A stretch of DNA of 64,000 nt, taken from positions 36,568,424 through 36,632,423 of the forward strand of contig OZ029914.1 in assembly GCA_964023275.1 (NCBI GenBank). The letters run 5' to 3'. The stretch's first letter is position 1, and each line of letters begins with the position of its first letter. The notes under the pieces are model-generated. The model made no database searches and was not told where the DNA came from. It saw only the letters and a program-made list of their open reading frames with translations. Position numbers and translations under genes: made by a program. Of the stretch, positions 1-64,000 are shown one piece after another. The stretch comes from Norana najaformis. Lineage: Eukaryota > Annelida > Clitellata > Crassiclitellata > Hormogastridae.

Positions 1-650
1 ACCCATTATGGGGGCACTGTTGTATACCAACTTCGGTTCCATTGCAATTCACGTTGTCCAACCATATTTGACCTGTTCCCATTCCGTGCTTGTTCCCAAT
101 TGCTGCACCGACGTAACTGATTTTAAATACAAACAGCAACAAGGTATGAAGCACGAGAAGAAAGACAGCAGGAGACATAATACATAAGAATCTATGAGGA
201 AACATCAACATTTGCCTTGTAATATATAAGGCACTGACAGTTTTATTTAGCAGCTCTAATTCAATTAAAAGTTCCAAGCAAACGTCATTCAAGGCCACTG
301 TTCATTATAATCTGGAGTTAGTGCGTGAAATGAAAGACTCAGCCCGTCGCTCAAAGGAATGCGCACCGCCACCGACCGACACTCGAAATGACTGTATTAT
401 ATCACAATTTGGAGTGATCTTCATCGAAGACATGGGCTATTTGAAATCCCGCATAATTTTACGAGCAGGCAAGCTTACCCATATCCGAGACTGGCACATG
501 CCACTCTTGCGCTGGCATTTGTAAATAAGTCATCACACACTGTTCCCCAGACTCCTGAATAGTAGATTTCCAATCGTCCTTCCTTTGAATTATTCCCGTA
601 AGAATTGTTCAATCTCACGGCAATAAAGTCTTCTTCAGTGCTCTCTACAA
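1..650 (-). CDS. SRCR module 12 (cut by window edge)
   Basis: Exon A 479-650 is complete. Exon B is present only as 1-116, covering its start (YVGAAIGNKHGMG) to about two thirds of its length; the donor lies outside the window. The array may continue to the left. Confidence 0.9.
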
Positions 651-3600
651 CTGCAATCATTTGCAAATTGGATTTCACATAATGAAGTGTCACCAAAACG
701 ATCTTGCAGGCTACGAATGAACAGGAAGGATGATGACGCACGATTGAAAGGGGCTAGGCAGAAAGCAATGTGTGCAAATCATCTTCTCGAAGTTGACTGC
801 ACTTGGCGAACTGTATGATATTTAACTCCAACGAGACGCGATCGATTTTAAAGGTATCAACCTGTTCATTTACTAGACTTATTCAGCGTTTAAAATAGGT
901 CGATTTAAAGTGGCTACTTTGCAGCGGCGTATATATAACAGGCTTAAATTCATGCGGCTAAAAGACGAGGCAGATCGGAAAACTGTCTCATCTGTAATTT
1001 ATGCTTCATTCTTTCTATAGTCACCGAGCTTCCTAATGTAACAATGACATAAAGAAGGCAGATTATTATCACGGAATGATCGCTTCGAAAATAAAACTGC
1101 TGGTTCTGTTCAAAAGAGCCACGAACTTAAACTTGAGTGAAAACATATTTGAAAGTTACATACTAACTGAAAATTAAAAAATCAATAGGAGTAGCCCAGC
1201 ACCGAATAAGTCCAAAATTATTCATAAATATAGTGAAGAAGAAACGTGAAAACTTAATTTCGTATTAGAAAAACAAAATATTCAGTATAATACGATAGCG
1301 GCTGTTGTACGGTTCGGTTGTGACATACACTCACCCTCGCAACTAATTGAGACATCTTCAATGTGGCTGCAATCGTGCACGCCCCACCCATTATGGGGGC
1401 ACTGTTGTATACCAACTTCGGTTCCATTGCAATTCACGTTGTCCAACCATATTTGACCTGTTCCCATTCCGTGCTTGTTCCCAATTGCTGCACCGACGTA
1501 ACTGATTTTAAATACAAACAGCAACAAGGTATGAAGCACGAGAAGAAAGACAGCAGGAGACATAATACATAAGAATCTATGAGGAAACATCAACATTTGC
1601 CTTGTAATATATAAGGCACTGACAGTTTTATTTAGCAGCTCTAATTCAATTAAAAGTTCCAAGCAAACGTCATTCAAGGCCACTGTTCATTATAATCTGG
1701 AGTTAGTGCGTGAAATGAAAGACTCAGCCCGTCGCTCAAAGGAATGCGCACCGCCACCGACCGACACTCGAAATGACTGTATTATAAACCTATTTTAAGT
1801 GATTTTCTTCGAAGACCTGCTCTATTTGTAATACCGCAAAATTTTACGAGCAGGCAAGCTTACCCATATCCGAGACTGGCACATGCCACTCTTGCGCTGG
1901 CATTTGTAAATAAGTCATCACACACTGTTCCCCAGACTCCTGAATAGTAGATTTCCAATCGTCCTTCCTTTGAATTATTCCCGTAAGAATTGTTCAATCT
2001 CACGGCAATAAAGTCTTCTTCAGTGCTCTCTACAACTGCAATCATTTGCAAATTGGATTTCACATAATGAAGTGTCACCAAAACGATCTTGCAGGCTACG
2101 AATGAACAGGAAGGATGATGACGCACGACTGAAAGGGGCTAGGCAGAAAGCAATGTGTGCAAATCATCTTCTCGAAGTTGACTGCACTTGGCGAACTGTA
2201 TGATATTTGACTCCAACGAGACGCGATCGATTTTAAAGGTATCAACCTGTTCATTTACTAGACTTATTCAGCGTTTGAAATAGGTCGATTTAAAGTGGCT
2301 ACTTTGCAGCGGCGTATATAACAGGCTTAAATTCATGCGGCTAAAAGACGCGGCAGATCGGAAAACTGTCTCATCTGTAATTTATGCTTCATTCTTTCTA
2401 TAGTTACCGACCTTCCTAATGTAACAATGACATAAAGAAGGCAGATTATTGTCACTGAATGATCGCTTCGAAAATAAAACTGCTGGTTCTGTTCAAAAGA
2501 GCCACGAACTTAAACTTGAGTGAAAACATATTTGAAAGTTACATACTAACTGAAAATTAAAAAATCAATAGCTGTAGGCCAGCACCGAATAAGTCCAAAA
2601 TTATTCATACATATAGTGAAGAAGAAACGTGAAAACTTAATTTCGTATTAGAAAAACAAAATATTCAGTATAATACGATAGCGGCTGTTGTACGGTTCGG
2701 TTGTGACATACACTCACCCTCGCAACTAATTGAGACATCTTCAATGTGGCTGCAATCGTGCACGCCCCACCCATTATGGGGGCACTGTTGTATACCAACT
2801 TCGGTTCCATTGCAATTCACGTTGTCCAACCATATTTGACCTGTTCCCATTCCGTGCTTGTTCCCAATTGCTGCACCGACGTAACTGATTTTAAATACAA
2901 ACAGCAACAAGGTATGAAGCACGAAAAGAAAGACAGCAGGAGACATAATACATAAGAATCTATGAGGAAACATCAACATTTGCCTTGTAATATATAAGGC
3001 ACTGACAGTTTTATTTAGCAGCTCTAATTCAATTAAAAGTTCCAAGCAAACGTCATTCAAGGCCACTGTTCATTATAATCTGGAGTTAGTGCGTGAAATG
3101 AAAGACTCAGCCCGTCGCTCAAAGGAATGCGCACCGCCACCGACCGACACTCGAAATGACTGTATTATATCACAATTTGGAGTGATCTTCATCGAAGACA
3201 TGGGCTATTTGTAATCCCGCATAATTTTACGAGCAGGCAAGCTTACCCATATCCGAGACTGGCACATGCCACTCTTGCGCTGGCATTTGTAAATAAGTCA
3301 TCACACACTGTTCCCCAGACTCCTGAATAGTAGATTTCCAATCGTCCTTCCTTTGAATTATTCCCGTAAGAATTGTTCAATCTCACGGCAATAAAGTCTT
3401 CTTCAGTGCTCTCTACAACTGCAATCATTTGCAAATTGGATTTCACATAATGAAGTGTCACCAAAACGATCTTGCAGGCTACGAATGAACAGGAAGGATG
3501 ATGACGCACGATTGAAAGGGGCTAGGCAGAAAGCAATGTGTGCAAATCATCTTCTCGAAGTTGACTGCACTTGGCGAACTGTATGATATTTAACTCCAAC

Positions 3601-6600
3601 GAGACGCGATCGATTTTAAAGGTATCAACCTGTTCATTTACTAGACTTATTCAGCGTTTAAAATAGGTCGATTTAAAGTGGCTACTTTGCAGCGGCGTAT
3701 ATATAACAGGCTTAAATTCATGCGGCTAAAAGACGAGGCAGATCGGAAAACTGTCTCATCTGTAATTTATGCTTCATTCTTTCTATAGTCACCGAGCTTC
3801 CTAATGTAACAATGACATAAAGAAGGCAGATTATTATCACGGAATGATCGCTTCGAAAATAAAACTGCTGGTTCTTTTCAAAAGAGCCACGAACTTAAAC
3901 TTGAGTGAAAACATATTTGAAAGTTACATACTAACTGAAAATTAAAAAATCAATAGCTGTAGCCCAGCACCGAATAAGTCCAAAATTATTCATAAATATA
4001 GTGAAGAAGAAACGTGAAAACTTAATTTCGTATTAGAAAAACAAAATATTCAGTATAATACGATAGCGGCTGTTGTACGGTTCGGTTGTGACATACACTC
4101 ACCCTCGCAACTAATTGAGACATCTTCAATGTGGCTGCAATCGTGCACGCCCCACCCATTATGGGGGCACTGTTGTATACCAACTTCGGTTCCATTGCAA
4201 TTCACGTTGTCCAACCATATTTGACCTGTTCCCATTCCGTGCTTGTTCCCAATTGCTGCACCGACGTAACTGATTTTAAATACAAACAGCAACAAGGTAT
4301 GAAGCACGAGAAGAAAGACAGCAGGAGACATAATACATAAGAATCTATGAGGAAACATCAACATTTGCCTTGTAATATATAAGGCACTGACAGTTTTATT
4401 TAGCAGCTCTAATTCAATTAAAAGTTCCAAGCAAACGTCATTCAAGGCCACTGTTCATTATAATCTGGAGTTAGTGCGTGAAATGAAAGACTCAGCCCGT
4501 CGCTCAAAGGAATGCGCACCGCCACCGACCGACACTCGAAATGACTGTATTATATCACAATTTGGAGTGATCTTCATCGAAGACATGGGCTATTTGTAAT
4601 CCCGCATAATTTTACGAGCAGGCAAGCTTACCCATATCCGAGACTGGCACATGCCACTCTTGCGCTGGCATTTGTAAATAAGTCATCACACACTGTTCCC
4701 CAGACTCCTGAATAGTAGATTTCCAATCGTCCTTCCTTTGAATTATTCCCGTAAGAATTGTTCAATCTCACGGCAATAAAGTCTTCTTCAGTGCTATCTA
4801 CAACTGCAATCATTTGCAAATTGGATTTCACATAATGAAGTGTCACCAAAACGATCTTGCAGGCTACGAATGAACAGGAAGGATGATGACGCACGACTGA
4901 AAGGGGCTAGGCAGAAAGCAATGTGTGCAAATCATCTTCTCGAAGTTGACTGCACTTGGCGAACTGTATGATATTTGACTCCAACGAGACGCGATCGATT
5001 TTAAAGGTATCAACCTGTTCATTTACTAGACTTATTCAGCGTTTGAAATAGGTCGATTTAAAGTGGCTACTTTGCAGCGGCGTATATAACAGGCTTAAAT
5101 TCATGCGGCTAAAAGACGCGGCAGATCGGAAAACTGTCTCATCTGTAATTTATGCTTCATTCTTTCTATAGTTACCGACCTTCCTAATGTAACAATGACA
5201 TAAAGAAGGCAGATTATTGTCACTGAATGATCGCTTCGAAAATAAAACTGCTGGTTCTGTTCAAAAGAGCCACGAACTTAAACTTGAGTGAAAACATATT
5301 TGAAAGTTACATACTAACTGAAAATTAAAAAATCAATAGCTGTAGGCCAGCACCGAATAAGTCCAAAATTATTCATACATATAGTGAAGAAGAAACGTGA
5401 AAACTTAATTTCGTATTAGAAAAACAAAATATTCAGTATAATACGATAGCGGCTGTTGTACGGTTCGGTTGTGACATACACTCACCCTCGCAACTAATTG
5501 AGACATCTTCAATGTGGCTGCAATCGTGCACGCCCCACCCATTATGGGGGCACTGTTGTATACCAACTTCGGTTCCATTGCAATTCACGTTGTCCAACCA
5601 TATTTGACCTGTTCCCATTCCGTGCTTGTTCCCAATTGCTGCACCGACGTAACTGATTTTAAATACAAACAGCAACAAGGTATGAAGCACGAAAAGAAAG
5701 ACAGCAGGAGACATAATACATAAGAATCTATGAGGAAACATCAACATTTGCCTTGTAATATATAAGGCACTGACAGTTTTATTTAGCAGCTCTAATTCAA
5801 TTAAAAGTTCCAAGCAAACGTCATTCAAGGCCACTGTTCATTATAATCTGGAGTTAGTGCGTGAAATGAAAGACTCAGCCCGTCGCTCAAAGGAATGCGC
5901 ACCGCCACCGACCGACACTCGAAATGACTGTATTATATCACAATTTGGAGTGATCTTCATCGAAGACATGGGCTATTTGTAATCCCGCATAATTTTACGA
6001 GCAGGCAAGCTTACCCATATCCGAGACTGGCACATGCCACTCTTGCGCTGGCATTTGTAAATAAGTCATCACACACTGTTCCCCAGACTCCTGAATAGTA
6101 GATTTCCAATCGTCCTTCCTTTGAATTATTCCCGTAAGAATTGTTCAATCTCACGGCAATAAAGTCTTCTTCAGTGCTCTCTACAACTGCAATCATTTGC
6201 AAATTGGATTTCACATAATGAAGTGTCACCAAAACGATCTTGCAGGCTACGAATGAACAGGAAGGATGATGACGCACGATTGAAAGGGGCTAGGCAGAAA
6301 GCAATGTGTGCAAATCATCTTCTCGAAGTTGACTGCACTTGGCGAACTGTATGATATTTAACTCCAACGAGACGCGATCGATTTTAAAGGTATCAACCTG
6401 TTCATTTACTAGACTTATTCAGCGTTTAAAATAGGTCGATTTAAAGTGGCTACTTTGCAGCGGCGTATATATAACAGGCTTAAATTCATGCGGCTAAAAG
6501 ACGAGGCAGATCGGAAAACTGTCTCATCTGTAATTTATGCTTCATTCTTTCTATAGTCACCGAGCTTCCTAATGTAACAATGACATAAAGAAGGCAGATT

Positions 6601-9600
6601 ATTATCACGGAATGATCGCTTCGAAAATAAAACTGCTGGTTCTGTTCAAAAGAGCCACGAACTTAAACTTGAGTGAAAACATATTTGAAAGTTACATACT
6701 AACTGAAAATTAAAAAATCAATAGCTGTAGGCCAGCACCGAATAAGTCCAAAATTATTCATACATATAGTGAAGAAGAAACGTGAAAACTTAATTTCGTA
6801 TTAGAAAAACAAAATATTCAGTATAATACGATAGCGGCTGTTGTACGGTTCGGTTGTGACATACACTCACCCTCGCAACTAATTGAGACATCTTCAATGT
6901 GGCTGCAATCGTGCACGCCCCACCCATTATGGGGGCACTGTTGTATACCAACTTCGGTTCCATTGCAATTCACGTTGTCCAACCATATTTGACCTGTTCC
7001 CATTCCGTGCTTGTTCCCAATTGCTGCACCGACGTAACTGATTTTAAATACAAACAGCAACAAGGTATGAAGCACGAAAAGAAAGACAGCAGGAGACATA
7101 ATACATAAGAATCTATGAGGAAACATCAACATTTGCCTTGTAATATATAAGGCACTGACAGTTTTATTTAGCAGCTCTAATTCAATTAAAAGTTCCAAGC
7201 AAACGTCATTCAAGGCCACTGTTCATTATAATCTGGAGTTAGTGCGTGAAATGAAAGACTCAGCCCGTCGCTCAAAGGAATGCGCACCGCCACCGACCGA
7301 CACTCGAAATGACTGTATTATATCACAATTTGGAGTGATCTTCATCGAAGACATGGGCTATTTGTAATCCCGCATAATTTTACGAGCAGGCAAGCTTACC
7401 CATATCCGAGACTGGCACATGCCACTCTTGCGCTGGCATTTGTAAATAAGTCATCACACACTGTTCCCCAGACTCCTGAATAGTAGATTTCCAATCGTCC
7501 TTCCTTTGAATTATTCCCGTAAGAATTGTTCAATCTCACGGCAATAAAGTCTTCTTCAGTGCTCTCTACAACTGCAATCATTTGCAAATTGGATTTCACA
7601 TAATGAAGTGTCACCAAAACGATCTTGCAGGCTACGAATGAACAGGAAGGATGATGACGCACGATTGAAAGGGGCTAGGCAGAAAGCAATGTGTGCAAAT
7701 CATCTTCTCGAAGTTGACTGCACTTGGCGAACTGTATGATATTTAACTCCAACGAGACGCGATCGATTTTAAAGGTATCAACCTGTTCATTTACTAGACT
7801 TATTCAGCGTTTAAAATAGGTCGATTTAAAGTGGCTACTTTGCAGCGGCGTATATATAACAGGCTTAAATTCATGCGGCTAAAAGACGAGGCAGATCGGA
7901 AAACTGTCTCATCTGTAATTTATGCTTCATTCTTTCTATAGTCACCGAGCTTCCTAATGTAACAATGACATAAAGAAGGCAGATTATTATCACGGAATGA
8001 TCGCTTCGAAAATAAAACTGCTGGTTCTTTTCAAAAGAGCCACGAACTTAAACTTGAGTGAAAACATATTTGAAAGTTACATACTAACTGAAAATTAAAA
8101 AATCAATAGCTGTAGCCCAGCACCGAATAAGTCCAAAATTATTCATAAATATAGTGAAGAAGAAACGTGAAAACTTAATTTCGTATTAGAAAAACAAAAT
8201 ATTCAGTATAATACGATAGCGGCTGTTGTACGGTTCGGTTGTGACATACACTCACCCTCGCAACTAATTGAGACATCTTCAATGTGGCTGCAATCGTGCA
8301 CGCCCCACCCATTATGGGGGCACTGTTGTATACCAACTTCGGTTCCATTGCAATTCACGTTGTCCAACCATATTTGACCTGTTCCCATTCCGTGCTTGTT
8401 CCCAATTGCTGCACCGACGTAACTGATTTTAAATACAAACAGCAACAAGGTATGAAGCACGAGAAGAAAGACAGCAGGAGACATAATACATAAGAATCTA
8501 TGAGGAAACATCAACATTTGCCTTGTAATATATAAGGCACTGACAGTTTTATTTAGCAGCTCTAATTCAATTAAAAGTTCCAAGCAAACGTCATTCAAGG
8601 CCACTGTTCATTATAATCTGGAGTTAGTGCGTGAAATGAAAGACTCAGCCCGTCGCTCAAAGGAATGCGCACCGCCACCGACCGACACTCGAAATGACTG
8701 TATTATATCACAATTTGGAGTGATCTTCATCGAAGACATGGGCTATTTGTAATCCCGCATAATTTTACGAGCAGGCAAGCTTACCCATATCCGAGACTGG
8801 CACATGCCACTCTTGCGCTGGCATTTGTAAATAAGTCATCACACACTGTTCCCCAGACTCCTGAATAGTAGATTTCCAATCGTCCTTCCTTTGAATTATT
8901 CCCGTAAGAATTGTTCAATCTCACGGCAATAAAGTCTTCTTCAGTGCTATCTACAACTGCAATCATTTGCAAATTGGATTTCACATAATGAAGTGTCACC
9001 AAAACGATCTTGCAGGCTACGAATGAACAGGAAGGATGATGACGCACGACTGAAAGGGGCTAGGCAGAAAGCAATGTGTGCAAATCATCTTCTCGAAGTT
9101 GACTGCACTTGGCGAACTGTATGATATTTGACTCCAACGAGACGCGATCGATTTTAAAGGTATCAACCTGTTCATTTACTAGACTTATTCAGCGTTTGAA
9201 ATAGGTCGATTTAAAGTGGCTACTTTGCAGCGGCGTATATAACAGGCTTAAATTCATGCGGCTAAAAGACGCGGCAGATCGGAAAACTGTCTCATCTGTA
9301 ATTTATGCTTCATTCTTTCTATAGTTACCGACCTTCCTAATGTAACAATGACATAAAGAAGGCAGATTATTGTCACTGAATGATCGCTTCGAAAATAAAA
9401 CTGCTGGTTCTGTTCAAAAGAGCCACGAACTTAAACTTGAGTGAAAACATATTTGAAAGTTACATACTAACTGAAAATTAAAAAATCAATAGCTGTAGGC
9501 CAGCACCGAATAAGTCCAAAATTATTCATACATATAGTGAAGAAGAAACGTGAAAACTTAATTTCGTATTAGAAAAACAAAATATTCAGTATAATACGAT

Positions 9601-12600
9601 AGCGGCTGTTGTACGGTTCGGTTGTGACATACACTCACCCTCGCAACTAATTGAGACATCTTCAATGTGGCTGCAATCGTGCACGCCCCACCCATTATGG
9701 GGGCACTGTTGTATACCAACTTCGGTTCCATTGCAATTCACGTTGTCCAACCATATTTGACCTGTTCCCATTCCGTGCTTGTTCCCAATTGCTGCACCGA
9801 CGTAACTGATTTTAAATACAAACAGCAACAAGGTATGAAGCACGAAAAGAAAGACAGCAGGAGACATAATACATAAGAATCTATGAGGAAACATCAACAT
9901 TTGCCTTGTAATATATAAGGCACTGACAGTTTTATTTAGCAGCTCTAATTCAATTAAAAGTTCCAAGCAAACGTCATTCAAGGCCACTGTTCATTATAAT
10001 CTGGAGTTAGTGCGTGAAATGAAAGACTCAGCCCGTCGCTCAAAGGAATGCGCACCGCCACCGACCGACACTCGAAATGACTGTATTATATCACAATTTG
10101 GAGTGATCTTCATCGAAGACATGGGCTATTTGTAATCCCGCATAATTTTACGAGCAGGCAAGCTTACCCATATCCGAGACTGGCACATGCCACTCTTGCG
10201 CTGGCATTTGTAAATAAGTCATCACACACTGTTCCCCAGACTCCTGAATAGTAGATTTCCAATCGTCCTTCCTTTGAATTATTCCCGTAAGAATTGTTCA
10301 ATCTCACGGCAATAAAGTCTTCTTCAGTGCTATCTACAACTGCAATCATTTGCAAATTGGATTTCACATAATGAAGTGTCACCAAAACGATCTTGCAGGC
10401 TACGAATGAACAGGAAGGATGATGACGCACGACTGAAAGGGGCTAGGCAGAAAGCAATGTGTGCAAATCATCTTCTCGAAGTTGACTGCACTTGGCGAAC
10501 TGTATGATATTTGACTCCAACGAGACGCGATCGATTTTAAAGGTATCAACCTGTTCATTTACTAGACTTATTCAGCGTTTGAAATAGGTCGATTTAAAGT
10601 GGCTACTTTGCAGCGGCGTATATAACAGGCTTAAATTCATGCGGCTAAAAGACGCGGCAGATCGGAAAACTGTCTCATCTGTAATTTATGCTTCATTCTT
10701 TCTATAGTTACCGACCTTCCTAATGTAACAATGACATAAAGAAGGCAGATTATTGTCACTGAATGATCGCTTCGAAAATAAAACTGCTGGTTCTGTTCAA
10801 AAGAGCCACGAACTTAAACTTGAGTGAAAACATATTTGAAAGTTACATACTAACTGAAAATTAAAAAATCAATAGCTGTAGGCCAGCACCGAATAAGTCC
10901 AAAATTATTCATACATATAGTGAAGAAGAAACGTGAAAACTTAATTTCGTATTAGAAAAACAAAATATTCAGTATAATACGATAGCGGCTGTTGTACGGT
11001 TCGGTTGTGACATACACTCACCCTCGCAACTAATTGAGACATCTTCAATGTGGCTGCAATCGTGCACGCCCCACCCATTATGGGGGCACTGTTGTATACC
11101 AACTTCGGTTCCATTGCAATTCACGTTGTCCAACCATATTTGACCTGTTCCCATTCCGTGCTTGTTCCCAATTGCTGCACCGACGTAACTGATTTTAAAT
11201 ACAAACAGCAACAAGGTATGAAGCACGAAAAGAAAGACAGCAGGAGACATAATACATAAGAATCTATGAGGAAACATCAACATTTGCCTTGTAATATATA
11301 AGGCACTGACAGTTTTATTTAGCAGCTCTAATTCAATTAAAAGTTCCAAGCAAACGTCATTCAAGGCCACTGTTCATTATAATCTGGAGTTAGTGCGTGA
11401 AATGAAAGACTCAGCCCGTCGCTCAAAGGAATGCGCACCGCCACCGACCGACACTCGAAATGACTGTATTATATCACAATTTGGAGTGATCTTCATCGAA
11501 GACATGGGCTATTTGTAATCCCGCATAATTTTACGAGCAGGCAAGCTTACCCATATCCGAGACTGGCACATGCCACTCTTGCGCTGGCATTTGTAAATAA
11601 GTCATCACACACTGTTCCCCAGACTCCTGAATAGTAGATTTCCAATCGTCCTTCCTTTGAATTATTCCCGTAAGAATTGTTCAATCTCACGGCAATAAAG
11701 TCTTCTTCAGTGCTCTCTACAACTGCAATCATTTGCAAATTGGATTTCACATAATGAAGTGTCACCAAAACGATCTTGCAGGCTACGAATGAACAGGAAG
11801 GATGATGACGCACGACTGAAAGGGGCTAGGCAGAAAGCAATGTGTGCAAATCATCTTCTCGAAGTTGACTGCACTTGGCGAACTGTATGATATTTGACTC
11901 CAACGAGACGCGATCGATTTTAAAGGTATCAACCTGTTCATTTACTAGACTTATTCAGCGTTTGAAATAGGTCGATTTAAAGTGGCTACTTTGCAGCGGC
12001 GTATATAACAGGCTTAAATTCATGCGGCTAAAAGACGCGGCAGATCGGAAAACTGTCTCATCTGTAATTTATGCTTCATTCTTTCTATAGTTACCGACCT
12101 TCCCAATGTAACAATGACATAAAGAAGGCAGATTATTGTCACTGAATGATCGCTTCGAAAATAAAACTGCTGGTTCTGTTCAAAAGAGCCACGAACTTAA
12201 ACTTGAGTGAAAACATATTTGAAAGTTACATACTAACTGAAAATTAAAAAATCAATAGCTGTAGGCCAGCACCGAATAAGTCCAAAATTATTCATACATA
12301 TAGTGAAGAAGAAACGTGAAAACTTAATTTCGTATTAGAAAAACAAAATATTCAGTATAATACGATAGCGGCTGTTGTACGGTTCGGTTGTGACATACAC
12401 TCACCCTCGCAACTAATTGAGACATCTTCAATGTGGCTGCAATCGTGCACGCCCCACCCATTATGGGGGCACTGTTGTATACCAACTTCGGTTCCATTGC
12501 AATTCACGTTGTCCAACCATATTTGACCTGTTCCCATTCCGTGCTTGTTCCCAATTGCTGCACCGACGTAACTGATTTTAAATACAAACAGCAACAAGGT

Positions 12601-15600
12601 ATGAAGCACGAAAAGAAAGACAGCAGGAGACATAATACATAAGAATCTATGAGGAAACATCAACATTTGCCTTGTAATATATAAGGCACTGACAGTTTTA
12701 TTTAGCAGCTCTAATTCAATTAAAAGTTCCAAGCAAACGTCATTCAAGGCCACTGTTCATTATAATCTGGAGTTAGTGCGTGAAATGAAAGACTCAGCCC
12801 GTCGCTCAAAGGAATGCGCACCGCCACCGACCGACACTCGAAATGACTGTATTATATCACAATTTGGAGTGATCTTCATCGAAGACATGGGCTATTTGTA
12901 ATCCCGCATAATTTTACGAGCAGGCAAGCTTACCCATATCCGAGACTGGCACATGCCACTCTTGCGCTGGCATTTGTAAATAAGTCATCACACACTGTTC
13001 CCCAGACTCCTGAATAGTAGATTTCCAATCGTCCTTCCTTTGAATTATTCCCGTAAGAATTGTTCAATCTCACGGCAATAAAGTCTTCTTCAGTGCTCTC
13101 TACAACTGCAATCATTTGCAAATTGGATTTCACATAATGAAGTGTCACCAAAACGATCTTGCAGGCTACGAATGAACAGGAAGGATGATGACGCACGACT
13201 GAAAGGGGCTAGGCAGAAAGCAATGTGTGCAAATCATCTTCTCGAAGTTGACTGCACTTGGCGAACTGTATGATATTTGACTCCAACGAGACGCGATCGA
13301 TTTTAAAGGTATCAACCTGTTCATTTACTAGACTTATTCAGCGTTTGAAATAGGTCGATTTAAAGTGGCTACTTTGCAGCGGCGTATATAACAGGCTTAA
13401 ATTCATGCGGCTAAAAGACGCGGCAGATCGGAAAACTGTCTCATCTGTAATTTATGCTTCATTCTTTCTATAGTTACCGACCTTCCTAATGTAACAATGA
13501 CATAAAGAAGGCAGATTATTGTCACTGAATGATCGCTTCGAAAATAAAACTGCTGGTTCTGTTCAAAAGAGCCACGAACTTAAACTTGAGTGAAAACATA
13601 TTTGAAAGTTACATACTAACTGAAAATTAAAAAATCAATAGCTGTAGGCCAGCACCGAATAAGTCCAAAATTATTCATACATATAGTGAAGAAGAAACGT
13701 GAAAACTTAATTTCGTATTAGAAAAACAAAATATTCAGTATAATACGATAGCGGCTGTTGTACGGTTCGGTTGTGACATACACTCACCCTCGCAACTAAT
13801 TGAGACATCTTCAATGTGGCTGCAATCGTGCACGCCCCACCCATTATGGGGGCACTGTTGTATACCAACTTCGGTTCCATTGCAATTCACGTTGTCCAAC
13901 CATATTTGACCTGTTCCCATTCCGTGCTTGTTCCCAATTGCTGCACCGACGTAACTGATTTTAAATACAAACAGCAACAAGGTATGAAGCACGAAAAGAA
14001 AGACAGCAGGAGACATAATACATAAAAATCTATGAGGAAACATCAACATTTGCCTTGTAATATATAAGGCACTGACAGTTTTATTTAGCAGCTCTAATTC
14101 AATTAAAAGTTCCAAGCAAACGTCATTCAAGGCCACTGTTCATTATAATCTGGAGTTAGTGCGTGAAATGAAAGACTCAGCCCGTCGCTCAAAGGAATGC
14201 GCACCGCCACCGACCGACACTCGAAATGACTGTATTATATCACAATTTGGAGTGATCTTCATCGAAGACATGGGCTATATGTAATCCCGCATAATTTTAC
14301 GAGCAGGCAAGCTTACCCATATCCGAGACTGGCACATGCCACTCTTGCGCTGGCATTTGTAAATAAGTCATCACACACTGTTCCCCAGACTCCTGAATAG
14401 TAGATTTCCAATCGTCCTTCCTTTGAATTATTCCCGTAAGAATTGTTCAATCTCACGGCAATAAAGTCTTCTTCAGTGCTCTCTACAACTGCAATCATTT
14501 GCAAATTGGATTTCACATAATGAAGTGTCACCAAAACGATCTTGCAGGCTACGAATGAACAGGAAGGATGATGACGCACGATTGAAAGGGGCTAGGCAGA
14601 AAGCAATGTGTGCAAATCATCTTCTCGAAGTTGACTGCACTTGGCGAACTGTATGATATTTGACTCCAACGAGACGCGATCGATTTTAAAGGTATCAACC
14701 TGTTCATTTACTAGACTTATTCAGCGTTTGAAATAGGTCGATTTAAAGTGGCTACTTTGCAGCGGCGTATATAACAGGCTTAAATTCATGCGGCTAAAAG
14801 ACGCGGCAGATCGGAAAACTGTCTCATCTGTAATTTATGCTTCATTCTTTCTATAGTTACCGAGCTTCCCAATGTAACAATGACATAAAGAAGGCAGATT
14901 ATTGTCACTGAATGATCGCTTCGAAAATAAAACTGCTGGTTCTGTTCCAAAGAGCCACGAACTTAAACTTGAGTGAAAACATATTTGAAAGTTACATACT
15001 AACTGAAAATTAAAAAATCAATAGCTGTAGGCCAGCACCGAATAAGTCCAAAATTATTCATACATATAGTGAAGAAGAAACGTGAAAACTTAATTTCGTA
15101 TTAGAAAAACAAAATATTCAGTATAATACGATAGCGCCTGTTGTACGGTTCGGTTGTGACATACACTCACCCTCGCAACTAATTGAGACATCTTCAATGT
15201 GGCTGCAATCGTGCACGCCCCACCCATTATGGGGGCACTGTTGTATACCAACTTCGGTTCCATTGCAATTCACGTTGTCCAACCATATTTGACCTGTTCC
15301 CATTCCGTGCTTGTTCCCAATTGCTGCACCGACGTAACTGATTTTAAATACAAACAGCAACAAGGTATGAAGCACGAGAAGAAAGACAGCAGGAGACATA
15401 ATACATAAGAATCTATGAGGAAACATCAACATTTGCCTTGTAATATATAAGGCACTGACAGTTTTATTTAGCAGCTCTAATTCAATTAAAAGTTCCAAGC
15501 AAACGTCATTCAAGGCCACTGTTCATTATAATCTGGAGTTAGTGCGTGAAATGAAAGACTCAGCCCGTCGCTCAAAGGAATGCGCACCGCCACCGACCGA

Positions 15601-15859
15601 CACTCGAAATGACTGTATTATATCACAATTTGGAGTGATCTTCATCGAAGACATGGGCTATGTGTAATCCCGCATAATTTTACGAGCAGGCAAGCTTACC
15701 CATATCCGAGACTGGCACATGCCACTCTTGCGCTGGCATTTGTAAATAAGTCATCACACACTGTTCCCCAGACTCCTGAATAGTAGATCTCCAATCGTCC
15801 TTCCTTCGAGATATTCGAGTAAGGATTGTTTAATCGCAACTGAAAGTCCTGAGTGCTTT
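1..15859 (-). CDS. Multi-SRCR receptor gene, 12 modules visible (partial)
   Basis: This is a spliced minus-strand gene for a secreted or membrane scavenger-receptor-like protein. Each module is two exons. Exon A (172 nt) carries EGRLEIYYSGVWGTVCDD and VACASLGYG; exon B (167 nt) carries MGTGQIWLDNVNC, QQCPHNGW and HDC...ISC. Exon A follows gattgcag, starts in phase 1 and ends TATGG before GTAAGC. Exon B follows aaaatcag and ends GAGG before GTGAGT. The joined 339 nt is a symmetrical 1-1 module of 113 codons. Six cysteines and a two-exon layout are the known marks of group-A SRCR domains. Each standard module has four N-glycosylation sequons (NNS, NNS, NAS, NGT). Signal peptide, membrane segment and tail exons are not in the window. 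The ligand is unknown; related multi-SRCR proteins bind microbial or endogenous ligands. Confidence 0.9.
1335..2035 (-). CDS. SRCR module 11
   Basis: Exon A 1,864-2,035; exon B 1,335-1,501. Standard protein form. The intron between the two exons has a diverged patch at about 1,784-1,840 that no other unit shows. Confidence 0.9.
2718..3418 (-). CDS. SRCR module 10
   Basis: Exon A 3,247-3,418; exon B 2,718-2,884. Standard form with Glu in VVES. Confidence 0.9.
4103..4803 (-). CDS. SRCR module 9 (Asp variant)
   Basis: Exon A 4,632-4,803; exon B 4,103-4,269. VVDS variant. This module and the long-type intron to its left (with gttcttttca near 3,871) match module 6 and its intron, three units away. 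Confidence 0.9.
5486..6186 (-). CDS. SRCR module 8
   Basis: Exon A 6,015-6,186; exon B 5,486-5,652. Standard form with Glu in VVES. Confidence 0.9.
6871..7571 (-). CDS. SRCR module 7
   Basis: Exon A 7,400-7,571; exon B 6,871-7,037. Standard form with Glu in VVES. The intron to the left of its exon B (about 6,190-6,870) is the chimeric one, changing from long-type to short-type variants. Confidence 0.9.
8256..8956 (-). CDS. SRCR module 6 (Asp variant)
   Basis: Exon A 8,785-8,956; exon B 8,256-8,422. VVDS variant. The intron between its exon A and exon B is like that of the other modules. The long-haplotype intron with gttcttttca near 8,031 lies just to the left, between exon B and the next exon A. 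Confidence 0.9.
9639..10339 (-). CDS. SRCR module 5 (Asp variant)
   Basis: Exon A 10,168-10,339; exon B 9,639-9,805. Exon A reads VVDS instead of VVES, the only amino-acid variant seen among modules 2-12. It shares this with modules 6 and 9. Confidence 0.9.
11022..11722 (-). CDS. SRCR module 4
   Basis: Exon A 11,551-11,722; exon B 11,022-11,188. Standard protein form (Glu in VVES); short haplotype. The intron between this exon A and module 3's exon B has ttcccaatg where most units have ttcctaatg. Confidence 0.9.
12405..13105 (-). CDS. SRCR module 3
   Basis: Exon A 12,934-13,105; exon B 12,405-12,571. Standard protein form (Glu in VVES); short (1383-bp) intron haplotype. Confidence 0.9.
13788..14488 (-). 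CDS. SRCR module 2
   Basis: Exon A 14,317-14,488; exon B 13,788-13,954. Standard protein form with Glu in VVES. Its unit carries private intron variants, including cgagcttcccaatg at about 14,865 and gttccaaag at about 14,944. Confidence 0.9.
15171..15859 (-). CDS. SRCR module 1 (5'-most, diverged exon A)
   Basis: Exon A is about 15,700-15,859 and exon B 15,171-15,337. The first part of exon A differs from the others: it reads VESTQDFQLRLNNPYSNISKEG, two codons shorter than the standard form and closer to the usual SRCR start. The second part is identical to the other copies. The usual acceptor gattgcag is gattgcaa here. The next AG (ttgtag, 6 nt further on) would keep phase 1 and gives the 160-nt exon quoted. 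Confidence 0.8.
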
Positions 15860-15911
15860 CTACAATTGCAATCATTTGCAAATTGGATTTCACATAATGA
15901 AGTGTCACCAA

Positions 15912-17030
15912 AAGGCTTCGTTAAAGTCAATGATTGAACAGGACGGTTGGTCAGTGGATCACTCAAGATTGAAAGGGGTTATTGTAGTGACAATATATGT
16001 GTGTATCGTGTTCTTGAAGTTGACTACACTTTACAAACTGTTTGAAAATTTGCATCAAGGAATCGGAAGCGAGATTTAATGAAGTAAACCTGTCTATTTT
16101 TCGACCTGTTCAGCTGTTGAATTAAGTCTGCGTGTGAAGTTTGCGATTGCTCTGACTGTCTCGTTTTGGGCGTTTTATTCCATCTTACCTAATTCAAAAG
16201 CAAGGCCAGTCCCTAAATTTATTTATTGGATGATGTGCGATTTGTCGTCTTAAACCACATGCTTTGTTTTTTTTGTCTTTCTTCTCAGCCTCCAACATAA
16301 CGCAAATCGACCCCCTGCCACTTTAACCAATCTTCTCGATCTTTCGACTTCTGGCATGTCTCCAGTCTATTTAGCGGTTGTCGATCCCTCCGTCCCCATA
16401 ACCACTGATCCTCTTTCGATCTGTGTCTCTCAATTCGTCCGTTCCTATCCTTCAGAGCTTTTACCCTGAATCGCCCCGATCCACCTCTCTTTCTGCATTC
16501 CCTCCAATCGTCTCTTGATTCTATCCTGATCTGCTTTCGTTGATCGCTGCATATGGTCTTACCAGTCAAGCCAGGTTTATTTTCCCCTCTTCTCAATTCC
16601 GTCGTCGGGGGACGGACCTGTGTTATGCCGCGGCGCTAACCGACCTATTGCCAGCTCTAGCGAATGCCCGCTCTTATCGTTTTCGCAACAAGTCACCGTT
16701 ATTTTTCGCTTATTCTAATTGGTCCAAATGGATCAAGGAACTCGCCTATGTCTAGGGGTTTGGTGTATTGATAGCAGGCAAAGGGAGGAGCTAAAGGTTG
16801 TTTGAGGGGAGCAGCACAAAAGAAAAGGAACTAGAAAATGAAAGATTGAAGCTATAAACGGAATTGAAAGCTAAGGAGGCAAAGATGTCAACTGAAGCTC
16901 AAGTTTGTGCAAGATAAATTTAAAGTAGATAGGGAACTGAAAGACAGTAAGAAATGGGTGCAGCTGGCACAAGAGATTCAGTTGAAGATGGTTCTTTTGC
17001 GGCTTTCGGACTTTTCCGACCTTAGCGACT
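15912..17030. other. Array edge and unrecognised spacer
   Basis: Up to about 16,140 the sequence is a decayed version of the SRCR intron. Where the next exon B would be expected (about 16,550-16,720) I see no SRCR coding. About 16,270-16,750 is pyrimidine-rich on the plus strand with long open frames that I do not recognise. 16,770-17,000 is purine-rich, with Glu/Lys-rich open stretches, possibly decayed mobile-element coding. No host gene can be supported. Confidence 0.5.
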
Positions 17031-17034
17031 TTGG

Positions 17035-17345
17035 GCACCTGACGCTGGTCGCTCTTCTTGACTTTAGCGTAGTATTCGATACTGTTGACCACAAAATATA
17101 TTATTCACGCACCTCAGTATATTTCACTGGTTTATCGCTGGAATGGTTTCGTTCATATCTCATTTAACCGATAATGATTGTTTCGGCTGATTCAAACCGG
17201 GCTCGCAATTGGACGGCTCATCTACATTCTTTTTATTGCCGATCTAATATCATAACACTTAAAACCTGTGTCTATACATACGCGGATGATGTCTAGCTGC
17301 ACTACAGCTGTCATCGCTTCACTGTTGAAGGAGTAGAGGAAGAAA
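17035..17345 (+). mobile_element. LINE reverse transcriptase fragment
   Basis: The plus-strand frame reads LVALLDFSVVFDTVDHKI, then GLSLEWFRSYLI, and further on, after frame breaks, YADDV. These are the AFDTVDH, GLS..WFRSYL and YADD blocks of the reverse transcriptase of CR1/L2/Jockey-like non-LTR elements. Only the palm region remains. It carries at least one frame break, and VF replaces the usual AAF. It is a dead fragment with no companion ORF. Confidence 0.75.
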
Positions 17346-17929
17346 CGAAGAGAACCATGGTATAATGCTTTAACACGTTTTTCCGAGCTAGAGCGCAGAA
17401 GCTCTGCTTGAGACAGGTTAGTTTAAAGTTAATTTTCTTGAAAAACTGATATAAGAGAAATCTCGAACATCGGGAAAGAAAGAGTGGGCGAAAATTAAGA
17501 GGTTGGGAGGAGGAGAAAGAGGAAGGTGGAGAATTAACGAGGAGCGGTGATGTGGAGGAGAAGAAAATAAGACGGGGAACAATAGAGGTTGCCTCCAAAA
17601 GATGCGTTTTGCCGAGCTAACTGGAGAGAAAGGATGCAAGAGGAGTGGAAAGGGTGACGAGAATGTGGGGAGAAAAAATGGAGAAACTAGGAGCAACAGG
17701 GGATTTCAGATAGATTCTCGAGCAAGAAATGTTTGTGGCGTTCAGTGACGGTAAAGTAAAGACTGCCATCTGATATTTTATATTAAGAAATGAGCCTGCG
17801 AAGTACTACACCTGTAATGAAATGTTGACGTTAGAGGCGTGCAGCAAATTGGAGAGAACCGTGCCAGTCCTCTAGGCCTACATCTTGTTAATGCTTTTAT
17901 TATTTACATGCTCTATGAAGGCCAGGTTA
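17346..17929. other. Purine-rich spacer
   Basis: About 17,320-17,700 is strongly purine-rich on the plus strand (runs of gaggaagaaa and gaggaggagaaag). This creates Ser/Pro/Phe-rich open frames on the minus strand that look like composition artefacts. 17,700-17,930 holds nothing I recognise. Confidence 0.5.
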
Positions 17930-18070
17930 AAACAAACGTCGTGGTTTGGATAATAATGACCTGACCAATTATCGCTCTATTTCAACTTATCTTTGTTATC
18001 ACAAATAGTTGGAAAACGTGTGTCGATGCGACTGTTAATCCTATTAGTATATAACTGAATTGTATTACCG
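17930..18070 (+). mobile_element. LINE reverse transcriptase 5' fragment
   Basis: The plus-strand frame reads DNNDLTNYRSIST, followed by a degraded stretch resembling I.K..EK.V. This is the 'NYRPIS.LP..SKI.EK' block at the start of the reverse transcriptase of CR1/L2-type LINEs. The block normally lies upstream of FDTVDH, so this is a separate insertion from the fragment at 17,035-17,345, or the order has been rearranged. Confidence 0.55.
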
Positions 18071-18219
18071 GTCACAGTGGACAAAATCCCCAAAGTGATC
18101 AATATCACAATGAGCATTCTTTCTGTCAAGCGGTAGACCTGTCTTCTACGTACTGGAGACCGAAGAAAAACCTGAAACAAACGAGAATACGCATAAGAAT
18201 GCATCATTTTTAATGTTAC

Positions 18220-20165
18220 AGTGACACTTGCAGCATTGAAGAGGACATCCCTCGGGAAGCTTGAAAATTCAATTTGTGCTAGTGTTTATGTGTTTCAATT
18301 GAAACTAGCGGTGTACAGAGAGTCGTTGAGTCGGTTGATGAAAAAAGAAGGGGAGACAGCTGTTAAGTTTACTTCGCGCGTACAAGCAGTTTTATCTTAT
18401 TATCTTGAGGTCGCAATTAACAACTTTGTAGCAGCTGACCGAGTTGTTAGTATATGCGATCGTGTCAAGTGTTGTCTTTCTGAATCTTGTTTACGGTTTG
18501 TTTCTTTAGTCAGCTATTGACTTAGGTTGATTGCTATTAGCTAATCATATCGGTGATAAGCCGCGAGCTCAAGCACTTGGCCAGCTAGGCAGCACCGCGC
18601 TTCAATGGGGCAGACATGAATAAAGGCACAGGCACTCCTTCCCAACCTTCTATTCCCAAGTTTCAGGGAATGCCTTCCAATCAGAAACCCAATGGTTCAT
18701 CTGTTAAAACTCTGAGAAGTTTTTTCAACTGTGGGAGTTTTTGTGATTTAAGAACTGAATTTAACAAGACTAAAAGCAAGCGATTTCGTCAACCAGCGCC
18801 GAACGACACGCAGAGTTGAGGAGTTTACAATTCTGGCGTCCCGGGTAGTGCTGAGTCAGTCGACGGGGAGTTTCCACAATGGGGAATTATTCAAGAGGCT
18901 CGGACCCTATCGTGTGAATAGTCCCCAGTGCTGGAACAGCCGCTGCCACCGATGCATGTAATGTGGTTTTTATAGTTTATTAAGTTCTAGCGACTGGAGC
19001 GATCAATCACGCGAATGTTATGATTTTGCAAAGTTGCATTATCTTCACTTTCAAGTTGCTGGTAAACCGGGTAAACGTTTTAAGCTCTTTCCCGCCTTAG
19101 ATGACGGAGGTGCTGAAGTAGCGGTTGCGAATCCCAGAACAATCAATAAACTTCGGTGTGTTGAACGCATAGGCTCTATAATTCTGCGAGGCATTATAGG
19201 CGCCTCTGTTGATGCACAGCTGGTTAGACGGTACCTTAGTCTAGATCACAAATGTAGGACTGACGTAGACTGTAAACATTGTCAAGGTGGATACCAGTTT
19301 TCTGACGAGGCCAATGGTTCATTGGTGATAAGTGCAGCCATGGTTGAACAATTAGAACCTAACCGCTATCAATGTAATGTTATAACCCAACTGGGAATTG
19401 ATTTCTCTGATAACATTATCAATAAGAATGATGAAAACTGTGAAAGTGCTAGTGACATAGTTGATAAAAAGGATAATGATGAGGCTTTGACAAATGCTGC
19501 GCCGTATGTTAACGCTGATAAAGAAGAGGCAAAAGACTCTGTTGACTCTGAAGATGTGATAAGTGCGCCACATGTTAGCGATTTACAGCGCGCTTCTGTG
19601 GAAGAGTTAATACTCGAGCAGAAGACTGATAACACGCTGCGTAGAGCACATGCATTAGCTTCACGGGGAAGAGTGGAATCTTTTGCAAGGACGGACTATT
19701 AATCCACCATGAGAGTCTGTTGGGACAAGAATTCACTCAATTATGCCTGCCGTTGGGTAGGAGAGCTCAAGTTGTGGAGCTGGGGCACGAATTAGGTGGT
19801 CATTTAGGTCCTAAAAGAATAAGTCAAGATTCTATTGGTGCACAATAATTAAGGATGTAAAACAGCACTGTGAAAGTTGTGAAATCTGTTGGGAGAAGGC
19901 ACGCATTACGTTCCGCGATCGTGTTCCAAAACAGTCGATTCCACGACTGGACATTGCCTTTAGCCATTGGTTCTTGGAGGTACTGGGCCCTATTAACGGT
20001 ACTAAGTGCGAGTTTAATCACTTCTTGATTATTGCAGATAGCGCAACGCGTCATCCGGCAAGAGTTTCGGTGCCAAGTCAGAACGTGATGGAGCTGAAGT
20101 AAGTGAAGACAGCGTGATGATCGACAGTGATTATGGGGACGACGCTGGTCATACTGTGGTGCAGG
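18220..20165 (+). mobile_element. Ty3/Gypsy-type LTR element, broken fossil
   Basis: Parts in plus-strand order: a gag-like region (about 18,220-18,530; LMKKEGETAVKFTSRVQAV is the typical capsid-helix pattern), a remnant of the nucleocapsid zinc-knuckle region (about 18,710-18,810), a protease-like region (about 19,070-19,340), an acidic linker, and the zinc-binding and core start of an integrase (about 19,720-20,100). Reverse transcriptase and RNase H are not recognisable and I could not pair LTRs. The copy is clearly broken, with many breaks, and looks moderately old. A related gag-side piece lies at about 28,480-29,160. Family assignment rests on the gag/protease/integrase order and general resemblance. 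Confidence 0.65.
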
Positions 20166-20169
20166 GGCG

Positions 20170-20690
20170 CGACCAAGATAAGATAGAGGGAAAAGTTGGG
20201 TTACTGATATAGCAGTAATAGTATAATAGTAAGTGGCATTGTGTGCCGGGAGTGGAATATATTTCAAAAGAAACTAATCACATTTCAGAAAATAGGCCTA
20301 TTTTACAGAGTTTTGAAATCTATCTAATGTTTTTTTCGATTATGAGAGTTGCTTATTATCTAATCAAATTAAATTTTACAAATTTACCTGCAAACCGGTT
20401 GACCGTTAATCTGAAACGTTCTTACTTTGGTACCACTTTCACATACAAAAATTGACACCGATGTGGCGATATGTCAACCAATGTATGTCAGTCGTCAAGA
20501 ATAACCGTAGACTTCAAAAGCGCAGTATGGCGCAATCTTTTATACCACCAGCTTGTCACAGTACTAATATCACGCTTCAATACTCAAGAATAATACTATT
20601 ATTCAGCCGTCTATAAGAAAAAAGCCAGTTCTGAGAATATATCCTAAAGTATCAGTTGTTGTCACGTTCTTCAAAAAAGCATGGGCGGAT
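20170..20690. other. Spacer, nothing recognised
   Basis: AT-rich. The short plus-strand frame at 20,243-20,455 has no recognisable features. The stretch cacatttcagaaaataggcctattttacagag (from about 20,270) has a similar partner near 51,940-52,030, so part of this is an old interspersed repeat. Confidence 0.4.
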
Positions 20691-23130
20691 GCCAGAAAGT
20701 CATGGTCGCATAGTAAAAGGCTCTGTCATTGTTGCCTGTAGGATCGAGTAATGTTACTACCGCCGACACGTGTTTCGATCTTACCGACGATCTCTTCAGA
20801 AAGGACTGTCAAATACGGATGACTGATTCCAAGAAAGAGCCCTTTGAGCGACGACTAATCTCAGCAGCAAACAAACGTCAACGCAAACAGACCTTAAAGA
20901 ACTCATGGTCGCCTCTAGGCACCGGCAGGTATAGGTTTTGAAAGAGAGGGGTAATCGCTGGCTCAAGCGACAAATCCTGGAATTCGAAGAGGCTGATGAC
21001 TACAACGATGGTATGTTATTAAATTGCGTTGGAAGAAAAATGGGTAAATGGCAGCTCCATGTAGGTCGCCTATTGATGTAATGTAATGTACTGATGGTAG
21101 ACAAAAGGGTTGATGTTGACTTAGTATTGTCGCTGTGCAAGGTGATGTAACAAACAGACTCTGTCAGCCTGAGCAAAGTAGCCTCGGTAGCGTGAAAACC
21201 ATGGGCGGATGCCAGACAGAAATGGTCGCAAGGTAAAAGGCTTTGGCATTGTTGCCTGTAGGGTAAAGTAATGTTACTACCGCCGACCCGCGTTTCGATC
21301 TTACTGACGATCTCTTCAGGAAGGACTGTCAAGTGCGAATGACTGATTGCAAGAAAGAGCCCTTTGAGCGACGACTAATCTCCACAGCAAACAATCGTGC
21401 AGGCAAACAGACCTCAAAGAATCCAAGGCCGCCTTTAGGCACCGGCAGGTATGGATTTTGAAAGAGAAGGGTTAAGCATTGGCTCAAGCGACTGACAAAT
21501 GCAAAGAGGCTTATGACTACGACGACGGTATGTGACACGAATTCGTTTAACTAAAATATTTAAGAAAAAAAAAACAATTTTCTAATTTCAGGCGTTATAT
21601 TTACAATTTGTAAGTACACATTTTATTTACAAAGACTCCTCCATTCAACAGAGTAACCCATAACTGTTATACAGCAGAAAAGACACCAAACTATCCTACG
21701 CAATATACGCCAGAAGAGACTCTCTCGACAACCACAGTCCTACCGGCATCTCGTAGTCTCGAATTCTCGAGCATCTGGCGTTGACCATCCTCCAGTCGAC
21801 TTCTGCACTCGCAAAAACAACCGCTACTCAGAAGTAGTTGACTGGACAAGCTCGGTAATGATTCCGATCCATCAGACCAATCAGCTACCATTCACCCGTA
21901 CCACTAGGACCACGAGTACCGGGCTAAATTCAAACACAATAAACTTTTTTCAACATACTTACACACTAAATTCCAATGAGTAGTTTTAGGACCACTGGTA
22001 CCGGGCTAAATTCAAACACTATAAACTTTTTTCAACATACTTACACATTAAATTCCAATGAGTAGTTTTCAACACGTAAGCCTACATAAACCACAAAACT
22101 CTGCGTGCCAAACGCCAAACAAAGTATACCCTCTCCGGCAGGTGTTAAATACCGCAGATATATACATCTAAAGCATGCTAACATATCTGTATACATAAAC
22201 CGGCCAAAACTGATGCCCATTATTCAAATAGCTTAGTACATGTAAGACCTCAACTTATGACCAAACTTATATACATATTTTAAAATCGTTTGTAGCCTAC
22301 AAAGAGAACAGACTCCTGAATTATGCACAAACACAGGTGTATATTATCTATACTCGAACTACATACATTTTAAAAATTGCTTAAGCTTAACATTATATAT
22401 ATGTTATATATATACACAAACTTACAAATATCGAAGACTAAGGGAAGGAAAGCGTTTCTCAGCTTCTCAGGCTTCCTGTCACTCCAGCCACGGACTTCGC
22501 TCCTCCAGTTCCTTTGACTGACCACTCCTTCGAATTCCCCGAAAATCTTCTCCTCGCTCCGTCACTCCGGAACTGACTCAACCCAGCGACTGCTCAACCC
22601 TCGGTACCACCGTCTTTCTTATTCACCGTGCCCAACAGCCGATCCCACTTTTCCCCGCCAGCCTGCAGGTGCGTTTACAACAGGTACAGGCAAACTACAG
22701 CGCATTTTGTGACAGTATGGCATTAAATTGTGGAAAAAAACTGGCTAAATGGCAGCCTCAGCAAGGTAGCCTACTGATGCAATGTAATGTACTGATGGTA
22801 GGCAAAAGGGCAAATGTGATGTTGACAGCATTGTCGCTGTGTAAGGTAATGTAACAAACAGACTCTGTCAGCCTGAGCAAAGTAGCCTCGGTAGCATAAA
22901 AAGCATGGACGTATGCCAAACAGAAATGGTGGCACGGTAAAAGGCTTTGGCATTTTTTCTGTAGGGTAAAGTAATGTTACTACCGTCGTCACGTGTTTCG
23001 ATCTTACTGACGATCTCTTCAGGACGGACTGTCAAGTGCGAATTGCAAAAAAGAGCCCCTTGAGCGACCACTAATCTCCACAGCAAACAATCGTGCAGGC
23101 AAACAGACATCAAAGAACCCAAGGCCGCCT
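20690..23130. repeat. Unclassified local repeat, three related copies
   Basis: A block containing gttactaccgccgac, gtttcgatctta and gacgatctcttcag, followed by gagcgacgactaatctc, occurs at about 20,690-20,990, 21,190-21,520 and 22,890-23,125. The second and third copies share a further left part (about 21,010-21,190 and 22,725-22,890), including tgtaatgtactgatggtag and aacagactctgtcagcctg. All copies have the same orientation. No coding domain is recognisable. It may be a non-autonomous element or a local segmental duplication. Confidence 0.7.
21540..22690. other. AT-rich spacer with 82-bp tandem duplication
   Basis: Two copies of an 82-bp unit starting aggaccac.agtaccgggctaaatt lie at about 21,906-21,987 and 21,988-22,070. 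An AT-rich stretch with a TATATA run follows at about 22,390-22,415. 22,440-22,660 is C-rich. No gene is visible. Confidence 0.6.
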
Positions 23131-23960
23131 CAGTACCTTATTGAAAGCCACAAAATAGTCAGGCATAGTCGGGCCTTGTAATAAAAATGAACCGTTCATT
23201 GCATGCACTCGTTTCATGGATGAAAATAGGCAGCTCTGCGGTCTTGAGATTCCAGGTATAATGAATAAAAAGAAAAGTCGATGTAATATAAAACAACTCT
23301 GGAAGACCAGTGGTTTATTTAAATCATGCGAAAAATAAATCCTGGCTTTTTCCAAAATTTAAATGCTTAGAGATACCAACAAAAAGCGTTAACCAACTAT
23401 AATATGTTTACAAAACCTAAACAACTGCTGAAAGTGTAGTTGGCTGAGATATTTAAAAACTGTAAAAAGGGCCTTAACATATAAAAAGACATAAGGTCAT
23501 TACTAAATTATAATAATAATTTTGTTTATCACCGAAACGTTTGAATAAGCAATTGAAATACCACATTTGAAAATGTTTAGTAAATTCGGCTTTCCTACGT
23601 TTGGCCAGCTATAAACCAATGGTCATGAGATAATTGTTGTTGCTAAACAGCTGGATTTATTTTCTAGTTATGGTTTAGATGAAATTGACCCAAATATTGC
23701 CCAAGTTCCAATTTAGAGGAGCGGAAGAATCAGGCTCTGATTTGTGGCGTGCAGTATTCTTTCTCTAGCGGTACCGTATTTGCAGATGTAAAGGCAGAAA
23801 AGGCAATTCCCTTTAAAAATTTAAAGAAAGAATACAAATTAACAATTCCATATCTATTTAGGTCCTTCCGTATTTTCCCAAATATTTGACCTACCAACCA
23901 CGTCTAAAACATTATATTTATTATTATTTGCCTATAATATAAGCACTTTTATATGATAAA
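23130..23960. other. AT-rich spacer
   Basis: Low-GC sequence with short frames only. No domain, RNA or repeat boundary was recognised. Confidence 0.4.
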
Positions 23961-24665
23961 TTTTTAACTGCCTTGTTTGAGAGAGCCAACCGCGAATTGA
24001 CATCCATCTCTTCTTCTTTTAGAGCCAATAAATTATCCCTTAATATTGATAAGTCCAATTTCATTCTGTTTCGCTCGGATCACAACCCTCCAGGTATAAG
24101 GCTATAGGACTACTATAAATGGCAGAATGATTACTTATATAACATCATCTAAGTTCTTAGGAGTATACCTGAATCAGGATCTGGCTGGGGCAGAACACAC
24201 TTTTGACTTATCCATAAAGTAAAAAATATTAGTATTGGCAAAACAATTAGTGTCTGTCCGGCATCCGTCATTGCTTGTCTAGAACTATCCTGCAGAGTCT
24301 GTACTATTCACTGGTCTTTCCTTATCTGTTATATTGCCATTCTTCATGAGGCCAGATTTATTCTTCTCGTTTGAAAGGATTGGTAATTTTAGAGAAACTC
24401 GCCATCAGAATTATTTTTAATCAGCACTGGTCTACCACCACTGAATCTATAAGTCCAACGTTTAGCATATTAGGATTGCAGACTAAAACTACATTTCACA
24501 TTGGTTTATTTATATTTCGATGTAAATTTAAAAATGCTACCTTGTAACTCTGATGGCTACGTTCACATGGGTACTGCTGCGCATGAATTGGCCTATGACA
24601 CTCGAGCATCATTGAAATATCGGAGTAATACTGCACGAAACAAGTTCAAACAAGTTTTACCTAAT
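23960..24665 (+). mobile_element. LINE 3' fragment (end of RT to C-terminus)
   Basis: The blocks are in the order expected for a CR1/L2-like LINE: LSLNIDKSNFILFRSDHNPP (24,035 on), SSKFLGVYLNQDL, LYYSLVFPYLLYCHSS, IFNQHWSTTTESISPTF and YDTRASLKYRSNTARNKF. These match the known 'LN..KT..ILF', 'KFLGV.ID..L', 'LY.SL..P.L.Y' and 'YNTR' blocks after the catalytic palm. They are spread over different frames with stops, so the copy is dead and 5'-truncated. A run of tacatacat/catac repeats at 24,690-24,760 may be its tail. Confidence 0.75.
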
Positions 24666-24769
24666 TTACATGCATAAATACATTAAGACATATTTACTTA
24701 CATACATTCTTGCATACAAACATACTTATATTCATATATACATACACAAAAACATACAGCCGAACTTGG

Positions 24770-25826
24770 AGTGGGAGGATCAACTGTTGGCGCCTTGTAT
24801 TGCTGGTAAGGGACCACCTATAGGCGGCCAGATGTTCTAAGTTGCCTGTGCAATTAAGCGGCGTTGATATAGCCTACACACAGTAATGCTTAACGGGCCT
24901 GTGCACATAACTAAATTATGTACGAATGCAATATGCACATACCCGCAGTTGTCTTACATTGAAATACCCTATATTAATACGGGACTGGCCAACTTCTACG
25001 CACATAAGCGAATTATGCACTTGTCCGTTATGCACTTAAGTGTCTTCGACTGCATATTGTTTGCCTACTTATCTTACAATAATGAATATAATAATAATTT
25101 ATATTACTTAATGGCAAATTATCGCCTGGAAGCAAGCTGAAAAGGAAAAATCGGACACTGCTGCGCTACCTGCAAATATATGTCCTCTATTTAAACAAAA
25201 TATTAGTTCCCGTATGAACATCATCGTTTTATTTATTGTTTTAGTAATTTTACATCTGTATTGAACAAAATGAAAACCGATTCGTCGGTAAACACTGCAC
25301 GTCCATCTGGTTTTATATGCCTGCATACTGTAATTAGCTTTGACGCACCGCCGTTAAAGTCACACACATATCCTGGTATGATGAAGATTTAATTCGCTTG
25401 ATCTTGGGTTCGTGGACTAAGCCGATATTTACATTGCAGACCGACAAAATTCGTAATATTTACGAAAATGAATTCCAGTCCTCTGAATAAAGGAAAAACA
25501 ATCAGGATAATAAAAAAGTTAAACAAACGCATACAAAAAATTCAACATGTTAATGGCTAAGTCTGAAAATACGGAAATACGTGAGAAAATGCAATCAGGC
25601 ATAAATCTTTCTATTCCATAGAATAATGAGGTCAATATCATATTAGAAATTTCCAATTTTGTTAGTGTTTTAGGGAGAAATGCTTTTAAATAAATCGATT
25701 ATAACAATAGCAATGATTAAAAATATTAAAATGGAAAGGCTTGTATGTAAATGGGCCTTACAAATCGTTGATTGCAGCGCCATCATCCGATTGGCGTTTT
25801 ATTAGCGTTGATGCAATGTCAAATGA
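24770..25826. other. AT-rich spacer
   Basis: No gene was recognised. A short frame near 25,360-25,490 resembles degraded element coding but cannot be assigned. Confidence 0.4.
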
Positions 25827-25900
25827 CAGTGGTCCGCAACCTGCGGCTGTTCTGCCGCATGCAGCCGTGAGAGGGAGATTTGGCGGCCGTAGACACAAGA
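25827..25900 (+). mobile_element. Possible hAT-type transposon terminus
   Basis: The stretch begins CAGTGGTCCGCAACCTGC and continues into GC-rich inverted fragments (ctgcggctgttctgccgcatgcagccg). This is the known look of hAT-superfamily ends (CAG.GGT..NCAACCT). No matching right end was found nearby, so it is a fragment or its other end has diverged. Confidence 0.4.
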
Positions 25901-25929
25901 TCTAATCATAATGTACTACTATTTCACCG

Positions 25930-28390
25930 TCGGAAATGTTTAATTAATATATGTCTAACTTTTAACCTTGATAATGTCGAAAAAATCAACGAAAACGGAG
26001 GACCTTGTGGACTCGGTCTTGAATGACCGCGTTATTAATGCGTTGGTTTCCCGCCTTTCTTCAAGTTTCTCCCCTATGATCGAACAATTGTTTACCAAGT
26101 TTGCGGATAACTTTACACATTTTTTTGATCGTCTGGTCAAAAAAATAACCACTGGCACGCTTGTGCGACTCATTAAATGACAAAATTCGCGCACTGGAAG
26201 ATGAAAACAATGTTATCAAACTTCGCGTCAACGACATTGAGAAGTACTCGCGGATGGACATTCTTATTATTCACGGTTTGTCGGGATCATCTTACGCTGA
26301 ATCCTCATCCGGTTCATCCATTTCTCAACAAACAGCTGTCCAGTCTAATTCTGAAACAATCAAAAATGTCCTTGATTTGTGATCCGATCTGTATTTCTTA
26401 TTTCTCTCGATCATGGTTTCAACATTATTATACTACACTTAAATATCATAGTTAATTATCCTAAAGTCTAATTCTGTATGTGTCATTTTCGTCCACTACC
26501 ATTCTGCCTATAATTCCAATTGTGAAGCGGAATCTACTACTTAATTATTTTGTTTGTTCATTTTGCACGCCCCATATAAATGATCGGCATAAATCGGTGA
26601 CTTGTACTTTATGTGGGAACTCGTCTCACTATACCTGCTGCTTATATGAGTTTTTATTTAAATCTGCAAGGGGCTGTTGGTATTGTACACATTGTATAAC
26701 TACAGTGTTTCCATTTAAGCATATTGTTGACTATTGTGAGTTCTCAAGGGTACTTCTACGATAGGTGGTAGCTCATATTCTTCGTGCACTTTGAAGGATG
26801 TGCTTGAACTCGAACTGATTTCGGACGATTACAAAAACCGACCACTACTCAATAATATTGACTTGGACCCTGATGGCAATTATTTTGCGGATAAAGGCAC
26901 GTACTAGTTTGTATGGTGCTCCAGCGTCGTTAACTTCAAAGTTCAACTCTCGACATAAGATGTTTACCGTTACGCAAATTAATTGCAGGAGCATTGCCTC
27001 TAAATTACACGAAATTCAAATTCTCTTGACCCATTTGCCTGTTGATGTTCTAGCTGTGACGGGAACTTGGCTTGATTAGGTTAGTGCCGAAAATGTATTT
27101 ATTCCTGTATATCAAATTCTTTATAAATGCAGAGACGTAGTAGGCGGAGAGGCGTTGGTTTTTGCATTAAGGTTGACATTATCTTTCATACTTTTCAGCT
27201 TCAACTAATTACGTCATCTCGTGTTTCTTATGAAAGTCTATTTGTTAGTTTCCCTCAGGCGAAAGGAACGGATTGCATCCTCGGTGTTCTTCATAGACTT
27301 CCGGGTCAATCACTCGAAGTTTTTAATTTGGAAATTTAGTCAACTTTGTCCAGTTTATCTAAAACTGGCAAACAAATTTGTTTACTTAGCGATTACAACA
27401 TCGATTTATTGAAATTTCAAGAACACTTCTTGACTCACAATTTCTTTAATTGCATTTCATCGTACCACTTTTCTCCGGCAATTCTTCAGCCTTCTAGAAT
27501 TAATGATACCTCCTCTACCTTATTGACAATATTTTTTGCTAATGCATGGCCTAAACTTGTTGATTCATCGATTATCATTAGTGATAAATCAGATCATTTA
27601 CCGATCGTGACTTGGATTAATCTTCTTCCTTCATTTTCCAATGGTAAAACATCTTATGTTTCTCGTGTAATAAATGAGGCTTCGTTGGAGCTCTTTGGAT
27701 CATTATCATTACTCACGCAGTTAGATTGGTCTCTGGTATCTGATGCATGTACAGATAATGACTCTTATCTTGCTTATACGTTGTTTATTTACCTATATAA
27801 AAGTGCTTACGACCAAGCTTTACCTCTGATTAATTGTAGTAAAAAGGTGTCGTTTAAACCCAAGCAACCTTGGATGACACACGACGTTTATTAAAATCAT
27901 GTAGGAAGAAGTCTAAGTTTTATCTAAAATATATAAAAGACTCCACCTGGGAGAATAAAATGAAATTTACTACATATTGTAATAAATTCAAAAAGTTACA
28001 AATCAAGGCTGAACAAAATTTTTACGTTGCTCAGTTTTCTAAATATAAACATAATCTTAAAAAGACTTGGTCTGTTATTCGATCAGTAGTGAAAGTCGGG
28101 GACACAGGTACTGCAAATGATTGTTTGAACATAAACGGTAAGCTTAATAGATAAGCTTGATAAATTTAATGGTTACTTCACAAGTTTTGGTCAGAGTTTA
28201 GCAGCGAGAATTCCTCGTAGTAAAACTTCTTTTCGAGAATATCTCAAACCTTCACCCCTAAATTCTTTCGTAATATGTCCGACCTTCCATGAGGAAATTC
28301 TCAAAGTTAGTCTTTCATTTCATATCACGCATAGCACAGGTCCTGATGATATTGTTCCTTGTTTAGGTAATCCTGCATTATGCTTTGTAG
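25930..28390 (+). mobile_element. CR1-like LINE, most parts present, 3'-truncated
   Basis: Parts in order: an ORF1-like coiled-coil protein (25,968-26,390; MSKKSTKTEDLV..., then IRALEDENNVIKLRVNDIEKY, split by one frameshift); a PHD-like zinc finger (about 26,555-26,740; C..C...C..C...H..C...C..C, ending PFKHIVDY); an apurinic-type endonuclease (26,940-27,620; QINCRSIASKLHEIQ, GVLHRLPGQS, DYNIDLL, PSRINDTSSTLLTIFF, SDHLPIV); a basic linker (27,880-28,150); and the beginning of a reverse transcriptase (to about 28,385, ending TGPDDIVPCL). Several frame changes and stops show it is inactive. The rest of the RT is absent; gag-side sequence of an LTR fossil begins about 100 bp later. Confidence 0.85.
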
Positions 28391-28479
28391 CTGTTCCCTT
28401 ATCGAGCATATTGATTCAGCCTTATTTAAATTCAAAATCAAAGAGTTTCTTGGACGCATGGGTCCCATGAGGTCTACAA

Positions 28480-29160
28480 ATTATGATGATATTAAAGAAT
28501 TGGTGTTAAAGGAGAATAAATTGACACTAGCGATGTACAGAAAATGGTTGGTCGCATGACCAAGAAAGAAGGGGGGGGGGACATCTGCTATGTTTACTTT
28601 GCGTGCACAAGCAGTTTTATCTTATTATCTTGAGAGTCGCAATGTAACAACTTTGAAGCAGCTGACCCAGATGTTAGCATGCGGTCTGATCGTGTCAAGT
28701 CTTGTCTTTCTGAATCTTGTTGACGGTATGTTTTATTAGTCGAGTCAGCTACTGACATCGGTTGATAGTCATTAAGTTATCATATCGGTGATAAGCCGCG
28801 ATCTCAAGCACTTGGCCGGACAGCCAACACTTTGCTTCAATGGAGCAGACATGAATAAAGGCACGGGTGCTCCTCTCCAATCTTCTATTCCCAAGTTTCA
28901 GGGAATACCTTCCTATCAGACATTCAGTGGTTCATCTGTTAAAAAGCCAAGAAGCTGTTGAACTGTGGAAGTTTTTCTGATGTAAGAACTGGATATAAGA
29001 AGAATAAAAGCAAATGGTTTCGCCAAGAGACACCGAACGTGGTACGCCAGGTAAATGCCTGTAAGGCTGACACAAGCGGAGGTGAGGGGTTTACTGTTCT
29101 TTCTCTAGCGGGATCTTTTTGCATTTCAACTTTTTGTATGTTTTTATTCCAGTTTGACTA
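28480..29160 (+). mobile_element. Ty3/Gypsy-type fossil, gag-side piece
   Basis: This resembles 18,300-18,850 over about 600 bp: the same capsid-helix region (acaagcagttttatcttatt), the same following segment (atcggtgataagccgcg) and the same nucleocapsid remnant. Only the gag side is recognisable. It is broken, with several breaks, and abuts the truncated end of the LINE at 25,930-28,390. Confidence 0.7.
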
Positions 29161-29749
29161 ATACTTTTTAATCACTCGTCATCTAGTATTAGCTCTTGGT
29201 ACAGAGGAACCCCTAATCAGCGGGACTTTGGTGTTTTCTGGGTTTTTCTTTTGTATCCTAACATTATTCGGTATATTGTGCTAGTTGCTGCTTGTTATTT
29301 TGGAACAATAAATAATGTTCTAAATGCTATTTTGACTTGACTAGACAGGCCTTTAGGGTGATTACACACTTAGCTTTTATAAATACTTTGCGTTCATAAT
29401 CCGAATGCTTCATTATTATAGTATATTTCAATCGCTTATATAGCGCCTTTCAAAATAGCTTTAGAAGCAATGCATATGATTTTGCAGCCAGCGTTAAAGG
29501 CCCTTTGCTTTGTTATAGAAAATGGCGTATTGTGACCTTTTCATAAATGCCAAGCCCCTCAATCGATTGTTTGGAAATTTGAATTTCGAAATTTGCAAAT
29601 ATCTGCATCGTTTGAGATGGATGTGGGTGGCGCCTCGAGCGACTGCAAACATATGCATGATTGCTCTCTGTTTAGACCACTTTATTTCCTAAAAGTGCCT
29701 ACAGCCCACACGCCTTCACAGAGTTGAATGCAAATTTGGTGTTAATTTG

Positions 29750-29855
29750 GTGTGAAAAGTTGGGTCGTTTAGGGTGAAAAGTTGGGTCATTTGGTGTGAA
29801 AAGTTGAGTCGTTTGGTGTGAAAATTGGGTCTGTTGGTGTGGGTTTGTCGTAGGA
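29750..29855 (+). repeat. Minisatellite, ~21-bp units
   Basis: Four to five imperfect units of ggtgtgaaaagttgggtcgtt. The duplicated segment near 39,765-39,810 has only a short ggtgttaa..ttggtgttaaa remnant, so the array expanded in copy 1 or contracted in copy 2. Confidence 0.8.
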
Positions 29856-30461
29856 TGTGCCCCTTTTACTGGAGCAATCACACACTGAAAATAAACTAAG
29901 CGTGACTTCTCTTTCAACTTGCTTACTTACCGTAGTTCGATTCTGGTTTTCCTGACCCATCGGGTATTGACCGAGCTTCTTCAACATCTAGCTGTTTTTG
30001 ATCAATGAGATATCTTCGTCAAGGAAGTCATTAGATTACGATTAGATTCTAACGTAACGGAAACTCCTAGTCGTTTAGCACAATTTAGGTAAAATCATCA
30101 ATGAAATCGACATTGATAAATGTAACATGATGGCGCTACATAAATTGGAGCAAGGAGGACGATTGCAGTGTGAGGATACAAGCGAGATAAAACAGCATAG
30201 AGGCAAACAGAGCAAAGTACGGGATAAGTGAAAGACGCGGGTTACCTAGCAGCTGCAGGTAACACGTGATCAGATCTTGGTTTAGAGCAAGGAGAATGTG
30301 ATCACTAGCCAAGACTTAGTGTCGAGCAGATGTTTACTGTGCTTAGCCAGACTTCACCAGGACTCAGTTGGCCGTCATAGACAACAGTCGAACGATTAAG
30401 GGGTATGTACTGTTATCATACTTAAGGCCACTTGATATGCCCACAGATCAGAAAATAATAA

Positions 30462-30551
30462 GTAATCGCAAACGTAACCCCGCGATTTCTACAGGCGCTC
30501 AGTCAAGACAAAATCGACAGCCAGGAAGAGTTCGGTTCCAGTTCAAGATCC
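30462..30551 (-). mobile_element. Short SINE-like element, fragment
   Basis: A shortened minus-strand copy of the family described at 31,977-32,108. It shares the caggcgctcagtcaagacaa and ccagttcaagatcc parts. Its position corresponds to the copy at 40,585-40,708, so it predates the segmental duplication. Confidence 0.6.
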
Positions 30552-31039
30552 AAGTATCAGGGAGGCAGGCAGTCAGACGGCTATGGTGGATGGTGTCTGG
30601 AATTGAACCGGAAACTGAGGTAAGGGAAGAGGAAGAATCAGGATATGAATTGTGGAAGAGGATCGTGTTCTCTATTCTGAGTGAAAGACCTGCGCAGATA
30701 TTGCAAGAGGTAAAGTGTTGGTGAGTTCGAATGATGGATCAGATACTTTAAGAAAATATGTGTAATAACAGATATGATGATTGATGAATATACATGATAA
30801 TCCTTTTATGACAACTGTAAGATAATAATGGTAATATGAAGCAATCCTTTTTAGATGGTAATGGTTACGAGAAGGTAATTCTTTTTAAACTGCAAAACCA
30901 GGTACGTATTTGCGGATGGGATGTAAGTGATAGAAGCCATTAAGTAGTGGAGGTTACTTGCCTAAGGAACGGAGTACGCTGAGGAATATTCTACTACTAA
31001 TTCGATAGAATTCTACAAAGTAAAGCTCCCATGTCACAC

Positions 31040-31310
31040 GAGGAAAGTGTGTGATTTCCTTTCCTTTTCTTAGGCCCTTGGGTTCGAAATGGACGAATCC
31101 CATGGTCCCGGACACGAGGCCAGTGCATCACAGAACTTGAATTTTATTTCCCGACTTACGTCGGTACCAAAATTACGCTGCTTGGTGGCAGAGGCACGTG
31201 TGCGCAAACAACTATCACAGGGTCGTTACATAGAGTCGAACCTGCAGCCGCATAATCATTGACCAAATGCGTTACCTATAGACCACCGTGTCGCACTTAG
31301 ATTGTTATAC
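31040..31310 (-). mobile_element. tRNA-derived SINE
   Basis: Read on the minus strand, about 31,305-31,225 looks like the body of a tRNA, including a box-B-like ggttcgactc at about 31,240. A tRNA-unrelated body follows (agttgtttgcgcacacgtgc, ccaagcagcgtaatt, gggaccatgggattcgtcca). The paired copy at 41,195-41,440 keeps the same structure. The D-arm is degraded, so it is not a functional tRNA gene. Confidence 0.6.
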
Positions 31311-31976
31311 TTTACTATATAGCATGCTTAGTAGTGAAATAGGAGATCCTGGTTATTAAAAAATCCACTACTTGGCCCATATAGTGATCGAAAAAACAAC
31401 ACATTGCCTGAGATCAAAGACAGAGAGTAGGTCCTAGAATTTTATTTGTGATTGTCCAGTAATTGTAAATTCTGAAGAACAGAAGACCAAACATTCGACT
31501 AGAGTTTAAAATTCTATGAGGAAAGAATGCAAAAGACTATCGCACCACCACGCTCAGAACAGAAAGCTCTAGGTGTTAAATTGGAGATGAAAAAGAAAGA
31601 ATGCTAAATCCAGTTTTCATTTACGGCTAGAATGCCAGCTGTATGCCCTCCAAACCATTTAAAAGTTAAAATTGGGATTTGCTTCAGTTAGAGCAAGAAC
31701 TTAGACGAAAAACTTTACTATGCCAAGACAATGACGACCAAATGCTATTATTCAGTTCAGTGTTACGAGACAGAATGAGTGAATGGCATGCAAGTGAAAA
31801 GAAATAAACACATGAACACAAGGTTGCGACGTAGTGCAAAGTGAAGCATGACCGATAATAATAGCCAGAAAGATACATATTAGTATTGTTTATGTTGCCG
31901 GCTGAATGAAATAAGCGAGCTTATTTGCAAAATTTCGGAATAGAATGGGTCAATTTGTCGCTGCTCTGACATAGCT

Positions 31977-32108
31977 GGATCTTGACCTGGAACCGAACCC
32001 TTTTGCCTAGCGATTTTGTTTTGACTGAGAGCCTATGAATAAGCTGGTTCCCGCGACCTAGCTTTCGTTGGGCGCCGTAGAAATCTCGAGACTACAGTTA
32101 CGATTACG
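31977..32108 (+). mobile_element. Short SINE-like element with target-site duplication
   Basis: A 132-bp element starts ggatcttgacctggaacc, contains tgactgag..cctatgaataagctggt and ends in a ttacgattacg tail. It is flanked by atagct at 31,971-31,976 and 32,109-32,114. The matching segment upstream of the second Mab-21 gene (about 47,035) lacks it: gctgtgacat runs almost directly into tagcttgctagctggcag. Other copies lie at 61,308-61,450 (+), 40,401-40,534 (-), 40,585-40,708 (-) and 30,462-30,551 (-). Confidence 0.8.
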
Positions 32109-32672
32109 ATAGCTTGTTAGCTGGCAGAAGAATGAACGCGTATGATATATTGAGTGAGGGTGCGCGTGTGATATATTGAGTAAGGGTGATTGCCTGCATT
32201 GTAATGGCAACTTTAACCAGTCAGCATGTAGGAAGACGGAGCCTACTTACATAGCGGAAAGAAAATAATTTCACTTTTCCAGGCAGACTCCCAAGCTACA
32301 GGGTGTCAGGCCTAAGTTAGAATTCGAAATGGAATTTGGAATGCAAAAGCTTATCGCGTTTGCTATTATTCATATATGTCCCTTTTATGTCACATAGAAC
32401 TATCTATTCTAATATATTCTGCCCTAATCTATTATAATATTAGAATATCCTTAGAGCCAATATAATAATGTAATAGACATCAATAGATGTCAATCCGGTC
32501 AATTTCAAGGGTCAGTTAATTGACAAATGAAAGCACCAAAGGAGGATTTGTGACATATTTAATTATAATAAACACAATGATGATGACGTCGACTATCACA
32601 GTGACGATGAAAATAATGTTCATAGTGTGATGATTTTGTTCAGAAATCTAAAAGGCGAAGAAAAAAATAATA

Positions 32673-34646
32673 ATGAAAAACGAAGATATTTCAAATTTTT
32701 GTCAACTATGTTTGAGCCGTTCCTGTGAAAACTTCAACATTATCATTGGTGGAAGCCTTTCTGAGCTTCCTTTGCAGTACTATATCGAAAATCCATCAGA
32801 TGTAGACATTATGTGCTGGTACAATGATATTCATATATGTCCGGAGAACAGTCCCATTCCAAGACATTTTACAGGACTTGCATATAAACTAGAAACTTGT
32901 AATTCCCCACCAGGTTTTGCGAAGGTAATTGAATACTATAGCAGTGAAAATTGGACTTACTGTGGAAAGAAAAGTCGTCAAGCTAAGCCAAACAACGGAC
33001 CCGCTTTCACACAAATAAATTTTCTAATTACTGACCGTCAGAAATTAACTAGTGATTTGGTGATTGGACTACATTGTTCTGTTTGGCCATCGATCGCTGC
33101 CGAATGGAAAAACCGTACGCGGAACAACGACTGGCCACCAAATGATATTATTGAGAAAATTGTTTCTAATGGATGTCATTTAGTACTGAAGCCTCATCAC
33201 AGTCACCCAGACGATGAGAATGAATGGCGCTTTTCCTTCTCGTTAGCAGAGTCAACCCTTGCCCACACGTGGAATGACCGTCAACAGTTTATTTATCGCA
33301 CCCTTCGTCTGATTAAGTGTGATGTCATTAAGAAAGCTGGGGGAAATGACACGACAATCCTAAGAACGTACCACTTCAAAACATTAATGTTTTGGGCATG
33401 TGAAGAGAGACCACTTTGGTTCTGGGATGAAACTCGCGTCGAGACATCCATAAAAGAATTATTGTGTCAAATGATTGAATGGCTTATCGAGAAACGATGT
33501 CCAAATTATTTTATACCATCTTGTAACTTATTTGACTTGGAATCCATTGACACGCAAAATGAGATCTCTTTGCTTTTAGGTTACGCACAAGTTTACACTT
33601 TGGATTTTCGTCAAGGTATTCAATTAGGCGGCAGCTTGCTTTTACTTGTTCCTAAAAAATATCTGCTCAGTTCGCAAATGATTTTCAATTGCTTGAATTT
33701 TGTTAATCCGTTAAAGTCCAAAGAAGTGATGTACTCTCCAAAATGTCTCGCACGCAGTCCTTTATTAGCTGAAGAAATTCAATGGATTCACGAAGCCATA
33801 TCCTTTCATCGGGACATTTGTTCATACTCTTATTTTGGAGAAGCAAGACTTTCAAAAGTGGAAGAAGCAAAGAAATGTTTTACACTGGCAAAGGAAAACA
33901 CTATGGAAGATAATAATTGCCATCTAACGATTCAACTGTACGACAATATCTATGGCTGCATTGAAGCACTATGTACAAATGATAAAAACGACAAATTTGG
34001 TCTAAAATCAAACACCAACCATGGTTGGTTGAATGAAAGGAAGTTGATTCATGAATCAAACATCAACCATGTTTTGTTGAACGAAGAGAAATTGATTCTG
34101 GACATGATGTTCCATGCAATGAATTCTCAGTTAATAAGACCGTCATATTTTTTGACAGCCGCCTATGAAGCGAACTTTTATTACACAGTTTTGCATGAAT
34201 ATCATTTGGCTAAACAAATTTGCGACGATGCGTTCGAAGTACTGGATAAGCGACAACATAATGAAATGTTTCGTGCAGGTGCTGATTGGGCTGAACGTTC
34301 CTTAGAGTTCTTTTCCATTGTAATAGTTGACAAATGGATACCGATATTTGATGAGGCCATTGTGTCGACGACCGGCTTTCTTGCTCTCTTCAACGCTGTA
34401 AAGACAATAATCGGGAAATTTACAGCAACATCGAAAACTCCAGTCTATTTTCGTGAGCTTGGGTGCTTGACTAGGCCTAAAGAAAGGCCGCTTATTCGCC
34501 TTAATCCAGTTCATTTCTTACATTATGTTCGACTTCAGTGTTCGAGGTTACTCGATGAACCACATTCGAGTTTTTGTATAGATTCCAATGATTTCTTGAC
34601 AATCTGTATCAGCGTGAGTTACAGGATGCATGCACCAAAAAGTTAA
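32673..34646 (+). CDS. Mab-21 domain protein, putative cGAS-like receptor (copy 1)
   Basis: An intact, intronless 657-aa ORF. The nucleotidyltransferase core has the GS motif (G27-S28 in GGSLSE), catalytic Asp43 and Asp45 (SDVDIM) and a third acidic candidate, Asp128 (SDLVIGL). The Mab-21 signature follows: WPSIAAEWKNR, GCHLVLKPHHSH, EWRFSFSLAE and YHFKTLMFWACEE to about residue 245. The rest (about 260-657) looks helical, with a TPR-like part near 494-528 and a conserved end (RPLIRLNPVHFLHYVR). Members of this family (cGAS/cGLR) make cyclic dinucleotides after sensing nucleic acid; others are inactive. The retained acidic triad favours an enzyme, but product and ligand are inferred. The start is the first ATG after an in-frame stop, with A at -3. 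A 48-nt tandem duplication (34,008-34,103) adds 16 residues relative to copy 2. A possible AATAAA lies at 34,667. Confidence 0.88.
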   Translation: MKNEDISNFCQLCLSRSCENFNIIIGGSLSELPLQYYIENPSDVDIMCWYNDIHICPENSPIPRHFTGLAYKLETCNSPPGFAKVIEYYSSENWTYCGKKSRQAKPNNGPAFTQINFLITDRQKLTSDLVIGLHCSVWPSIAAEWKNRTRNNDWPPNDIIEKIVSNGCHLVLKPHHSHPDDENEWRFSFSLAESTLAHTWNDRQQFIYRTLRLIKCDVIKKAGGNDTTILRTYHFKTLMFWACEERPLWFWDETRVETSIKELLCQMIEWLIEKRCPNYFIPSCNLFDLESIDTQNEISLLLGYAQVYTLDFRQGIQLGGSLLLLVPKKYLLSSQMIFNCLNFVNPLKSKEVMYSPKCLARSPLLAEEIQWIHEAISFHRDICSYSYFGEARLSKVEEAKKCFTLAKENTMEDNNCHLTIQLYDNIYGCIEALCTNDKNDKFGLKSNTNHGWLNERKLIHESNINHVLLNEEKLILDMMFHAMNSQLIRPSYFLTAAYEANFYYTVLHEYHLAKQICDDAFEVLDKRQHNEMFRAGADWAERSLEFFSIVIVDKWIPIFDEAIVSTTGFLALFNAVKTIIGKFTATSKTPVYFRELGCLTRPKERPLIRLNPVHFLHYVRLQCSRLLDEPHSSFCIDSNDFLTICISVSYRMHAPKS

Positions 34647-35430
34647 CGCTTCGGAATGATACGGAAAATAAATAATTTTATGGGAGCATTCGACTGAACA
34701 AATCACGTTGCATCTGGCAGATTGATAGAAAGGAAATATATGGCAGTCGGAAGATGTTAGGAATATTGACAGGAACAGGCGGAATTCAATTATTTGAAAG
34801 TCGTAAGTATTTATGCATACATTTAACTTCGTCTTAGAGCCCTAAGGCTCTTCGAATCTTTGAAACAAGAGTTTCTAATTAGTTGCCCAATGGGATGAAC
34901 TTAAAGTGCTTCTTAAGCTGTATCTGCATGAACAGTTGGAATTTTCTTAGGGATATTTTTCGGAAGGATGAGGCATGCCTTGGGCGATCCGATGCATGTT
35001 ATTGGACTTGTTATATAAGTTTGGAATTTAGTGACAACCCAGTGTCGTTGTAAACTGAATGGTCTCTGTTGTTTTAATATTCGACTTGCGTTAAAGATCT
35101 ACCTATGCAGTAGTAGTAGTAGTAAACAAATATCATCATCACTCTGCATATGTAATACTAGAAATTAATTACAAAGCGCAGAAAGCATAGTTAAGTATTA
35201 CCAAGACAACGGTTTAGTAAACGTCAAGAACTTCCCAAGAGCATAAGGAAACTTTAAATTTGCATGCTGATAAATAGATTTAAAAATAAATTGTGGCCTG
35301 CAAGCTATGATGTTTGTTCTTACGCTGTATCTCAAATATGCATTCACAGAACCAGAATCTAGTTTACAAGAATTATGCGTTACATTCTGTTCATCAGAAA
35401 TACATAGCAAACTTATTATTCAAACTATAC
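34647..35430. other. 3' flank of Mab-21 gene 1 (duplicated)
   Basis: Non-coding sequence collinear with 49,526-50,300 (for example ttggacttgttatataagtttggaatttagtgacaa against attgtacttgttatgcaagttttgaatttaatgacaa). The homology past the stop shows that the gene was duplicated as DNA together with its flanks, not by retroposition. Confidence 0.7.
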
Positions 35431-35753
35431 AAACCTATTTTAAATTAACCGAACTATTCATGTTAACGACATTAAATTACATCGCTAAGCTTACATTGCA
35501 CTGATTCTAAGATATAGTAAACAGTTAACCCGTGAAATTATTGTCCACTGTCGAAGGTTTCATGTTGATGATTTTCATGTTTTTGTTAATACTGCCACGT
35601 AAATAAATTAATAGTTACCAATGCGTTAGAAATGTGTAAATAAAACTGAAATAGTCACAGTATTTGTATTTTTATGTGTGGTCACAGTATTTACATCTTC
35701 AGTAATGGTTAATAGAGAATATTCATGCATTAACGCATTGCAAGGTTTCTATA

Positions 35754-35952
35754 AGGGTTTTTGAGTAAGGAATTGATTAATCTGAACCCAAAACGACTTC
35801 TTTTCTAACAGCAAATTCATCGTAGGTTGCCTTTTTTGCCATATTGCATACGTGATGACTCAGTATTGCCAAAAAATAAGCCTACAATGAATCTGCTATT
35901 AGAGAAGAAGTCGTTTTGGGTTCAGATTAATCAATTCCTTATTCAAAACCCT
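35754..35952. mobile_element. MITE with ~75-bp terminal inverted repeats, TA flanks
   Basis: The left arm begins agggtttttgagtaagg and continues with gaacccaaaacgacttctt; the right arm is its near-perfect inverse, ending ccttattcaaaaccct. Arms of about 75 bp surround a core of about 50 bp, and TA lies on both sides (35,752-35,753 and 35,953-35,954). Long inverted repeats, small size, no coding capacity and a TA duplication fit a non-autonomous Tc1/mariner-like or other TA-targeting element. The arms differ at only a few positions, so it is fairly young. Confidence 0.85.
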
Positions 35953-35954
35953 TA

Positions 35955-37470
35955 CTGAACACTTACAGTGGGGTCCATTCATTTTCTTGGCGTTGATGTT
36001 AATAGCAGAAAAGCATTTGAAGATATTCACTGAACTCACAACAACTACACAAATAGAACAATCTGAGGGTAATTTGAAGACTGATAGTAGCTACAACAGT
36101 GGAGTTCAATGCATGATATTAATTAACGAAAGTCTTTATTACGTCTTTTTGGATTTTATTGTCTTTGCCTCGGCATAGTTTTCTTTCCGCCTAATCTTCT
36201 CACCTACAGTGTACGTCATTATACACCAACGGTGTACTCATTGTACTCACTATATACCTGAGTTCGCTAGAAGGCGCTAATGGAACAGAAATCGTGAAGT
36301 ATAAGTCTGCCATGGCGGAATTTGAAACCCAACATCTGGTTAATAGTCTATCACGATAACCACTAGGTTATTGCGCTCTCATATGAAGTTTTAGCAATAA
36401 TTATCTTGGTCTAGGGAGTTGCAGCGGGCGGACAGTCCTCTTCCTCACTCATAAAAATCACATGAAATTGGTCGGATGATAGAATTTGTTTTCTGGATAT
36501 TAAGTAAGCTCTTTAAATGTGTTAAGATCACGTTTAGATTGTTTTATGAGACCACGTATGCTGTGATTCAAGCTGTTTTTATATAGAGAAGGCGTTTAGC
36601 TAATGTATGAATAATAAATAGGTTTTACTGGGGGTTTGCTAGGTCTTGACTAAGCACGCCATGGAGATCCGTTGTTCAACATGGACAGTTTTAAACATGG
36701 CAAGGCGAATTTGAACGGCAGCCATAACTCACCAAACGATCGATCCATTGCAGTTGTTATATCAGTGGCAGTAGCACCGTATGAAACTATTCGACTGCAA
36801 TTAATTCAGCATAAGGCATAATAGATTTCCTCTCTTTTAGTGTGAATGCAGACAGTTTACATAACTACATCTGCAAATTGGTTTTGCTTAAAATTATATC
36901 CTGTTTTACACTAATGCTTTGCATGATACAAAGTTACATAGGCTACCAGTATTTTTCTTTCATGAGTAACGTTGCTTTTAACTTTGACATACAATACTTT
37001 ACCATGCTGATTGCTATCAAGCAAACGGAAATGGGATAATTAAATTTAAACTATCATTCAGTGGGAAAACACAGTAAAATCCGCTTATCCGCATTACACG
37101 CTATCAACTCCTTATCCTAATTATCAATGCTAATTTTCGCCATCCTGGATCGGCTTTCAAAATATTCCAACTTTCCATCCTATTTCTAGCATCTGCTAAG
37201 TACAGTAATTTAGTTCATTTAAGCTACTGAACTTATGCAAATCTGGTATCCTGAGTCATGATTATTTAAGTGCTATATTAAGTTACAACAGTTAATGATA
37301 ATGTTTTTTTATTTTTTTCTGGTTTGTTACATCAATTGTGTTTGTGAAAGATTTAGAGAGATGAGATATACCAATGTCAATGCCTTCATTCATTTAGTTC
37401 GTATAATCTACATTATTTCATCAAATTTGGTATCCTGGATCATAACTGTTTCCCTGGTGTTTTAGGCTAT
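35955..37470. other. Spacer with a tRNA-SINE
   Basis: Apart from the SINE at 36,235-36,385, this is AT-rich sequence without a recognisable gene. Short frames at 35,987-36,178 and 36,842-37,039 have no domain features. Confidence 0.45.
36235..36385 (-). mobile_element. tRNA-derived SINE
   Basis: The minus strand from about 36,382 reads gagcgcaataacctagtggt (box-A-like), tagactattaacc (anticodon region) and gggtttcaaattcc (box-B-like), then a short unrelated body. The acceptor stem does not pair, so this is a SINE or tRNA relic, not a tRNA gene. Confidence 0.6.
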
Positions 37471-37471
37471 A

Positions 37472-37915
37472 ATGCTCAATTACAATCTTCATAGGTTGCG
37501 TGTCCCGCAGCGAATCACTTACAAGCTGTATCTAATGACACGCATAGCTTTAAGTGGCGGTACTCCGGACTATTTACACGACTTCTGCATTCGACCTGCG
37601 GATATGCTGAGGGTTTTCAGACTACGATCGTCTGTGAGTAATCAACTACACGTCCGCAGAACTTTAACAATATTCGGAGAACGCTCCTTCGCGGTTGCCG
37701 GACCTGTGGCGTGGAACAGCCTTCCTGTGTATGTCAAGTCGTCCCCTTCACTGGAGACCTTTTAATCACGGCTTAAAACATTCATTTTCAGCATATCATT
37801 CGACTGCTGAATCCACTGGTTAATGTACAGCGCCCTTTTTCGATCTCGATTGCATTATGGCGCTATATAAATTGTCTAATTATTATTATCATTATTATTA
37901 TTATTATAAAATAGG
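37472..37915 (+). mobile_element. CR1/L2-like LINE 3' end with (ATT)n tail
   Basis: An open frame of 97 codons ends the reverse transcriptase: LHRLRVPQRITYKLYLMTR, GTPDYLHDFC, FRLRSSVSNQLHV, FGERSFAVAGPVAWNSLPV and SPSLETF. These are the well-known C-terminal blocks of L2/CR1-type LINEs. The 3' UTR contains tggcgctatataaattgtct followed by an ATT microsatellite. The element is 5'-truncated, but this last part is uninterrupted up to the stop, so it is among the younger LINE copies here. Confidence 0.88.
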
Positions 37916-38377
37916 TTCTCTACATCTTCTAATTTGTTATTTAAATAGTGTTTGGGAATTGTACACTGTATTGTTATAATACGGTATATCATTTAATACC
38001 ATACTGCATTACATTGGATTACTATGGTTGTATATGTAATCAAACTAATGCATGTCTCAGCTGTAGTTGCTTATGTAGAACATAAATATGTCACTGTACT
38101 GAAAGAAGGGATTGCTTGTAAGTCCTGCGATGCTAATGGGTCGCCGGCGAACACAAATCTCCTTTCAGGATCTGGTGGCGAGCGGAGCTATTGGTCAGAG
38201 GCTTAACTCTTCGGGGGACTTTCGGCCTTTAACAGCACTCGGGTTCTTGAATGGATCAGTCCGACCGTACAAAGACGTAATGCATGACTATATATAAACC
38301 CGTTTTGTGATGATCATTTAGTAGATTATTTAATTTACGCTTTTCGATAAACCCGTGTGACATTGCATCAGAAATAC
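37916..38377. other. Spacer
   Basis: Two overlapping plus-strand frames (38,024-38,206 and 38,112-38,297) have no recognisable features. Nothing else was seen. Confidence 0.4.
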
Positions 38378-38389
38378 ACTAGCTTCCAT

Positions 38390-38834
38390 AAATGTCAGTA
38401 CGTTCTAATGCATCTGTATGATAGACATGAAAATTGTCAAGATAACTGATACCCAATGTGCTGTACTTTTGCCAATCACTAGGGGATGTTGTGACGAATC
38501 TGTAGTCAGCTGCTGTTGAATAATTCATGTTGTGACCTCTAGATGATGACTGCCCTGTGGTTGTTGAATAACTCAGAGGTTGGTTAGCAGATGGTAAACT
38601 ATTCACGGGGTTCGTTGCAGTGGCTGTGCCTGACAGTAAAATTCGGTGATGCTGTACACAGTGCCGTAATTGATTACTTCCCCAATCGAATAGCAGCATT
38701 GGTTCTGATAGACAAAGTAAGTCTTATTGTCCACTGTTGTACCTTGGCATTCATCGATTGCAGGAACACTGTCTCCGTCTTTGGTGCATTTATGGGCTCT
38801 GTATGTATTGCCTGTGAGAAATCAAATTTACAGA
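38390..38834 (-). pseudogene. Cysteine-rich exon, copy 1, with Ser/Thr-rich tail
   Basis: On the minus strand a good acceptor (gatttctcacag) precedes a coding stretch from about 38,814: NTYRAHKCTKDGDSVPAIDE, a C..TT.VDN.TYFVYQNQCCYS block, then YGTVYS. The same stretch occurs at about 41,700-41,880. A second open frame overlaps and runs on to a stop at about 38,390, with a Ser/Thr/Tyr-rich tail (SYSTTTGQSSSRGHNM). Either a splice or an indel near 38,650 would link them; I cannot tell which. I do not recognise the domain. Sequence upstream of the acceptor is LINE-derived (38,855-39,240), so this may be an orphaned terminal exon. Confidence 0.45.
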
Positions 38835-38854
38835 GTTTATTTGCTTCATGAGAT

Positions 38855-39240
38855 TTCAATAAATCGATGTTACAATCGCTAAGTAAAAAATTGTTTGCCA
38901 GTTTTAGATAAATTGGACAAAAGTTGATCAATTTCTTCATTAAAAACTTCAAACGATTGTCCCGGAGGTCTATAGAGAGCATTTAGGATGCAATCCGTTC
39001 CCTTTGTCTGAGGAATACTAACTGGTTTCAAGAGAAGTTGAATTTCAGGTAATTTAGGGACAATATTCCTGCAATTAATATTCATACCAGTAAACATCTT
39101 ATGTCGAGAGTTGAACTTTGAGCTTAACGACTCGCTAGATTCACAGAAACTGGTTTGTAAATTATAAGCAAAGCAATTGCCATCAGGGTCCACATCTTTA
39201 TTATTGAGCAGTATTCGGTTTTCGTAATCATCAGAAAATT
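38855..39240 (-). mobile_element. LINE endonuclease fragment, same family as 25,930-28,390
   Basis: The minus-strand frames read DPDGNCFAYNLQT, SKFNSRHKMFTGMNINCRN, PPGQSFEVFNEEIDQL and NLSKTGKQ, then LLSDCNIDLLK. These match 26,860-27,420 of the plus-strand LINE. About 220 bp of the middle of the endonuclease is missing compared with that copy, so it is an internally deleted relic. Confidence 0.85.
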
Positions 39241-40400
39241 ATACGATGCTAAATGCTGAAAATTACAGGATTGGATGAGCCTATCGAACAGAGATGTACG
39301 AAATGAATGCTGTTAGCCTATTGCTTCTATAAACTGAATTCAAATATGCATTTCCTGTAGGCCTAGGTAGGCTTTCAGGCTGATTACGCGCTTATCTTTT
39401 ATAAATACGTTTGAGTTCATAATTCGAATGCTTCATTGTTATAGTATATATCAATCAAATATATAGCATCTGTAAAAGAACCTTTAGAAGCAATGCATAT
39501 GGTGGTGCAGCCAGCGTTAAAGCTCTTTGCCTAGGTATAGAAAATGGCGTGTTGTGACTTCATCATAAATGCCAAATCCCTGAATCGATTCTTTTGAAAT
39601 TTGAAGTTCGAAATTTGCAAATATCTGCACCGTACGAAAGTCTGTTAGAGATGGATTTTAGTGGCGCCTCGAGCGATTCCAAACATATGCATGGCTGCTC
39701 TCTGTTTAGGCCACTTTATCTCCTAAAAGTGCGCACGCCCAAACACCTTTACAGAGTTTAATGCAAATTTGGTGTTAATTTGGTGTTAAAGGTTAAGCCA
39801 TTTGGTTTGTTGTTGGATCTGCATCTTTTACTGCAGCATTCACACTGAAATCAAACTAAGTGAAAGACTTTTCTCTTTCAACGTGCATACTAACCATAGT
39901 CGGACTTCTGGTTTTCCTGATTCATCGGATATTGACCGAACTTCTTCATCATTTAACTGTTTTTGTTCATTGAGATATCTACGTCATAGAAGTCATTAGA
40001 TTACGATTAGATTCTAACGTAACGGAAACTCCTAGTCGTACAGCACAATTTAGGTCAAATAATAAATGAAATTGAAATTCATATTTGTAATACGATGGCG
40101 CAACATAAATTGGAATAAGGAGGACGAATGCTATGTGATGATATAAGCGAGATAACATAGCATAGAGGCAAAACAGAGCAACGGCCGGAATAAGAGAAAG
40201 ACGCGGGTTAATTTGCGGGTATACATGTTACACGTGATCAGATCGTGGTTTAGGGAAAGCAGAGTGATCACTAGACAAGTGTCGAGCAGATGTTGACTGT
40301 GCTTAGCCAGTCTAAGCCATGAATCAGTTTTCCGTCTATACCCAGAACAGTCGAACGGCTATAGCGGTATGTACTGTTATCATACTTAAGGCCACTCGAT

Positions 40401-40534
40401 ATCGTAATCGTAACTGTAATCTCGAGATTTCTAGTGCTCCCAACAAAAGCTAAGTAGCGGGAACCAGCTTATTCACAGGCGCTCGGGCAAGACAAAATCG
40501 ACAGGCAAAAGGTTCCGGTTCCAGTTCAAGATCC
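40401..40534 (-). mobile_element. Short SINE-like element
   Basis: Minus-strand member of the ggatcttgaactggaacc family, with its tail (atcgtaatcgtaactgtaat on the plus strand) at the left. It is absent from the corresponding place in copy 1 (about 30,436), where ggccacttgat is followed directly by atgcccacagatcag. It therefore inserted after the segmental duplication. Confidence 0.7.
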
Positions 40535-40584
40535 AGGAGTCAGGCAGTTAGATTCTATATGCCCATAGATCAGAAAATAATGGG

Positions 40585-40708
40585 TAATCGTAATCCCTAG
40601 ATTTCTACAGCGCCCAATGAAAGCTAAGTCGCGGGAACCAACTTATTCACAGGCGCTCAGTCAAAACAAAATCGATAGGCAGGAAGGGTTAGGTTTCAGG
40701 TGAGGATC
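40585..40708 (-). mobile_element. Short SINE-like element
   Basis: Second minus-strand copy, more diverged (gtaatcgtaatc tail; caggcgctcagtcaaaacaa; ggatcc end). It is shared in position with the fragment at 30,462-30,551. Confidence 0.65.
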
Positions 40709-41194
40709 CAAGAGTCAGGCAGGCATGCAGTCAGAAGGCTATGGTGGATGGTGTTTGGAAATAAACTGGAACTGAGAAAATGGAAGCGGAAGAATCAGAA
40801 TATGATGTGTGGAAGATAAGTGTTTCAATATCGAGTGAAATACCTGCGCAGGGAGGTGAAGTGTTGGTGAGTTCGTACGATGGGTGCGATAATTTAAGAA
40901 AATAATGGTAATATTAGACATGATAATTGATATTGATAGTCATGATAATGTGATATGATAATTGTAAGATAATCAGGGTAATATGAGACAATCCTGTTTT
41001 AAAGGGTTAGGGTTAGGAGAAGGTAATTCATCTTAATCTCTAAAACCAGGGACGTATTTGGGGATGGGATGTAAGTGATAGAAGCCAGTAAGTAAGTAGG
41101 TAACTTGCCTAAGTGACGGAGTACGCTGAGGAATATTCTACTATACTACTTCGCTAGAATGCTATAAAGTAAAGCTCCCATGTCCCTCGAGGAA

Positions 41195-41440
41195 CCTAGA
41201 TGATTCTCTTTCCTTTCCTTAGGCCCTTGGGCCGGCAATGGACCAATCCCACGGTCCTGGACACGGGACCAGTGCATCAGAACTTGCCGCTTACTTCCTA
41301 CTTTACGCCGATACCAATTTACACTGCTTGGTGGCATGTGTGCGCAAACAACTAGCCCATGGTAGTTACATGGAGTTGAACCCGCAACCGCATGATCATA
41401 GACCGAACGCGTCACCAATATATCAAAATCTCGAACGCAC
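41195..41440 (-). mobile_element. tRNA-derived SINE (duplicate of 31,040-31,310)
   Basis: The minus strand shows tgcgggttcaactccatgta (box-B-like), the agttgtttgcgcacacatgc body and gggaccgtgggattgg. It sits in the same place within the duplicated segment, so it was inherited with it rather than inserted separately. Confidence 0.6.
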
Positions 41441-41699
41441 AATGTTATACTTTAATATAGGCAAGACAAGCAAGGGAAGATATATTAACGTGTTATCTAA
41501 AACCAGTTGGCGACGTAGTGCAATTTTGAGGCATGCCTTGAACCTGCCTTGTAACAGACGTCTTGGTATTTTAGATGTAGCCGGCTGAGTTAGATAAGCG
41601 AGCATGCGTGAAAGAGAGCATTGGTCAGTTCATTGAGGCAACAAAGGAGGATTTGTGACACAAATAAATATAATGTACACACGCCATTACAGTAACATT

Positions 41700-41893
41700 C
41701 GGTGTGCTGTACACAGTGCCGTAATTGATTACTTGCCCAGTCGAATAGCAGCATTGGTTCTGATAGACAAAGTAAGTCTTATTGTCCACTGTTGTCCCTT
41801 GACATTCATCGATTGCAGGAACACTGTCTCCGCCTTTGATGCATTTATGGGCTCTGCATGTATTGCCTGTGAGAAACCAAATTTACAGAGTTT
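41700..41893 (-). pseudogene. Cysteine-rich exon, copy 2
   Basis: After the acceptor tttggtttctcacag the minus strand reads NTCRAHKCIKGGDSVPAIDE, C..TTVDNKTYFVYQNQCCYS, then TGQVINYGTVYS. It keeps one more cysteine than copy 1 (CRAHKC against YRAHKC). At the other end it fuses into the Mab-21 upstream segment and has no evident donor or stop of its own, so it looks like a broken duplicate. The domain is not recognised. Confidence 0.5.
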
Positions 41894-43240
41894 ATTGCTT
41901 CCGTTACAGTGTAATTTAAACTTTAATGTTCCCAAACAATGGCTTTTCATATTTACTCGTGCATGGAATGAATTCCTTTGGAACATAACAGCTCTGCTTT
42001 TCAATACCTATTCCATCGGTTTGCTTTCTTGATAGTTTAACAATGTAAACAATACAGTTTCAGAACAATGACTTTCATTATGGTTATGTGTATGTATTGG
42101 AACATTTATATAGCGCCTTTAAAGTAACGCTTACAATGTGGCTGTCCAATAGTTCTTGAAATCACCCTTGTCAGTTATGAAGCAAAATTGACAGCTGGTT
42201 CTACATCTGCACGACGTTATCCTATCCCAATAAACTGTTTGTTGACTTTTTCTCACGAGTTCCGCTATCGGTCTCTGGTCTGGCCATTTTAAAACGTGTA
42301 ATTACGTTCAGGATGTTCGGCATCTATAATTACGATCCTACATGTGGTCGCTCGAACGAACCACCCACCAGGCATTTCTCGGATTTTATCTGAGTTCAGT
42401 TCAAGTAGTGCTGAAGATATGTAGGTCTGCATATCAAGACTACAATCAAGTATGTCTAAACCTATGTCTAAGTATAACGTAGGCCTTATGCAATGCAGTG
42501 ATAAATTATAAATCATGCAGTCATTCATTTGTCTATTTATTATTTCCTATGACAACATCATACAGCGCAGTATTCAGAATATTTATGACAATTTATACAA
42601 CAGTGCAAACAAGAAGCTGCACATAGAATCCTTTGCATCGTAGTAGTCAGTGCAAATGCCAAAAGAGTTAAGCGATAAATGCATCTTTAAGTATTTTTGA
42701 ACGTCAGGACTCTTTCCTTTATGGAAACCGTACTATGTCGGCTAGAACAATCAAACACATATAGTAAAAGTTCAATATACGTTAAAAGCTTTTAAAAAAC
42801 TTCATAGTACGAGGAACGTCTGTGAAGCTAATCGATTCTAAAAAGAAACAACTGAACGTGAACGGTGCAGCAAACACAAATGACGATACACAAGCCAGAC
42901 AATGTAGAATTTTGTAACAGAGGAGCCCATTAGTTCGGCAGGTTGCCCTAGTTGTCGCAACTACGGAAAAACAAGTCGAGGATGATTTGTTTGACTTGAT
43001 TTAGCAGAGCGATGTCATCCTCTGTAATAAAAGATGTAATTAGGGCGACTCAGGTAGGGGAACATTGTTGTTTTTACGTTTCTTCATTGATGCAAATGTA
43101 GCTGATTGTTTTCAAATTGTGTTTCGTTTAATTGGTGAATAATAAGGGATCAGGAATTTTAAATCTCATGATGCTTATTTAAGGTCCAGCGCATGGAGTA
43201 GGAGCGGATATCAGCTGGCTCGGACCGATGAGCCCTTTTG
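41894..43240. other. Spacer with a LINE/SINE-type tail
   Basis: On the minus strand near 42,090-42,130 the sequence reads aaaggcgctatataaatg, the same 3'-end motif as the LINE at 37,472-37,915. The rest is AT-rich with no gene recognised. Confidence 0.4.
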
Positions 43241-43243
43241 TGG

Positions 43244-43878
43244 GGTAACAGGACAATAACACCCGGACAATAACCCCCGGACAATAACCCCCGGACAATA
43301 ACCCCCATGCAAACCCCCCCGGACAATTACCCCTATACTGATACAGTACACAAGTATATTGATACACATAAAAGACTTACCATACATCAAAAACTAATTA
43401 TTAGACAATTATTAGACATTTGGATTTATTCAAAGAGGAGAAGCATTACAGCAAGTTCGCTGCAGCCAATTTCTGGCTTGTCACCCATCACAACCTCCTA
43501 GTAAGAAGTAGGCTGACTCCAGTGCATGGATTCTGACCGTCATTAGCAACTACAGTGACCGCAATGTTCTTGACTATTACGTGGAATAGCTCACAACCTT
43601 TCTTTTTAAGTTCAATAAACTAATTAACAATTAACAGCATTTTCTGTTCCACGTTTAATTTCATGCTGTGACGTTGCATGGTTCTCTAATACATGTCTAA
43701 TAGATTAATATATAAACTTTATGAATAATATACATTATTTGTATATTTATATAATGATTATATCAGTATAGGGGGTTACTGTCCGGGTTTTTTTTGCATG
43801 GGGGGTTATTGTCCCGGGGGTTATTGTTCGGGGGTTATTGTCCGGGGGGGGTTATTGTCCGGGGTAATTGTCCTAGAA
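43244..43878. mobile_element. Foldback element with GGACAATAACCCCC subrepeats
   Basis: The left arm (43,249-43,345) contains four tandem units of ggacaataacccc, then atgcaaacccccc, then ggacaattacccctatactgata. The right arm (about 43,764-43,873) is the inverse: tatcagtatagggggttactgtcc, gcatggggggtt, then several ggggttattgtcc units. The core of about 420 bp is AT-rich and non-coding. Direct copies of ccctttt.tgg lie just outside (43,233-43,243 and 43,879-43,889), a possible target duplication. This is the structure of a foldback-type non-autonomous DNA transposon; the superfamily is unknown. Confidence 0.8.
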
Positions 43879-43889
43879 CCCTTTTATGG

Positions 43890-45640
43890 TCTTGTTCGCC
43901 ACCGTAAAGGGCTAAGTGACCAATTGAGTGGAGTATCCATTATTAGAATCATCTCTGCATTGTACGGTTGTACATTTTTTTGCGTCAGAGCATGGCAGAC
44001 TATAAGTTTGGCCAGCAGTGAGTTCTTTCGTTAGCGTCAACAGCGCCTAGGCCCATGGAACTTGATAGGCCTAATCGAAAGTATTTGTTAACATTTTTAT
44101 GCATTTATAATATACGTCCGGTATGGTGTACAAGTGGCATGCACCATACCAGTGTATTATGTGTACTACATGTGATGCCTATGTAAAGAATTTTGTGACC
44201 TGGCCGCCATGTAGTTTTCACTTGACGTTGACATCAGTTTTGACGTGTTCAGGGTTGTATCCTGAAATACATGTTAATATCTACAAAATTTCTTGACTAC
44301 ATTTTAAGTATTAACATTGTAGACTTATTGTTGTGATTGAATTCCCATATGAAGCGCCTTTATTTCTTCTTTGCCTGTTGTATTATCTCGTCAACTTCAG
44401 TTGCTTCTTCACCTCTTTTCATCATTGTCTAATGCCGTAATACTTATGAGGCTGTATCAACTAAAATAATATTAAATGTTTGGTTTTAATTATGTTTTAA
44501 TTTTTTCATATATTGCGCTTGTAGTACGCATTTAGCCACAAGTTATATGCTCCATTTTACATGCATTATTGCGAACATCTATCACGTTATATGCATACGG
44601 CGCTTTACTAAAACATGGGTTTCAGAACAACGAATGCCAAATTAGAGTTCCACCGACTTTGCCCTCATATACGTATAGCTTTCCACTGGCAAGGTTCAAT
44701 TTTCACCCGTGGGATAAACATGCAGTCTAAAGATCACACTTAGACTTAGTCCTTCCAGTGTATATCAGCATTATTTGTTTAAACTTCGTTTTGACCCCTC
44801 TCTCACATCCTTCGTTTTAGTTTGGATGTTCACTTTCATTCTCCCATACTGAATGTTTATTATTTCAGATTCAAACAGTTTTAGGTTTCTTCAATAATAG
44901 ACGAGATTAGAGCGTAATTGGGCTGTGTGACTGAACTATAAGCAAAGTTCTCAGAGTATACTAAAATAGGCCCTATGTGTAACAGGCGGGTGTGATGGTC
45001 AACAATACAAAACGCCACCTAGCGAAAGCTGTTGCAAAGATCAGGATCAGATTAAACAGTCACGTTCAATGGGTCTTTAAATAATGCGACCTCGATGAAT
45101 GGGTCTCCACTTCGCCAACGGCAGCCCTACCCATGCCGCTAACATTTTTTGAGCTAAGAGCCTTGAATGACACAGCTTACTGTGCACTAGGAATGTTGCT
45201 TTATGGAGACTCTTGAGAAGACTTATTCTTAATTTTGTTTCATAATCGATGTTGTATTATCTTCGATCATAATTATATTGGTAGGTCTATAACCTCTGGG
45301 TTTCTGGATGACGAACTCTAAACCTACGGGCTAATAGAAAATTGACAGTCTGGTATGAGCTCAAAGATTCGCCCACAAATTAAATATAAAAGAAAATGTT
45401 CAACTCCCTCGTTAAAAATGGCAAATTCGTCTTTCTTTGACAGCGGCGAAGACGAAGTATAATCCAAAACTTGTCCTGGTTACTTCCCAACGACAGTGTT
45501 TTGACTGAGCAATTTGAAGCACAAAAATCCCGACGGAAATCGGCTTAAACGTATTGCCTCAAAATTGTCTAAAACGACTCCGCAATAGCTTCGAACTACT
45601 CGCACGAATTCGAGAACTAGAGATATAAAGATCCTTTTCC
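43890..45640. other. AT-rich spacer
   Basis: A small hairpin occurs at about 44,118-44,152 (ggtatggtg ... caccatacc, 9-bp stem). No gene or known repeat was recognised. Confidence 0.4.
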
Positions 45641-45990
45641 GGTCGCGATCTGCCGCCAACTGAGCTGCCCGTCTGAGCGCCTTCTACATTCTTTGTTTAG
45701 GAAATATCCGCGCGCTTTCGCACGGTGCCATCTTTCTCCGCGTCTTTGCACGCGCCTAGTTTTCCCTCGCCGATTTCGGCGGCTGTTCGTTCGCGCCCGC
45801 GCCTTGGCGGCTCCTCTTCGCGCCAGCTCTTGGCGGTTATTCTTCGCGCCAGCCCTTTAGCGCGCTTCTTTCTCTCCAACTATTTGGCGGCTCTCCTTTC
45901 CCTCGCATCGCTCGTCGCGCGCGGCAACTTTAGGAGAAATCCATCGCTAGCGCCAATGCCGTCGGCCGGGCCGGGCCTAGCCTAGTGCTC
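45640..45990. promoter_or_regulatory. CpG-rich block
   Basis: About 350 bp are strikingly richer in GC and CpG than the surroundings (cgcgcgctttcgcacgg, cgcgcgcggcaac). It contains repeated ggcggct.....ttcgcgccagc units of roughly 28 bp at about 45,800-45,860. Its place 1.6 kb upstream of Mab-21 gene 2 would allow a promoter role, but gene 1 has no such block at the same distance, so it may equally be the GC-rich end of an unrecognised element. The long frames on both strands are side effects of composition. Confidence 0.35.
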
Positions 45991-46960
45991 ACACTGCAGC
46001 CGACTAAAGCGTGAGAACAGTCAGCCGACATCGATCAATAATACTATCATCACCACTCCCGCCAGTGTTGCCCTAATGAGTGCAGGTTTTACCTGGCGCT
46101 ATAGCAGTTTTAGTTACAGAAATAGAGGACAGCTAATGCAGAGAGTCGATGCCAACATCTGGAAAGTGTCGATTGCAGCTTCAAACTGAGCCGCGCATAG
46201 CGTACAGAGTCTGACTGATCACTTCGTTCAGAGGGGAAGATGGAATCTTCATTAACTGACAAATGATTCACCACCCACAGAACGAATGTAGAGCCAGAGG
46301 CAAAGAGGTACAGCAAGCCAGTCGAGTAGAGATACAGACGGATCTTGAAACACAGTCAAACCGGCAGACCACGATGAGTCAGCTGTAGACACTGGAGAAA
46401 AAGAGAATGCCAGCGTCACAATCAAATAGACTATCCGGGGTAATTCTATAAATATTGACCAATAAAAATCTAACACATAATTCTAAGCAACGCAGTCACG
46501 ACTTATACTGGTCAGTCGAGGTTTTAGACGCGACAGAATACAGTGGAAGCTCCGAGTTCACTCTGAGAGCTAAAACGCAGTAGAGATGTAGGCCCAGTAG
46601 TATATAGTGCCTTCTTGACACTACCGTGTAGAATTATATCTAAGTTTGTCGTAGGCTAACGTCCTGGCTCACTCCGTAACCTTATTGAACTCGAATCTCG
46701 CTCGCGTTACGACAGACACTGTATCAGAAAGACATTCGCATGCAGAATGACGATCCAAATAAACGATAAGGCCGTAAAGAGCGAGAACTGGAAAAGAAAC
46801 CTTATCATAATGGATGCGATGAGAAAGCTTAACTTTATCATACTACTTACGTGGAGTTCTGATTCGTGTAATTTAGTGAGATCGAATAGTTTCCATGGGC
46901 CTCTGGAACAGAGGTTTAAAGGCCTAACACGAATGTTGTCAGCCCAGTGTTTTAGCAATT
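45991..46960. other. Spacer upstream of Mab-21 gene 2
   Basis: No similarity to the gene 1 upstream segment was seen before about 46,965. Short frames only; nothing recognised. Confidence 0.4.
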
Positions 46961-47427
46961 TGAAATATAGGCTTATACTCTTGCATATTGCGAAAAGTCG
47001 GAATAGAGTGGGTCATTTTGTCGCTGCTGTGACATACATGTAGCTTGCTAGCTGGCAGAAGAATGAATGCGTATGATATACTGAGTGAGGGTGACAGATT
47101 GCATTGTAACGGTAACTTTAACCAGTCAACGCGTAGGAAGACGGACCCTACTTTCATAGCAGAAAGAAAATAATTTCAGTTTTCCAGGAAGATTCAGAAG
47201 CTACAGGTTGTCAGGCCTATGTTAGAATTCGAAATGGAATTTTTGGAATGCAAAAGCTTAGCGCATTCCCAATTATTAATATTTGTCCACGTTATCTCAT
47301 ACAGAACAATCTATTCCAATCTATTTTGCCTACTCTATTGCCAATATAATAATGTAACAGACATTAATCGATGTCATTCCGGTTAATTTCAAGGGTCAAT
47401 TCACTGAGGAAGAAAAACACCAAAGGA

Positions 47428-47559
47428 TGATTTGTGACATATTTAATTATAATGCACACAATGATGATGACGTCGACTGTCACAGCGAAGACGAATATAA
47501 AGCTCATAATGTGATGATTTTGTTTAGAAATCTAAAAACGCGAAGAAAAAGAAAACGAT
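47428..47559 (+). other. Upstream ORF overlapping the Mab-21 gene 2 start
   Basis: ATG at about 47,428 opens a 43-codon frame (MICDIFNYNAHNDDDVDCHS...) that ends with TGA sharing bases with the Mab-21 ATG (ATGA overlap). In gene 1 the frame is open and similar (CDIFNYNKHNDDDVDYHSDD) but lacks this ATG and the overlapping stop. It could be a regulatory uORF in gene 2, or chance openness of acidic-coding DNA. Confidence 0.3.
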
Positions 47560-49525
47560 GAAAAACGAAGATATTTCACATTTTTGTCGACTGTGTTTGA
47601 GCCGATCCCAACAAAACTTTAACATTCTCATTACTGGAAGCCTTTCTGAGCTTCCTTTGCAGTATTATTTTGAAAATCCATCTGATGTCGACATAATGTC
47701 ATGGCACAATGATATTCATATTGGTCCGGAGGACAGTCCCATTTTGGGACAATTTACAGGACATGCCTACAAACTAGAAACTTGTAATTCCCCACCAGGT
47801 TTTGCGAAGGTCATTAAATACGATAGCAGTGGAAATTGGATTTACTGTGGAAAGAAAAGTCGCCTAGCTGAGCCAAATAACGGACCTGCTTTCACAAAAA
47901 TAGCTATCCAACTTATTGACCGTCAGAAATTAACTAGCGATTTGGTGATTGGACTACGTTGTTCTGTTTGGCCATCGAACACAGCCGAGTGGAAAAACCG
48001 TACGCGGAACAACGACTGGCCATCAAAGGACATTATTGAGAAAATTGTTTCTGACGGATGTCATTTGGTACTAAAGCCTCATCACAGTCACCCAGACGAT
48101 GAGAATGAATGGCGCTTTTCCTTCTCACTAGCAGAGTCGACCCTTGCCCACACGTGGAATAACCGTCAACAGTTTATTTATCGCACCCTTCGTCTGATTA
48201 AGTGTGATGTCATTGAGAAAGCTGGGGGAAATGACATGACAATCCTAAGAACGTATCACTTCAAAACACTCATGTTTTGGGCATGTGAGGAGAAACCAAT
48301 TTGGTTCTGGGATGAAACTCGCATCGAAACATCCGTAAAGGAATTATTGTGTAAAATGATTGAATGGCTAATTGAGAAACAATGTCCAAACTATTTTATA
48401 CCATCTTGTAACTTATTTGACTTTGAATCCATTGACACGCAAAACGAGATCTCTTTGCTTTTAGGTTACGCACAAGCTTACACTTTGGATCTTCGTCAAC
48501 AAATACAATTAAGCGGCAGCTTGCTTTTACTTGTTCCTAAAAAATGTCTGCTCAGTTCGCAAATGATTTTCAATTGCTTTAATTTTGTAAATCCGTTGAA
48601 TTCCAAAGAAGTGATGCACTCTCCAAAATGTCTCGCAGGCAATCCTTTATTAGCTGAAGAAATTCAGTGGATTCACGAAGCCATATCCTTTCATCGGGAC
48701 ATTTGTTCAGACTCTTGCTTTGGAGAAGCAAAACGTTCAGTGGAAGAAGCAATGAAATGTTTTTCACTAGCAAAGGAAAAGAGTATGGAAGATGATGACT
48801 GTCCTCTGACAGTTCAACTGTGCGACAATGCCTATGGCTTCATTGAAGCACTGTGCTCGAATACCAACAACAATGAATGTGGCCTGGAATCAAACATCAA
48901 CCATGGATTGTTGAATGAACAGCAATTGATTCTTGATAGTATAAACATGATATTTGATGCAGCAAATCGTCAATTAATAAGACCGTCGTATGTTTTGACA
49001 GCCGCCTATGAAGCAAACTTTTATTACACAGTTTTCCATGAATATCATTTGGCTAAAAGAATATGCGACAAAGCTTTCGAAGTCCTGGATAAGCAACGAT
49101 ATAATGAAGTGTTTCGCTTAGGTGCTGAGTGGGCTGAACGTTCCCTAGAGTTCTTTTCCATTGTAGTAGTCGACAAATGGATACCGATATTTGATGAGGC
49201 CATTGTGTCGACGACCGGCTTTATTGCTCTCTTCCACGCTGTCAAGACACTAATCGGGAAATTTACAGCAACTTCGAAGACTCCAGTCTATTTTCGTGAG
49301 CTCGGATGCTTGATTAGGCCCAAGGAAAGGCCACTTATTCGCCTTAATCCAGTTGACTTCTTACTTTATGTTCGTTTTCAGTGTTCGAGGTTACTCGATG
49401 AACCACAGTCGAGTTTTTGTATAGATTCCAGTGACTTCTTGACAATCTGTATCAACGTCAGTTACAGGATGCATTCACCACGACGATTAGGTTTCAGGAA
49501 TGACAATGAAGATTATAAATTATGA
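47558..49525 (+). CDS. Mab-21 domain protein, putative cGAS-like receptor (copy 2)
   Basis: An intact, intronless 655-aa paralogue of the gene at 32,673, about 85% identical by eye. It keeps the NTase motif (G27-S28 in TGSLSE), Asp43/Asp45 (SDVDIM), Asp128 (SDLVIGL) and the Mab-21 blocks (WPSNTAEWKNR, GCHLVLKPHHSH, EWRFSFSLAE, YHFKTLMFWACEE). Many differences fall in the first 160 residues around the catalytic loop (HIGPEDSPILGQFTGHA against HICPENSPIPRHFTGLA), while about 157-250 is nearly unchanged. It has only one SNINH.LLNE unit where copy 1 has two, and 12 more C-terminal residues (ending NDNEDYKL). The ATG is the first after an in-frame TAG, with A at -3. A role in nucleotide second-messenger synthesis is inferred from the family. 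Confidence 0.88.
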   Translation: MKNEDISHFCRLCLSRSQQNFNILITGSLSELPLQYYFENPSDVDIMSWHNDIHIGPEDSPILGQFTGHAYKLETCNSPPGFAKVIKYDSSGNWIYCGKKSRLAEPNNGPAFTKIAIQLIDRQKLTSDLVIGLRCSVWPSNTAEWKNRTRNNDWPSKDIIEKIVSDGCHLVLKPHHSHPDDENEWRFSFSLAESTLAHTWNNRQQFIYRTLRLIKCDVIEKAGGNDMTILRTYHFKTLMFWACEEKPIWFWDETRIETSVKELLCKMIEWLIEKQCPNYFIPSCNLFDFESIDTQNEISLLLGYAQAYTLDLRQQIQLSGSLLLLVPKKCLLSSQMIFNCFNFVNPLNSKEVMHSPKCLAGNPLLAEEIQWIHEAISFHRDICSDSCFGEAKRSVEEAMKCFSLAKEKSMEDDDCPLTVQLCDNAYGFIEALCSNTNNNECGLESNINHGLLNEQQLILDSINMIFDAANRQLIRPSYVLTAAYEANFYYTVFHEYHLAKRICDKAFEVLDKQRYNEVFRLGAEWAERSLEFFSIVVVDKWIPIFDEAIVSTTGFIALFHAVKTLIGKFTATSKTPVYFRELGCLIRPKERPLIRLNPVDFLLYVRFQCSRLLDEPQSSFCIDSSDFLTICINVSYRMHSPRRLGFRNDNEDYKL

Positions 49526-50300
49526 GAGCAGTGAACTCATTAGATTGAATTATCACGGTATATCAGGCAGACTGACAGAAAGGAATGATGAAAGTCTTAA
49601 GAAGTTATGAATATTGAAAGGTATGAAGAAGAAATCCGTCGTTTGAAAGTCGTAGTGTCAACGTATGCATGCATATGTGCAACTCCTTTGGTAAATCGTC
49701 TTTTGTAAATATCTTTATGGAGATCTAGTAACATATGGGTTTTTTCTGCTCACTGAATTGATCTATTGATCTTAAAATGATTTTTCATCTGCATCCGGAT
49801 TAGCAGTTCTGATTTTCTTAGCGATATTTTCCAGAAGAGCGGTCCAATGCACGAGGCATGCACTGGGCGTCCGATGATAGGCAATTGTACTTGTTATGCA
49901 AGTTTTGAATTTAATGACAAACTCAGTGTTCTTGCTTATTAATAATACATTGTTTTTAAAGTAAACATTGACCTGTATGAAAGATTCACCTATACAGTGA
50001 CAGTAATAAAAAGCATGATAATCAATTTGCATGTGTTACACTATAAACAAATTCCCAATCGGATAGCATAGCTTAAACATTCTTATTAAATGCAGTTAGC
50101 GAATATCAAAAACTTTCCAAGAGCATCAGAAATTTTTTAATTGTATGTTGATGAATTTATTATATTTAAATCGTGGCCGGTAAACTATGTGAGGTGATCA
50201 TTCTCATACTGTCATGCAAGTATTCATTTACAGACCCATAATCTAGTATATGAGATTTTTGTATTGTGTTATGGTCATCATAAAATAATTATCAAATTTT

Positions 50301-51020
50301 TATATTATGATCCTCTCTATCAAAACGCTCTGTCACTTCTAAGGGTTTTCATTAGAAAAATAACGCTCCACCTTCTTAAGAAATCTTGCCTTGATCCTTA
50401 CAGTGCGCTGACTTTACATTTCTGCATTTCTTTCAACCTAAACACATTCCACCACTTTGTCTTCTTCTTTCTGGTATACTGGCAACTGGATTTTGTTCTT
50501 CATGGGTACCTAGAGAGAACTTCTCGGACTTGACACAACATTCTTGAATTATCTGCTGCGCGGAGCACAACTTTTAAGTATCGCATTAAACAAATTCGAG
50601 TTTACGATTACGATTAAGAAAGCAGTCTCCGAAGACAAAACTTCTAGTAAAAATTAATTGACAGAGATGAGTGATAATAGTGAAAATCTTAATATAACTT
50701 TTTGTCTGGTTTAAACTTCAATTGTATATATGCTGTTTGAAGTCTGTGTTGAAATAAAATCATAAAAATATATTATAAGAGTGTAATACCGATCACATTC
50801 TAGATGGCTATTTTGGAGAAAATTTCCAAAAACATTAACATTACAGTAAACATCCTCGTTGTTAGGCCGATAACTATTCACTGCGTGTGGAAGGAAAAAC
50901 ACAATCTGAAAGAAATGAAGATAAAGACATGCCATATTTTTAGTGTTGCAATTAGATGTGCAGCATTCAAGAGAGCATCAATTGGAAAAAACATCTGAGA
51001 CTTCTTTAGGTGATATAGCT
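50301..51020. other. AT-rich spacer
   Basis: Contains a short ttacgattacgattaag stretch (about 50,603-50,620) like the tail of the small SINE family, without its body. The remaining frames have no features. Confidence 0.4.
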
Positions 51021-51024
51021 CTTA

Positions 51025-51215
51025 TTACTTATGTATTTATTAAGCGCCATTGTATAATGACTAGGCACCATTCGACAGCGCTGAGGAGCTGTGCGTGAAA
51101 AACTTGCTCAAGGTTCTTACACAGTAACCTTCTCAGAGGAGGCTCGCGCCTGTACACCCCGCGTTACAAGGCCAGCGCTCAAACAAACTGCCTACCTCGT
51201 CACATAGCTGCTGTT
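51025..51215 (-). mobile_element. tRNA-Thr-derived SINE with LINE-like tail
   Basis: The minus strand from about 51,205 reads gaggtaggcagtttgtttga, gcgctggccttgtaacgcgg (a Thr-type TGT anticodon loop) and ggcgcgagcctcc, then an unrelated body, and ends caatggcgcttaataaata. This ending resembles the tggcgctatataaatt end of the LINE at 37,472-37,915, as expected if the SINE borrows LINE machinery. Confidence 0.6.
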
Positions 51216-54200
51216 TCAGCAGAGAAGAACAAACTCTGCCAGCTAAAAGGACTGTTGAAAGTCGTGTCTAAGGTCGTTGACTTAAGTCCTTAAGTGACCG
51301 TGTTTGGTCAGCAGAGCATTTTCCTTGTCTATGCTCCGAATGGAACGATAGTTAAACTGCTGTAGCCTGTTAATCGAACTTATTGAACATAAATCTAGCC
51401 GCAATATCTGATTACTCCAGATTTATCAGTGACCATGTTAATGGCATGATGAATAAATAAATAAATAAATAAGCAAATAAATTCAAATTATCTACTTGAT
51501 ATTCATGAAATAGTGTTGTAAATATCATCTATTCCACCGCAACTGGTACTGTTTCCTCTGTATGCAACTCCAATATTCTCACTCTCTTCTAATTGCATCG
51601 TTAAGAACAATTTTCAGAAATTACCAGTGGATCAGGATTCCCTTTCAGAACCATTACTAAGATCATGAGATCCCTTAGTGTCACTTCTGTGTTGCATTCG
51701 TACATTGGTTGAATATCGACAACGAAGTTCAATTTCAAATCTGTAGCAGAGTTTATACGGTATTTGATTTATATCATTCTTGAAGAAGCGCCTTATGAAT
51801 GCGACTTGCAATTAAGTTCTCAAATGATGATGTTGGAGATAGATTCTGGAATTATTTTTTCGTGCTTTAAATGCTTCCAGGCACATTATCATCCATTATC
51901 TATCCATTAGTAAGCGACACATATTTCAAAGGAAACTAATTAACAATTTAAAAGGTAGGTCTATTTTACAGAGATTTGAAATCCATATAGTTTTTTGTTC
52001 GATCATTTGACGTGTTTACTATCTAACTAAACTAAATGTTACAATTCTACCTGCAAAGAGTTGACGATTGACCCTCGAACCTAGGATGAAGAAGTAGACA
52101 AGTTGGCCTTGTTGTGTCGATACGTTGTGATTCTCACGAATAAATACCAATTTCATATGCAGTATTATAGACTTTGCAGCAGTAGCGCAAATAAAAGAAT
52201 AGCACAGTCAATGTATTTCAGTAGGCCAGAATAATTATGAGGCGTAGAGGTTAACGGCGCGGTTTGAGGTAATCCATTACAAAACCAGCTAATAATTAAT
52301 ATATCGCACTTGATGCACATACTATTTATTTAGCCATTTCTACACCAACAAAAGCCCTCGTAGCCCATATAATAACGACTACGCCGGCCAACTGATGCAC
52401 TTAGCCATAACTTTTCGAATACTGCGAAATTACCATAATGCCTGTCACAAAATGTGCTATATTCTGAAACCTTATCTGGTGCGCGAAATGCTTGACCTGG
52501 TTGGCGGGAAGGAAGGATGGGTTGTTGAGCACAGCGATGGAGAAACAGGCCGACTGTATAGAATATCTTAAATCAGTCGCTGGGTGACTGAACGAGCTGA
52601 AGAAGAATTGGGGAATTTGAAGTATGTTTTCGATTGCATGGACTGGAGAAGCGAGGCCTTGACTGAAATGGAGGAAGCTGAGAAGCGGCAAATGCTTAGC
52701 TTGTCTTATCTTCGTCTTCTTATGTGGATATGTGTGTGTGTGTGCTGGTTTGCTAATGAATGTATGTGTTCAGAGTTTGTATATACATTGTATAACTGCG
52801 CTTGTTCATCTAACTGAAGAATTTATGCCTTAGTTGTACACACGGTTTCGAGTGTCAGGATAATTTCTGTCGTAAGACGCGTAGGTTGCTAAATAAGTAA
52901 CGGTAGTTGACAGTGAGAAACTATATACATATATATTTGGATAGTTTGGAAGGTCCCTTGTACTAAAATAGGTGAATATTTAACGACAGTTTACGCAGGT
53001 AGATACGTTGTGATATGTTGCATGAAATGCTCATACTTGAGTATTTAACGTTTGCTGTGTTGAAGGCTGCCTGTCAGAATTCATTGTTCTAGAGATACTT
53101 AGAGGTTTATTGCTTATGTAGCCCGGATGGATTGGAGCTTAATTTTAGCTTTGGGACTGACTGACAAGTGTGATACAGAAATATTGCCGAACTTGTCTTC
53201 GCTTCTGACGGCTGAGGATGGAAATCCTAACTTGGTCAAGTCCCTCTAGAATAGCTTACTCCGCTGGTGGAGAATGCTAAAGGAGCTGGCCTAATGCGGA
53301 ATGAGTCTGTGTTCTTAACTGAAATATTCACTTTAAGAAGACATCAGAACTTGGACAATGATAAGGGGGTATGAATTAACCGATGGAAAACATTTTCAAA
53401 TCTATTCCAAAGGATGAAGCATTACAGAATAAAAGCTCTAAACAATTATGTGTGGGTCACAGCAGGATTAGACCGATACAACTATAAAGCAGAACAGCTG
53501 GAAAATGGAAAATGTCAAAAGGGTCAGAAGTCACATGGCCATTGCAATAATTTTGTTGCGTAAAGTTGAGGCACTAGTGGCATCAGAGGGCTTCAAGAAC
53601 AAGACATTTTACGAGCTTTTTTCAAGAAGTTGAAGAATGTGTCACCACAGTTATTCTTTTACTTGTTGTAAACTGCAGTTGGTAAAATTTTTTGTTGTAT
53701 GTGGCACCATGCATCACTTCCAAGAACATCACTTTCTGAACAGAGAACTTTTAAAATTTTGAAGGCTTTAGGTCTGCCTTGTCAGCCTGATTGTGCCATT
53801 ACAATTTCTTCATATAAAATCTTTTGTATGAACAAGTCTTGTTCATAAAGACCCCTTACACCCACTTCTTATCTTCTTATCAACTCCTCAAACCCACTTT
53901 TCACAAGGTCCATTGTACATTGCGTTTCCGCCTAAAATCACCAGTATCGTTTACTTCGTCTGTGTCCAGTGCCTGATAACCCTTAAATGTTCACAACACA
54001 TTAAATCGTTTTCCTCCGTATTTTGCTTCACGTGCTGCCATAATCGAGTTGTCGACTTTACGGTTAACATCAGTATGCTATGTGGCTATTAATACTACCA
54101 TAAATAAAATCCTTTGATATTTTGTTAAGAAGAACGTGAACGTATTGCTATTAATAGTTTCACTACTTAAAATGATACCAAGCCATTCGATAACGTTAAG

Positions 54201-54990
54201 TGTAGCATAGTTATTTTTGGCTTGTAGTCGTAAGTCCCTGGTAAATGGTCGGTGTGGTTGGGAGCGGTCGTTGTGATACATCCAGTTCATCGTAGTCTCC
54301 TTCAGCAACGTCGACGATATCTCCAATACATGTATCGTAATCTTTACTTCTTCGTGTTTGTTCGAGCTCTAGTTCGTCAGTACAGTTTACGTGACCACGA
54401 ACCGCAGCTGAAAAGTTTTCAAATGAAACTGCGAGTAAATGACATTCTTTACAATTATTTTTAAATCGCAGTAGAGTGGTCTCTTTAGAATTTAAAGCAA
54501 TATACTGTTAGTGCTGCATTATTTTAGTTTGAATAGAAAATTAATTGTTTATAAAGTGCATTAAAACTGTCAGGTTTTTTCACAACTGCTACGTCAAATG
54601 TTTGTATTCTGTTGTGTATTGTAAATGTATAGTTTATATTTGCTCCTAAAACTGGCATAAAACCACTTGCTTGCTTCTCATCCACCCCTCATATTCAGAT
54701 TTACTGACTGTGCCTTAAATAAATAAGTAAATAAAAGAAATACAATAAATAAAAGAAACAGCTTTTTCCCGCAGTTCCAGCTTTAAAATGCTTATACGTT
54801 CCCTTTACATGATTCTTTCATGTTCGGACAGCTACTGTGATAGAATTGGCGTTTCGATGTTGCAAACATGAGTTTGCAGTGTATTATCAGTTTTAGGACG
54901 GCTATTATTGCTCATGATTGACAGCCCTTATCGTTGGAACAGTTAATCGTATATTCAGTGGATGACAGATTCCAGATTGGCGGTCGCTGC
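51216..54990. other. Long spacer, no gene recognised
   Basis: Contains an (AATA)n run (51,452-51,482) that may end a degraded retroposon, and a 20,270-like repeat patch near 51,940-52,030. Frames open on both strands at 52,401-52,691 (minus) and 52,584-52,817 (plus, MTERAEEELGNLKYVFDCMD) have no domain I know. Another A-rich aataaat stretch lies at 54,715-54,770. Confidence 0.4.
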
Positions 54991-54992
54991 AC

Positions 54993-55390
54993 ATGCCTAC
55001 TGGGATCTGCGCAGTCGAATGGCGATTAAAGGCTTTGGAACTCTTTCAACCGTCTGTCAGAAAGGAGTTCTACAATCAGTCAAATAACTGTCCATCAAAG
55101 GCTGACCTGGTCGCTCAAGTTATGCCCGGATGCCGCATCTTCTACCATGTCCGAGACACCTGCACGGTGTTGGATAGTGGTGCTATCGTATACTGCGGAT
55201 GCTATCGCACGACTTCGACGCTGTTCGATCCAAGATCTCTGAACGTTATAAACTGTCAACTTGGGATGGAAACCTGTTGGTTATGCTCAGCGTTGTGTGC
55301 GAGAGTCTGCTACTGGTGACATTTCTATTTATCTGAGCACTCTTCGCTAAATGACTGAATTATTGTTCTTAATTACATTTGACACCACGT
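54993..55390 (+). repeat. Repeat copy related to 57,270-57,650
   Basis: A 108-codon frame (54,993-55,319; contains GCRIFYHVRDTCTVLD and CGCYRTTSTLFDPRSL) resembles the sequence at 57,270-57,560 in order (tctacca.......c.ctg, cagctgg.t....ctc.gcgt). Both end with ttgttcttaattacattt. Two related non-adjacent copies suggest an interspersed element rather than a host gene; the family is not recognised. Confidence 0.4.
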
Positions 55391-55847
55391 AAACTAGCGG
55401 ATTTGTGAGGTATTTTATTACTTCTCAGTAGCTAATTAGGTGAACAAATTGGTAGATTAAAATTGCTTAGATCTCCTAGTAAGCCGCATGAAATTACGTG
55501 TTTTAATATTCCTCACTTTGCTCAATTAGCACACTGATAATATTCGTTTTAAAAAGCTCAGATTGCACTTTAAAGGCTGCATAATCTGTAGCAACCGAAG
55601 TTCCGCCTCATCCTTTTAATTGCGTAACTTGAGTCATTTGCGCAAAAAATGACCTACCGATCCATCATCAGCTGTGGCCTCTAAGTAAAGTCTTGGCGCC
55701 GTTAATGAGAAATTATATTGGGGTAGGTCTCAATGAAGAAAAACTAGGAATATATGTGGAGTTAATATACCAGTATAAGTATGGAAGGAAACGAACAGAC
55801 ACAAACGGGCTTTCCGCTTTTGGTGACGGTGATGATCTTTACTGCTT

Positions 55848-56050
55848 TTGCACATTTTCCACGAAAATTCAGATATCGAATCCACATTTACTTCTATCGT
55901 TCAGATATTGTCGCAGGTGGAACTTGGACCTAGTAATTCTGTGTTTAAATCTGGAATTGTTACTATTTGGTCTAGTAATGCTGCTGGTGAATACATCGAA
56001 AGGCCCAATAAGTGTAGAACCCAACGCATATTAAAGACCGTGAGTTTTGC
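55848..56050 (+). pseudogene. Possible von Willebrand A-like fragment
   Basis: The plus-strand frame reads ESTFTSIVQILSQVELGPSN, then SVFKSGIVTIWSSNAAGEYI. It resembles the helix-1/strand-2 part of vWA domains (F..I....SQ.EIGP...RVG.V.FSS.A..E). A frame starting at about 55,790 (MEGNEQTQTGFPLLVTVMIF) looks like a signal peptide but is in a different frame. No metal-site DxSxS motif and no flanking splice sites are convincing, so this is a weak call. Confidence 0.25.
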
Positions 56051-56130
56051 CGTTGTAGGTCATCTTCAAACTTATATCATTACGTGTCATTTACGTAAGA
56101 TGTAAAATGATTAGATACTTAATAGAACTA

Positions 56131-56270
56131 CGCACCGGGTTTTCTTTTCTGTTGGCGACATTTACGAATAAGAAGAATAGCCAAAGCGATGTTTATTAGA
56201 ACCGCTACTCCAAATAGTGCTCCCAGAATTATAGCCGGTGTGTTAAGCTGAGGTGCGGCTGTTTCGCATC
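56131..56270 (-). CDS. Transmembrane exon of an Ig-type surface protein
   Basis: The minus strand after acceptor ttagttatag reads, in phase 1, CETAAPQLNTPAIILGALFG, then VAVLINIALAILLIRKCRQQ, then KRKPGA and a stop. This gives a hydrophobic span of about 23 residues followed by a stop-transfer cluster (RKCRQQKRK). The cytoplasmic tail is only about 12 residues and has no Tyr-based signalling motif. Phase and strand match the Ig exons at 57,757-58,002 and 59,911-60,294, so it is probably the last exon of the same gene. A palmitoylatable Cys follows the membrane span. Confidence 0.75.
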
Positions 56271-56429
56271 CTATAACTAATAATCAAATATACAATTCAA
56301 AGTTTAACACAGTTATGTGAACCTTTGAAGTAAAACATTTAAAGACTACATTTTCTAAAGCATTTTGCCAAATTTTATGCAGATTAATTGTTATTTTAAC
56401 TGAAGTGATGTTGTCTTGTCCACCTAAAC

Positions 56430-56826
56430 AAAGTCAGAGTCGAGTCCGAGTCCAGAGGTTTTCGAGTCTGAGTCTAGTCCAAGTCGTCCAACATCAAAAT
56501 TCAGTGAAACACGCAATTCAAAAGTATTGAATAAATAACAGCACAATTTATGCAGGAAGAATTGTTATTGTAATTTGTCCAAATTACACTTTAAAGCACT
56601 AAATTTGATAAAGTTTTGTTTGGTTTAGAAGAATCATCTATTTTGGATGCTTACGTAGGCAAGCCTACAAGTCATATTCCTGTCGCGAGATAAAAATTGA
56701 CTGGGAAGCCGAGTCAGCGAGTCAAATTTGAGCCCAGAGGTTTCGAGTCCGACTTCAAGTCCGAGTCCACAAAGCGGACTCGAGTCGGATTCGATTCCTT
56801 GGCCGGAATCAAGTACTTCATCACTG
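56430..56826. mobile_element. hAT-like MITE with GAGTCCGAGTC subrepeats
   Basis: Both ends carry clusters of gagtccgagtc / gagtctgagtc (56,436-56,490 and 56,715-56,800). The right end finishes agtacttcatcactg, i.e. CAGTGATGAAGTACTTG on the minus strand, which resembles hAT-type termini. The left terminus is not clearly preserved. It lies in the intron between the transmembrane exon and the Ig exon. Confidence 0.45.
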
Positions 56827-57269
56827 ATTTTAAACAACCATATTATGAAAACTTCTAAGTTCAAATAAGATCGTTCATACGTAAGTTAACAAACAGTTCG
56901 CTGTTGTTTCCAATAGGAAATTTAACATAAAATGTTTCATTTTATAAAATATTTAACTAGTTTTCAAGTAATGCTTAAGGCACACCATTTAGATAGGTTC
57001 GACAGCCATGCTTCAGCGACTGTGAAAAGTTCTTAAAAGGCGTTAAAACATTTTGATCTTTTCTCGATTCCGGCATGTTTTTGGGCGATTTCGGACAGCG
57101 CTTCATCCTATTGATGGATACTTTGCGATCATGTAAACCAGTCTACCATTTAGGGGTGACAGGTTCCCAGCTAGACAGTTGAGCTTCAGAGGTACAGTCC
57201 TATACGCCGTCAATAATCTAGAAAATCATTGATTCATTGAAGAAAGAGCTAGTAGGGTATTAGAAATGA

Positions 57270-57650
57270 CATAGACCTTCAACCATGGAGAGGTTTATGC
57301 GACTAATCGAATATCTGTCCTGCGCAGATTTGATGGCTCAAGAAACCTCCGGACGCGTCATCATCTACCAACTACCAACTGTGAAACACTGCTGGAAGGC
57401 AGGCAACTGTATACCCTGCCGGCGGATCATATCGCCTGACATTATTTCTCATTCTCAAAAGTAAATCACCGTCTGAGAACTCTGAACATGATATCAGCTA
57501 TCAACTCTGGATTGGAATCAGCTGGCTGGGCTCTGCGTGTACTAAGGAGCCACTCACTAGTGAATTTTCTAATTAACAGAGAATTTCTTGCTAAATTATG
57601 AACTCTTTGTTCTTAATTACATTTACCATCGTTATTAGGCCTATTAGCGT
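57270..57650 (+). repeat. Repeat copy related to 54,993-55,390
   Basis: More degraded than its partner. The best match is the last 150 bp (cagctggctgggctctgcgtgta ... ttgttcttaattacattt). It lies in the intron between the transmembrane exon and the first Ig exon of the surface-protein gene. The nearby gcgctatataaattt (57,685) resembles the LINE/SINE 3' tail motif. Confidence 0.4.
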
Positions 57651-57756
57651 CGAGAGCGCCTCTTATTAGTTTATACTGAAGCTGCGCTATATAAATTTCT
57701 AATTACAGTTGCAATTTCAGTTCATACACATAAATATGTTAAAACATGTCACGTAC

Positions 57757-58002
57757 CTTTCAAGTTAATGGACTTTGACTGCTGGTAATATCGTCCTCTT
57801 ATAATATTTGACGCACTGCATGTATAATTGCCACTGTGAATAATGGTGATAGTTGGGCCTTTGGTTACATTGCCATTGCTCTCATCTATCCACGAATAGG
57901 TCGCCGGGGGATTAGCAGGCACGTAACAGGAAAGCAAACCAGGAGATTGAATCTGACCATTGCTATGGCCAACGATTGTCATGCTGTCTTTTGTAGGCCA
58001 AA
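57757..58002 (-). CDS. Ig-domain exon (membrane-proximal)
   Basis: A 246-nt minus-strand exon between acceptor atcttttag and donor GTACGT, phase 1-1. It encodes PTKDSMTIVGHSNGQIQSPG, then LLSCYVPANPPATYSWIDES, then a ..TIIHSGNYTCSASNIIRG stretch. The C...W...YTCSASN pattern is that of an Ig I-set/C2 domain, with SGNYTC as the strand-F motif. NYT and NVT are likely glycosylation sites. It is one of at least two Ig exons upstream of the transmembrane exon in transcript order. Confidence 0.8.
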
Positions 58003-59910
58003 CTAAAAGATACCAATGGAGTGTATATAAATAAATTAGACTTAAATTTAATAAGTCGGGCGACAAATTAAATAACTTTTGTTTTCTACCTACACTTAGC
58101 GTGCCAGAATGTTAATCAACGAGTTTTCTGATGGTTCTGATTTCTGGTGGCATAGTTTAGCTTTTGAAAAGCAGAATCGCTTAAATATTTTATGCTCAAA
58201 GTTGGAATTTTTTCTTTAACTTTAAAATTAAATTTAATCACTGTAATATTCTTTAACTGACTCTGTGTTTCAAAGCTTTATGAGGAAAACGTCTTATTAG
58301 CTGTAAAACGGTAATAATTGCCAATAACAATTATTCAGTAATTTTTCATGTATTTGTCCCTTGAAGACATGTAATACGTTGACATAAAATTAACCTGCGT
58401 GCATCTTCATCGATTGCAGAATGTGGTCTGCAAACCTGTTTCGAGGAAAAAATGTTAAAAAAGGAACAGACCAAGTACATGTTGGTTGTCGATGAGGGGC
58501 CCCTGCAGAATCGCTTCTAAACTTTCTGGTTGAATTTCGCCACAATATATTAATTTCTATTAATTGCTAATGAATCGTTTGAAAGATTTTGAATAATTAA
58601 TGTATAGAAGATACAATATTTCTATGCTTAAACCATGTCATCGTTGAGTACTTTGGCAGCCTGATGAGCCCCTCTTTTAAATTCAGTCTTTGTTAGAAAT
58701 AGATTGTTAAAGAACCAGTCTAAGGTGATGTATGGAAAAAACTATGGTACAAGTCTAAGGTGATGCGACGTGGTTAGACTTTAAGGAATCAGTCCAAAGA
58801 AACCGACTAAGCTCCTAAGTAACTAGAGCAGCTGAATAAGACCGTAAGTTGTGATTTAAATGTTTTATTTATTGCTTTATAAAGTTTCTGTTAGAATATG
58901 ACTGAACATCATTGGATATTTATTTGTGTTTGTAGAGAAACTCCAAGTATGAGAACCAACCAGGAAAAGTAGACCAAGTACTATAAAGAGAAATTAGCAG
59001 AAGTTGACTCGTAGGATTGCATCAGCTGCTGAGCTGCAATGAAGATCTGTGTCGTCAGATTTTTCTTTGTCATCATCACTTACAGTCCTAATTCGTTAGC
59101 GTAGATAGCTTATTAATTAGTTCAATCTAGTTTAAAATGAAGATTTGTAACGGATTACATGAAGTGGCCATAGAATCTATAGGCTTCGGTACACGGAAGC
59201 AGCCCTTTCACTTTTAAAGGCACACGTGTCTGTTTTCATCCATAACGGTTTTGGCATAACCGGACAAGGGGTAGGCAGCATAATAATTGCTACGGGTCTC
59301 TCCTGGGGTGTCAGATCGAATAGAATAGGATGCATACCAACTGTGTCATCTGAAATGTAGATGGTGCTCCGTATGAGACGGTAGGGATAGCGGATGATTG
59401 GTTCAAATTGGGACACTGGCTCAGTAACGAAGGGACGATCGTTCTTTTACACCTGGTTTCTGTGAAGTTGAAGTTGTGGAAGCTTGCAATGTGAACTTAG
59501 AGAGCTACGCCTCACAAAGAGAACAGGATCCTAGCAGCATCAACGCAGTAGACGCAGCTCGCTCGTGATAGGCATGCGTAGTAGGCCTGGAAATGGACGA
59601 TTGTCAGCATCAGTGGAAAGCGTCCTGCTGTTGCAGCAGGAATGATGAGGAAGGTAGGGCGCTTTGGGTTGCAGAGAGAGTTACCGAACTATAAAGGCGT
59701 CGAAGAAACACTGAACTTCTATCTGATACTCGGTATACTAACGTGATGATATCAGGGCCGACTCTGAATGGACGATGACTTCCACTTTGCTTGATGGTAT
59801 GTTATAATGCCTCTCATATTAAAGTCTCGTATTATTCCTAGCGAGTCTGTTCTTGTATTTTTACTAGTTAGTTCCCCGGCGGTTCCCATTATTTAGTAAA
59901 TCATACTTAC
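58003..59910. other. Intron of the Ig-type gene
   Basis: No further Ig-like exon was recognised. The minus-strand frame at 59,177-59,416 (RYPYRLIRSTIYISDD, TPQERPVAIIMLPTPCPVMP) is open but matches no domain I know and lacks an obvious acceptor in phase 1. A ctaaggtgatg stretch is repeated around 58,720-58,760. Confidence 0.4.
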
Positions 59911-60294
59911 ATAAAACTTGGACAGGTTCGGTACTAAAAGATGGTTCGAATGGAAAGCCGTGTGACATGGCTGAAATGTTGGAAAAGAAATCGAATACGG
60001 CGTTGCAGGTATAACGCGGGAATCCGCCGGTGGAAGCTTTCACTAGAACATAAGATGAAGTAACGGAAGTATTGACGCCAGGGATAACTTCTTCTTGTGA
60101 TGTCCAGAAGGTTCTCAAAATACGTAACTGCGCCACTGGACCTCCATTATATATGGAGTAAGTGAAGATAACTGAACTAGTTGAATTCTGGTCAGTGATA
60201 GATGGATTGCAAGATATTCTAATCTCTTCGTCTCTTACTATATCTGTTAATCTTGCAACAGACTTATTGCCTTTGGCAACATGTAGTTCAGGAT
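59911..60294 (-). CDS. Ig-like exon (membrane-distal)
   Basis: A 384-nt minus-strand exon between acceptor tgtttatgcag and donor GTAAGTATG, phase 1-1. It encodes DPELHVAKGNKSVARLTDIV, RDEEIRISCNPSITDQNSTS, then YSIYNGGPVAQLRIL... and GFPRYTCNAVFDFFSNISAM, ending EPVQVL. ISC and YTCNAVF are the two Ig cysteine strands. The domain is long (about 128 residues) and lacks an obvious core Trp, so it is an atypical Ig fold. Three or more N-X-S/T sites (NKS, NST, NTS, NIS) suggest an extracellular location. Signal-peptide exons should lie to the right and were not identified. Confidence 0.75.
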
Positions 60295-60764
60295 CTGCAT
60301 AAACAAATACATTATAAGATTTTCATTTTTATTTTTAAAAGTAGTACTTATCATGTCGAAAAAGCCATCCGATATTTCACTATATCAATGCTATTAGTAG
60401 AGATGTTGAAGGCCGAATAAGAGTGAAAAATGCAAATAAATTATGATGTTACTAGCGCAAAAATGTCACATTTTAAGAATGAGTGACGAGGCATTACGAT
60501 AGAAACTACGCATAAAAACAACAAATATTAAGTGTAACTACTTTCAAAATCAACTGCTGAACATCTGTTAGACATTAATATCTGCCCCGCAGTAATGTTT
60601 AGCAGTTTTACGCTTAATATTTGCTGCATTACCTCTGGTGATGTAATTTATATTGTAATGATTATATAAGTAGAGTTGCTTACAATAAAATTTGATTTGT
60701 TGTTTCTACCACAATGACTGAACACATGATAACATTGTTATTGCAGGTACGCAGGTTTTATGCC

Positions 60765-60960
60765 TGTCTGTCTATCTGTCTCTGTGTCTGTCTGTCTCTT
60801 TGTCTTGTCTGTCTGCCCATGTCTGTCTGTATATATCAATCTGTCTGTCTACCTGTCTGTCTGCCTGTCTGTATGTATGCATAAATGTATAAATGCATGC
60901 ATGCATGCATATAAGCGTACATGCATGAATGTATGGATGTGTTGTTTGTGTGTACGGATG
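60765..60960 (+). repeat. Microsatellite (TGTC/TGCC)n then (ATGC)n
   Basis: Tetranucleotide runs ctgtctgtctgtctgcctg at 60,765-60,880 give way to atgcatgcatgcat and gtatg runs to about 60,960. The Ser/Val/Cys-rich and His-rich frames over it are artefacts. Confidence 0.9.
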
Positions 60961-61307
60961 TATATGAGTATGCATGGATTAGGGTGGTTCAAAACAATTG
61001 TTATAGTACTATCCATCTAGTAAAAAAACTAGCATGGTGAAACTTTCAGCAAAAGTTGATCTATACTTATGAGTTGCACAGGTCGATCAAGCATTCTATG
61101 TATAATATTTTATATGGCTTCATGGCAAATAAACCAGTGCAGTTCACAAATAAAAGGAATTCATCAGGCCACTGCCACAACGAATGCATTCCTCCTTCAC
61201 AGATCCTATACTGACACCCCTTCTTCCTCTTATCTCTATCTCCTCTCCAACCCCAAACATGTGCTCCCTCCCACATAGCTGCCACGCTGTCTCTCCGTCT
61301 GACTTTA

Positions 61308-61450
61308 GGATCTTGACCTGGAACCGAAACCTTTTGCCTATCGATTTTGTTTTGACTGAGCGCCTGTGCCTGTGAATAAGCTGGTCCCCGCGACGTGGCT
61401 TTTGTTGGGCGCTGTAGAAATTTCGGAATTACGATTACGATTACGATTAA
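61308..61450 (+). mobile_element. Short SINE-like element
   Basis: A full-length plus-strand copy of the family at 31,977-32,108: starts ggatcttgacctggaacc, has ttttgactgagcgcct and tgaataagctggtccccgcg, and ends with ttacgattacgattacgatt. No clear target duplication was seen. Confidence 0.75.
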
Positions 61451-63525
61451 GATGTCATTCAGCGAAGAATGTATTTTAGTAAGACTTTAACTGTCAATAT
61501 TACAGTACTTTTATAAAGTAGTAAGTCAACAAACTGCAAGTGAAATGTCAAATTTGACAGCCCTGAGCTAAGATATGGGCCGATGGTGTCCTTGCCCGTC
61601 TGCAGTACCATGACAGCTCAGAAGGTTTTATTCAAGTTCGACTAGCAAAGTCTTCTTGTTGTAGTCAGAAAATTTGCGGCGATTCTCTGCAACAACTTGA
61701 AATAAATGTTGTTTTTACTATTCATCATTTGTCACAGCTGAGTTGTAATCCTGGATTACAGTAACTTTGCTCCTCTCTCGGCCATGTCACTGACAACTTT
61801 AAAAGTCATCATGATTTGCAGTGAAAGAAGACAACTGCTCGCTTTCATTCCAGCTTTCTGGTGAGAATTGCAAAAAGCAATCTTTCAATTCCAGGTTCTA
61901 AAATGGTTTTTGTGCTGGTAGTAACAATAGAACGCAGTGGGCTGTGAACAATAACAGGTGTCTTCAAGCCTCAGAAGCGATTGTTCCAAGTCACTCTGCC
62001 GATGTATCTTGTTGTTCAACGTTTCTTCTTTCTTAGTGAATTCAGTGTTTGGATCACAGAAGACCAACCCAACTATGACCTCATTGAAGTAACACAGATG
62101 TCGACAAACACCGTAGCAGTGACCTAAAGAATTTGTTGGTTTCTGTGATCGGTCAGTTGTCGCATAATAAAAGATCATTGCAGGGGTACAGATGACACAG
62201 GGACAAAGATTGCAACAAGGTAATGACAAATATCAATTTTGAAGTAAATCTGATCACGGGTTTCGGATTTCTACTTGGTTTAGATACAACTTAACAATGC
62301 GCTGCACAAGATAACTATGATCCATCCAGTGTGGAGATACGACGTTGCATTTTCAGAGTGCGAGTAGTCCAGTCCTACTTCTGAGGCAGCGGTCAGCCAG
62401 GCTTGAGATAGCTGGCCTAATGGTAGTATATAGTGTTTACCGACATCAAGTGCTTGCCAAGGACGTTGACGTTAACCTTACCGTAACTTACCAGTTCTGA
62501 AACAGTGACACTGCTCCTGCAAGTAGGCCGGAGCATTAACCAACTGATACCGCCAAATCTGCAACCTACATCGTAAAACTGTTGCATATGATTAAACATG
62601 TAATTAAATTTACAAAGGTCCCAAGAAGCTTTACCTACTTCACGAAGCGCGCGATCCTACTTACTAACCCGCCCTAGAGAAAGCATGTACAGATCGCACT
62701 ACAGTACTCGACCCTACAAGTAACTAGGCATTTGACAGCAGCATTGATTGCAAAAGAACGGGAAATGGCCACTGACACTTGAAAGAAACAAGAGCAAGTT
62801 ACTCATTATTGAGATTGGGTATTCACCAATATTTGCTTGGCATTGATAATTGTATTCTTATGGACTCGGCTTTCTTTTAAATCATTTTAATCTAAAATGA
62901 CATGCCAAAAAATTGAATCTATATCATTTAACAACACAGCGAGTTCAATCATCCTCCGCCTCATCATTTCTACGGCACACCTATATTCAGTAATTAACGA
63001 AGAATTTCAGTGACGTTTATGCGCTTCCAGGCAAAATATTCTTAAACTCCAGAACTATACTGCTGATGTCGATTGATATATATGGGCCTTGGAATAAATG
63101 AGAGATTGTCTTGCATCACCTAACGTTTGCAAAATAACACTAAAGCGCATAAAAAGTTCTGCTTTTTAAATAATGCTTGATACAAAATTAAATGATTACA
63201 AGCAAATAACACTGGCCAACACATAATTTGTTGCCTCAAATGTTAGAACTGTTTCTGGGTATATTTGACCTGCTGATTCCAGAAAAGGCACCAGTTTTCT
63301 CCCAGCAGGTCTAGTTTTCGAGATATAGAACATTATGCCATATACCAGTCCTTGCCTCTGCTCGCCCATAAAACATAGGGCTATAGCTATAATTATGTAG
63401 TGCTCAATTTATTATGTGATACACTAAATAAACATAATAATACAAATACTTAAAAGAAAATGGTAGTACCTGAAACTGTACTTATATGATACCAAACAGA
63501 ACAAGTTTGTTATAAAAATTTCAAG

Positions 63526-64000
63526 TCATTCGACACCGAAGAAGCTCCTTTTGTACGATTTCCGAGTGTGGCATCTGCCGGAACAATCGCGCATAATATT
63601 CCACCAATAGTCTGCCATCATGTGTGCATCCCATCTTCCTTGATATCGATTTTCCATTGTTTTGATGTCTTGGTGAAATCTTTCACCTTGCTCTTCGCTG
63701 AAGTCACCAAGATTCTCTGGAAAGCGATCTAAGTGACTGTGGAGATAATGGACTTTAATGCTCATGTTGCAGCCAAGCTTGTTGAAATGAAGAAGCATAT
63801 CCTCTACTAGTTGTGCATAATTGTCTGCCTTCTTGTTGCCAAGAAAATTTCTAGTTACAAGAACAAAGGAAGACCAGGCACAAGATTCGATTTCATTCAT
63901 TGATGGTATGAAAAGTGGGTCATTCATAAGTTGCCTGATCTGTGGACCATCGAAGATTCCAGCCTTCAATTTTTCCATTGTAATTCCTGGTAACTTGTGT
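63526..64000 (-). CDS. Conserved EQGERFHQDI-family protein, probably transposon-linked (5' partial)
   Basis: A minus-strand frame is open through the window edge (the codons before the first Met read HKLPGIT) and stops at 63,526. It encodes FDGPQIRQLMNDPLF, CAWSSFVLVTRNFLGNKKAD, IKVHYLHSHLDRFPENLGDF, SEEQGERFHQDIKTMENRYQ, GRWDAHMMADYWWNIMRD and a basic end (HTRKSYKRSF). I recognise the LHSHLD.FPENLG..SEEQGERFHQDI core from a multicopy family of uncharacterised proteins in arthropods, cnidarians and other invertebrates, generally regarded as mobile-element derived. No break is seen in this part, so the copy may be young. Catalytic residues are not established. Confidence 0.65.
   Translation of the reverse strand, partial: HKLPGITMEKLKAGIFDGPQIRQLMNDPLFIPSMNEIESCAWSSFVLVTRNFLGNKKADNYAQLVEDMLLHFNKLGCNMSIKVHYLHSHLDRFPENLGDFSEEQGERFHQDIKTMENRYQGRWDAHMMADYWWNIMRDCSGRCHTRKSYKRSFFGVE

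Follow-up and report, generated by a model that had tools for sequence, protein, structure and literature searches.

The window, that is the whole stretch of DNA that was analysed, comprises 64,000 nucleotides of contig OZ029914.1 from the annelid Norana najaformis. Its positions 1 to 15859 carry, on the minus strand, an array of 12 two-exon SRCR modules. Indeed, exact matches to the exon-A core and to the exon-B core were each found 12 times on the minus strand, with no match on the plus strand. Of the modules, the first is partly diverged, modules 2 to 11 are complete and module 12 is truncated by the first base of the window; the array continues past the left window edge and 12 modules is therefore a minimum. 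The initial annotation had proposed a tandem array of eleven such modules with almost no protein variation, which is confirmed here, the count being refined to twelve by inclusion of module 1. In the remainder of the window, a tblastn search with one module as query returned no SRCR exon better than E = 2. Rfam gave nothing at gathering thresholds. The repeat units are 1383 or 1385 bp long and most of their variable sites split them into two lineages, referred to as G and H. The features of the locus are as follows.

15860..16128, minus strand: diverged older remnant of the repeat intron 2, preceding module 1 in gene order; a 47-bp island beside exon A is array-identical
15700..15859, minus strand: module 1 exon A, 160 nt with the TAG acceptor; 5' part diverged, usual acceptor TTGCAA
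15171..15337, minus strand: module 1 exon B, 167 nt, array type
13168..14550, minus strand: unit 2, exon A 14317-14488, exon B 13788-13954; lineage G with 2 private changes
11785..13167, minus strand: unit 3, exon A 12934-13105, exon B 12405-12571; lineage G
10402..11784, minus strand: unit 4, exon A 11551-11722, exon B 11022-11188; lineage G, same sequence as units 8 and 10
9019..10401, minus strand: unit 5, exon A 10168-10339, exon B 9639-9805; lineage G save for an H-type Asp site
7634..9018, minus strand: unit 6, exon A 8785-8956, exon B 8256-8422; lineage H, same sequence as unit 9
6249..7633, minus strand: unit 7, exon A 7400-7571, exon B 6871-7037; hybrid by its variable sites, 5' part G and 3' part H, at the three-unit duplication junction
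4866..6248, minus strand: unit 8, exon A 6015-6186, exon B 5486-5652; lineage G
3481..4865, minus strand: unit 9, exon A 4632-4803, exon B 4103-4269; lineage H
2098..3480, minus strand: unit 10, exon A 3247-3418, exon B 2718-2884; lineage G
713..2097, minus strand: unit 11, exon A 1864-2035, exon B 1335-1501; H-like, intron 1 containing a diverged patch specific to this unit (1787-1839)
1..712, minus strand: unit 12, truncated at the window edge; exon A 479-650, visible part of exon B 1-116
6610..10331, minus strand: three-unit block, the copy that comes first in gene order; no difference from 2457-6178
2457..6178, minus strand: three-unit block, the copy that comes second in gene order; no difference from 6610-10331

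In modules 2 to 11, exon A (172 nt) and exon B (167 nt) together make 339 nt, or 113 codons. Read in the spliced frame, the outer introns would be phase 1 on both sides and the domain-internal intron phase 2. Donor and acceptor sites are all intact and the exons are open in the ten complete units. Moreover, exon B would join the following exon A in phase and with no spacer between them, as read directly from the DNA. Since exon A starts from a phase-1 acceptor and exon B runs to a phase-1 donor, each cassette adds exactly 113 in-frame residues. Hence the phase neutrality that had been attributed to the modules holds for modules 2 to 11, and gain or loss of units preserves the frame.

The assignment to the SRCR family was examined with one module, which scores 97.8 bits (4.9e-28, cut-off 26.1) against Pfam SRCR (PF00530) and 23.5 bits, under the cut-off of 27, against SRCR_2 (PF15494). 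It also matches 26 solved sequences, including CD163, DMBT1, MARCO and SCARA5. Six cysteines are common to units 2 to 11, at residues 39, 52, 82, 92, 102 and 112. Group A SRCR domains are described as having six cysteines and being encoded on two exons (PMC3100851); on their six conserved cysteines and predicted two-exon organisation, the array domains are of group A. Furthermore, the module displays four N-glycosylation sequons, a net charge of -9 and a pI of 4.6. The cation/ligand-binding sites reported for DMBT1 SRCR8 are D1019, D1020, D1058, D1059, N1081 and E1086 (PMC7043408) and, by spacing and by alignment with CD163, D40, D41, D78, N79, D101 and E106 of the module are putative SRCR cation sites. 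The AlphaFold model was unusable, with a mean pLDDT of 38.8.

The 113-residue protein sequence is the same in all ten complete modules save for residue 3, where GAG/GAT is the sole coding variant and gives Asp in three of them (5, 6 and 9) and Glu in the others. The visible part of module 12 has the Glu form, so that the single Glu/Asp variation noted earlier is true for the ten complete modules and for module 12 as far as it can be seen. Over the 45 pairs of units 2 to 11, mean identity is 99.86% for exons and 99.08% for introns, in agreement with the claim that introns are conserved nearly like exons, and the most different pair is 2.0% apart. Given such identity of the introns, a protein-level cause is unneeded to account for that of the exons.

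The protein uniformity could nonetheless be ascribed to selection against amino-acid changes instead of DNA homogenisation, since the exons are slightly more alike than the introns. Indeed, substitution columns in units 2 to 11 amount to 1 in 339 exon columns and 30 in 1046 intron columns, an exon deficit with p=0.003 in a Fisher test on the raw counts, and some purifying selection is possible too when all sites are counted in this way. However, 13 of the 30 intron columns fall in one 53-column patch private to unit 11, for which no match longer than 18 bases was found in the window outside the array. The deficit drops to p=0.06 when this patch is taken as one event (18 intron columns) and to p=0.14 without unit 11 (15 intron columns). 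Moreover, whole units are identical, introns included, which disfavours selection as the sole cause, and we hold this explanation to be very improbable. With introns at 99% identity, most of the uniformity lies in the DNA itself, and the homogeneity results mainly from DNA-level recombination.

The relationships among the units were next considered. Lineage G is made of units 2 to 5, 8 and 10 and lineage H of units 6, 9 and, for the most part, 11; the two are about 0.9% apart, with 13 substitutions and one 2-bp indel. Units 4, 8 and 10 are identical over 1383 bp, as are units 6 and 9 over 1385 bp, and the ten complete units show 7 distinct sequences, with private changes at 2 columns in unit 2 and at 15 columns in unit 11. 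On a larger scale, a direct repeat of 3722 bp with zero differences, far above chance, is formed by 6610-10331, which covers most of unit 5, all of unit 6 and most of unit 7, and by its copy at 2457-6178 in units 8, 9 and 10. Unit 7 is of G type to column 996 and of H type from column 1031, and the three-unit identity stops at this switch. Judged by this pattern, unit 7 is a hybrid of the two lineages, of the kind expected at the junction of a three-unit unequal crossover. Against the simplest crossover of this sort, the 3' part of unit 7 should match unit 4 and does not; the partner array must therefore have had an H unit at that place, and could for example have been on the homologous chromosome. 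Also at odds with the simplest crossover, unit 5 shows an H-type base at column 76 that is absent from unit 8. This column is in four-gamete conflict with 11 other sites. As all 11 conflicting site pairs involve column 76, recurrent mutation there could explain the conflicts.

By the rule of three, the copies of the three-unit block differ by less than about 0.08%. Assuming a mutation rate near 3e-9 per site per year, the three-unit duplication would be under roughly 130,000 years old. The recent expansion and continuing homogenisation put forward in the initial annotation are therefore upheld by the identical units (4, 8 and 10; 6 and 9), by the exact three-unit block and by the recombinant unit 7. 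An assembly artefact, through expansion of a shorter array or interleaving of two alleles corresponding to G and H, would make both the copy number and the order of the units wrong. The distance between G and H is plausible for alleles and the 3722-bp exact repeat is a place where assembly graphs can loop, exact kilobase repeats being also expected from error. However, a simple loop would generate identical units and not seven distinct sequences in ten complete ones, with private changes in units 2 and 11, and the hybrid unit 7 sits where a crossover would put one. We consider such an artefact unlikely and the array to be probably real and recent.

Module 1 is older than the rest of the array. 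It consists of 109 residues when the TAG acceptor is used, the first third of them diverged. Its usual acceptor reads TTGCAA and it therefore needs the in-frame TAG located six bases downstream, with which phase 1 is kept. Exon A is diverged from the array up to about column 151 and has lost two codons in frame (6-nt indel); over 29 codons of exon A, dN to the array is 0.17-0.21 and dS 0.60-0.75, the range depending on gap placement. The lower dN and the in-frame indel of this diverged part would be as in a translated exon. Past column 151 or so, the module is near array type with three private changes, and its 13 informative columns are 10 G and 3 H. Upstream of the exon, diverged intron similarity reaches position 16128, with a local alignment score of 112 once 100 exon-adjacent bases are left out, compared with 40 for the best of 200 shuffles. 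This alternation of diverged and identical patches around module 1 fits gene conversion or old crossovers. The flank upstream of the array contains dispersed repeats.

Regarding the ends of the gene, neither a start codon nor a transmembrane segment nor a stop can be seen, the 3' end being beyond the left window edge. A first-exon scan of positions 15860-32600 gave one weak signal-peptide exon candidate, with an ATG near 25532 on the minus strand, which was rejected as first exon, one being found against a mean of 0.25 per shuffle. With the 3' end outside the window and this single weak candidate upstream, the designation of the gene as a receptor in the initial annotation is at this stage a prediction. 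Without a convincing first exon, and given the changed acceptor of module 1 and the upstream repeats, the locus might be taken for an array of SRCR exons that has decayed or is not transcribed, or for a row of separate single-domain genes. An AATAAA/ATTAAA site, present in intron 1 of all 11 units examined, goes in the same direction. However, the ten complete units all have open exons, splice sites and matching phases, and the dN/dS pattern and in-frame indel of module 1 speak against this reading. A crude scan detected no signal-peptide exon before exon A in any of 11 units; its sole candidates are within the domain, where intron 1 ends. Hence we find a decayed array or separate genes quite improbable.

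As regards these candidates, intron 1 ends, in all 11 units examined, with a stretch that is open in the exon B frame and displays an ATG followed by the signal-peptide-like sequence MSPAVFLFVLHTLLLFVFKI (or L as eighth residue). Pyrimidine tracts read as Phe/Leu anyway. Among 3000 shuffles of unit 4, 64 were as hydrophobic or more, for a feature that was chosen post hoc. Transcripts may also start within each cassette; those beginning in intron 1 would give a secreted half domain followed by the downstream modules and hence products of nested lengths, a scenario to which we attach very little credence.

The explanation that we favour, and judge likely, is a minus-strand gene for a protein with at least 12 tandem group A SRCR domains, made from one long mRNA and acting as a multivalent, cation-dependent scavenger or agglutinin like DMBT1. 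In this gene, the cassettes would be spliced into the single long mRNA, every domain would present the same binding face, and repeat number would set avidity, as in DMBT1. By analogy, a string of identical, negatively charged domains with putative cation sites would suit multivalent cation-dependent binding of repetitive surfaces. As cassettes can be gained or lost without a frame shift and offer a near-perfect template for misalignment, individuals probably differ in repeat number, with DMBT1 as a strong precedent. In that protein, binding to bacteria is reported to be 30-40% lower for the isoform with 8 SRCR domains than for the 13-domain one (PMC9038570).

Human DMBT1, a salivary protein also known as SALSA or gp340, is indeed the closest parallel, with tandem near-identical SRCR domains in repeated cassettes. 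Its SRCR1-13 are given as 88-100% identical, SRCR3/7 and SRCR10/11 being fully identical (PMC7043408). A 4-domain block and a single-domain unit are reported to vary in copy number, with a mutation rate of 0.7-2.7% per generation for deletion of the block (PMC4851238), and alleles to carry 7-20 (PMC4851238) or 7-21 (PMC9038570) domains. However, DMBT1 domains are classified as group B, usually with 8 Cys and one exon (PMC3100851), and are separated by SID spacers and accompanied by CUB and ZP domains. In contrast, the array is group A, with six cysteines and two exons per domain, more uniform and spacer-free, any downstream domains being beyond the window. CD163 resembles the array as a string of SRCR domains, nine stretches of its chain matching the module, but these nine domains score from 25.8 to 78.8 bits and are thus not uniform; furthermore, CD163 is assigned to group B (PMC2906472). 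Echinoderms and sponges are reported to have large SRCR gene sets, many of them in tandem, with one exon per domain in a sea urchin cluster and mostly three in a sponge cluster (PMC10855680), unlike the two exons of the array. In Holothuria glaberrima, a preprint describes 1 to 51 SRCR domains per protein, most if not all of group A, in proteins of up to about 5,981 aa (PMC13228809). The accessible parts of these last two sources describe no near-identical cassettes.

Many group A SRCR domains, as in echinoderms (PMC13228809), and copy-number-variable SRCR cassettes, as in DMBT1, are thus already known separately. Among the matches listed from the open-licence literature, taken at the level of titles and abstract openings, none concerned an array of near-identical group A SRCR cassettes in an invertebrate. 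Nor did those listed matches show the combination of group A architecture with copy-number dynamics, high purity and a three-unit duplication that can still be seen.

Discussions of immune genes usually centre on their diversification. Recombination here does the opposite, a dozen domains being kept nearly identical while repeat number is free to change. By analogy, the DMBT1 design, in which avidity would be set by copy number, may recur in a group A gene. Should individuals differ in repeat number, the relation of SRCR copy number to microbe binding would become testable in another lineage and on a nearly pure repeat.

Within the tandem array of two-exon group-A SRCR modules (units), the intron that separates exon A from exon B of unit 11 carries a diverged patch at 1787-1839, in which 13 of the 53 columns are changed in a pattern found in no other unit. 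No better match to this patch was found within the window, and it was perhaps converted from a copy lying outside it.

The same intron displays, in units 1-11, an open reading frame that shares the frame of exon B and includes an ATG and a signal-peptide-like hydrophobic stretch. For unit 4, a hydrophobicity at least as high was reached in 64 of 3000 shuffles.

11189-11373, minus strand: intron open frame of unit 4, in frame with exon B

Several dispersed repeat families of ~80-95% identity are observed at about 18300-31300 and 38600-41900. A stretch near 17050, together with some open frames located at 27-29 kb and around 39 kb, resembles LINE endonuclease or reverse-transcriptase relics when judged by eye from known motifs; the three open frames tested among these candidates gave no Pfam matches. 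A minisatellite and its inverted copy face each other about 0.5 kb apart, an arrangement that resembles fold-back element termini.

43251-43333 and 43771-43873: 14-bp minisatellite (GGACAATAACCCCC) and its inverted copy

Two further open frames resemble exons of an immunoglobulin-domain protein.

57749-58111, minus strand: weak Ig matches (1.7e-5, under the curated cut-off)
59864-60322, minus strand: without Ig matches

Finally, two genes of Mab-21 / cGAS-like-receptor type are present.

32652-34646, plus strand: first gene, open frame of 664 codons
47528-49525, plus strand: second gene, open frame of 665 codons

The best solved relative of the second gene is 'cGAS-like receptor 1' (8gjy, 1.7e-22). 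The two genes share about 85-87% DNA identity and probably represent a duplication of an innate-immune nucleotidyltransferase.
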